Part shown: positions 1 through 35,857 of the stretch, piece by piece
Layout of the letters: every line of letters starts with the position of its first letter
Numbering within the stretch: the first letter of the stretch is position 1
From: Nitrospirota bacterium
GTDB lineage: Bacteria; Nitrospirota; Nitrospiria; 2-01-FULL-66-17
Length of the DNA: 35,857 nt
Direction: 5' to 3'
NCBI GenBank assembly: GCA_016201825.1
Contig: JACQCD010000127.1
Span: 1-35,857 of the forward strand
Made by a program: the position numbers and the translations under genes
The notes under the pieces: model-generated
Told to the model about the DNA's origin: nothing
What the model saw: only the letters and a program-made list of their open reading frames with translations
The model's database searches: none

Positions 1-370
<370 letters not shown>

Positions 371-381
371 TTATGTCTTCG

Positions 382-675
382 TTACTTTTCCAACACTCCC
401 AAAATATCATCCTCTTTGAGGATGAGATAGTCCGTTCCGTCGAACGAAATCTTGCTGCCGGAGTACTTATCAAAAAGAACCTCGTCTCCGACTTTCACCG
501 TCTTCACTTCGGCGCCAATGGCCTCGATCCGACCTTTCTGGGGCTTTTCTTTCGCAGCGTCCGGAATATACAGCCCACCGCTCGTTCGCTCCTGCTCCTC
601 CGAGTAGCTGACGAAAACCCGCTCCTTCAGCGGTCTGAAGTTCACCTTTTTCCGCACCGCCGTTTCTGTTCCCAT
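382..675 (-). CDS. groS: 10 kDa co-chaperonin GroES
   Basis: Heptameric lid of the GroEL chamber. The 97-residue protein shows the GroES fold signature: VNFRPLKERVFV at the N-terminus, a mobile-loop region with ERTSGGLYIPDAAKEKPQKG, then KVGDEVLFDKYSG and a C-terminal LILKEDDILGVLE. The ATG at 675 was chosen because a purine-rich AGGAGGGAGGAGG lies just upstream. Longer in-frame starts would extend into the CIRCE operator. The N-terminus (MGTETAVRKK) is about ten residues longer than in the E. coli protein. It is the first gene of the groES-groEL operon. Confidence 0.97.
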   Translation of the reverse strand: MGTETAVRKKVNFRPLKERVFVSYSEEQERTSGGLYIPDAAKEKPQKGRIEAIGAEVKTVKVGDEVLFDKYSGSKISFDGTDYLILKEDDILGVLEK

Positions 676-718
676 TGATGTCCTCCTCCCTCCTAAAAAG
701 AAACCGCCCCTCACATAA

Positions 719-745
719 GTAGCACTCATGGCTACTGAGTGCTGA
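719..745 (-). promoter_or_regulatory. CIRCE operator (HrcA binding site)
   Basis: Read on the minus strand this is TCAGCACTC, nine bases, then GAGTGCTAC. It matches the CIRCE inverted repeat TTAGCACTC-N9-GAGTGCTAA at 8 of 9 bases in each arm with the exact 9-base spacer. It lies between the -10 box and the groES start, the usual position for HrcA repression of groESL that is relieved by heat shock. hrcA itself is not in this window. Confidence 0.95.
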
Positions 746-747
746 CA

Positions 748-776
748 ATAGTACTTAAATCGTCTTTAAAAATCAA
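748..776 (-). promoter_or_regulatory. Sigma70-type promoter of groES-groEL
   Basis: On the minus strand TTGATT (771-776) and TACTAT (748-753) are separated by exactly 17 bases. The CIRCE operator begins 2 bases downstream of the -10 box, so HrcA bound there would cover the transcription start. The surrounding A/T-rich stretch stands out from the GC-rich neighbourhood. Confidence 0.8.
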
Positions 777-815
777 GATTTTTTTATGAAACTTTTTGGC
801 TAGCTATTAAACGGG

Positions 816-2186
816 CTAGATACCCTTACCCTGCGCCACATCTGGAACATTTTGCGGCTGAACTAAGAGCCCTTTGAACACCGTCCAACTCTTGAGGAGC
901 TCGATGGCCTTTTGAAGCTGAAGATCCTCGTCCCCTCCCTCTTTAGGCTCGTCTGGAATTGGGGTAAGGTCTGGAGTCTCTTGCGGCACACCGGGAGTCT
1001 GCGGCTCGCTCTCGTTCTTGAGGTGTCGCTCCAGATCGCGCTCTCGCACGGCCGGGCGACGACCGGCTGTGGTTTCCTTTGCGGGTACGGCTCGCACGAC
1101 AATTGTCGGATCGATCCCGGTGTTCTGAATCGATCGGCCCTTCGGGGTATAATATTTTGCAGTGGTGAGCCGGAGCGCCGCCCCATCGCTCAAGGGAATG
1201 ATTGTCTGCACCGACCCCTTCCCGAACGTGGTGGTCCCCACGACCACGGCCCGTCCCCAATCCTGCAGGGCGCCCGCCACAATCTCCGAAGCACTCGCGC
1301 TGCCTTCGTTGACCAACACAATCAACGGAAGGTCCAGGATGGGATGTGCGCCGTCCGCCGTGTACTCTTCAGACTTGCCTTGCCGTCCCTTGATCGACAC
1401 AACCGTCTTGCCCTTGGGGATGAACAATTCAGACACTTCCACCGCAGCAGTTAACAGTCCTCCGGGGTTATTGCGAAGGTCGAGGATCAGCGACTGCGCG
1501 TTCTGCCCATGCAACGCATCGAGCGCCTTCTCAAGATCACTCCCGCTCTGCTCCTGGAACTGGGTCAATCGTAAATAACCGATACTATTGTCCAACATCT
1601 TGTGCCGGACGCTGTGGATCTTGATGATCTCTCGGTTTAATGACACATCGAAGGGGTCGGGAACACCGTCTCGCTCGATGGTCAGCATCACCTTCGTGCC
1701 CTTGGGCCCCCGCATCTTATTCACCGCGTCCATGAGATTGACGTCCTTGGTCGAGGCCCCGTCGATCTTAAGGATCCGATCTCCCGCCTTGATTCCCGCC
1801 CGGTCAGCGGGAGTGTCCTCAATCGGAGCGATGACCGTCAACCGCTGGTCTTTCAGACCAATTTGAATGCCCAGACCGCCGAATTCACCTTTCGTATCGA
1901 CCTGCATTTCCTTATACATCTCAGGCGGCATAAAGGCGGAATGGGGATCGAGGGTATTGAGCATGCCTCGGATCGCCCCGTAGATCACTTCTTTCGTTTT
2001 CGGTTCTTCGACGTAATTCCGCTGGACTTGGTTCAGCACTTCGGTAAACGGCCTGAGCTCTTCGTACGTCTCGGCTTGCTGAGCCAGGCCCTTGCTCTCC
2101 AATATTTTCCCCGACAGCATGCCCGCGACGAAAATGGCGACGAGCGCCAGGGCCAGCCAACCGGGACGTTTGTGTTGATCGTTCAT
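816..2186 (-). CDS. ctpA: S41 family C-terminal processing peptidase (CtpA/Prc type)
   Basis: Periplasmic serine protease that trims protein C-termini. The 456 residues show an N-terminal membrane anchor or signal (about residues 9-25), a PDZ domain (about 100-185, with GLGIQI and AGIKAGDRILKIDG) and the S41 protease core. The catalytic Ser-Lys pair is most likely S298, in NEGSASASEIVAGAL, and K323, in TTFGKGSVQT; their 25-residue spacing equals that in E. coli Prc. The C-terminal tail is Pro/Glu-rich. The ATG overlaps the envC stop by 4 bp and has an AGGAGG site upstream, so it is probably translated with envC. Next to ftsEX-envC it likely acts on cell-wall enzymes or their regulators; this role is inferred. 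Confidence 0.95.
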   Translation of the reverse strand: MNDQHKRPGWLALALVAIFVAGMLSGKILESKGLAQQAETYEELRPFTEVLNQVQRNYVEEPKTKEVIYGAIRGMLNTLDPHSAFMPPEMYKEMQVDTKGEFGGLGIQIGLKDQRLTVIAPIEDTPADRAGIKAGDRILKIDGASTKDVNLMDAVNKMRGPKGTKVMLTIERDGVPDPFDVSLNREIIKIHSVRHKMLDNSIGYLRLTQFQEQSGSDLEKALDALHGQNAQSLILDLRNNPGGLLTAAVEVSELFIPKGKTVVSIKGRQGKSEEYTADGAHPILDLPLIVLVNEGSASASEIVAGALQDWGRAVVVGTTTFGKGSVQTIIPLSDGAALRLTTAKYYTPKGRSIQNTGIDPTIVVRAVPAKETTAGRRPAVRERDLERHLKNESEPQTPGVPQETPDLTPIPDEPKEGGDEDLQLQKAIELLKSWTVFKGLLVQPQNVPDVAQGKGI

Positions 2187-3358
2187 TCCATGCCTCCTCG
2201 TTTAAGCAACCATTCTACCGGATCGAGCGGATCTTCTCCATGCCGCAACTCGAAATAGATCCGGTCATCCTCCCCATCAGCCCGGGTGGTGCCGATGACT
2301 TGCCCCGTGCCGACAGTTTCTCCGGGCCGGACGCGGAGCGACGCCGCGTGCGCGTACAATGACAGGTAGTGTTCACCATGATCAATGATCACGACCATTC
2401 CAAATCCTTTCAGACGATCGGCATACGCAATCTCCCCGTCGGCCACGGCTCGGATCATGTCTCCATCGGCCACGCGGATTTCGATCCCCTTCCGATCCAC
2501 GTAGGTATCGAAGCGCGGGTGCTTATGCCGCCCAAACTCCCCCACAATCTCTCCCAACGACGGCCAAATAAGCCGCCCCTTCTGCTGCGAAAATCCTCGA
2601 CCGACCACAGGGAGTCGGGAGGCTCGCACCAAATCATCGATCAACGTTTCCAACCGACGCGAGGCCTCTTGGAGGTCTTCAATCGAGCGGGTGTAGGAAA
2701 CCCTTTCAGCCCGAAGTTCCCGAAGGAGGCGGCCGCGGGTCTCCCGCTCCGCGAGCACGGCATTCAATGCCTCGCCCTCCTCGCGCCGGAATGAATCCAG
2801 TTCCTGCTTGAGGCGTTCCAGAGCCTGGACCTGGGCGGTGACGCGTTCAGTCGCCGCGTGGGCTTCCACCACGAGCTGTCGATCACGCTCAAGAACCTTG
2901 CGAATCGCATCATACCGTCTCGTTATATCACCCGGCGTGGCCGCCAAGACAAATCGTCCATACCCAGCGGCCTGCCACTTGGCAATTTCGCGTAGCCTGC
3001 GCCGTGCTTTCCGACGCGCTTCATTGGCCTTTTCGCTCAGATCCTCCAGAATCTGGTCCGCTTCAGCGATCTCCTGATCTTTTTGGGCCACGTTCAGCTC
3101 GGCCAACCGCAAGGCACGGCGTGTAATGCCCAGTGCACGCTCCGTCTCGTCGAGGCGGTCGGCAACCGACCGCTCGCGCGAACTCACACGATCGCGCTGT
3201 TTTTTGATGCGGTCAAGTTCCTCCTGGAGCACGGTGAGTTCGCGGCGCTCCTGCGCGATCCGATCCGCCAGCAATTCCTTCGCCCACGCTCGCGGCGGAA
3301 CGGAAACTAAGACGAGAACGATCGCGACCCCGGAGGCAAGACGACCACCGCGTGCCAC
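2183..3358 (-). CDS. envC: EnvC-like murein hydrolase activator (degenerate LytM/M23 domain)
   Basis: Periplasmic factor that in E. coli is recruited by FtsEX and activates amidases for daughter-cell separation. It has a signal peptide ending near PRAWA, a long coiled coil over roughly the next 200 residues (heptad-rich, many Glu/Arg/Leu) and a C-terminal LytM domain. The zinc ligands of active M23 peptidases are missing: the HxGxD motif reads RKGIEI and the HxH motif reads RIYFE. This is the expected state of an activator rather than a hydrolase. I chose the GTG at 3358, just after the ftsX stop, because it gives a compact signal peptide. A TTG at 3403 would add 15 residues inside ftsX; neither has a strong RBS. 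It overlaps ctpA by 4 bp. Confidence 0.9.
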   Translation of the reverse strand: MARGGRLASGVAIVLVLVSVPPRAWAKELLADRIAQERRELTVLQEELDRIKKQRDRVSSRERSVADRLDETERALGITRRALRLAELNVAQKDQEIAEADQILEDLSEKANEARRKARRRLREIAKWQAAGYGRFVLAATPGDITRRYDAIRKVLERDRQLVVEAHAATERVTAQVQALERLKQELDSFRREEGEALNAVLAERETRGRLLRELRAERVSYTRSIEDLQEASRRLETLIDDLVRASRLPVVGRGFSQQKGRLIWPSLGEIVGEFGRHKHPRFDTYVDRKGIEIRVADGDMIRAVADGEIAYADRLKGFGMVVIIDHGEHYLSLYAHAASLRVRPGETVGTGQVIGTTRADGEDDRIYFELRHGEDPLDPVEWLLKRGGME

Positions 3359-3365
3359 AGCCGGC

Positions 3366-4229
3366 CTACGGAGCCACTTGGCGGATGCGCTTGGCCGCCA
3401 CAAGGCTGCCCACCCCGCCCATGACCGCGCCCAAACCGATCAAGACGGCCACAAACTCCACCGGGAACACTACGCGAGCCAGCCACGCACCCACCAAACC
3501 ATCGAGGGCCGCGCTCCATCGATCGCGCACCACAAGCCAGGTCCCTCCCAAGACCAGCGACGCCGCAAGTCCTCCCACCGTTCCAATCGCAAGCCCTTCC
3601 AGAAGAAATGGTTTCAAGATCACACCATCGGAGGCCCCCAGAAATCGAAGGAGAATTATTTCGTCGTGCCGAGCCCCGAACGACATCTGCACCATCAAAC
3701 CGATGACCACCGCCACTCCCGCGGCCAGAGCGGCTCCCACCGCCGTACCCAGCACCCACACCATTCGCGCCGCCGCGCTCAGGTCTCGGAGCAAGGCTTC
3801 GCCATATCGAACTTCTTCGACCCCTGACAATCCCGACCATCGTACGGCCAGCTCACCCATTTCTTGGGGTGTTTGTGCGGTGTCGTCTACCGAGACCTCA
3901 ATCGATGCTGGAAACGGGTTTTCACCCAGACCCGCCAACACCGACCGATCGAGCTGCATAAACCTCAAGAACTCTTCCTCCGCTTCTGCCTGAGTAATCA
4001 GCCGCTGAGAGCGAACTCTCCGTTCGGAACCAATGGCCGTGCGCAGGGCTTCGATCTCTTCCGAGGTTGCCGTGTCCCGCACGTACACCACCAGTTTCAC
4101 GTCGGCTTGCCACGCGCGCATCAGCGTCCACGCGTTCCACGCCGCCAGCCAACACCCGCCGGCAAGGGTCAGCACCACAGCGGCCGTCAGGGTGACCCCG
4201 GCCGTGGCCGCCCTCCGGCCAGTGGTCAT
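3366..4229 (-). CDS. ftsX: Cell division protein FtsX (ABC-type permease)
   Basis: Membrane partner of FtsE; the complex transmits ATP hydrolysis to EnvC-type activators at the septum. The 287 residues have a cytoplasmic N-terminus, a first transmembrane helix (about 11-33) and a large extracytoplasmic domain (about 40-160, including QRLITQAEAEEEFLRFM). Three further helices with the FtsX permease pattern follow (VGAALAAGVAVVIGLMVQM, then FLLEGLAIGTVGGLAASLVL and the C-terminal helix). The ATG overlaps the ftsE stop by 4 bp. Family assignment rests on topology plus position between ftsE and envC. Confidence 0.95.
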   Translation of the reverse strand: MTTGRRAATAGVTLTAAVVLTLAGGCWLAAWNAWTLMRAWQADVKLVVYVRDTATSEEIEALRTAIGSERRVRSQRLITQAEAEEEFLRFMQLDRSVLAGLGENPFPASIEVSVDDTAQTPQEMGELAVRWSGLSGVEEVRYGEALLRDLSAAARMVWVLGTAVGAALAAGVAVVIGLMVQMSFGARHDEIILLRFLGASDGVILKPFLLEGLAIGTVGGLAASLVLGGTWLVVRDRWSAALDGLVGAWLARVVFPVEFVAVLIGLGAVMGGVGSLVAAKRIRQVAP

Positions 4230-4981
4230 CCGCGGCCTCCAGCCATGGTGCCATCATCCGCGCGCCCGCCCCGCAACACCACGCGTCGGGCACCCAGACG
4301 GGGCGCCACATTCGAATCGTGAGTCGCCACGAGCATCGTGGCGCCGCGGACGTGGGCATCCCGGAGTACCGCAATGACGCCCTCCGCCGTCACTCGATCC
4401 AGAAGCGCGGTCGGTTCGTCGGCCAGCACCAGTGGGGGCCGCGTCACCAACGCGCGAGCGAGACAGACGCACTGGGCTTCTCCTCCCGACAACTGGGATG
4501 GATACGCCTCGCGACGCCCCTCCAGGCCAAACGCTTTCAAGCTTTCATACACCCGAAATCGCATGTCGCGGGATGACGCCTTGATCGCGCGAAGCGCTAA
4601 CGCCACGTTTTCCGCCACCGTCAACGCCGGTAGTAACGGCATCCCTTGCACCATCAACCCCATCGATCGGCGAATCGCGGCCAACTGCGGCGTGGCCCTC
4701 CCGATGATTTCCGTTTCGCCGACCAGGATCGTCCCGGAATCCGCCCGCTCGGCACCGATCACCAGCCGCAACAGCGTGCTTTTCCCCGAGCCCGTCGGAC
4801 CTTCAAGCACGACCGCCTCACCGCGGGCGACCGAACACGTGACCCCTTGAAGGACGCTCAGACCGGCTTGGAATGATTTCCATACCTCGAGGACTTGGAT
4901 CGACATCGGGAAAGGAGCCGCGATGGAAGCCCTCTCCCGACCCATCGCCGGAAGTGGTGGTGACGCGATATCCCAGGGCAT
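4226..4981 (-). CDS. ftsE: Cell division ATP-binding protein FtsE
   Basis: Cytoplasmic ABC ATPase that drives FtsX. It has Walker A (GPTGSGKST), a Q-loop region (MVQGMPLLPALTVAENV), the signature LSGGEAQ, Walker B (LVLADEPT) and the H-loop (VATHDSN). The start is uncertain. The ATG at 4981 overlaps the upstream stop (TGATG), which favours coupled translation, but it adds 25 residues with no counterpart in the family. The ATG at 4906 (MSIQVLEVWKSF) gives the usual FtsE N-terminus but has no Shine-Dalgarno. It is the first gene of the ftsE-ftsX-envC-ctpA set. Confidence 0.93.
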   Translation of the reverse strand: MPWDIASPPLPAMGRERASIAAPFPMSIQVLEVWKSFQAGLSVLQGVTCSVARGEAVVLEGPTGSGKSTLLRLVIGAERADSGTILVGETEIIGRATPQLAAIRRSMGLMVQGMPLLPALTVAENVALALRAIKASSRDMRFRVYESLKAFGLEGRREAYPSQLSGGEAQCVCLARALVTRPPLVLADEPTALLDRVTAEGVIAVLRDAHVRGATMLVATHDSNVAPRLGARRVVLRGGRADDGTMAGGRG

Positions 4982-5376
4982 CAGGGGGGCTTTTCGCGTC
5001 GTGACGCCAAATACTCGTCGATCACTTCATCCAGGGTGCGACGCCCCCGCGGCATCGACGGTGGCGGGGGGGTGGGAGGCTCTACTGGGGTCGGCCGGGG
5101 CTCATCGGCCCGGGGCACCGCGGCGCCTCCCACGAGCTGGCCCGCGGTCAGACTCTTGATCATCCCGTGGTGCTGCTCCTTCATCATCTCCCGGACTACT
5201 TCCGGGTTGGGTCCCGATTTGATCACATCGGCGTAGGACACCCTTTTCGACGAGAGAATCGCCCCCCCCGCAAACAGATGGGTCACAATGACGGGGTTGG
5301 GCTGGCCGCCGTCCTCGGTCTGCACGTGGTAGGTTTTCCCCCCGTGCTCGATGTCGGTATTAATTCCGCTTAACAT
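4981..5376 (-). CDS. Conserved hypothetical protein
   Basis: A 131-residue soluble protein with no signal peptide. The N-terminal half (NTDIEHGGKTYHVQTEDGG, then PNPVIVTHLFAGGAILSSKRVSY) resembles a conserved hypothetical family I recall from Nitrospirota and deltaproteobacterial genomes; I know no named domain for it. The C-terminus has a proline-rich linker (about residues 90-105) and an acidic/basic tail ending LASRREKPP. I chose the ATG at 5376, directly before the conserved block, over a start at 5436 that adds 20 Arg-rich residues. Its stop overlaps the proposed ftsE start, so it is probably co-expressed with the division genes. Function unknown. Confidence 0.75.
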   Translation of the reverse strand: MLSGINTDIEHGGKTYHVQTEDGGQPNPVIVTHLFAGGAILSSKRVSYADVIKSGPNPEVVREMMKEQHHGMIKSLTAGQLVGGAAVPRADEPRPTPVEPPTPPPPSMPRGRRTLDEVIDEYLASRREKPP

Positions 5377-5463
5377 GGTCCGCCGCCAAAGTGTACCCGA
5401 TCGGCCGGAGCGCTGTCTCCCCCCGGTTTCCCGCACACGGGGCTCACGCCAACTACAGACGGT

Positions 5464-5838
5464 CTACTCGAGACACGAGGCATCGAACGCATTGGGAATG
5501 ACCTCCACCCAGGGACCATCCGGCCGCTCATCCACGATGACGATATCAAACCGGCACAACGGCTCGCCCAGTTTCCGGCGCACGAGGTACTGTTGTGCGA
5601 GGCGGACCAATCGACGCTGCTTCCGTCGGTCAACGGCATAGGCCGGTTCTCCAAACCGCGCACCTCGCCGAGCCTTGACCTCGACAAAAACGAGCGTGGT
5701 CCCGTCGTACGCCACCATATCGAGCTCACCCCATCGGGACCGGACGTTTCGTTCGACGATACGGTAGCCCCGTTTCGCCAACACCGTCGAGGCGACGGCT
5801 TCTCCGTGCGCGCCGAAAGCTCCCGTCTCACTCGGCAT
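5464..5838 (-). CDS. yraN: UPF0102 / YraN family nuclease-like protein
   Basis: Small protein (124 residues) of the YraN family, which has a restriction-endonuclease-like fold. Visible family motifs are GEAVASTVLAKRGYRIVERN, RSRWGELDMVAYD (the GExD element) and LVFVEVKAR (ExK), the presumed metal and DNA site. The ATG at 5838 has GGAAGG 8 bases upstream and was preferred to a GTG three codons earlier. It overlaps the end of rnhB by 11 bp. In many bacteria yraN follows rnhB in the rplS-rnhB run, as here. The cellular role is not established. Confidence 0.92.
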   Translation of the reverse strand: MPSETGAFGAHGEAVASTVLAKRGYRIVERNVRSRWGELDMVAYDGTTLVFVEVKARRGARFGEPAYAVDRRKQRRLVRLAQQYLVRRKLGEPLCRFDIVIVDERPDGPWVEVIPNAFDASCLE

Positions 5839-6439
5839 GCCGCACACCTTCCGGGATCACGCCCCGGAATGTCCGACGATGAATCGGGCAGGCCCCATAA
5901 CGGGCGAGGCAATCAAGATGAGCGGGGGTTCCATACCCTTTATGAGTTCTAAATCCGTAGCGAGGATATCGACGATGGTAGTCATCCATCAGGCGGTCCC
6001 GCGTGACCTTGGCGACAATCGACGCCGCGGCGATCACGTAACTGAGCGCATCGCCCCGGATCACCGCTCGCTGGGGGAGAGCGAGCCGCCGCAAGGGAAC
6101 GGCATCGACCAACAGCGCATCAGGAGAGATGCTCAAACGGGACACGGCCTGTTCCATGGCCCCGATCGTCGCTTGGAGGACATTGACCCGCTCGATGTCG
6201 CGGGGTTCGACCATGCCCACTCCGACCGCGACCGCGGACTGAAGGATCTGGTAGTATAAGCGTTCGCGTTCCACCGGAGGCACCACCTTCGAATCTCGGA
6301 CTCCGGCGATCGGCCGTCGCCACGGCAGGATGACGGCCGCCGCCACCACGGGACCGGCCAGCGGTCCCCGCCCGGCCTCGTCGATGCCGGCGATGCGGCG
6401 AAATCCAACCGCCGCAAGCTTCCGCTCATAGGTCAACAT
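5828..6439 (-). CDS. rnhB: Ribonuclease HII
   Basis: Cleaves RNA in RNA-DNA hybrids and at single ribonucleotides left in DNA. The 203-residue protein has the type-2 RNase H motifs: AGIDEAGRGPLAGPVV near residue 18 (first catalytic Asp and Glu), ALLVDAVPL (third acidic residue), SIVAKVTRDRLM with a fourth Asp, and the C-terminal RYGFRTHKGYGTPAH block. It starts at ATG 6439 without a clear Shine-Dalgarno. It lies 40 bp downstream of rplS, the usual trmD-rplS-rnhB-yraN order. Confidence 0.96.
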   Translation of the reverse strand: MLTYERKLAAVGFRRIAGIDEAGRGPLAGPVVAAAVILPWRRPIAGVRDSKVVPPVERERLYYQILQSAVAVGVGMVEPRDIERVNVLQATIGAMEQAVSRLSISPDALLVDAVPLRRLALPQRAVIRGDALSYVIAAASIVAKVTRDRLMDDYHRRYPRYGFRTHKGYGTPAHLDCLARYGACPIHRRTFRGVIPEGVRHAE

Positions 6440-6479
6440 CGGCTCACGGACGACGCAGACCTCCGGTACAATGCGAACG

Positions 6480-6905
6480 CTAGGATACCGGCAGTGTTTC
6501 CGGGATCGTCACGTCGGCAGACTCGGCCGCCGGTTCGGCGGTCTTGCGCGGCACCCGAGTGTCCACGCTCCGCTCGGCGATGCGCGCGGCACGACCTTGC
6601 TTCGACCGCAGGTAGTAGAGCTTCGCCCGTCGGACCCGGCCGGACCGAACGACCTCCACCTTGTCGAGGAATGGGGAGTGGATGGGGAATATCCGTTCCA
6701 CCCCGACGCCGTACGACACCTTGCGGACCGAAAACGTCTGGCGGTTGCTCGCACCCTTTTTCCCAATCACGACGCCTTCAAACACCTGGATGCGTTCCTT
6801 TTCGCCCTCTTTCACTTTGACGTGGACCCGAACGGTATCACCGACCTCAAAGGTCGGCGCCTCCGGTTTCAAAAATCGCTTTTCAATCCGTTGCATCTGA
6901 TTCAT
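6480..6905 (-). CDS. rplS: Large ribosomal subunit protein bL19
   Basis: bL19 sits at the 30S-50S interface. The protein begins [19 protein letters not shown] and has the family blocks [30 protein letters not shown] and [22 protein letters not shown], then a basic [15 protein letters not shown]. At 141 residues it is about 25 longer than E. coli L19; the extra is a C-terminal Pro/Ala/Glu-rich tail. ATG 6905 follows a strong GGGAGGAA site. The leader carries a stable hairpin and shares a 41-base module with the groEL leader. Confidence 0.97.
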
Positions 6906-6908
6906 GGC

Positions 6909-6968
6909 TTCCTCCCATCCTCGCTTGCGTCACGCTCCGCAGGCCCCGCCGCCCTCGGCCGCGGAGCG
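6909..6968 (-). repeat. rplS leader hairpin and RBS module, shared with groEL
   Basis: The arms CGCTCCGC (6933-6940) and GCGGAGCG (6961-6968) pair perfectly, and GGCC (6942-6945) with GGCC (6957-6960) extends the stem inside, leaving one bulged base and an 11-base loop. The bases 6909-6949 match the groEL leader at 295-335 without gaps, including the RBS. A weaker resemblance (GGATGGGAGG and GCCTGCG) precedes gspM. It could control rplS translation, as L19 leaders do in some Firmicutes, but I see no shared structure with those. Confidence 0.6.
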
Positions 6969-7070
6969 AGATGCAGCGGACTGCTTGCCTTCGATAAACC
7001 CCAGCACCAGGCGTACCGGCTCCCGAGCTGTGTGAATTCTTGCCGTCGAATGACCCCGTAACGACCGCCC

Positions 7071-7811
7071 TTACCCACTGAGAGAATTCTCCGCGTCGAT
7101 ATGCCGTCGCTCCGCCTCGGTGACCTCCGCTCGACCGAACAGGTCCGGTCGGCGACGGAGGGTCTCGCGCAGCGCCTGGTCACGCCGCCACGCCCTGATC
7201 GCCGCGTGGTGACCGGACAATAACACCTCCGGAACCCGAAGCCCCCGGAACTCGGCAGGCCTCGTATACTGAGGGTATTCCAATAGCGAATCGACGAACG
7301 ACTCCTCCTGGACCGACGAGGGATCGCCCAAGACACCCGGAACCAGGCGGGCCGTGGCGTCCACCATCACGAGCGCGGCCAACTCTCCTCCGGTGATCAC
7401 GTAATCGCCGATCGATACTTCCTCCCAGGCCGCCGTCGCGCCGATGCGATCGTCGATCCCTTCATAGTGTCCGCAGAGGAACGTCAAACGGCGGGAGTCA
7501 CGGCTCCACTCCGACGCCAGCTCGTGCGAGAATCGGCGCCCTCGGGGCGACGTCAACACCCATCGGCGCGGCTCGCCGTCGGCTCTCAATGCGTCGAGCG
7601 CTCGGGCGATGGGCTCCACTTTCAACAGCATGCCCGCACCGCCGCCGTAGGGAACATCGTCAACGGTCCGGTGTCGATCGCTCGTATAGTCCCGCAGATC
7701 GACCACCCTCACATCGAGCTGCCCCTCCTCTTGCGCGCGTCGGAGAATGCTGGTCCCGAGCACCGACCGGATCATGTCCGGGAAGAGCGTGATGATATCA
7801 CAGCGTACCAT
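7071..7811 (-). CDS. trmD: tRNA (guanine-N1-)-methyltransferase TrmD
   Basis: Methylates G37 next to the anticodon with S-adenosylmethionine, preventing +1 frameshifts. The 246 residues start MVRCDIITLFPDM and contain the trefoil-knot SAM site: RWVLTSPRGRRFSHELA, FLCGHYEGIDDRI, then SIGDYVITGGELAALVMVDA and LVPGVLGD. The C-terminal domain includes YTRPAEFRGLRVPEVLLSGH. The ATG at 7811 was chosen for the family N-terminus; it overlaps the rimM stop by 14 bp, and a start 14 codons upstream is unlikely. A 165-bp gap with the leader hairpin separates it from rplS. Confidence 0.97.
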   Translation of the reverse strand: MVRCDIITLFPDMIRSVLGTSILRRAQEEGQLDVRVVDLRDYTSDRHRTVDDVPYGGGAGMLLKVEPIARALDALRADGEPRRWVLTSPRGRRFSHELASEWSRDSRRLTFLCGHYEGIDDRIGATAAWEEVSIGDYVITGGELAALVMVDATARLVPGVLGDPSSVQEESFVDSLLEYPQYTRPAEFRGLRVPEVLLSGHHAAIRAWRRDQALRETLRRRPDLFGRAEVTEAERRHIDAENSLSG

Positions 7812-8397
7812 CGTCCATCCATCCACCGGGCGGCCGGACGACGATCCGCCCACCCCCGATATCGACCGCCACGATCACGTTCGCAATGGCTGCCAGTAAT
7901 CGCTCCGCGCGGCCCGCTTTCACGACCAAGATGTCGTGCGGTCCGGTGGACCAGATGTCCCGCACCACACCGACCATCTCGCCTCTCTCAGTCCACACCG
8001 TCAACCCGATGAGCTCGTCATGGTAAAAGGTCCCCTCGGGCAGAGCCGGTCGTTCGGACTCGGCAATCGCGAGGTAACAGCCCCGAAAGGCTGCCGCGTC
8101 GTCGAGCGATGACCATTCCTCGAACCGGAGACAAAACCCTCCTCGAGGATCTTCCCGCAGCGCGGCCACCGTAAGGCGCGCCGGCGGCGTTCCGAGGGCC
8201 CAGAACGTCGCGCCAACCCGAAAACGCCCCGCGACATCGGAGAGCGATTCCACCCTGACCTCCCCCCCCAGGCCGTGCGGCTTGCCGATCCTCCCCACCA
8301 GGACCCGGACAGCCGGCAGCGTCTCGGAATCAGGCCGAGACCGCAGGCTGCGAGACTGCGCGGACATGGGCGGTGCCGCGTTCATGCTCTCGTCCAT
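7798..8397 (-). CDS. rimM: Ribosome maturation factor RimM
   Basis: Assists assembly of the 30S head by binding uS19. The 199-residue protein has the N-terminal beta-barrel (VLVGRIGKPHGLGGEVRVES), a middle block with FEEWSSLDDAAAFRGCYLAI, and the PRC-barrel C-terminal domain (FYHDELIGLTVWTERGEMVG, then ILVV and a final IVVRPPGGW). About 28 N-terminal residues before the conserved start are extra and low complexity, so translation might begin at the inner ATGs 8385 or 8367. It lies 20 bp after rpsP. Confidence 0.94.
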   Translation of the reverse strand: MDESMNAAPPMSAQSRSLRSRPDSETLPAVRVLVGRIGKPHGLGGEVRVESLSDVAGRFRVGATFWALGTPPARLTVAALREDPRGGFCLRFEEWSSLDDAAAFRGCYLAIAESERPALPEGTFYHDELIGLTVWTERGEMVGVVRDIWSTGPHDILVVKAGRAERLLAAIANVIVAVDIGGGRIVVRPPGGWMDDGTL

Positions 8398-8417
8398 CGC
8401 CCAAACGTCTCGGCGCC

Positions 8418-8678
8418 CTAGCTCGCCTGCGGGGCCACGGCTCCGGCCGCCGCCTGCTTGAGAAGCTGTTTGACGGTGTCGGTGGTCTGTGCCCCTTGCT
8501 TCAACCAGCCCGCCACACGGGTGAGATCCACCCGAATACCGGACGTGTCGGCCAGAGGATCATACGTTCCCAACACCTCAATAAACCGTCCATCCCGCGG
8601 CGAGCACGAATCCGCCACGACGATGCGATAAAAAGGTCGCTTGTGTCGACCGTGCCGCGTCAACCGAATCTTTACCAT
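8418..8678 (-). CDS. rpsP: Small ribosomal subunit protein bS16
   Basis: 30S assembly protein. The 86 residues begin [20 protein letters not shown] and include [13 protein letters not shown], the usual bS16 core, with a short Ala-rich tail. AAAGGGG upstream of ATG 8678 is the likely RBS, and it lies inside the 3' end of the upstream PAS/GGDEF-like gene, only 4 bp away. The two are therefore almost certainly on one transcript. The KH-domain gene that often separates rpsP and rimM is absent. Confidence 0.97.
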
Positions 8679-8682
8679 TTCG

Positions 8683-9561
8683 TCAATCCCCTTTCCGTCC
8701 TATCACCCCTGGTTCGCGTGTTGTGCCCCGTGCCAACCGCTGGCGAGCCGCCCTGAGCAGCCCCCCGTATCCGTCCTCCCCCACCGTGCCGATACCGTGT
8801 CGAACGACAAAGGGCGCCGTAAACGCCCCCGTCGCCCGGATCGCCGCGACCTTGGACTCGATGCGACTAATCAAGCTGGCAGCGCCAGCCGCGTCCGTAT
8901 CTAATAACACCATCGCAAAGGTCTGATAGTCATGCCGACCCGCGAGATCGACTTTGCGAAGCGAAGCGCGAATGGCGTCCCCAACCACGCGGATCACCTG
9001 ATCCGCCTCCGGCCCGTCCAGCGCATCGCCCGAAAGGGCAGTGATCACGGCAGCCAAGACACGCCCTTGACGCTCGGCCAGCTTGATTTCCCGGCGGTAC
9101 AGGTCATCGAAGTACGCCCGCGCGTAGAGGCCCGATACGCGATCGAACCGCTCGATCGAGAGAATCCGCTCCTCCAGCTCAGCCCGGTCCGACACATCCC
9201 GAATGAGGATCATGGCGAGCGGGGCCCCCTCGATGCTTTTCATTGGGATGCACGCCGCCGGCGCCACCCGCCCTCCACGCCCCGGGATATTCACCTCCAG
9301 CCACGGATGGCTTTCGCCCCGCTCCAGCGCGGCCACGCCCGGACACGCCGTCTCGCACAACTCAAACCCTTCAGCATTTTGGCACACCGCCAATTCGCTG
9401 CACACCCGCATCCCCACCGATCCGGATGCGGCGGAGGCCGTCAAGCGTTCGGCCGCCGGATTGAGCGCGACGATCCGCAGCGCCCGGTCGATCACCATGA
9501 CGCCGTCCGACGTATGTTCAAACAGCTCCTTGAGCCGCTCCCGCTCGATCTCGAATGCCAC
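8683..9561 (-). CDS. PAS domain protein with degenerate GGDEF domain
   Basis: Putative cytoplasmic sensor of 292 residues. A PAS domain spans about 10-125 ([19 protein letters not shown]), followed by a linker coiled coil and a diguanylate-cyclase-like domain (about 138-285, [20 protein letters not shown]). At the GGDEF position the sequence reads DYQTF (about 211-215), so the metal- and GTP-binding residues are lost and cyclase activity is unlikely. The PAS holds four cysteines (54, 60, 69, 73) in a Cys-rich loop of the kind seen in some PAS sensors; redox or metal sensing is possible but unproven. GTG 9561 was chosen for its strong GGGGGAGG site. It sits between ffh and rpsP, an unexpected place for a signalling protein. 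Confidence 0.85.
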
Positions 9562-9615
9562 GCGTCGCCTCCCCCACCCGCATCGGTCGATGCGGGCGCC
9601 TGCTGCGTCGTGCGC

Positions 9616-10947
9616 CTAGGCGGAAAAGAGCCGGGCGGCCAAAGACCGCCCTCGGGGTCCGCTCAAGGTCTTCATCATTTTTTTGGCTTGGGCGAACTGC
9701 TTGAGCAGCTGATTGATTTCTTGAACCGTCGTACCGCTACCCCGGGCGATCCGCTTGCGACGACTGCCGTTGATCACCTCTGGGCTTCGTCGCTCGCGCG
9801 GGGTCATGGAACTCAACATCGCTTCGATCCGAACCAGATCGCGCTCGGGACTCTTGTCCGCCACCCGCTCCGCGAGTTTTGCGCCGCCAGGAATCATGCC
9901 GAGCAAGTCCGAAAAAGACCCGAGCTTTTTCACCTGCTGCAATTGTGCCCCGAAATCGTCGAGGGTAAACGAGTCGGAACGCAGTTTCTGATCGAGCACC
10001 CGCGCGTCATCTCTCGACAACACCTCTTGCGCCCGCTCCACGAGGCCGGCGACATCACCCATTCCCAGGATGCGGGACGCGGCGCGTTCGGGATGAAACG
10101 GCTCGAGCGCGGCCAGCGCTTCGCCAACCCCCACATATTTGATCGGCTTGCCCGTGACGGCGAGCATCGAAAGCATCGCCCCCCCTCGAGCATCGCCCTC
10201 GGTCTTGGTGAGGACGATCCCGGTGACGCCCACCCCCTGGTTAAACCGTTCGGCGATTGAAACCGCCGCCTGTCCCGTCATCGCGTCAGCCACCAGCAGC
10301 ACTTCGTGGGGCCGAACCGACTCACGGATCGCGACAAGCTCCCCCATCAACTCCTCATCGATCTGCAAGCGCCCCGCGGTATCCAGCACCACCAGATCGA
10401 TGTTCCCGCGGTCGGCTCTCGCCACGGCCGCGCGGCACACCGCTTCGGGCGTCTGCTCCCCAGACGGCGCGTGGACCGGCACGCCCACTTGCTCACCCAG
10501 AACCTCGAGTTGACGAATCGCCGCAGGCCGCTTTAAGTCGGCGGCGGCCAGCAAGACGCGGCGGCCGTCGGCGTGAAAGGCTCGGGCGATCTTCGCCGCA
10601 GTCGTCGTTTTCCCCGCCCCCTGTAGGCCGACGAGCATCACCACCGTGGGCGGATTGGGCGCGAGTTGAATGGGCCGATGAGATTGCCCCATCAAGGCGC
10701 ACAATTCTTCCCACACGATCTTGATAACCTGCTGGCCGGGGGTGAGACTCTGCAAGACCTCCTGAGTCAACGCACGCGCTTTGACGGACTCCAGCAGCGT
10801 CTTCACCACCGCGTAGTGCACGTCGGCTTCGAGGAGCGCCAGACGAACCTCGCGGAGGACATCCGTGACGGCGGCCTCATCCAACAGGCCCCGCCCTCGA
10901 AGTCGCTTGAAGATCGCCTCAAACTTCGATGTTAATGCATTCCACAT
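9616..10947 (-). CDS. ffh: Signal recognition particle protein Ffh
   Basis: GTPase of the bacterial SRP that targets nascent membrane proteins with 4.5S RNA and FtsY. The 443 residues show the N domain (first 90 or so residues), the G domain with VGLQGAGKTTTAAKIA (P-loop), DTAGRLQIDEELM, TKTEGDARGGAMLSM and the closing GVGE, and a methionine-rich M domain with SRRKRIARGSGTTVQEIN. It starts at ATG 10947, about 34 bases after the predicted transcription start of a good sigma70 promoter. It is the first gene of the ffh-rpsP-rimM-trmD run. Confidence 0.98.
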   Translation of the reverse strand: MWNALTSKFEAIFKRLRGRGLLDEAAVTDVLREVRLALLEADVHYAVVKTLLESVKARALTQEVLQSLTPGQQVIKIVWEELCALMGQSHRPIQLAPNPPTVVMLVGLQGAGKTTTAAKIARAFHADGRRVLLAAADLKRPAAIRQLEVLGEQVGVPVHAPSGEQTPEAVCRAAVARADRGNIDLVVLDTAGRLQIDEELMGELVAIRESVRPHEVLLVADAMTGQAAVSIAERFNQGVGVTGIVLTKTEGDARGGAMLSMLAVTGKPIKYVGVGEALAALEPFHPERAASRILGMGDVAGLVERAQEVLSRDDARVLDQKLRSDSFTLDDFGAQLQQVKKLGSFSDLLGMIPGGAKLAERVADKSPERDLVRIEAMLSSMTPRERRSPEVINGSRRKRIARGSGTTVQEINQLLKQFAQAKKMMKTLSGPRGRSLAARLFSA

Positions 10948-10987
10948 CGAACCGACCCGCCCTCTACATCTTCAGCACAACCGATGT

Positions 10988-11016
10988 AGTTTAGAGAAGG
11001 CCTATTGGAAAGTCAA
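10988..11016 (-). promoter_or_regulatory. Sigma70-type promoter of the ffh operon
   Basis: On the minus strand TTGACT (11011-11016) and TAAACT (10988-10993) are separated by 17 bases. A start about 34 bases before the ffh ATG fits. The -35 box lies inside a 25-base palindrome, so a repressor or the terminator hairpin of the upstream gene could share this DNA. Confidence 0.7.
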
Positions 11017-11033
11017 GGAAATTCCTTGACTTT
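11009..11033. repeat. 25-base palindrome over the ffh -35 box and an upstream stop codon
   Basis: AAAGTCAAGGAA (11009-11020) and TTCCTTGACTTT (11022-11033) are perfect reverse complements around a single A. The right arm overlaps the stop codon of the membrane protein gene, and the left arm contains the ffh -35 box. It lacks a following T-run on either strand, so a classical terminator is doubtful. A dimeric-protein operator is the alternative. Confidence 0.7.
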
Positions 11034-11277
11034 ATCGCGTGTTGTGATGTATCCGGCCCCCGATCACCTGACCGGCGAACGACACCGCGATCAAGAGCGG
11101 GATCGCCCAGGGACCCAGCCCAAACCATTGCCGCAACGGGAAGATCGCCAGAACGGGGAGGTGGATGTACAGGAACCACCTGAACGAAAACTTCGGCGAG
11201 ACCGCTCGGAGGCGCCCTGCTCCGAGGTTGAGGATAAGGGCGGTACTCGAAACGACCGCGAGCGAGGAAAGATCCAT
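11032..11277 (-). CDS. Small conserved-type membrane protein of unknown function
   Basis: An 81-residue hydrophobic protein with three probable membrane helices (about residues 4-20, 36-50 and 55-75) separated by short basic loops (GRLRAVSPKFSFRWF and RQW). The spacing and charge pattern look like a real inner-membrane protein. I recall similar small hypotheticals in related genomes but know no function. ATG 11277 has no visible Shine-Dalgarno. A 29-codon ORF with better initiation context ends 24 bases upstream and could couple to it. It precedes the ffh promoter and is not obviously linked to SRP. Confidence 0.65.
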   Translation of the reverse strand: MDLSSLAVVSSTALILNLGAGRLRAVSPKFSFRWFLYIHLPVLAIFPLRQWFGLGPWAIPLLIAVSFAGQVIGGRIHHNTR

Positions 11278-11301
11278 GGGGAAACGACGGCCCGTTCGGC
11301 G

Positions 11302-11391
11302 TTATCCCAGACTTCGCCGGACTTTCGCCGCATCGAGGATATCCTCGCCGAATCCTCTTCCCTCGCGCCAAGAGAGGTATGCGCTGGACAC
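11302..11391 (-). CDS. Possible 29-codon leader ORF
   Basis: From GTG 11391 the ORF reads MSSAYLSWREGRGFGEDI and ends with RRSLG and a TAA. The composition looks protein-like rather than random. An AAAGGAG site lies 16 bases before the GTG; it would be ideally spaced for an ATT codon three codons earlier, an unusual start. The stop is 24 bases before the membrane protein ATG. It may be a translated leader, the remnant of a longer gene, or chance. Confidence 0.25.
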   Translation of the reverse strand: MSSAYLSWREGRGFGEDILDAAKVRRSLG

Positions 11392-11629
11392 GAGATTAAT
11401 AGGAATTCTCCTTTAACTCAGTGCAAAACAGGGGGGCATCGTTCAAAGGCTAGCTTAGCAAAATGTCCCGCAAATCTCAAAACCCGCATTGCGCCGAGAG
11501 CGCAGAATGAAAACCGCTCCCTCCTTATGGAGGGCGCGGACTGCCCCACTCTTCTGAGAAGAGCATAGCCCCCATCGGACCGGGGCGCATTGCTCTCACG
11601 CAACGTGAAGCCAGTGGGAACGATGTGTT
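11392..11629. other. Intergenic stretch holding one dispersed repeat copy
   Basis: No convincing gene is visible. Besides the repeat copy at 11481-11540 there is a short hairpin at 11549-11563 (CTCTTC, TGA, GAAGAG), which might end anti-sigma transcripts although no T-run follows on the minus strand. Open frames here have repeat-derived composition and were not accepted. Confidence 0.5.
11481..11540 (-). repeat. Diverged single copy of the 60-bp hairpin repeat
   Basis: On the minus strand its right end (CTCGGCGCAATGCGGGTT) matches the end of the repeat units found in the pseudopilin leaders. The central hairpin is kept with G-U pairs (TTGCGCC, GAG, AGCGCAG on the plus strand). The rest is diverged and contains its own extra hairpin, CCCTCC-TTAT-GGAGGG at 11519-11534. 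It shows that the repeat is a dispersed genomic element and not a pilin-specific sequence. Confidence 0.7.
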
Positions 11630-11890
11630 TTACGCACGGGGGCTATCTGCCGGAGCGTCGCGGCCGGGCCGCGTCGGTGAGGCGGTCACGCGTTGGCGAA
11701 CCGACGGCGGCGCCGGCGGTTGAGCGAGCTGCATTCTGAGAATATCGAGGAACGCCCTTTCGGCCACAAAAGCCTCGCGGCACGGGGTACAGCACTCCAG
11801 GTGCGCTTGCGCGCAGAGCGAATCCTTGACGTCCAGTTCGCCGTCCAGATGAGGGTGCATCAGCTTCATGATCGTCGAACACTCGTCCAT
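11630..11890 (-). CDS. Zinc-finger anti-sigma factor (ZAS/zf-HC2 family)
   Basis: A short 86-residue protein beginning MDECSTIMKLMHPHLDGELD, with the zinc-binding HxxxCxxC motif in AHLECCTPCREAF (about residues 30-40). This is the anti-sigma domain that clamps ECF sigma factors, here without any membrane segment, so it should be cytoplasmic and possibly redox-sensitive through its Cys-zinc site. It lies 96 bp downstream of the ECF sigma gene, the normal pairing. The Pro/Arg-rich tail after residue 58 is probably disordered. The signal is unknown. Confidence 0.88.
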   Translation of the reverse strand: MDECSTIMKLMHPHLDGELDVKDSLCAQAHLECCTPCREAFVAERAFLDILRMQLAQPPAPPSVRQRVTASPTRPGRDAPADSPRA

Positions 11891-11986
11891 TGTATCCGGG
11901 GTTGAGGGTCAGGGAGTGAAAGGGGACAGAGTCTTCGCTACCGAATCTCGATCGTGCCGTGCAAATGAAGAGGAGAATCGCCGCGC

Positions 11987-12589
11987 TTAGGCGACGGCGT
12001 GTTGCGGATGATCGGCCTGGACCCGACCGCCCCCCCAATAGTCTTTGAGCGATTTCTTCAAAAGATTTCGCCCTCTCGACAACCGAGACATCACCGTCCC
12101 GAGCGGGCAACTCATGATTTCAGCGATCTCTTTGTAATCGAATCCTTCGACGTCTTTCAACAGCACCGCAAGACGCAGTTTCTCCGGAAGAGCGTCCATG
12201 GCGCGCTGAAAATCCTGGCGAAAGAGCCCTTTCTCGTGCCGGCCTCGTGCCGCCACCAGGATTTCTTTGGGAGATTCGTACGGATCGTCGTCCATCACCT
12301 CGAGTTCGGTCAGCGAGACTTCACGCGCACGCTGATGATATCGATTGATGAACAGGTTCTTCGTAATCGTAAATAACCACGCCTTGTAGTTCGCGATCTG
12401 CTCGTACCGGTGGTAGAAGCGGTAGGCTCGCAAGTAGGCATCTTGAACCAGGTCGTGCGCGTCGTCGCTGTTTCCCGTCAAGACCAAGGAAAAACCGTAC
12501 AGCGAATCGAGGTACTGCAGGGTCAGTTCTTCAAACTCAGCTTTTTTGGTTTCTTCCGGTGCGACAAACGCCAAAACGCCGTTTTGCAT
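11987..12589 (-). CDS. ECF-type RNA polymerase sigma factor
   Basis: Alternative sigma factor of about 200 residues. Region 2 is visible as LTLQYLDSLYGFSLVLTGNSDDAHDLVQDAYLRAY with the following NYKAWLFTITKNLFINRY. Region 4 is PEKLRLAVLLKDVEGFDYKEIAEIMSCPLGTVMSRLSRGR, a helix-turn-helix for the -35 element. ATG 12589 was chosen because GGAG lies 9 bases upstream and the sequence before it does not resemble a sigma factor. It pairs with the zinc-finger anti-sigma gene downstream. I could not identify a matching ECF promoter in the 276-bp upstream gap, so the regulon is unknown. Confidence 0.93.
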   Translation of the reverse strand: MQNGVLAFVAPEETKKAEFEELTLQYLDSLYGFSLVLTGNSDDAHDLVQDAYLRAYRFYHRYEQIANYKAWLFTITKNLFINRYHQRAREVSLTELEVMDDDPYESPKEILVAARGRHEKGLFRQDFQRAMDALPEKLRLAVLLKDVEGFDYKEIAEIMSCPLGTVMSRLSRGRNLLKKSLKDYWGGGRVQADHPQHAVA

Positions 12590-12865
12590 GGTTTTTACTC
12601 CGCAGAACGGATAGTTCGAAATGCAAGTACAGCGCCAAGCCTTTAGAGCGAGCTTGGGCCGGTTAGAGGAGCAGCGGAGGGCGTAAACTGGCAAAAAGTG
12701 AGACTAGTTTTCTCTTATTTTGACCTGATCTCCACCCGTTTTAGACACGAAGCCATAGGCGAGCCACGGGGCGCAGAGAAGATCACTCCGCGCCCGTGGC
12801 AATATGGCGTAGATCCGAGCAACAATGGTCTTTTTTCGTCAGCGCCTGAGGTCGAGGTGCCCTTT
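12590..12865. other. Gap between nrdJ and the sigma gene with a long hairpin
   Basis: No gene is supported here. The main structure is a hairpin at 12763-12800. Read on the minus strand GCCAC pairs with GTGGC, GGGCGC with GCGCCC and GAG with CTC, with one G-U pair and one bulge around a 7-base loop. It sits about 65 bases past the nrdJ stop, but no T-run follows, so it may be a Rho-type end or processing site. The sigma-gene promoter should also lie here but was not recognised. Confidence 0.6.
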
Positions 12866-15232
12866 TCAGCTACAGCGCGAGTACCCGCAAACCCCACATT
12901 TCTCACATCCTTCCTCGAACTTCAGCTCACACCCACAGTCTGGACATGGAAACGTGACTTTGCCGGTCCGGTCATCCAAGAGCGTCGAAAACGATTTGAG
13001 TTGGAGGTCCTGGTCTGGCGACTTGAGCCTCAGATACTCGGCCAGACTCTTGGCAATCGCATCCGAACAAGACAGGACGCGGTCGGGGCCCAGACCGTAG
13101 GGTTTATCGCAACGGATCCCGATGAGCTGCTTGACGATGGCCTGCGGGTCGGCCCCGGCACGGAGCGCGAGCGAAATGAGCCGCCCGATGGCTTCGTTGA
13201 AAGACCCCTCACACCCCCCCGACTTACCCATCATATTGAAGACCTCGAACGCGCGCCCGGTCTCATCTTGGTTGACCGTGACGTAGAGGTCTCCGCAGGT
13301 GGTCTTGGTTCGGCTCGTGCTACCGGTGGTCGTTCGGGGGCGAGGCTTGGGCATAATCAGTTGAGCGGAGGACTGGCTCTCATTCGCAACCGCTGGAGCT
13401 GGCGGCGCAACGATCACGGCTGCCGACTGACTCGGCACAGAGACCAGGGCTTTTGACGATTGCCCGACATTGAGGACCTGTTCGGCTCGGCTGGAGTCTC
13501 GATAGACGGTGATGCCTTTACACCCCAGGTTGTACGCCAACAGGTAGGCCTTCTTGACCTCGTCGACCGTCGCGTTCGACGGCATATTGATCGTTTTCGA
13601 AACCGCGCTGTCGGTGTAGGCCTGGAAAGCCGCCTGCATCTTCACGTGCCATTCCGGCGAAATATCGTGGGACGTGGCGAACACTCGCTGCCAATGCACC
13701 GGCACCTCGGCCAGCCCGCGGGCTGAGCCGTGGTTGTCCAGAATCTTTTGGATCAAATCCTCACGCCAGAAACCTTCGCGCTTGGCCACGACGATGAACT
13801 CATCGAGGACGTATGGCAGGTGTTCGCCGTCCATGACGTTCTTGTACCAGATGAGCGAAAACTCGGGCTCGCAGCCGCCGGAAGTGTCGGCGATCATCGA
13901 AATCGTCCCGGTCGGCGCAACCGTGGTCACGTAGGAATTGCGCAGACGGTGACCCTGCTGCTGGTGCAGCGACCCTTCCCAGTACGCGTACGGTCCACGT
14001 TCGTCGGCCAATTGTCTCGACTCGTCGTATCCGGTTTCACGAAAGAACTTCATCATCCGCCGGCCCATCTCGACGCCTTCGTCAGAATCGTATGGAATGC
14101 CGAGCTTAAAGAGCACCCGTGCAAAGCCCATAATGCCGAGACCGATCTTGCGATTGGCTTTGGTGACCTCCTCGATTTGAGGAATCGGATAATTGTTCAT
14201 GTCGATGACATTGTCGAGGAATCGGACGCTCGTTCGAATGTTCCGCTCCAGCCGCGCCCAATCGACGTCGTATCGCCCCTCGCGCTCAACCACGTGCCGC
14301 TCGACGTTGATGCTGCCAAGATTGCATGATTCATAGGGAAGCAGCGGTTGTTCGCCGCACGGATTGGTGGCCTCCATCGCCGCGATGTGGGGGGTGGGGT
14401 TGGCCCGGTTGGTCACATCGATAAAGAACAGCCCCGGCTCGCCGTTACGCCAAGCCGCTTGAGCAATCTTGTCGAAGACCTCGCGGGCCGGCAGGCGGCG
14501 GACCACCTCGCCCCGACGCGGGCTGACCAAGTCGTATTCCTCGCCTCGCTCAACCGCCTCCATGAACCGATCGGTGATCGCGACGCTGATATTGAAGTTG
14601 GTGATCTCTTTTGAATCGGTCTTACACGTGATGAATTCGAGGATATCGGGATGATCGACGCGGAGGATCCCCATGTTCGCGCCGCGCCGCGTGCCGCCCT
14701 GCTTGACCGCTTCGGTCGCGTGGTTGAAGACCTTCATGAACGAAACCGGTCCCGACGCCACGCCCCCGGTGGACCGGACCACGTCGTCTTTGGGCCGTAA
14801 CCGCGAAAACGAAAATCCCGTCCCGCCACCCGTCTTGTGGATGATCGCGGCCTGTTTGACGGTTTCGAAGATTTCCTCCATCGAGTCGCCGACCGGGAGG
14901 ACGAAACACGCCGAGAGCTGCTGCAATTCACGGCCGGCGTTCATCAAGGTTGGGGAGTTGGGCAGGAAGTCCAGCTCGGCCATCAGCCCGTAAAACGCCT
15001 CATAGGCCCGCTCCACGTCGGCATCGCTTCCGTAGCGACCCTCGGCCCGGGCCATATTGCGCGCGACGCGTTCGAACAATTGTTGCGGGGTCTCGATCAC
15101 CTGACCGCGCTCGTCCTTCGCCAGATACCGCTTAGAGAGGACCCGCAGGGCGTTGGGCGAAATCCGCGGGGCTGAGTGCGCTGAACCGTTCCGCGCCGGA
15201 TCGCCTGTCATCATCTGGGCGCCTTCCTTCAT
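12866..15232 (-). CDS. nrdJ: Adenosylcobalamin-dependent (class II) ribonucleotide reductase
   Basis: Makes deoxyribonucleotides from ribonucleotides in the cytoplasm using coenzyme B12 to generate a thiyl radical, with or without oxygen. The 788 residues contain the reductase barrel: FLPNSPTLMNAGR, the redox cysteine C109 (LSACFVLPVG), the radical site N290-C292-E294 (NPCGEQPLL), partner C303 (ESCNLGSINV) and TVAPTGTISMIADTSGG. After a Pro/Thr-rich linker comes a TSCPD domain (CGDLYVTVNQDETGRAFEVF) and a cysteine-rich tail, KCGVCGYSRC, suited to reduction of the active site. There is no ATP-cone domain. ATG 15232 has AAGGAGG 8 bases upstream. It is monocistronic, with its own promoter. Confidence 0.98.
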   Translation of the reverse strand: MKEGAQMMTGDPARNGSAHSAPRISPNALRVLSKRYLAKDERGQVIETPQQLFERVARNMARAEGRYGSDADVERAYEAFYGLMAELDFLPNSPTLMNAGRELQQLSACFVLPVGDSMEEIFETVKQAAIIHKTGGGTGFSFSRLRPKDDVVRSTGGVASGPVSFMKVFNHATEAVKQGGTRRGANMGILRVDHPDILEFITCKTDSKEITNFNISVAITDRFMEAVERGEEYDLVSPRRGEVVRRLPAREVFDKIAQAAWRNGEPGLFFIDVTNRANPTPHIAAMEATNPCGEQPLLPYESCNLGSINVERHVVEREGRYDVDWARLERNIRTSVRFLDNVIDMNNYPIPQIEEVTKANRKIGLGIMGFARVLFKLGIPYDSDEGVEMGRRMMKFFRETGYDESRQLADERGPYAYWEGSLHQQQGHRLRNSYVTTVAPTGTISMIADTSGGCEPEFSLIWYKNVMDGEHLPYVLDEFIVVAKREGFWREDLIQKILDNHGSARGLAEVPVHWQRVFATSHDISPEWHVKMQAAFQAYTDSAVSKTINMPSNATVDEVKKAYLLAYNLGCKGITVYRDSSRAEQVLNVGQSSKALVSVPSQSAAVIVAPPAPAVANESQSSAQLIMPKPRPRTTTGSTSRTKTTCGDLYVTVNQDETGRAFEVFNMMGKSGGCEGSFNEAIGRLISLALRAGADPQAIVKQLIGIRCDKPYGLGPDRVLSCSDAIAKSLAEYLRLKSPDQDLQLKSFSTLLDDRTGKVTFPCPDCGCELKFEEGCEKCGVCGYSRCS

Positions 15233-15331
15233 ACGAGACCCTCCTTGGTGAAAATATTTTGGTCCATCGAGAACAAATCAGGTCGGGAACACGCAGTGGA
15301 CCATGCACGATCCACCCCCTGCGAGGGCCAC

Positions 15332-15361
15332 ATGCTACTCCTGCAATTCCCCCCGTGTCAA
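15332..15361 (-). promoter_or_regulatory. Sigma70-type promoter of nrdJ
   Basis: On the minus strand a perfect TTGACA (15356-15361) and TAGCAT (15332-15337) are 18 bases apart. The start would leave a leader of about 90 bases before the ATG. I looked for a cobalamin riboswitch in that leader and saw no B12-box-like core. Confidence 0.75.
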
Positions 15362-15368
15362 GCGCAAA

Positions 15369-15416
15369 ACACAAGATACAGGGCTATGCAAGTTCCAAAC
15401 CGACTAGATGTTGTGG
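15369..15416 (-). promoter_or_regulatory. Candidate pair of NrdR boxes
   Basis: The 16-base sites 15369-15384 (ACACAAGATACAGGGC) and 15401-15416 (CGACTAGATGTTGTGG) each match the NrdR consensus ACACWATATAKTGTGT at about 11 of 16 bases. They start exactly 32 bases apart, the three-turn spacing typical of NrdR pairs. They lie just upstream of the nrdJ -35 box. Each site alone is weak; the spacing and position make the pair credible. Confidence 0.5.
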
Positions 15417-15464
15417 ATATTGCTGTGGCTCGCTTGGGATAGGATGTGAATAGGTTGTGGATCT
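15412..15464 (-). promoter_or_regulatory. Cluster of three DnaA-box-like sites
   Basis: On the minus strand the 9-mers ATATCCACA (15412-15420), CTATTCACA (15445-15453) and AGATCCACA (15456-15464) match TTATNCACA at 8, 8 and 7 of 9 bases. DnaA controls nrdAB in E. coli from similar sites, so replication-linked control of nrdJ is plausible. The first site overlaps the second candidate NrdR box. Confidence 0.4.
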
Positions 15465-15479
15465 TAGATCGCCACCGTG

Positions 15480-17213
15480 TCAGTATGGAGTGCCCAACGA
15501 GACGAGGAGTCCATAGGATCCCATGACCCCGGCTGCAGGGTCTTTCCGGGACGCGACGACCTTTGCGAAGTAGGTCCCGGGCTGGGCGTCGAATGCGACG
15601 GTAGAGGCGAATCGCTCGCCGTTATTGGGACCCGCCATGTACGCCTGTGGAACGGGGATGAACCGGTTACACCGCTGCGGTTCGTAGGGGTGGGGAGCCA
15701 CGGCATCGTCGTTCTCCGCGCGTGTGCCATCTCCTCGTACCACGATCGCGCCGCTCGCGTCCACGATTTGGAGGGCCGTGTCGGCGCCGTTGCTGAGGTT
15801 AAACGTGTCGACCGTCACGGGCCGAGGCACGTCCACCGTAAACCGCATGTAATCGACGTCACCCACCGGGTACAGCGTGTGACACGTCCACTCTCCATTC
15901 GTCGTCAGCGGCGCCGTGTCCGTCGTATCGTCCCCGTCTTCGTACTTATCGGGAAACCACTGAATCCGTCGTAATTCAGCCGTCTTGGCCAAATTCGTCA
16001 GACCGAACAGATCCCCAAAATAGGTCGCAAAGGTGTCCAGCGTGACGGTCGGCGGAGGGACCGTCCTGATCCGGGTCATCACCTCCCACACGCGCTTGAG
16101 ACCGTCGGACGACACATCGCCGGGTTCGTTCGAGCCGTCGAACAGATCCCACAGCACCGAGGAGACCGCGACCTCGCTGGTGGAGTACGTGCCGTAGTCC
16201 TCAAGCGGGGTGCCGATCCGGGTGAGCACATCGGCATGGGGGCCCTCGATGTCATACGAGTAGCTCAGCCCTCGATTCGGACTGCCGGGATCCCCCCCGT
16301 ACGTGTTGACCAGGACCGGACTGCGCCGGACCGCCGCCGAGAAGAAACTCGCCCACCCCTCGGACCACGCCAACCGCATATCTTCGGTGTTGTCGTTCAA
16401 ATAGTGCGTCCCCCCGGGCGACACATCCACGGAGAAGCTGTAGGCCATGAAATGACCGAACTCGTGGAGGATGACGTCGTCGTCAAACTCATCGTGGTCA
16501 CCGGCGTCCGGGCCGCCCCCGTCCCCGCCCGAGAGGTTGATATAGGGGGTGCCGGTCTGCTCATCAGCGCCGAAATACGTCCCGAACGTCCCGGATCCGA
16601 AGACCGTCCCCGGCACCCACACGCCGAAGAGCGTGTCGGGCGGTGCTTTGCCGGTCAACTCGACGGCCTTTTCAGCCCCGATGGTCAGCACGTCCATGAT
16701 GTTGAAGGCGCCTGAAAACGCAAAATCGACGCCGCCCGTGAGGGTCACGAAGAGGGGGAGCGGGATATCCCGCTTATAATTTCCAGGCTGGGAGGCGTCG
16801 AGCGCCCCCCCCGGACGGCTATACAGGTCTCCGCTGTCGCTCGTCACGGCGATCTTGAATTTCGCGGGATCGGTGAGCGAGGCGATGCGCGGATAGACGG
16901 AGGGGAAGCTGTCGGTTCGGGGCACGTCGATGCAGTACGAACCGTTTTTGTCGGTGTAGGTACTCGCGACCACGCTGCCGTCGACTTCGCGAACGATTTC
17001 CACGCGGCCATACCGAACCGGTTTGGTGATCCGCTCGCCCGTCAAACCTTGGGGGGTATAGAGCCGCTTGACGAATGTCACCTTGCCCCCAACGATGACG
17101 CCGGCCCCCTGGCAGATCAGATCGCCGGTCGGCGTTCCGCTGGCGGATCCGCACCCCATCAGGGCGACGAGACCGAGCACGAGCGCCCAGCGGGCCACTC
17201 CGTCAGGGAGCAT
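15480..17213 (-). CDS. Predicted zinc metalloprotease lipoprotein with C-terminal PPC-like domain
   Basis: A 577-residue envelope or exported protein. The signal peptide ends in a lipobox, VALMGCGS, with the lipidated Cys near residue 21. A carboxypeptidase-regulatory-like beta domain follows (about 35-125, with VVASTYTDKNGSYCIDVP). The protease core has VILHEFGHFMAYS (HExxH, H250, E251, H254) and downstream AWSEGWASFF, whose Glu (about 285) is a likely third zinc ligand as in gluzincins. The C-terminal 120 residues (GDVDYMRFTVDVPRPVTVDTF) resemble the PPC domain of secreted peptidases. I chose ATG 17213; a GTG at 17237 is possible. It follows gspK and a secreted protein in the same direction, so it may be a type II secretion substrate; this is inferred. 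Confidence 0.8.
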   Translation of the reverse strand: MLPDGVARWALVLGLVALMGCGSASGTPTGDLICQGAGVIVGGKVTFVKRLYTPQGLTGERITKPVRYGRVEIVREVDGSVVASTYTDKNGSYCIDVPRTDSFPSVYPRIASLTDPAKFKIAVTSDSGDLYSRPGGALDASQPGNYKRDIPLPLFVTLTGGVDFAFSGAFNIMDVLTIGAEKAVELTGKAPPDTLFGVWVPGTVFGSGTFGTYFGADEQTGTPYINLSGGDGGGPDAGDHDEFDDDVILHEFGHFMAYSFSVDVSPGGTHYLNDNTEDMRLAWSEGWASFFSAAVRRSPVLVNTYGGDPGSPNRGLSYSYDIEGPHADVLTRIGTPLEDYGTYSTSEVAVSSVLWDLFDGSNEPGDVSSDGLKRVWEVMTRIRTVPPPTVTLDTFATYFGDLFGLTNLAKTAELRRIQWFPDKYEDGDDTTDTAPLTTNGEWTCHTLYPVGDVDYMRFTVDVPRPVTVDTFNLSNGADTALQIVDASGAIVVRGDGTRAENDDAVAPHPYEPQRCNRFIPVPQAYMAGPNNGERFASTVAFDAQPGTYFAKVVASRKDPAAGVMGSYGLLVSLGTPY

Positions 17214-17745
17214 CGCGATATTCGATGACTGATTCACCCGTCTTGGTCTTCTTAGGCGGGGGAAGGGGCAGCGTCGGTTTTGATCGGTTGCCCAGTGGAA
17301 GGGCGAGCGATCGGGCGGCGCCCAGCGTCGTGCCGTCCGGGAACCCCAGGACGGCGGCGCCCTGGATCACACGGGGCTCGGCCACCCGCGGTCGGATCGT
17401 GACCGTCAGTGCGCGGCGTTCACCCGAGCGGGCCGGCCCCTCCCAACGCGTCTCGCCCGCGATCAGATCGACCCCGTCGGGAAGCGTGATCGACAGGGAA
17501 AGACGCTCGGTGTCGACCAGCGGCCGGGCCTTGAGGGTCACCGTGACGTCGGTCTCCACCGCCACCGTTCCGCCGAACTCGAGCGAAACTTCGACCGGGG
17601 CCGACGGCATCGTGGCCCCCGCCGGTCCGACGCACGCAAGGAACACGAACCATCCGAGGACGACCGAGGTGGCAATCCACCGCGGTCGGATCAGGGACAC
17701 ACCACACGCATTGGCGCACCACGGACTCAAGGTGTTCACATCCAT
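17203..17745 (-). CDS. Secreted protein of unknown function
   Basis: A 180-residue protein with a hydrophobic signal segment (about 23-44, ending GPAGA), then a beta-rich domain (VEVSLEFGGTVAVETDVTVTL and LSLSITLPDGVDLIAGE) of immunoglobulin-like or CARDB-like appearance. A Pro/Lys-rich tail ends SVIEYRDAP. I recognise no named family. ATG 17745 has GGAAGGG 8 bases upstream. Its end overlaps the start of the metalloprotease gene, which suggests coupled expression and perhaps a joint role. It lies 47 bp after gspK. Confidence 0.7.
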   Translation of the reverse strand: MDVNTLSPWCANACGVSLIRPRWIATSVVLGWFVFLACVGPAGATMPSAPVEVSLEFGGTVAVETDVTVTLKARPLVDTERLSLSITLPDGVDLIAGETRWEGPARSGERRALTVTIRPRVAEPRVIQGAAVLGFPDGTTLGAARSLALPLGNRSKPTLPLPPPKKTKTGESVIEYRDAP

Positions 17746-17792
17746 CTAGACCCTTCCTTCTTGGCGTTTATTCGCGGTCGCCCAATGAGCAA

Positions 17793-18842
17793 CTAGTCGG
17801 CGAGACGCCAGTAACGCAGAGTGGGTTCGCCCGAACGATCCACCACGGCCAGGACGGCCTTCTTGACGCCGTTGGCGGCGCCCTCGGCGTAGACCGAAAA
17901 GTGTTGGCTTCGCACATCGAGCTGCGACTGCAATTGACTCACGACGGCCGAGGACATGCCGGACACTTGGTTGAGCTGGGTTAGGATCGAGAACGGCCGG
18001 GCGTCGACGAGCTTATCGACCTGCGCCTCATCGAGCGGGAACGTGACCTGAGCCTGATTCGGTTCCTTGATCGGGAGCGTCCGTAGGACCAGCGGGTCGG
18101 CGGTATTAACGTTGATTTTATTCTCTCCGCCGAATTTGTTCCCATACACCGTGAGGTACGGACTGATCGCGCGATAGACCTCATCGGTGATGCCCTTGAC
18201 CAAATGAAGTTCCGCGAGCGTCTCGAACTGACCGTTGCGGCAATGGTACGGCCGGTCCAGACGTTGGTAATACACCGTCTCGGCCCCGCCCGGCTCTTCG
18301 ACATCATCCCGGTCCAGCCAATCGACGATCGCGTCAACCGGCGCGGGATCGAGGCCTTTGAGTTGAAACAGCTTCTTGAGCTGCTCGATCGCCAGGGGCA
18401 AGTGGATGGTGCCATCTGGGTTCACCAGCGCGTTGACGTTGATCTTGCCGCCCTCATCCTGGATCGCCACGGCGACGGTGCCGTCTCCCAGGGGATAGGG
18501 CGGAAACGGCGTCGCCCACAATTCGGTCAACGAATCGATCTGGGTCCGGTTCTTATCATCCTTCAGCACGGCCTGCGCGGCGGCGATGCCCGACGTCGCG
18601 AGGTAAAAGGCCTTCAGCCCATCCCGAAAATTGCCCGCGGCCTTCAGCGTGGTGCGGGTCGACTGGTCGAATTCGAGGACGGCCGTGACCAGCAACACGA
18701 CGACCAGCAGCGTGAGCACGAGTGCCATGCCCCGTTCGCCCTTTCCCTCCCCCCTTGCGGGCGCGAGGCAACGATCCAGCGTCACGCTAGAGGAGGGCAG
18801 GGTGGGGGGCAAGCGCGCCCGCCGGTCAGGGGATTTTTTCAT
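17793..18842 (-). CDS. gspK: Type II secretion minor pseudopilin GspK
   Basis: Large minor pseudopilin thought to cap the secretion pseudopilus with GspI and GspJ. The 349-residue precursor has the cleavage region GERG-MALVLTLLVVVLLVTAVLEF; as in other GspK proteins the usual Glu at +5 is absent. The globular part contains GGKINVNALVNPDG, IVDWLDRDD and the helix-hairpin-helix-like block KINVNTADPLVLRTL. The pre-cleavage leader is about 38 residues, far longer than usual, and includes a Gly/Arg/Glu-rich segment that looks like translated repeat DNA. ATG 18842 overlaps gspM by 17 bp. It is the last gsp gene of the operon. Confidence 0.93.
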   Translation of the reverse strand: MKKSPDRRARLPPTLPSSSVTLDRCLAPARGEGKGERGMALVLTLLVVVLLVTAVLEFDQSTRTTLKAAGNFRDGLKAFYLATSGIAAAQAVLKDDKNRTQIDSLTELWATPFPPYPLGDGTVAVAIQDEGGKINVNALVNPDGTIHLPLAIEQLKKLFQLKGLDPAPVDAIVDWLDRDDVEEPGGAETVYYQRLDRPYHCRNGQFETLAELHLVKGITDEVYRAISPYLTVYGNKFGGENKINVNTADPLVLRTLPIKEPNQAQVTFPLDEAQVDKLVDARPFSILTQLNQVSGMSSAVVSQLQSQLDVRSQHFSVYAEGAANGVKKAVLAVVDRSGEPTLRYWRLAD

Positions 18843-19374
18843 ACGTGGCGACCACGAACGACCCGTCGAGCAGTTTCGGATCCGCGTACCGCGTCTTCAG
18901 ACGCACGGACTTCACGCGAATCCGCTGGGGCGCGTGGTCGAGCGCGGTGAGATACGCGACGACTTGGGGAAGCGTGACGCTCTCCATCTTGAGTTCCGCG
19001 CTCACCTCGTGGTAGGGCGGCAACGCCTGGGTGGGCTGGGGGCGGATCGAGACCAGACGATTGCGCACTTGCTGGCCCGACGCGGTCTCTTCAAGAAACG
19101 AGAGCAACGAAAACGTGCCCGGCGAGGCGATCGCGCGGTTCGACCCCGTCACTCGACCCTCCGCCTCGCGGTACTCCCCGACCAAGCGCGTCACGCGTTC
19201 CAGATCCGCCTGGCGCTGGACGATCAGCCGGTCGAGCCGCGCGCTCCGCGCCAAGAGAGGGTCGATCACCAGGCCATAGCCGAGCATGATCGCCACCGCA
19301 GCGGCGCCCAGGCCAAGCACCAGGCGCTCGCGGTCGTTACGCTCCCGCCACAGCGCGACAAGGCGTTCCCGCAT
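18826..19374 (-). CDS. gspM: Type II secretion inner-membrane protein GspM
   Basis: Bitopic partner of GspL in the inner-membrane platform. The 182 residues show a short basic cytoplasmic N-terminus (MRERLVALWRERNDRERLV), one helix (about 20-38), a coiled coil (LDRLIVQRQADLERVTRLV) and a small periplasmic ferredoxin-like domain ending VRLKTRYADPKLLDGSFVV. ATG 19374 has GGGAGG at 7 bases and was preferred to an ATG five codons earlier that falls inside that RBS. Assignment rests on topology and on position after gspL, since GspM sequences vary widely. Confidence 0.87.
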   Translation of the reverse strand: MRERLVALWRERNDRERLVLGLGAAAVAIMLGYGLVIDPLLARSARLDRLIVQRQADLERVTRLVGEYREAEGRVTGSNRAIASPGTFSLLSFLEETASGQQVRNRLVSIRPQPTQALPPYHEVSAELKMESVTLPQVVAYLTALDHAPQRIRVKSVRLKTRYADPKLLDGSFVVATYEKIP

Positions 19375-19459
19375 CAGACGCCCTCCCATCCCCGCAAAGC
19401 GGGAGGCGCAACGCAGGCGCGAAGTCCCGCGCCGAGGCTGCGAGAAGCTCTTGACACGA
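19375..19459 (-). repeat. gspL-gspM gap with two hairpins and the gspM RBS
   Basis: In an operon whose genes otherwise abut, this 85-base gap holds two inverted repeats: GGCGCG/CGCGCC at 19416-19433 and CCCGC/GCGGG at 19391-19403. On the minus strand it ends GGATGGGAGG, the same string as the rplS RBS, and also has GCCTGCG in a similar position. It may be a third, diverged member of the leader family seen at groEL and rplS. Confidence 0.45.
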
Positions 19460-20899
19460 TCACACCCCCTCCGCCAACGTGATGGTCATCAGAAACCTGA
19501 TCTTGGACTGGTCCGCCGTCGTCTTGGCGTCGCTCACGGCGAGGTGACGCACTGCGGGAGACTTGGCCAGGGCGCTTTCGATCCGGTTCACCCAGTCGAA
19601 CGACGTGGTCTCGGCCTCGATTCGCACCTTGTCCTGTTCGATCACAAGTTCCGACACCGCGATCCCGCTTTCCTTGGGAATCGAATCCGTCAGGGCGAGC
19701 AGGACATCCAGGACGCGGACCTCCCCTCCAAGAAAGGCCCGCTGTTTGGTCAGGGTCTCGATGGCCGCCTGGAGTTGATCGGTTTCGCTGACCACGGTGG
19801 TGACCTGCGGAAGCGCCGCGTGAAACGCCGCGCGCACCCGGTCCGACAGCTCACGATACCGGTGCTCCTTCATCGTCGCCCGCACACCCAGGTCAACGCC
19901 ACCCACCGTGAGCACCACCGCCGCCATGATGCTCGCCGTCAGCACCCGCTTCCGCCGCCCCGCCCGCTCACGACCGTAGGCAAACTCGCCGCGACGGAAA
20001 TCGATCACGCCCTCGTGCCCCAAGCCGGCCACCGCGAGACCCGCGGCGACGGCGAACGGCCCCAGCGGTCGCGGCCCGTCAACCAGCGGCTGCGAGGGCC
20101 ACTCGATCCGCTTGAGCCCCAGACGCTCGGCCAGGAAGGCGCCGACTTCAGGGGCATCCACCCATCGGCCGCTCAGCGCCATCGCCTCGACCGCGCGCCC
20201 CGCCTCGACCGCGTCGGCCTGCGCTGTGCGCCGTAACTCATCGAGGGGCTGATGCCACGCGGACTCCACGTCCAGCGGCGCGCCCGCCGCGAGACGCTGC
20301 GCGCGCGCGCCATCCCAGACAATGCCGCGCATGGCCCGCACCCGTCGACCTTCAAGCAGAGCGACCGACAGCGAGCGGTCGTCGACGTGGACCAGCGCCA
20401 GATCCGCCAGCGACGGCAACCAGATTTCGGCTGCGACCGCCAACGCGACGGCGTCCACGGTCACCACGCGGGGATCGATCCCCGCCTTCCCCGCCTCGTC
20501 CAGTAGGGCTTTGACGGTCGCTTTGGGCGCGGCGACCGCGAGGACGCGCGATCGACCGGATGCCTGGGCGATGATCGATCCATCGATCACCACCTCGTCG
20601 AGTTCGAACGGGAGTTGGCCTTCGAGTTCGGAGGGGAGGGCGGCGTCCAGCTTGGCCCGCTGCGTGAACGGCAGGGTCACCAGCCGCGTGGACACCGCGT
20701 GAACCGGCAGGCCGATCGTGATCGGCTCGGTTTTGAGGTTCGCGTCCCGCTTGAGCGCGCGAAGCGTCTCACTCAACCCCTCGGGGCCGTCCGCGATCGA
20801 TCGGGTCAGGACCCGTTCGACCCTCGCGCCCTTGAACCCCCGGTTGACGACCGCGAGCGTCACCACCCGCGCGCCGATATCGATTCCCGCGCCGCGCAT
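19460..20899 (-). CDS. gspL: Type II secretion inner-membrane protein GspL (PilM/PilN-like)
   Basis: Links the cytoplasmic ATPase GspE to the inner-membrane platform. The 479 residues comprise an actin-like cytoplasmic domain (about 1-285, starting GAGIDIGARVVTLAVV, with LVTLPFTQRAKLDAALPSEL and ALVHVDDRSLSVALL), one membrane helix (about 322-340, TASIMAAVVLTVGGVDLGV) and a PilN-like periplasmic domain preceded by a coiled coil. This single-chain PilM-PilN arrangement is normal for GspL. ATG 20899 lies 3 bases after the gspN stop. Confidence 0.9.
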   Translation of the reverse strand: MRGAGIDIGARVVTLAVVNRGFKGARVERVLTRSIADGPEGLSETLRALKRDANLKTEPITIGLPVHAVSTRLVTLPFTQRAKLDAALPSELEGQLPFELDEVVIDGSIIAQASGRSRVLAVAAPKATVKALLDEAGKAGIDPRVVTVDAVALAVAAEIWLPSLADLALVHVDDRSLSVALLEGRRVRAMRGIVWDGARAQRLAAGAPLDVESAWHQPLDELRRTAQADAVEAGRAVEAMALSGRWVDAPEVGAFLAERLGLKRIEWPSQPLVDGPRPLGPFAVAAGLAVAGLGHEGVIDFRRGEFAYGRERAGRRKRVLTASIMAAVVLTVGGVDLGVRATMKEHRYRELSDRVRAAFHAALPQVTTVVSETDQLQAAIETLTKQRAFLGGEVRVLDVLLALTDSIPKESGIAVSELVIEQDKVRIEAETTSFDWVNRIESALAKSPAVRHLAVSDAKTTADQSKIRFLMTITLAEGV

Positions 20900-20902
20900 G
20901 GG

Positions 20903-21799
20903 CTACGAAAGAGGCGTCCCGTTGAGCGTCACGGCCGGCTTCGCAAGCCGGCCTTTGATCTGGACGGTGATCGGACCGCCCGTCGTGCCCGCCAGCGCCA
21001 GCAACGGCATCCGCGACGCCGCGCCCTGCGCGGGCGCCAGCGTGAGCGTCACGTTGATGAGGCTTTCGGTCCAGGGGCTCCGCACGAGCACCGTGCCATC
21101 GCCCGAAGCGGTGCCCAGCGCCCCGCGCGCCATTAGTCGCTGGAGCGTCACCGTTCCCCCCTTCAGCGCCACCTGCGCCGTCATCGTGTCGAACTCAATC
21201 CCATTCACGGGGAACCCCGCCACCGTCAGCCCGTTGACCCGCAACCCCGCCACCTCGGCCGATCCCGTCCCCTCGCCCATCCACCAGGCGCCGTTCGTCC
21301 AACGACCACTCACCTCAAAACCCACGGTGCCCCGCCACTCGCCGGCGGGCAGCCTCGGCAGACGAGCCAGATCAAACCCTTGCCCGAACTGATCGAGCGC
21401 GGACCGGACACCGTCCGGCTCTCGCCGCGCCACCCAGCTTCCGCGCACGCGCCCTCCATAGGCCTCCCACGCCAGATCGGCATCCACGGTTCGCCGCACA
21501 AGCGGCAGCAGCGCGACCCGCACGCGGAGCGCGTCGACCAGCAGCGCGCGATCGTCCCCGCTCGGGGGCTCGATCCGGACGCCTCGCCACCGCAGGCCCA
21601 GCGGAAGCACGAAGCGACCGTCGTCCACCGTGATCCGGGAGTGCGTCTGCCGCGCAAGCGCCTCCACCATCGCGACCTGCAACCGGTCGTACGGAAACGA
21701 CACGACCAGAAACACCGCCAACACCGCAACGGCATACAGCGCATAGCCGACGAGCGAGCGCCAAGCAATCCGCGCGAGACCCTCCCGTGTCGGACTCAC
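20903..21799 (-). CDS. gspN: Type II secretion protein GspN
   Basis: Inner-membrane protein with a periplasmic AsmA/LptC-like beta domain, found in some type II systems. It has one N-terminal helix (GYALYAVAVLAVFLVVSF) followed by ARQTHSRITVDDGRFVLPLGLRWRGVRIEPP and a repetitive beta-strand region ending in a GspN-type LNGTPLS. The start is uncertain: GTG 21799 gives MSPTREGLARIAWRSLVGYA directly before the helix. A TTG at 21898 would add 33 residues (including PLPSGEVAWRGVGG) that overlap gspJ and look like translated repeat DNA. It sits between gspJ and gspL instead of after gspM. Confidence 0.83.
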   Translation of the reverse strand: MSPTREGLARIAWRSLVGYALYAVAVLAVFLVVSFPYDRLQVAMVEALARQTHSRITVDDGRFVLPLGLRWRGVRIEPPSGDDRALLVDALRVRVALLPLVRRTVDADLAWEAYGGRVRGSWVARREPDGVRSALDQFGQGFDLARLPRLPAGEWRGTVGFEVSGRWTNGAWWMGEGTGSAEVAGLRVNGLTVAGFPVNGIEFDTMTAQVALKGGTVTLQRLMARGALGTASGDGTVLVRSPWTESLINVTLTLAPAQGAASRMPLLALAGTTGGPITVQIKGRLAKPAVTLNGTPLS

Positions 21800-21827
21800 G
21801 GCGCCGCCCACCCCTCGCCACGCCACC

Positions 21828-22601
21828 TCACCGGACGGCAAGGGGTAACGACACCACGGTCCGCAGACGTTCCGGGGGCGCGGTCCCGATTCCCGCAAGT
21901 CCCACCGTCACTTCGACCGCCTGGGGAAGTCGGCGGCGCTGCGCGGCATCCCAGGCATCCACCCACTCGGCGTCTGCGCGATACCGGAGCTTGAACTCGG
22001 TCACCCCTTCCGCCACCTCGTCGCTGGCCACCGCCCACGACGCGTCGGTCAGCAGATTTGACCGTTCTTCCCGCACCAGCCGGCCGGCGCCGGCTTCCGC
22101 ATCGACCTCCACCCGATATGCGACCTCCGAGACGTCTGACTCGGGACGCCCTTCCACATACCGGCGATGGGCGAAGGTCGTCCAGACCAGTTTGTCCATG
22201 CGAGTGTCCGGCTCCAACGCCGGACCGGTCGTGCCCTCAAACCGTCCGCTTCCGCCGGATGATTCGGGAAACCAATACGCCGCCGACAACTCGTCGACCA
22301 ATCGCTCGGTGATGAGCTGGACCTGACGGACCCGCTCGGTCGCGTCCGCCGTTTCGCGGGTGACGTCCAGACTGCGGGCAAACGCGCCATACACCAGCGT
22401 CACGACCACCGCCAACAGCGCGATCGCTACCACAACCTCGATCAACGTAAACCCGCACTGCGCCGACGGCGCAGGTGACAATCGTTCCCCTCCTCTCGGA
22501 TCGCGAAGCAACCCGCACTGCGCCAAGGGCGCAGAATGTAATCGCCCCCATCCTCGCGGGTCGCGAAGCAACCCGCACTGCGCCCGGTCGTGCGGTTTCA
22601 C
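21828..22601 (-). CDS. gspJ: Type II secretion minor pseudopilin GspJ with repeat-expanded leader
   Basis: Minor pseudopilin of the tip complex. The mature protein starts FTLIEVVVAIALLAVVVTLVYGAF, with Glu at +5, then a globular domain with RVRQVQLITERLVDELSAAYW and EGVTEFKLRYRADAEW. The GTG at 22601 overlaps the gspI stop (GTGA) with GGAAG upstream, which gives a leader of 50 residues. That leader is MKPHDRAQCG plus two 20-residue repeats (LLRDPRG..., each ending AQCG). Without the repeats it would be a normal 10-residue leader. An in-frame TTG at the tenth codon before Phe +1, with AGGAGG 7 bases upstream, is an alternative start inside the last repeat. Confidence 0.9.
   Translation of the reverse strand: MKPHDRAQCGLLRDPRGWGRLHSAPLAQCGLLRDPRGGERLSPAPSAQCGFTLIEVVVAIALLAVVVTLVYGAFARSLDVTRETADATERVRQVQLITERLVDELSAAYWFPESSGGSGRFEGTTGPALEPDTRMDKLVWTTFAHRRYVEGRPESDVSEVAYRVEVDAEAGAGRLVREERSNLLTDASWAVASDEVAEGVTEFKLRYRADAEWVDAWDAAQRRRLPQAVEVTVGLAGIGTAPPERLRTVVSLPLAVR
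22450..22569 (-). repeat. Two tandem 60-bp hairpin repeats in the gspJ leader
   Basis: Units 22450-22509 and 22510-22569 abut exactly, and a partial third match continues to about 22584 over the original leader. Each has the hairpin CTGCGCC-N3-GGCGCAG and ends GCGGGTT on the minus strand. The unit next to the mature sequence contains AGGAGGGG, AACGA and TTG; the distal unit has TTA at the TTG position. The length keeps the reading frame. Confidence 0.92.
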
Positions 22602-23170
22602 GACGCGCTTCCGCTCCGCATCCTCTGGAACACGTAGCTCACCAGGTCCACGCGTTCCTCGCGCGGTGATTCGTTCCACAGGACCGTCACGCGCACCTCG
22701 TGGACGAAATCAAACGGCGTGACGTTGACGTCCTGTCGCCACCGAAACCGCGCGTGCTCTTCATCGAAGGCGCCTTCGGTGGTTCCGACGTCGGGAAACC
22801 CCGCCACCGTCGTATCCGCCATCCGCTGCTGGGCCAGCGCGGTCGCTATGATGAGAGAACGACCGTATTCGTGCAAGACCACGTCTCGATTGCGAAGCCC
22901 CAATAGGGCGACGAACGCGATGGCAATGATCGCCAACGCGACCATAATCTCGATCAACGTAAATCCGCCCTGCGCCAAGGGCGCAGGTGACAATCGTTCC
23001 TCTCCCCTCGGATCGCGAAGCAACCCGCACTGCGCCAAGGGCGCAGATTGTAGATCTCTCCTTCCGCTCGGGTGGCGAAGCAATCCGCCCTGCGCCAAGG
23101 GTGCAGCCTGTCGATCTCTCCATCCTCTCGGTTGGCGCACCACGCCGAGACGATCCCGAAACCACCTCAT
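22598..23170 (-). CDS. gspI: Type II secretion minor pseudopilin GspI with repeat-expanded leader
   Basis: Minor pseudopilin of the tip complex. Mature part: FTLIEIMVALAIIAIAFVALLGLRN with Glu +5, then LIIATALAQQRMADT, the conserved GspI stretch, and a short globular domain. ATG 23170 overlaps the gspH stop by 4 bp. The leader is 69 residues: MRWFRDRLG plus three exact 20-residue repeats ending AQGG, AQCG and AQGG. Removing the three leaves MRWFRDRLG directly before FTLIE, a typical 9-residue prepilin leader with Gly -1. The in-frame TTG in the nearest unit, preceded by GGGGAGAGG, could also start translation. Confidence 0.93.
   Translation of the reverse strand: MRWFRDRLGVVRQPRGWRDRQAAPLAQGGLLRHPSGRRDLQSAPLAQCGLLRDPRGEERLSPAPLAQGGFTLIEIMVALAIIAIAFVALLGLRNRDVVLHEYGRSLIIATALAQQRMADTTVAGFPDVGTTEGAFDEEHARFRWRQDVNVTPFDFVHEVRVTVLWNESPREERVDLVSYVFQRMRSGSAS
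22962..23141 (-). repeat. Three tandem 60-bp hairpin repeats in the gspI leader
   Basis: Units 22962-23021, 23022-23081 and 23082-23141, each exactly 60 bases. The hairpin CTGCGCC-AAG-GGCGCAG is intact in the first two and has one G-U pair in the third. By hand count the first unit matches the first gspH unit at 57 of 60 bases but its own neighbour at only about 43 of 60. Confidence 0.93.
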
Positions 23171-23844
23171 GCCGCGTCCTTGGCCTCGACGTACCCGTCC
23201 ACCACCGTCACCCGCCCGGTGATGGGGTTGATCGTGAGGGTGTAGTGCGCACGGTCGCGCTCTTCTAAGTGGATCGTGGTGCGCGTCACGACTCCCGAGG
23301 GAAACACCTGGGTGAACGCCCGTCCCTGGGTCACCATCCCCTGGTGGGACGTAACGACGTCCTGGAATCGGACATCTGTCGGCAACGCCCGCTTGGCGCC
23401 GACCGGCGGGCCTTCTTCCAAGACACCCCCGGTCTGCGTCAGCGTGGTGACCCAGTATTCCTTCGTCTCAAGATCATAGTTCAAGCGCTGGATCGTGTGG
23501 GACGCGACCGCTTCCTGGACCAGCGCCGCAACGAGACCCGCCACGTCGCGCGACGCGGACCGCGCATCGCCCGCCATCACATGGAGGAGGCGAGGCGTGA
23601 CCAGCATGGCGACCAAACCAAGAATCACCACCACGATCATGATCTCAAGCAACGTAAATCCGCCCTGCGCCAAGGGCGCAGGTGACAATCGTTCCCCTCC
23701 CTTCGGATCGCGTAGCAACCCGCCCCGCGCCGACGGCGCGGCGTGTAATCCCTCTTCTCCGCCCGGGTGGCGCAGCACGCCGCGCGCAGGTAGGGGTTCA
23801 GCATGCTGAACCCCTACCCAAAGATCCCGAGGCACACCACTCAC
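23167..23844 (-). CDS. gspH: Type II secretion minor pseudopilin GspH with repeat-expanded leader
   Basis: Minor pseudopilin. Mature part FTLLEIMIVVVILGLVAMLVTPRL with Glu +5, then a GspH-like domain (GLVAALVQEAVASHTIQRLNY and LPTDVRFQDVV) and a C-terminal strand pair ending TVVDGYVEAK. GTG 23844 overlaps the gspG stop (GTGA). The leader has 62 residues: 22 encoded partly by a 28-base perfect palindrome (WVGVQHAEPLP), then two 20-residue repeats ending ARGG and AQGG. As in gspI and gspJ, a Shine-Dalgarno (GGGAGG) and TTG lie in the nearest unit. Confidence 0.9.
   Translation of the reverse strand: MSGVPRDLWVGVQHAEPLPARGVLRHPGGEEGLHAAPSARGGLLRDPKGGERLSPAPLAQGGFTLLEIMIVVVILGLVAMLVTPRLLHVMAGDARSASRDVAGLVAALVQEAVASHTIQRLNYDLETKEYWVTTLTQTGGVLEEGPPVGAKRALPTDVRFQDVVTSHQGMVTQGRAFTQVFPSGVVTRTTIHLEERDRAHYTLTINPITGRVTVVDGYVEAKDAA
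23657..23776 (-). repeat. Two tandem 60-bp hairpin repeats in the gspH leader
   Basis: Units 23657-23716 and 23717-23776. The distal unit has changed both hairpin arms together (CCGCGCC with GGCGCGG instead of CTGCGCC with GGCGCAG), a compensatory change that keeps the stem. A partial match continues to about 23790, where the palindrome begins. Confidence 0.92.
23790..23817. repeat. 28-base perfect palindrome inside the gspH leader
   Basis: The 14-base half GTAGGGGTTCAGCA is followed by its exact reverse complement. It is in frame in gspH and encodes VGVQHAEPL within the leader. In the mRNA it would form a very stable hairpin about 27 bases after the GTG start. It is unrelated in sequence to the 60-bp unit and looks like a second short palindromic repeat inserted beside it. 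Confidence 0.9.
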
Positions 23845-24350
23845 TTCAAATCCCAGTTTTCCAGATCGGCGTCCTTGCCCTCGCCCCCGCGTTCACCGTC
23901 GGCTCCATACGAGGCGAGGTCGAAATCGCCGTGGCTGCCGGGCGATAGGTAGACGTAGGCATGACTCCACGGGTCCTTGGGAACTTTGGGCACATAGCCC
24001 CCGGAGCGCCACCGCTCCGGGATGGGACTCATCGACGGTTTGGTCACCAGTGCCTCCAAGCCCTGCTCGGTCGTCGGATAGACGCCGTTGTCGAGTTTGT
24101 AGAGGTGGAGCGCCTCCTCGATATTTTTGATTTCAACAATGGCCGCGGTCCGCCTCGCATCATCGGTGCGCCCCACGATTTTCGGCACGACCAGAATGGC
24201 CAAAATCGCCAAGATCGTCACGACGACCATCACTTCGATCAGAGTAAACGCGCCTTCTGCGTGGCGACGCAATCCGCACTGCGCCAACGGCGCAGACTGT
24301 AATCGTTCCAGTCCTCTCGGATCGCGCAGCAATCCATCTTCGCGTGTCAT
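23841..24350 (-). CDS. gspG: Type II secretion major pseudopilin GspG with altered leader
   Basis: Main subunit of the secretion pseudopilus. Mature part FTLIEVMVVVTILAILAILVVPKIVGR with Glu +5, then DDARRTAAIVEIKNIEEAL, LDNGVYPTTEQGLEALV and the calcium-loop region KDPWSHAYVYLSPGSHGDFDLASYGADGERGG, all typical of GspG. ATG 24350 has GAAGG upstream and follows gspF by 7 bp. The leader is 34 residues: MTREDG, one 20-residue repeat, then a truncated repeat LRRHAEGA. The residue before Phe is therefore Ala, not the nearly universal Gly. Removing the insert would give MTREDG-FTLIE, a textbook leader. Confidence 0.95.
   Translation of the reverse strand: MTREDGLLRDPRGLERLQSAPLAQCGLRRHAEGAFTLIEVMVVVTILAILAILVVPKIVGRTDDARRTAAIVEIKNIEEALHLYKLDNGVYPTTEQGLEALVTKPSMSPIPERWRSGGYVPKVPKDPWSHAYVYLSPGSHGDFDLASYGADGERGGEGKDADLENWDLK
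24247..24330 (-). repeat. One full and one truncated 60-bp repeat in the gspG leader
   Basis: The full unit is 24271-24330, with hairpin CTGCGCC-AAC-GGCGCAG. A shortened second unit of about 24 bases (24247-24270) joins it to the mature coding sequence and lacks the usual GCGGNTT end. This explains the Ala at -1. The total insert of 84 bases keeps the frame. Confidence 0.85.
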
Positions 24351-24357
24351 TCGACCT

Positions 24358-25572
24358 TCACCTCACAATTTGGCTCATTTCAAAAATCGGCAAGAGAATC
24401 GCGAGGACGATGAAGAGAATCACCCCGCCCATCACCAGAATCATCACCGGCGAGAGCAACGCCGTGAGCGCCCCCACCGTGGTCTCGACCTCGTGGTCGT
24501 ACGCTTCCGACACCTTCTTCAGCATCGTTTCGAGTTCGCCGCTGAGTTCTCCGACCGCGATCATGTGGGTCACCAACGGCGGAAACACCCCGCTGCGGCG
24601 GAGCGGCTCGGCGATGCTTTGGCCCTGCCGGATATTCTCCCGGGCGGACTCGATCGCGTCGGCGATGACGACGTTGTGGACCACGTTCTTGACGATCTCC
24701 AGCGCGGTCAGCAGACCGATCCCTCCCGCGAGGAGCGTGCTCAAGGTCGAGGTAAACCGCGAAAGCGCGATCATGCGGACCAGGCGACCGATCACCGGCA
24801 GCCGCAGCGCCGAGGCATCGTAGCGACGGCGGCCCGCCGGAGTGCGAACGTACCGCGCGATCGCCACCCCCCCGCCAACCCCCGCGAGCGCGAGAACCCA
24901 CCAGCCCAGCCGGAGGGCATCGCTGAGCGCGATCAGGACCACGGTCGGCCACGGCAGCGCCTGGTGCATGTCGGCGAAGACGACCGTGACCTTCGGCACG
25001 ACGAACGCCACCAAAAAGACCAGGATGATCACGCTGACCGCCAACATCAGCAGCGGGTAGGTCAGCGCCGCCATCACTTGGTTGCGCAGGCGAGCCTGCC
25101 GCTCGAGAAACTCGGCCAGGCTTAAGAGCACGCGGTCCAACGTCCCGCTGGCCTCACCGACGCGCACCATGTTCACATACAGCAACGAGAACACCGAGGG
25201 GTGGGCCGCCAGCGCATCGGCGAACGAGGCCCCCTCGCGGATGCGTTCGCGCACCCCGGCGACGACACGCTTCACGGACGTGCGCTCGACCTGCTCGCCG
25301 AGCGCGCCGAGCGAATCCACCAAGGGAAGACCGGCGGTCAAGAGCGTGGAGAGCTGCCGCGTAAGCACCGATAACTCCGCCATGGACACGCGCTCGCCGA
25401 AGAGCGCCCGCCGTCCGCCGGCACTCGGCCGCGCGGCCCCGACCGCCACGTCCACCGGGAACACGCCGGTCCGCTTGAGCTTGAGCCGCGCCTCCTTGAC
25501 GTTGTCGGCGTCGATGACGCCGGAGACCGTCTTGCCCTCGGCCGTCAGCGCGGTGTACTCGAACACGGCCAT
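24358..25572 (-). CDS. gspF: Type II secretion inner-membrane platform protein GspF
   Basis: Polytopic platform protein that couples the GspE motor to pseudopilus growth. The 404 residues contain two repeated T2SSF domains (about 70-195 and 270-395), with LSVLTRQLSTLLTAGLPLVDSL and FTSTLSTLLAGGIGLLTALEI. Helices lie near 170-190, 220-240 and 375-400. The N-terminal MAVFEYTALTAEGKTVSGVI is the usual GspF start. ATG 25572 lies one base after the gspE stop. Confidence 0.97.
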   Translation of the reverse strand: MAVFEYTALTAEGKTVSGVIDADNVKEARLKLKRTGVFPVDVAVGAARPSAGGRRALFGERVSMAELSVLTRQLSTLLTAGLPLVDSLGALGEQVERTSVKRVVAGVRERIREGASFADALAAHPSVFSLLYVNMVRVGEASGTLDRVLLSLAEFLERQARLRNQVMAALTYPLLMLAVSVIILVFLVAFVVPKVTVVFADMHQALPWPTVVLIALSDALRLGWWVLALAGVGGGVAIARYVRTPAGRRRYDASALRLPVIGRLVRMIALSRFTSTLSTLLAGGIGLLTALEIVKNVVHNVVIADAIESARENIRQGQSIAEPLRRSGVFPPLVTHMIAVGELSGELETMLKKVSEAYDHEVETTVGALTALLSPVMILVMGGVILFIVLAILLPIFEMSQIVR

Positions 25573-25573
25573 C

Positions 25574-27289
25574 CTACACCACGTCTTCGGCGGTCACGCG
25601 CAACACCTCTTCGGTGGTCGTCACGCCATCCAGCACTTTGCGCGCGCCGTCCTCGCGCAGCGTGGTCATCCCGCGCTCGACCGCGCGCGCCTTGATCGCA
25701 TTCGCATCGGCCTTGGCCAAGATCAAGGCTCGCACCTCATCCTCCATCACCAGGATTTCGTAGATACCGGTTCGGCCCCGGTAGCCGGTGGTCAAGCACT
25801 CGTGGCAGCCCCCCGCCTTGTAACAGGTCGCGGCGGCCGCGCGGTCGGGCGCGATGCCCAGCTTGGCGAGTTCGGTCGGGGCCGGTCGGTAGGCCTGGCG
25901 ACACGCGGGGCAGAGAACGCGAACCAGGCGCTGCGCCACGATCGCCACGACCGACGAGGCCACCAGGAAGGGCTCGATGCCCATATCCAGCAGCCGGGTG
26001 ACCGCGCCCGCGGCATCGTTGGTGTGGAGCGTCGAGAACACGAGGTGGCCGGTGAGCGAGGCGTGGATGGCGATCTCCGCCGTTTCACCGTCCCGAATCT
26101 CTCCAACCATGATGACGTCGGGGTCCTGGCGGAGGATCGAGCGCAATCCCGCGGCGAACGTGAGGTTGATCTTAGGGTTGATCTGCATCTGGCCAACGCC
26201 CCGGAGCTGGTATTCGATCGGGTCCTCGATGGTGATGATGTTCTTCTCGGGTGCGTTGATCGTGTTGAGCGCGGCGTATAACGTCTTGGTCTTACCGCTC
26301 CCGGTCGGACCCGTCACCAGCACGATCCCGTGGCTGAGCCGGATCAAGTGGTCGAGCGTCCCGAGCCGATCGGGCTGCAGGCCGATCTGCGACAGCTTGA
26401 GCAGCAGGTTGCCCTTATCCAACAGGCGCAAGACCAGGCGCTCGCCATGCGCGGTGGGAATCGCCGAGACGCGGATGTCCACGTCCCGACCCGCGATCTT
26501 GATGCCGATTCGTCCATCCTGGGGGAGGCGCTTTTCCGCGATGTTGAGGCCCGCCATGATCTTGATCCGCGAGATGATACTCGCCTGCAACCGTTTCGGC
26601 GGGGTGAGCACATTGTAGAGCACGCCGTCGATGCGATAGCGGATCATGAGGTCGCGCTCGAACGGTTCGACGTGAATGTCGCTCGCCCGCTTTTTGACCG
26701 CCTCGAACAGCAACGAGTTCACCAGCTTGATGATCGGCGCTTCATCGGTCGCTTCGAGGAGATCGCGGGGTTCCTCCTCCAGCGCCGTGGCCAGCCGATC
26801 GAGGGTTTCGGCGCCCAGGTCTTCGATCACCTGCTCGGCCGAATCGGCCGGTCGCTCATAGGCCTGGTTGATGCCGGACAGCACGGCGCGGGCCGACGCC
26901 ACCACCGGCGTCACGGGTTTGGACAGAAGCAACCGCAGGTCGTCGAGCGGCGCCGTTGCGGACGGGTGGGGCGTCGCCACCTCCACCACACCGCTCACCT
27001 CGCGCAGCGGCAAGAGTTCGTATCGCTTGGCAAACGCGATCGGGACCTTGGCGACCAGCGCCTTGTCGACGTCCTCGACCGCGAGGTGCCGGCGGTACGG
27101 GATGCCGAGCTGCTCGCCCAGCGCTTCCAGCACCGCGTCCTCTCCGATGTATCCCAGCTTCACCAGCACCTCGCCGATCCGACCGCCTTTCTCGCGTTGC
27201 AGCGACAAACCTTGCTCAAGATGCTCGGCACTCAGGCCGGATTTCGATCGGAGGATCTCGCCGAGGAGTCGGGAGTGGGGCCGTGCCAT
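25574..27289 (-). CDS. gspE: Type II secretion ATPase GspE
   Basis: Cytoplasmic hexameric motor of the system. The 571 residues include an N-terminal GspE/PilB N1 domain (about 1-145), the CTE core with Walker A GPTGSGKT (327-334), an Asp box IEDPIEYQ, Walker B VIMVGEIRD (392-400) and His box GHLVFSTLHTND. A tetracysteine zinc site (C460, C463, C495, C498, in CPAC and CHEC) is intact, as in most GspE and PilB. The gene lies 51 bp after gspD. PilB is the alternative, but the flanking gsp genes settle it. Confidence 0.97.
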   Translation of the reverse strand: MARPHSRLLGEILRSKSGLSAEHLEQGLSLQREKGGRIGEVLVKLGYIGEDAVLEALGEQLGIPYRRHLAVEDVDKALVAKVPIAFAKRYELLPLREVSGVVEVATPHPSATAPLDDLRLLLSKPVTPVVASARAVLSGINQAYERPADSAEQVIEDLGAETLDRLATALEEEPRDLLEATDEAPIIKLVNSLLFEAVKKRASDIHVEPFERDLMIRYRIDGVLYNVLTPPKRLQASIISRIKIMAGLNIAEKRLPQDGRIGIKIAGRDVDIRVSAIPTAHGERLVLRLLDKGNLLLKLSQIGLQPDRLGTLDHLIRLSHGIVLVTGPTGSGKTKTLYAALNTINAPEKNIITIEDPIEYQLRGVGQMQINPKINLTFAAGLRSILRQDPDVIMVGEIRDGETAEIAIHASLTGHLVFSTLHTNDAAGAVTRLLDMGIEPFLVASSVVAIVAQRLVRVLCPACRQAYRPAPTELAKLGIAPDRAAAATCYKAGGCHECLTTGYRGRTGIYEILVMEDEVRALILAKADANAIKARAVERGMTTLREDGARKVLDGVTTTEEVLRVTAEDVV

Positions 27290-27340
27290 GTCGTCTCTTC
27301 ACCCGCGTCGCCGCGCCCTGGCGCACGGCGCGGTGCGTTC

Positions 27341-28903
27341 CTAGTCTTTCGGCTCGGGAGGGTTGACCCCATCGAGCACGGTGCGCTGGATGTCGGTTTT
27401 CTCGATCTTGAGCTCGCCCAGGTAGCGGGTCATGTCCTCGCTCTTCTCGTTCTTCACTCGCGCGAGATCGGTGGGCGTCTTGACGATCGTCGGGGTCAGA
27501 AAAATCAAGAGATCGGTCTTCTCGATTCGCTTCGAACGAAATTTAAAGAACCAGCCGAGGAGGGGAATGTCCCCCAGCAGCGGGATCTTCCGTTCCGTCA
27601 TGGTCACGTTGTCCCGCATCAGTCCGCCGATCACCGACGTCTGACCGTCCCGCACCAACACCGACGTCGTCGCCGACCGCTTGTTGGTGGTCGGGCCGAG
27701 CACCACCGAACCGACCGACTGGGATTCGCCCGACACGGTCGAGATTTCCTGGAAGACATCCAGCTTGACCAGGTCGCTCTCCAAAATCTGGGGGGTCAAC
27801 CGCAGCGTAATCCCCACATCCCGTCGTTCGATCGTGGTGATCGTGTTCCCTCCCGACGTCTGGCTCTGACCGGTGGGGAACGGGCGGTTCTCGCCCACAA
27901 TGATCTCGGCTTTCTGATTGTCACTGGTGAGAATCTGGGGCGTCGAGAGGATGTTGACGTCGTTCCGGCTTTGCAGCGCGTGGAGAACATCTCGAACGTT
28001 AAACGCGCTCACCTTGTTCAAATCCAGCGACGTGGTCAAGAGCCCCGAGAGCGTCGGCGGCTGATCGTTGAGCCCGCCGAGGACCGTGAGGTTGTGCGCC
28101 GGCGTCTGGACGCCGAAGAGCGTGCTCAAATCGCCGCCCAGCTCGCGCAAGCGGTCGACCGCCACCTCCATGATGACGGTCTCGACGTAGACCTGCCGGC
28201 GCGCCGTATCCAGTTTTTGGATCACGTCTTTCAGGATGTCCAAATCCCGCGCGCTGGCGGTGATGACCAGGGAATTGGTGGGCTTATCGGCGAGGAGCTG
28301 AACCGTGCCCTCGAACTCACCCGCCGGGCGGATCCCCGGACGCGAGGGACCGGTCTGTCCCGGGCGCGCCACCACCACGTTGAGGACCTTCACCAGTTCC
28401 TCGGCGGTGGCGTTGGCCAACGGGTAGACCTCCACCATCCGGTCCGGTGGCACTTCCGCGACGGGAATGATTTGCGTCACTTCACCCGCCGGAATCGCCG
28501 CGAATCCCTTGAGCTCCAGGACCGACAGAAACACGCGGTAGGCATCGTCGACCGACAGTTTCGCCGGAGAAAAGATCGTCACTTTTCCTTTGACCTTTTC
28601 ATCGATCACAAAATTTTTGTGGGTCAGTTCTGAGAAGAACTTCACGAGGATCGGAAGGTCGACGTCCTTGAAATCCAGCGCGATCGCTCCGCGTCCGGAG
28701 GGAGTGGCGGAGGTGGAGACGCCAGCAGGGACCGGAGCCTGCGCCGCCGGCGCAGCGCCGACCGGCGGCTCTTGGGCGCGCGCGGGGAGCGAACCGCCAA
28801 CCGCGCCCCACACGAGGAACCCGACCATCACCAGGAAGGGACCCGGGGACCTGCGGCGAGGAACCAGCGCGATCGATCGGGGCAGGGAAGACCGCCCCGT
28901 CAT
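27341..28903 (-). CDS. gspD: Type II secretion outer-membrane secretin GspD
   Basis: Multimeric outer-membrane channel. The 520 residues have a signal peptide (ending about SLPARAQ), an N0 domain (IALDFKDVDLPILVKFFSEL), N1-type KH-like repeats (MVEVYPLANATAEELVKVLNVVV and QLLADKPTNSLVITASARDL) and the secretin core with VYVETVIMEV, NILSTPQILTSDNQKAEI, VGITLRLTPQI, ATTSVLVRDGQTSVIGGL and LLIFLTPTIV. It is about 130 residues shorter than E. coli GspD, consistent with one fewer N-domain. No clear S-domain is seen at the C-terminus, so pilotin use is doubtful. ATG 28903 has only a weak RBS. Confidence 0.96.
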   Translation of the reverse strand: MTGRSSLPRSIALVPRRRSPGPFLVMVGFLVWGAVGGSLPARAQEPPVGAAPAAQAPVPAGVSTSATPSGRGAIALDFKDVDLPILVKFFSELTHKNFVIDEKVKGKVTIFSPAKLSVDDAYRVFLSVLELKGFAAIPAGEVTQIIPVAEVPPDRMVEVYPLANATAEELVKVLNVVVARPGQTGPSRPGIRPAGEFEGTVQLLADKPTNSLVITASARDLDILKDVIQKLDTARRQVYVETVIMEVAVDRLRELGGDLSTLFGVQTPAHNLTVLGGLNDQPPTLSGLLTTSLDLNKVSAFNVRDVLHALQSRNDVNILSTPQILTSDNQKAEIIVGENRPFPTGQSQTSGGNTITTIERRDVGITLRLTPQILESDLVKLDVFQEISTVSGESQSVGSVVLGPTTNKRSATTSVLVRDGQTSVIGGLMRDNVTMTERKIPLLGDIPLLGWFFKFRSKRIEKTDLLIFLTPTIVKTPTDLARVKNEKSEDMTRYLGELKIEKTDIQRTVLDGVNPPEPKD

Positions 28904-29008
28904 GCCGGAATCCGGCGACCCTGGGACATGAAGAAGGACCGCCGACGCGGTCGACCGATCGATGGGACCCCGGCGAGCCGAGAGCCGAATCGAAGAGAAC
29001 CCGCGCGC

Positions 29009-29914
29009 TTACCTGATCTCATACGCAAAGCTTTCGCGCCGGTTGTTGCGCACGAAGTCGAGGGCGATGTTGGTTTCATCCTTGAGCTGCTGAAACACCC
29101 ACATAAAATTTTCAGGGTCCCTGATCTCCACGCCGTTGATCTGCTGCAAGACGTCCCCGTTCTGCAGACCGATCTTGGCGTAGAGGCTGTCGGGCGCGAT
29201 CGAAAAAATCTTGAAGCCGTCGGGCTTCCCGTCGGTGAAGTTCGGGATCACCCGGGCCTTGGTCAAGAGTTGCGGAAGGTTGCTCAGCGCCGCCGACACC
29301 TCCTGCTTATCCAAAACCCACCGGTTGGGCTGCACTTGCCTGACCCCGGACGTCGTGGCCGGGGTCTCGAGCGACGCCCGCTGGCCCCCGGGGGGACCGG
29401 GAGCCCCGACGTCCTCGGTGCCATCGGTGTACAGGGTCAGGATCTGTTGTTGCGAGCCTTGCCGCACCACCACCTGGTTCCGTTCCACCTTCGCCAGGAC
29501 GGCGCCGTCCTTGACGACGTCTTGGAGGCGATACACCCGCTGTTCGTGGGTGGCTCGATCCTCGATCACGGCAAACGACGGCGCACCCTCCCCTTCCCCG
29601 GTTCCGATCAGGGACAGGTTCAGGTCGAGCGGCGCGGTTGGAGCGGGCGTCTCGACCGCCGGAGGCGGGACGGACCCGCGTGAGACCGGGTGAAAGAGGT
29701 CGCCCTCGAGGATCCTGCGGTAGGCCGTCGGATCGGACGCGGGCACCGCAACTCGCGTCGGGAGGCCGGCCACCCGATCGTCGACCTGGATGGACGCTTC
29801 CAGTTTGCGGGCGATGACAAGGTTGACGAGATCAGCCGTGATATAGGCGCCAGCCGTCAGCACGGCCAGATGAATCCCCACCCATAAACGGCTGTTCCAC
29901 CACGTAATATTCAT
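29009..29914 (-). CDS. gspC: Type II secretion protein GspC
   Basis: Inner-membrane protein that connects the platform to the secretin and helps choose substrates. The 301 residues have one N-terminal helix (about 10-32), a Pro-rich linker, the homology region (LDLNLSLIGTGEGEGAPSFAVIEDRATHEQRVY) and a C-terminal PDZ domain (about 205-290: GFKIFSIAPDSLYAKIGLQNGDVLQQING). ATG 29914 was chosen for its GGAGGAA site 5 bases upstream; a longer start at 29962 lacks one. It is the first gene of the operon, about 84 bases after the predicted start site. Confidence 0.95.
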   Translation of the reverse strand: MNITWWNSRLWVGIHLAVLTAGAYITADLVNLVIARKLEASIQVDDRVAGLPTRVAVPASDPTAYRRILEGDLFHPVSRGSVPPPAVETPAPTAPLDLNLSLIGTGEGEGAPSFAVIEDRATHEQRVYRLQDVVKDGAVLAKVERNQVVVRQGSQQQILTLYTDGTEDVGAPGPPGGQRASLETPATTSGVRQVQPNRWVLDKQEVSAALSNLPQLLTKARVIPNFTDGKPDGFKIFSIAPDSLYAKIGLQNGDVLQQINGVEIRDPENFMWVFQQLKDETNIALDFVRNNRRESFAYEIR

Positions 29915-29968
29915 GATTCCTCCGTCGCGCCAAGCGACGAAAACCCCTGATCCGTCAATCACCTTCGC

Positions 29969-29996
29969 GCATCGTCACCCATCGGGTGAGGGATGC
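29969..29996 (-). promoter_or_regulatory. Hairpin at the 5' end of the type II secretion mRNA
   Basis: GCATC/GATGC and TCACCC/GGGTGA form an 11-bp stem with minor bulges around a 3-base loop, starting within about 2 bases of the predicted transcription start. Without a T-run it is unlikely to be an intrinsic terminator. A stabilising 5' hairpin or a protein site is possible. Confidence 0.5.
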
Positions 29997-30004
29997 CGCG
30001 GATA

Positions 30005-30034
30005 ATTATCGGGGATGGTCCGAGGGTTTGTCAA
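30005..30034 (-). promoter_or_regulatory. Sigma70-type promoter of the type II secretion operon
   Basis: On the minus strand a perfect TTGACA (30029-30034) and GATAAT (30005-30010, 5 of 6) are 18 bases apart, in the gap between the rhomboid gene and gspC. It is one of the best promoter matches in the window. Confidence 0.8.
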
Positions 30035-30066
30035 GAAAACCGAGCCGCCACGCGTGGCCGCATCGG

Positions 30067-30738
30067 TCAAACGTGGCGCTGGGGCCATCGGCGGACAAAC
30101 AGACGGATCAGCAGCATCCCGGCTAGAAATCCTCCGACGTGGGCGAACCACGCGACGCCGCCTCCGCGTCCTCCCAGGCTCAGCGTCCCGCTGAAGAGCT
30201 GGATCACGATCCAAAACCCCAGCACGAACGCGGCGGGAACGTACACCAACCGCGTGTAGAAACCCAGCGGGATCAGCGTGAGGACCCGCGCGCGGGGGAA
30301 CAGCAGCAGATAGGCTCCCAGCACGCCGGAAATCGCCCCGCTCGCCCCGATCATCGGCACCACTGAGGCCGGGGCCGACAGGGCGTGGGCGTAGGCGGCC
30401 GCGACGCCGCAGAGCAGATAGAACACGACGAAGCGGCCGTGCCCCATGACGTCTTCGATGTTGTTGCCGAAAATCCACAGGTACAACATATTCCCGCCGA
30501 CGTGCATGATGCCGCCGTGCAAAAACATCGCCGTGAAGAGCGTCACAGTCGGAGGGATCGGAGACGTCGGCTCGCCGCCGAAGAGGGCGAGGGGGGTCGC
30601 GCCGAAGGTGGCGACGAACGCTTGTCCAGCCGCACCGAGCGAGAGTTGGTACGCGAAGACGGCCGCGTTGATCACGATCAGGCCGACCGTCACCACCGGC
30701 GTGATCGTCGTGGGGTTGTCGTCCTTGAGGGGAATCAT
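30067..30738 (-). CDS. Rhomboid family intramembrane serine protease
   Basis: Inner-membrane protease of 223 residues with about six helices. The catalytic Ser lies in MIGASGAISGVLGAYLL and the His in AHVGGFLAGMLL; the earlier HGGIMHVGGNMLYLWIFGNNIED holds the conserved His/Asn loop and the L1 WxxG-like element. The N-terminus (MIPLKDDNPTTITPVVT) is typical of the rhomboids found next to housekeeping genes in this kind of genome. The substrate is unknown. It lies 59 bp after gpmI and upstream of the gsp promoter, so it probably ends the proA-gpmI transcript. Confidence 0.93.
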   Translation of the reverse strand: MIPLKDDNPTTITPVVTVGLIVINAAVFAYQLSLGAAGQAFVATFGATPLALFGGEPTSPIPPTVTLFTAMFLHGGIMHVGGNMLYLWIFGNNIEDVMGHGRFVVFYLLCGVAAAYAHALSAPASVVPMIGASGAISGVLGAYLLLFPRARVLTLIPLGFYTRLVYVPAAFVLGFWIVIQLFSGTLSLGGRGGGVAWFAHVGGFLAGMLLIRLFVRRWPQRHV

Positions 30739-30797
30739 GCCTTGCCGACGAGGGGTGGCCGAGCGGTGATGGCTACGCCGCGCTCACGGACGCCCGC

Positions 30798-32363
30798 TCA
30801 CGCGCCCGCGCGTGACGACGTCCCCCCCAAGTCCACCAGGGTCCGTCCGGTCATCTCCGGCGGTTGAGGAATCCCCATCAGGGCGAGCAACGTGGGCGCG
30901 ACATCGGCGAAGAGGCCGCCCCCGCGAACCGGCGGTTTGCGGCGATCGATCACGACGAACGGCACCGGATTGGTGGTGTGGGCCGTGTGCGGCCCGCCGT
31001 CCTGATCGATCATCTGCTCGAGATTGCCGTGGTCGGCGGTAAGGACCACCGAGCCGCCCTGCTGCAAGACCGCGGTCACGACGCGCTCCAGACACCGGTC
31101 GATCACGCGCACCGCTTCGATCGCAGCATCGAGCCGTCCGGTGTGGCCGATCATGTCGGGGTTGGCATAGTTGATGAGGATGAAGTCGTACTCCCCCGAC
31201 GCGACCTTGGCCACAACCGTGTCGGTCACCGCCGCGGCGGACATCTCGGGTTTTTGATCGTAGGTCGCCACGTCCCGCGGAGACGGAATCAGGACGCGAT
31301 CCTCCCCCGGATACACCGTTTCCACCCCGCCGTTGAAGAAATAGGTCACGTGCGCGTACTTTTCGGTTTCGGCGATCCGGAGCTGGCGCAACCCCAGATC
31401 GCTGAAGACGTCGGCCAGAATCCTGGTGAGGCGTACCGGCTCAAAAGCCGCCGACACCCGGAGGCGGTCGTCGTACCGCGTCATCCCGGCAAAGAATGAG
31501 AACGCGACCCGACGATCCCGGACAAACCCCTCGAACCCTTCGGAGGTCAACGCCGCCGTCAATTCCCGCGCCCGATCGGCGCGGAAGTTGAAAAAAATCG
31601 CGCTGTCGCCATCCCGCATCGGCGCGACGGGCTGCCCCGCCTCGCACACGACCGCCGGCACCAGAAACTCGTCGGTCACGCCGCGAGCGTAGCTGTCCGC
31701 GATCGCCCCCGCCGCCTCCTTGACCTCCACGCCGCGCCCGAGCACCATCGCGTCGTAGGCTTTCCGGACCCGATCCCACCGATGATCACGATCCATGGCG
31801 TAGTAGCGGCCCGAGACCGTCGCGAGGCGCCCCACGCCGGTCGCCGCCAGCCGCGCCTCAAGGGCCTTGAGGTAGCCCAGGCCGCTCTGGGGCGGGGTGT
31901 CCCGACCGTCCAGAAACGCGTGAATCGCCACCCGCCCCACGCCGCGCCGCTTGGCCATCTCGAGCAGGGCGTGGAGGTGATCGACGTGGCTGTGGACGCC
32001 GCCGTCGGACAGCAGTCCCAAGAGGTGGAGGGTCCGACCGGGCGCCGTCGCCGCGTCGAGGGCCGCGAGCAAGACGGAATTGGTCGCGAACGAGCCGTCG
32101 GCGATGGCGCGATTGATGCGGGTGAAGTCTTGAAAGACGACGCGCCCGGCTCCCAGATTGAGGTGCCCCACCTCGGAGTTACCCATCTGGTCGTCGGGGA
32201 GCCCCACCGATTCCCCGGACGCCGTCAGCTCGGTCGAGGGATAGTCGCGCAGCAAGCCGTGATAGAACGGGGCACCCGCCAAGGCGATGGCGTTCCCGTC
32301 GCGGGCCGCGCGCACACCCCAGCCGTCCAGAATGATGAGGACGACGGGGCGCGGAGCTACCAC
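30798..32363 (-). CDS. gpmI: 2,3-bisphosphoglycerate-independent phosphoglycerate mutase
   Basis: Interconverts 3- and 2-phosphoglycerate in glycolysis and gluconeogenesis with two manganese ions. The 521 residues begin VVLIILDGWGVR (first metal Asp), carry the phosphoserine region DDQMGNSEVGHLNLGAGR, the substrate loop HAFLDGRDTPP, and the metal sites NYANPDMIGHTG and LTADHGNLEQM. A GTG start at 32363 overlaps the end of the LapAB-like gene by 7 bp. Length and motifs are complete. Confidence 0.97.
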   Translation of the reverse strand: MVAPRPVVLIILDGWGVRAARDGNAIALAGAPFYHGLLRDYPSTELTASGESVGLPDDQMGNSEVGHLNLGAGRVVFQDFTRINRAIADGSFATNSVLLAALDAATAPGRTLHLLGLLSDGGVHSHVDHLHALLEMAKRRGVGRVAIHAFLDGRDTPPQSGLGYLKALEARLAATGVGRLATVSGRYYAMDRDHRWDRVRKAYDAMVLGRGVEVKEAAGAIADSYARGVTDEFLVPAVVCEAGQPVAPMRDGDSAIFFNFRADRARELTAALTSEGFEGFVRDRRVAFSFFAGMTRYDDRLRVSAAFEPVRLTRILADVFSDLGLRQLRIAETEKYAHVTYFFNGGVETVYPGEDRVLIPSPRDVATYDQKPEMSAAAVTDTVVAKVASGEYDFILINYANPDMIGHTGRLDAAIEAVRVIDRCLERVVTAVLQQGGSVVLTADHGNLEQMIDQDGGPHTAHTTNPVPFVVIDRRKPPVRGGGLFADVAPTLLALMGIPQPPEMTGRTLVDLGGTSSRAGA

Positions 32364-33697
32364 GGCACCCGGCTGATCGCCCGCTCGGTCTGCTGTTTGA
32401 TCAGAATCGGCGAGCCGGAGAACGTATTCCAGGCCTTACACCGGGGGCATCGCCCCGACCAACGGATGGAGTGGTAATCACACGCGGGACAGTAATAGGG
32501 GACGATCACCCGCTTCTTGAGGCCGAGCGCCCGCTTGAACTCCTCGATCGCGAGCTGATCGTTGCCCTGGCGCTGCGCGAGATTGCCGAGCAAGCGGTGC
32601 AGGTCCGGAAAGTGCTCGTCGCTCGCGTCGATCGCCGAGAGCACGTCCTGTGCCTCATCGAGCATTTCCAGTCGGTAGTAGACCTTCCCCAGATAGAACC
32701 GCAAACCGTGGTTGTCCGGATCGTTGCGGACCGCCTCGTGGTAGAGGCGCAGGACCTGCTCCGGCTCGCCCATCTCGATGTACAGATCCTCGAGCCGGTG
32801 AAGCAGGATGACGTCGCCGATGACGGCGTACGCTTTTTCATACAATGACGCGGCGTCACGGACCCGCCCCTCGGACAAGATCACTTCCCCCCACCCCATG
32901 TACGCGGGCAGGAACATCTTGTCGAGCTTGATCGCGCCCCGGAAGGCGCGGCGGGCGCGGTCCCGTTCTCCTTTCGCCTGCCAGATTCTGCCGATCTCGT
33001 ACTTGATCCCGCAGAGGACGCCGCGGGCGGCATCCTGCTCCGGTCCCGTCCGGGACGCTTTGAAGATCCGTTCCTGCAACGCGTGCGCGTCCTCCCACTG
33101 ATCCCGCTTCACGTAGAGGTCGCGGAGCCGCGCCAGGACCGCCGGATTCGCCTCGTCCGCCTTGAGGATCTCCAGATAGAGTTGTACCGCCTCGTCCGGA
33201 TGCTCGGCGTCCTCCAGCTCCCGTCCCAGGACCAGCGCGACCTCGAGGTTCTGATCGTCGACCGATCGGGCGCGGCGATGCAACCGAATCGCCTCGGCGA
33301 GTTCTCCGGCCTGGCGCTTGATCGTCCCGAAATACAGGAGCGATGGCACGTGGTGGGGGTTGATCTCGAGCAACCGGGTGAGGGCGGAGACGGCTTCCTT
33401 GGTCCGATGGGCAAAGAGGGCGCGGTGGGCGGCGGTGAAGAGTTCCTGCACCTTGCCCGCGGCCTGTCGCTGGCGGCTTACCCTCCAGTTGGCGTAGATC
33501 CGGCGGAGTTCCCGCATCCCCAACGCCGAGAGCACCAACACACCGCCGAACGCGATGGCGACGAGGATCAGGGCGGCGAGCGTGACCTCGAGGTGCGCGG
33601 TGTCGGTCAGGCGGAGTGTGACCGGCGTCGGGTTGAGCTGGACGAGATACCCGAGCACGCCGAGCAGGAGGATGACGACGGTGATGAAAAAGCGCAT
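32357..33697 (-). CDS. LapA-LapB fusion: TPR protein with rubredoxin-like zinc site
   Basis: Inner-membrane TPR protein of 446 residues. The N-terminal 75 residues match the LapA/DUF1049 pattern: helix 1 (MRFFITVVILLLGVLGYLV), LNPTPVTLRLTD, helix 2 (LAALILVAIAFGGVLVLSAL) and a basic stretch. Nine or so TPR motifs follow (about 85-385), then a LapB-type metal site, YYCPACDYHSI and GRCPRCKAW. In E. coli LapA and LapB are separate and control LpxC turnover and lipopolysaccharide levels; here both parts are in one chain. ATG 33697 has AGGGG at 6 bases. The role in lipopolysaccharide control is inferred from the family. Confidence 0.9.
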   Translation of the reverse strand: MRFFITVVILLLGVLGYLVQLNPTPVTLRLTDTAHLEVTLAALILVAIAFGGVLVLSALGMRELRRIYANWRVSRQRQAAGKVQELFTAAHRALFAHRTKEAVSALTRLLEINPHHVPSLLYFGTIKRQAGELAEAIRLHRRARSVDDQNLEVALVLGRELEDAEHPDEAVQLYLEILKADEANPAVLARLRDLYVKRDQWEDAHALQERIFKASRTGPEQDAARGVLCGIKYEIGRIWQAKGERDRARRAFRGAIKLDKMFLPAYMGWGEVILSEGRVRDAASLYEKAYAVIGDVILLHRLEDLYIEMGEPEQVLRLYHEAVRNDPDNHGLRFYLGKVYYRLEMLDEAQDVLSAIDASDEHFPDLHRLLGNLAQRQGNDQLAIEEFKRALGLKKRVIVPYYCPACDYHSIRWSGRCPRCKAWNTFSGSPILIKQQTERAISRVPW

Positions 33698-33719
33698 CCG
33701 GTTCCCCTAACCCTTCCGC

Positions 33720-34181
33720 CTAGAGCAGATCGGCTTCGTTTTCACGCGACGGCTGACGACGCCGTTCCGGCGACCGCTGCTGGGGCGGGAGCGCGACGGT
33801 CGACGCATCCGCCCACAGGCGATCGAGATTGTAGAACTGGCGCGCCTCGCGGTGAAACACGTGGACGATGATCGCGCCATAGTCGAGGAGAATCCACCGC
33901 CCATGCTCGACACCCTCGCTGCGGAGCAGGCGCACCCCTTCCCGCGAGAGCGCTTCGTCGACGGCTTCGGCGACCGCCTTCACCTGACGAGTGGATTCAC
34001 CCGAGCAGATCACCAGAAAATCCGCGACGGTGGTCAGGGCGCTGACATCCAGGACCACGATCTCATCGGCCAATTTGTCGCGGGCGGTCGTGCCGGCGAG
34101 CAACGCCTGGGCTTGTTCGGTCAGGGCCGTGCGGCCTCCTCGAAGGGCTGGAACGCTATGCGGTGGCGTTTCGCGCACCAT
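33720..34181 (-). CDS. rsfS: Ribosomal silencing factor RsfS
   Basis: Binds uL14 and blocks subunit joining when nutrients are low. The core (DEIVVLDVSALTTVADFLVIC, GESTRQVKAVAEAV, then GRWILLDYGAIIVHVF and FYNLDRLWADA) is standard. The Arg/Gln-rich C-terminal tail is extra. ATG 34181 overlaps nadD by 26 bp; the first 20 residues are not conserved, and a start nearer LTEQAQALL with GAGGAGG upstream is possible but would need a CTG. The nadD-rsfS pairing is common. Confidence 0.94.
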   Translation of the reverse strand: MVRETPPHSVPALRGGRTALTEQAQALLAGTTARDKLADEIVVLDVSALTTVADFLVICSGESTRQVKAVAEAVDEALSREGVRLLRSEGVEHGRWILLDYGAIIVHVFHREARQFYNLDRLWADASTVALPPQQRSPERRRQPSRENEADLL

Positions 34182-34842
34182 ATAATTTCTGTTTCAGTAT
34201 ATAAGAGTGCACAGGGGCGGGCAAGACCTTTTTGACCGAACGGCCGGTTGCGAGGTCCAGTCGGATCTGGGTCGACGAGATCTCGCACGGCTCTGGCTTG
34301 ACCAAGACGACCCGCGCCGTCGGACCGAGATCGAGCGCCGATTCGCCAGGGACCGCGTCGAATCGCTCCAAGACCTCGCGCGGGGTACCGCCGATCCACG
34401 GCAGACCGGTCAGCTCGGCAAACCGTCGTCCGGCCCTCGCCGTCACGACGACCCGACTCGCGGCCAACAGTCGGTGCGGCTCCCGCCACGTCTCAAGATC
34501 GATGAACATCTCGATCCCCATCAAGAAATACAGCTCATCGGCCGGGTGCCTGCGCCGAAACTCCTCCATCGTGTCGGCCGAATACGACGGCCCCGGACGC
34601 TTCAGCTCCAGATCGTCCACCTCGAATCCCGGCCAGCCCGCGACGGCCAGCCTGGTCATCTCCAGGCGGTGGTGAGCCGGGGCCAGATCCTCTTTGGCTT
34701 TGTGGGGCGGCACGGATGCCGGAACGAAAACGACCAGGTCCAGGGTGACGAGCGCCTGGACGCGGGCCGCGATGCGGAGGTGGCACACGTGAATGGGATT
34801 GAACGTGCCCCCGAAGACGCCGATCCGCAACGGGGCGGGCAA
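34156..34842 (-). CDS. nadD: Nicotinate-nucleotide adenylyltransferase
   Basis: Makes deamido-NAD from nicotinate mononucleotide and ATP. The 228 residues have the nucleotidyltransferase motif GVFGGTFNPIHVCHLRIA, the middle ELYFLMGIEMFIDLETW (usually MGxD; here Glu replaces Asp) and the C-terminal EISSTQIR. The start is TTG 34842 with GGGAG upstream, 1 base after the proA stop; a second TTG at the fifth codon is also possible. Confidence 0.95.
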   Translation of the reverse strand: MPAPLRIGVFGGTFNPIHVCHLRIAARVQALVTLDLVVFVPASVPPHKAKEDLAPAHHRLEMTRLAVAGWPGFEVDDLELKRPGPSYSADTMEEFRRRHPADELYFLMGIEMFIDLETWREPHRLLAASRVVVTARAGRRFAELTGLPWIGGTPREVLERFDAVPGESALDLGPTARVVLVKPEPCEISSTQIRLDLATGRSVKKVLPAPVHSYILKQKLYGARNATA

Positions 34843-34843
34843 C

Positions 34844-35857
34844 CTACTCCCGCACCTGGCCCGTGCCCAACACGACGAACTTGGAGCAGGTCAACTCCTC
34901 CAGGCCCATGGCGCCGCGTGCGTGGATCCTCGTCGTCGAGATCCCAATCTCGGCGCCGAGGCCAAACTGGTAGCCGTCGTGCAGACGCGTGGAGCCGTTC
35001 ACCAGCACCGCCGCCGAGTCCACCTCGCGGAGAAACCGCCGCGCGCGGTCGTAATCCGACGTGAGGATCGCGTCGGTGTGTTGCGATCCGTAGCGGGCGA
35101 TGTGGGCCATCGCCTCGTCGAGATCTCGCACCACCTTGACGGCCAGGATCAGCTCCAGGTACTCCGCCGACCAGTCCTCCTCGGTCGCCGCGGCCATCCC
35201 GGGTACCACCGCCCGTGTCCGCGGGCAGCCGCGGACCTCCACCCCCTCGCGCTGCATCCGCGCGATCAGGCGCGGCAACCACGTGTCGGCCAACGCCTCG
35301 TGGACGAGCAGCGTCTCCATCGCGTTGCACGTCCCGGGGCGCTGCACCTTCGCGTTCACGCACACCAACTCGGCCATCTCGAGGTCCACCGGATGATCGA
35401 CGTAGATGTGGCAGACGCCCTTGTCGTGCTTGATCACGGGAACGGTGGCCTCGCGGGCCACGGCCTGGATCAGGCCCTCGCCGCCGCGCGGGATGATGAG
35501 ATCGATATACCGGTCCAGCGTGGCCATCACCCGTACGCCCTCGCGCTCGGTCCGCTCGATCAGGCTGATCGCGCCGTGCGGGACGCCGGCCTTTGCCGCC
35601 GCTTCCGTCAGGAGCGACGCGATCGCGCGGTTGGAGTGGACCGCCTCCGATCCGCCGCGGAGCAGGACCGCGTTGCCTGATTTCAGACACAGCGCCGCGG
35701 AATCCGCCGTGACGTTGGGGCGCGACTCGTAGATGATGCCGATGACGCCGAGGGGTACGCGCATCCGGCCCACCTGCATCCCGTTCGGCCGCACGGTGAG
35801 CAACGCGATCGAGCCCACCGGGTCTGGCAAGTCGGCGACCTCTCGCAAGCCCTTGGC
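34844..35857 (-). CDS. proA: Gamma-glutamyl phosphate reductase (N-terminus cut by window edge)
   Basis: Second enzyme of proline synthesis; reduces gamma-glutamyl phosphate with NADPH. The visible 337 residues begin within [12 protein letters not shown] and include [31 protein letters not shown], the catalytic Cys in [13 protein letters not shown], and the C-terminal [25 protein letters not shown]. About 80 N-terminal residues lie outside the window. It is probably the upstream member of the proA-nadD-rsfS run. Confidence 0.97.

What the first reader, a model, noticed from the sequence alone, without database searches (positions are those of the whole stretch)
8683..9561. A PAS protein with dead GGDEF domain embedded in the SRP/ribosome operon
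The gene lies between ffh and rpsP with only a 4-bp gap to rpsP, whose RBS is inside it. The GGDEF signature reads DYQTF, so it should not make c-di-GMP. The PAS domain has a four-cysteine loop. A sensor co-expressed with ffh, bS16, RimM and TrmD might adjust translation or targeting, or act as a binding scaffold.
Basis: partly seen in the sequence, partly recalled or inferred. Interest (0 to 1): 0.55.

Follow-up and report, generated by a model that had tools for sequence, protein, structure and literature searches.

The report
Dead cyclase in SRP-ribosome operon
In some bacteria of the phylum Nitrospirota, a signalling enzyme that has lost its catalytic site but appears to keep the pocket for the messenger cyclic di-GMP sits between two protein-synthesis genes, and may link that messenger to protein targeting or ribosome production.

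Summary
Window 8683-9561 (minus strand) encodes a 292-aa PAS-GGDEF protein between ffh and rpsP, 4 bp from rpsP, with DYQTF in place of GGDEF and a four-cysteine loop.

It is not a recent insertion. All 14 genomes found to carry it, from three families in two classes, have it right after ffh. rpsP follows in 13 of 14; the other contig ends first. The members form one fully supported group; the pairs that could be measured show purifying selection. None of 82 other inspected genomes has it there.

New point: of 31 columns at least 90% conserved in 40 other GGDEF domains of carrier genomes, only 4 survive in 13 of 13 members; two are the RxxD motif of the c-di-GMP inhibitory site. That site's further arginine is also invariant.

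Best reading: a dead cyclase turned c-di-GMP receptor, made together with Ffh. That it binds c-di-GMP, or touches Ffh or the ribosome, is inference. One of the three families lacks the cysteine loop, so it is not essential to the shared role. The 4-bp gap is peculiar to this genome.

The parts
8683..9561 (-). PAS-GGDEF pseudo-cyclase gene (292 aa, GTG start)
   Evidence: ORF; Pfam GGDEF and PAS; orthologs at the same place in 13 further genomes
9181..9540 (-). PAS domain (residues 8-127)
   Evidence: Pfam PAS_8 above cut-off; PAS_4 and PAS just below theirs
9343..9402 (-). Four-cysteine loop C54-x5-C60-x8-C69-x3-C73-P
   Evidence: conserved in two of three families
8827..9147 (-). Degenerate GGDEF domain (residues 139-245)
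   Evidence: Pfam PF00990
8947..8958 (-). I-site motif R202-x-x-D205 (reads RKVD), five residues before the signature position
   Evidence: invariant in 13 of 13; corresponds to PleD R359/D362 by spacing (residue numbers and roles from PMC7288161 passages)
8917..8931 (-). Degenerate signature DYQTF (residues 211-215) where GGDEF stands in active enzymes
8863..8865 (-). R233, the further I-site arginine (PleD R390 by spacing, +18 from the F of the signature)
   Evidence: invariant in 13 of 13; R in 19 of 40 background GGDEF domains
9616..10947 (-). ffh, signal recognition particle protein
   Evidence: NCBIfam TIGR00959, 557 bits against 473
8418..8678 (-). rpsP, ribosomal protein bS16
   Evidence: NCBIfam TIGR00002
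7798..8397 (-). rimM
   Evidence: NCBIfam TIGR02273
7071..7853 (-). trmD
   Evidence: NCBIfam TIGR00088 and NF000648
6480..6905 (-). rplS (bL19)
   Evidence: Pfam PF01245
5828..6439 (-). rnhB
   Evidence: Pfam PF01351

Best explanation
The gene encodes an old, conserved pseudo-diguanylate cyclase that is made together with Ffh and bS16. SHOWN: fixed position after ffh in three families, one sequence group, purifying selection in the pairs measured, decay of the catalytic A-site, and retention of the three c-di-GMP inhibitory-site (I-site) residues that one GGDEF domain contributes. INFERRED, step 1: it binds c-di-GMP at the I-site and acts as a receptor, not an enzyme. INFERRED, step 2: the ligand state (and, in the window's family and the second-class family, a redox or metal state of the four-cysteine PAS loop) is passed by direct contact to a co-translated partner. 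The likeliest partner is the SRP GTPase Ffh, by analogy with BcsE, whose dead GGDEF domain binds both c-di-GMP and the SRP-superfamily NTPase BcsQ. It would thus couple membrane-protein targeting or ribosome supply to the motile/sessile signal.
For: Synteny: ffh lies directly upstream in 14 of 14 carriers, rpsP downstream in 13 of 14. One group: 13 of 13 rows against 20 other PAS-GGDEF rows, support 100/100. Selection: dN/dS (NG86) 0.15 and 0.14 for the window against its two nearest relatives, with both domains constrained. A-site lost: the second G of the signature is absent in 13 of 13; in the window's family the metal Asp, F, K, N and the signature G, G and E columns are changed in 3 of 3, while D187 is kept. 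I-site kept: R202 and D205 are 2 of only 4 among 31 generally conserved columns that survive in 13 of 13 (chance about 0.013). R202, D205 and R233 are all among 12 invariant of 168 GGDEF-part positions (chance about 0.0003 if columns were independent). Residue roles: PMC7288161 passages. c-di-GMP should exist in the cell: each carrier has 12 to 32 GGDEF matches (14 of 14 genomes), and the 40 that I read in three of them have near-canonical signatures. Precedents: BcsE (PMC7439463 passages) and CdgI (PMC5635695 passages).
Against: RxxD is common in ordinary GGDEF domains (37 of 40 background domains), so its presence alone is weak evidence; the argument rests on its survival while the rest decayed. 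The background was the better-scoring 40 of 68 GGDEF matches in three genomes, so it leans to canonical domains. The fourth I-site residue, an arginine from the neighbouring subunit (PleD R313, placed by hand with a recalled PleD sequence), is leucine in 3 of 3 of the window's family, though arginine in the other ten rows. In the second-class family part of the GTP site is also kept, so GTP could be the ligand there. The protein evolves faster than Ffh in the pairs compared (for example 61% against 82% identity in f5). No binding or interaction was tested. The structure model is poor (mean pLDDT 56), so surface conservation could not be mapped. Operon position shows co-expression at most, not contact. 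The 55 non-carriers of the class that I inspected have no such gene behind ffh.
Confidence: 0.4

Rival explanations
1. Pure scaffold: the GGDEF fold is kept only as a protein-protein surface, in the manner of CsrD, with no nucleotide ligand. The I-site residues are kept for fold reasons.
For: A degenerate GGDEF-EAL protein that does not appear to make, degrade or respond to c-di-GMP exists (CsrD, PMC5876332 passages); degenerate GGDEF domains make specific protein contacts (PMC5635695 passages). The fourth I-site residue is lost in the window's family.
Against: Survival of RxxD plus the +18 arginine, when 27 of 31 generally conserved columns changed in at least one member, is not expected of a pure scaffold. 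The +18 arginine is found in only 19 of 40 ordinary domains, so the fold does not demand it.
Confidence: 0.25
2. GTP sensor: the ancestral and second-class forms bind GTP at the remnant A-site, as the degenerate GGDEF domain of Caulobacter CC3396 does, and report GTP level to the SRP GTPase or to translation. The window's form has lost this.
For: The second-class family keeps the first metal Asp, both guanine-contact residues (N and D) and the first G and the E of the signature, 7 of 7 rows. Its signature is G(D/E/N)DE(F/Y), one member reading GEDEF. GTP binding by the CC3396 domain is in PMC7288161 passages; that its signature reads GEDEF is recalled.
Against: The window's family has a 5-residue deletion there and has lost the metal Asp and the N, so GTP binding of this kind cannot be the function shared by all three families.
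Confidence: 0.12
3. Hitch-hiker: an ordinary PAS-diguanylate cyclase fell between ffh and rpsP and is kept for a cellular c-di-GMP or other role unrelated to its neighbours; the strong operon simply supplies expression.
For: The other PAS-GGDEF proteins of the phylum, its outside relatives, include two with the same cysteine loop that are not beside ffh. No direct functional link to Ffh or the ribosome is shown.
Against: Single locus, unchanged neighbours in three deep lineages, and start codons that overlap ffh in six genomes (31 nt in three, 4 nt in three; coordinates) argue for a need for co-translation.
Confidence: 0.2
4. Redox or metal sensor first: the four-cysteine PAS loop binds an Fe-S cluster or zinc and the dead GGDEF domain is only an output surface.
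For: C-x5-C-x8-C-x3-C-P in 3 of 3 and 7 of 7 readable members of two families. PAS domains that hold [4Fe-4S] (NreB) or Zn (WalK) are known (PMC8534201 passages).
Against: 0 of 3 members of the third family have any of the four cysteines, yet they keep locus, fold and I-site. The loop is below pLDDT 50 in the model, so no site geometry could be read.
Confidence: 0.1

Closest known systems
BcsE (enterobacterial cellulose regulator)
   Same: Degenerate GGDEF domain that binds c-di-GMP through a kept RxxD I-site; partner BcsQ is an NTPase of the SRP/MinD/BioD superfamily, as Ffh is (PMC7439463 passages)
   Different: BcsE carries a receiver-like domain and other regions, and sits in a cellulose operon; here no binding or partner has been shown
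CdgI and PelD (degenerate GGDEF receptors)
   Same: Degenerate GGDEF domain that binds c-di-GMP through a kept I-site (CdgI: PMC5635695 passages; PelD: PMC7439463 passages)
   Different: Other partner domains and other cellular context
CsrD
   Same: Degenerate GGDEF protein tied to RNA control rather than c-di-GMP turnover (PMC5876332 passages)
   Different: Membrane-bound, has an EAL domain, reported not to respond to c-di-GMP; the present protein has PAS and no EAL
Caulobacter CC3396 GGDEF domain
   Same: Degenerate GGDEF domain that binds GTP as a signal (PMC7288161 passages); the second-class family keeps the residues for it
   Different: Linked to an active EAL domain; the window's protein has lost most GTP-contact residues
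NreB PAS domain
   Same: PAS domain that holds an Fe-S cluster (PMC8534201 passages); presumably through cysteines, as could happen here
   Different: Histidine kinase of Staphylococcus; its cysteine spacing is recalled as different from C-x5-C-x8-C-x3-C; cluster binding unknown here
PA0861 of Pseudomonas aeruginosa (5xgd, PAS-GGDEF-EAL)
   Same: Best fold match and a sequence-profile match over both domains (5xgb)
   Different: Has a further EAL domain; the model used for the fold match is of low confidence

Membership tests
Active diguanylate cyclase (GGDEF, PF00990) | GG(D/E)EF signature and substrate/metal residues of the A-site | tested here: not met
   Second G absent in 13 of 13; the window reads DYQTF and lacks the metal Asp, F, K and N columns. 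Caveat: some altered signatures, such as AGDEF, are reported active (PMC3974145, title and abstract start only)
GGDEF fold | Profile match | tested here: met
   PF00990 matched by 13 of 13 members at E 0.01 or better, the window at 40.5 against a cut-off of 23.8 bits
PAS fold | Profile match | tested here: met
   PAS_8 matched by 13 of 13 members at E 0.01 or better; fold matches to PAS domains (low-confidence model)
Degenerate-GGDEF c-di-GMP receptor | RxxD five residues before the signature | tested here: met
   13 of 13 aligned, also in L102, which is masked only in its PAS part
Degenerate-GGDEF c-di-GMP receptor | Further I-site arginine (PleD R390) | tested here: met
   R233 in 13 of 13 and in L102; 19 of 40 in background
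Degenerate-GGDEF c-di-GMP receptor | Arginine given by the neighbouring subunit (PleD R313) | tested here: inconclusive
   Position placed by hand with a recalled PleD sequence: L in 3 of 3 of the window's family, R in the other 10 rows
Degenerate-GGDEF c-di-GMP receptor | Binds c-di-GMP | not testable with these tools
   Needs purified protein
CsrD-type RNA-turnover factor | EAL domain | tested here: not met
   Only PAS and GGDEF matches in 292 aa; a membrane anchor was not tested by a program
NreB-type Fe-S PAS sensor | Cysteines holding an oxygen-labile cluster | not testable with these tools
   Cysteines present; ligand unknown; absent in one family
GTP-sensing degenerate GGDEF (CC3396 type) | Kept guanine- and metal-contact residues | tested here: not met
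   Metal Asp and N lost in the window's family; kept in 7 of 7 rows of the second-class family

The most novel reading that the evidence does not exclude
A c-di-GMP receptor built from a dead cyclase is wired directly to the signal recognition particle: it binds Ffh (or the nascent ribosome) in a c-di-GMP-dependent way and so sets membrane-protein targeting by the motile/sessile signal, comparable to BcsE, whose dead GGDEF domain binds c-di-GMP and the SRP-superfamily NTPase BcsQ.
Probability: 0.2. Interest if true: 0.82.

Novelty: new variant of a known kind. Interest (0 to 1): 0.52.

Why it matters
The ffh-rpsP-rimM-trmD-rplS stretch is a housekeeping block in which a signalling gene is unexpected; 77 of 82 other genomes inspected have rpsP right behind ffh. 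A second-messenger receptor held there in two classes would be a direct, testable route from c-di-GMP to protein targeting or ribosome supply. Reported links of c-di-GMP to the ribosome include RimK and rRNA methyltransferases (PMC4741518 and PMC11894153, abstract starts in the listing). None of the papers listed by my searches (1 paper; 2; 15 listed of 18; 15) deals with this locus or with a c-di-GMP receptor acting on Ffh, judged from titles and abstract starts only.

Tried and rejected
Recent insertion or decay: rejected. The 'stop inside' flag for G001 is an earlier natural stop near the C-terminus.

Horizontal transfer of the whole ffh unit: the Ffh tree does not unite the three carrier families and needs three changes, while the pseudo-cyclase tree is one group. 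One gain with losses, or transfer into the same spot, cannot be told apart, because the root and several deep branches are unresolved. For one search, 26 outside loci were tried and 20 kept; 6 with too short a match were dropped.

Plasmid origin: only weak hits, all under 60% identity; those listed that carry a gene name are annotated as GGDEF, EAL, kinase-like or cyclase proteins (one search listed 40 of 1758 records).

Terminator or promoter between the genes: scan counts are no higher than in shuffles. Rfam: no match in the window.

Structure: the AlphaFold2 model from a three-row alignment is weak. Fold matches to PAS-GGDEF proteins agree with sequence but add little.

Other phyla could not be searched: the genome-contig scan found only two members already known from the genome search, and its patterns, made from f1 and f5, did not bring up the second-class family.

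dN/dS by YN00 mostly failed in the script; NG86 values are near saturation of dS, and the f5 pair gave no dS for this gene.

Full report
WHAT IS THERE. The gene is at the stated place, on the minus strand, with the stated neighbours. Its protein has a PAS domain (residues 8-127) and a GGDEF-type domain (139-245). The signature position reads DYQTF, and the PAS domain carries C54, C60, C69 and C73. The 4-bp gap to rpsP is real, and a likely ribosome-binding site of rpsP lies inside the gene (sequence). The gap is so short because this genome's protein has a longer C-terminus than its two nearest relatives, where gaps are 43 and 61 nt.

DISTRIBUTION. A search of 58 genomes (its own among them) gave near full-length matches in three genomes of the window's family f1 (100, 75, 69%) and in three of family f5 (28-29%); 57 of 58 have some match, the rest weaker hits that look like other PAS or GGDEF proteins. 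In all six, ffh lies directly upstream; rpsP follows in five, and the contig ends first in the sixth. A profile search of 395 genomes of the phylum showed a second group in family f23, another class: 8 genomes at 196-230 bits against 124 for the next protein. All eight have ffh, this gene, then rpsP; seven go on to khpA, rimM and trmD, and in the eighth (L096) the contig ends after rpsP. The class of f23 was then searched: 8 of the 10 genomes returned carry the gene, and the two that lack it (77-78% complete) also gave no ffh match.

NON-CARRIERS. I looked behind ffh in 82 further genomes, chosen to cover genera and families, not all 190 class genomes that have ffh. These were 39 non-carriers, 16 and 27 from outside the class. 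In 77, rpsP begins 33 to 347 nt after the end of the Ffh match, too close for this gene; in 5 (L076, L134, L136, L140, L143) rpsP was not in the fetched stretch. None of the 82 stretches gave a match to the gene.

ORIGIN AND SELECTION. On a tree with 20 other PAS-GGDEF proteins (of 26 tried; 6 short ones dropped) the 13 members fall on one side of a branch with full support. The Ffh tree of 67 rows does not unite the carriers; f5 groups, with good support, with families that lack the gene. So either an old gain was followed by several losses, or the gene moved into the same spot more than once; the data do not decide. Within f1, dN/dS (NG86) is 0.15 and 0.14 for the window against G001 and G002 (Ffh 0.12 and 0.09), with both halves constrained; two f23 pairs give 0.09 and 0.13 (Ffh 0.03 and 0.08); the f5 pair gave no usable dS for this gene. 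Synonymous sites are near saturation, so these are rough values, but they speak against a pseudogene. The gene evolves faster than ffh in each pair.

WHAT DECAYED AND WHAT STAYED. I took 40 other GGDEF domains from three carrier genomes (19 of G000, 13 of G011, 8 of G211) as background. They are 40 of the 68 matches that those genomes have and come from the better-scoring part of a capped list, so they lean to canonical domains. All 40 have a GGDEF-like signature, 37 have RxxD at the inhibitory-site spacing, 19 have arginine at +18 and 18 have both. Thirty-one columns are at least 90% conserved in that background. In the family only four of them are kept in 13 of 13: D140, R202, D205 and R209; the alignment of the last columns, after residue 250, is less sure. 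R202 and D205 are the RxxD motif; D140 and R209 probably form a structural pair (recalled, not tested). R233, at +18, is also invariant. In PleD these three correspond by spacing to R359, D362 and R390, the residues that one GGDEF domain gives to the c-di-GMP inhibitory site (PMC7288161, passages); a solved cyclase, 3ign, aligned to the family profile, shows the same spacing. The catalytic columns are lost most completely in f1, largely in f5, and least in f23, which keeps much of the GTP-contact set but never the second glycine of the signature.

THE CYSTEINE LOOP. C-x5-C-x8-C-x3-C-P is present in 3 of 3 f1 and 7 of 7 readable f23 members (L102 is masked there), and in none of 3 f5 members. 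The same spacing occurs in two PAS-GGDEF proteins that are not beside ffh, L007 (f9) and L008/L104 (f8); the L104 protein carries a canonical GGEEF signature. The loop therefore looks like an ancestral input module that f5 has dispensed with.

MECHANISM. Shown: position, conservation, constraint, dead A-site, kept I-site. Inferred: binding of c-di-GMP, then contact with a neighbour's product. Every carrier has 12 to 32 GGDEF matches (14 of 14), so the ligand is very probably made. BcsE is the closest working model: its degenerate GGDEF binds c-di-GMP by RxxD and also binds BcsQ, an NTPase of the SRP/MinD/BioD superfamily (PMC7439463, passages); there the two binding events are independent, so the analogy does not by itself give a switch. 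Ffh belongs to the same superfamily and is the most constant neighbour; in six genomes the start codon of this gene overlaps the end of ffh (31 nt in three f5 genomes, 4 nt in three f23 genomes). I put c-di-GMP binding at about 0.5 and contact with Ffh or the ribosome at about 0.3.

LIMITS. No binding data; a weak structure model (mean pLDDT 56, pTM 0.42, from the window's protein and two relatives only); no search beyond the phylum that could have found distant members; many genomes are incomplete assemblies. The chance figures treat columns as independent and are only a guide. The fourth I-site residue is not kept in the window's own family.

NOVELTY. Degenerate GGDEF receptors are a known kind. 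A family of them fixed in the ffh-rpsP block was not seen in the paper listings named in Why it matters.

Noticed in passing
25574-27289 (minus), within 17793-29962: A type II secretion gene cluster (C, D, E, F, J, K and L-like matches) whose E ATPase has an MshEN domain. MshEN is recalled as a known c-di-GMP-binding domain, so c-di-GMP may also control secretion in this genome.
   Followed up: no
11630-12694 (minus): An ECF-type sigma factor followed by a small zf-HC2 protein, likely its anti-sigma factor.
   Followed up: no
12866-15232 (minus): A ribonucleotide reductase with a TSCPD domain, probably the B12-dependent class (class recalled); Rfam finds no riboswitch in the window.
   Followed up: no
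8932-10260 (plus): A 442-codon open frame antisense to ffh and the pseudo-cyclase, with no Pfam match at 1e-5; probably a by-product of high GC content.
   Followed up: partly
L007 1501-2220 (minus); L104 1378-2433 (plus): PAS-GGDEF proteins of other families, not beside ffh, with the same four-cysteine loop spacing; relatives of a possible source of the ffh-linked gene.
   Followed up: partly
L005 2720-2992; L097 to L103 after rpsP: In f5 and f23 genomes a KhpA-like KH protein lies between rpsP and rimM; in the window and its two family members there is no room for it at that spot.
   Followed up: no
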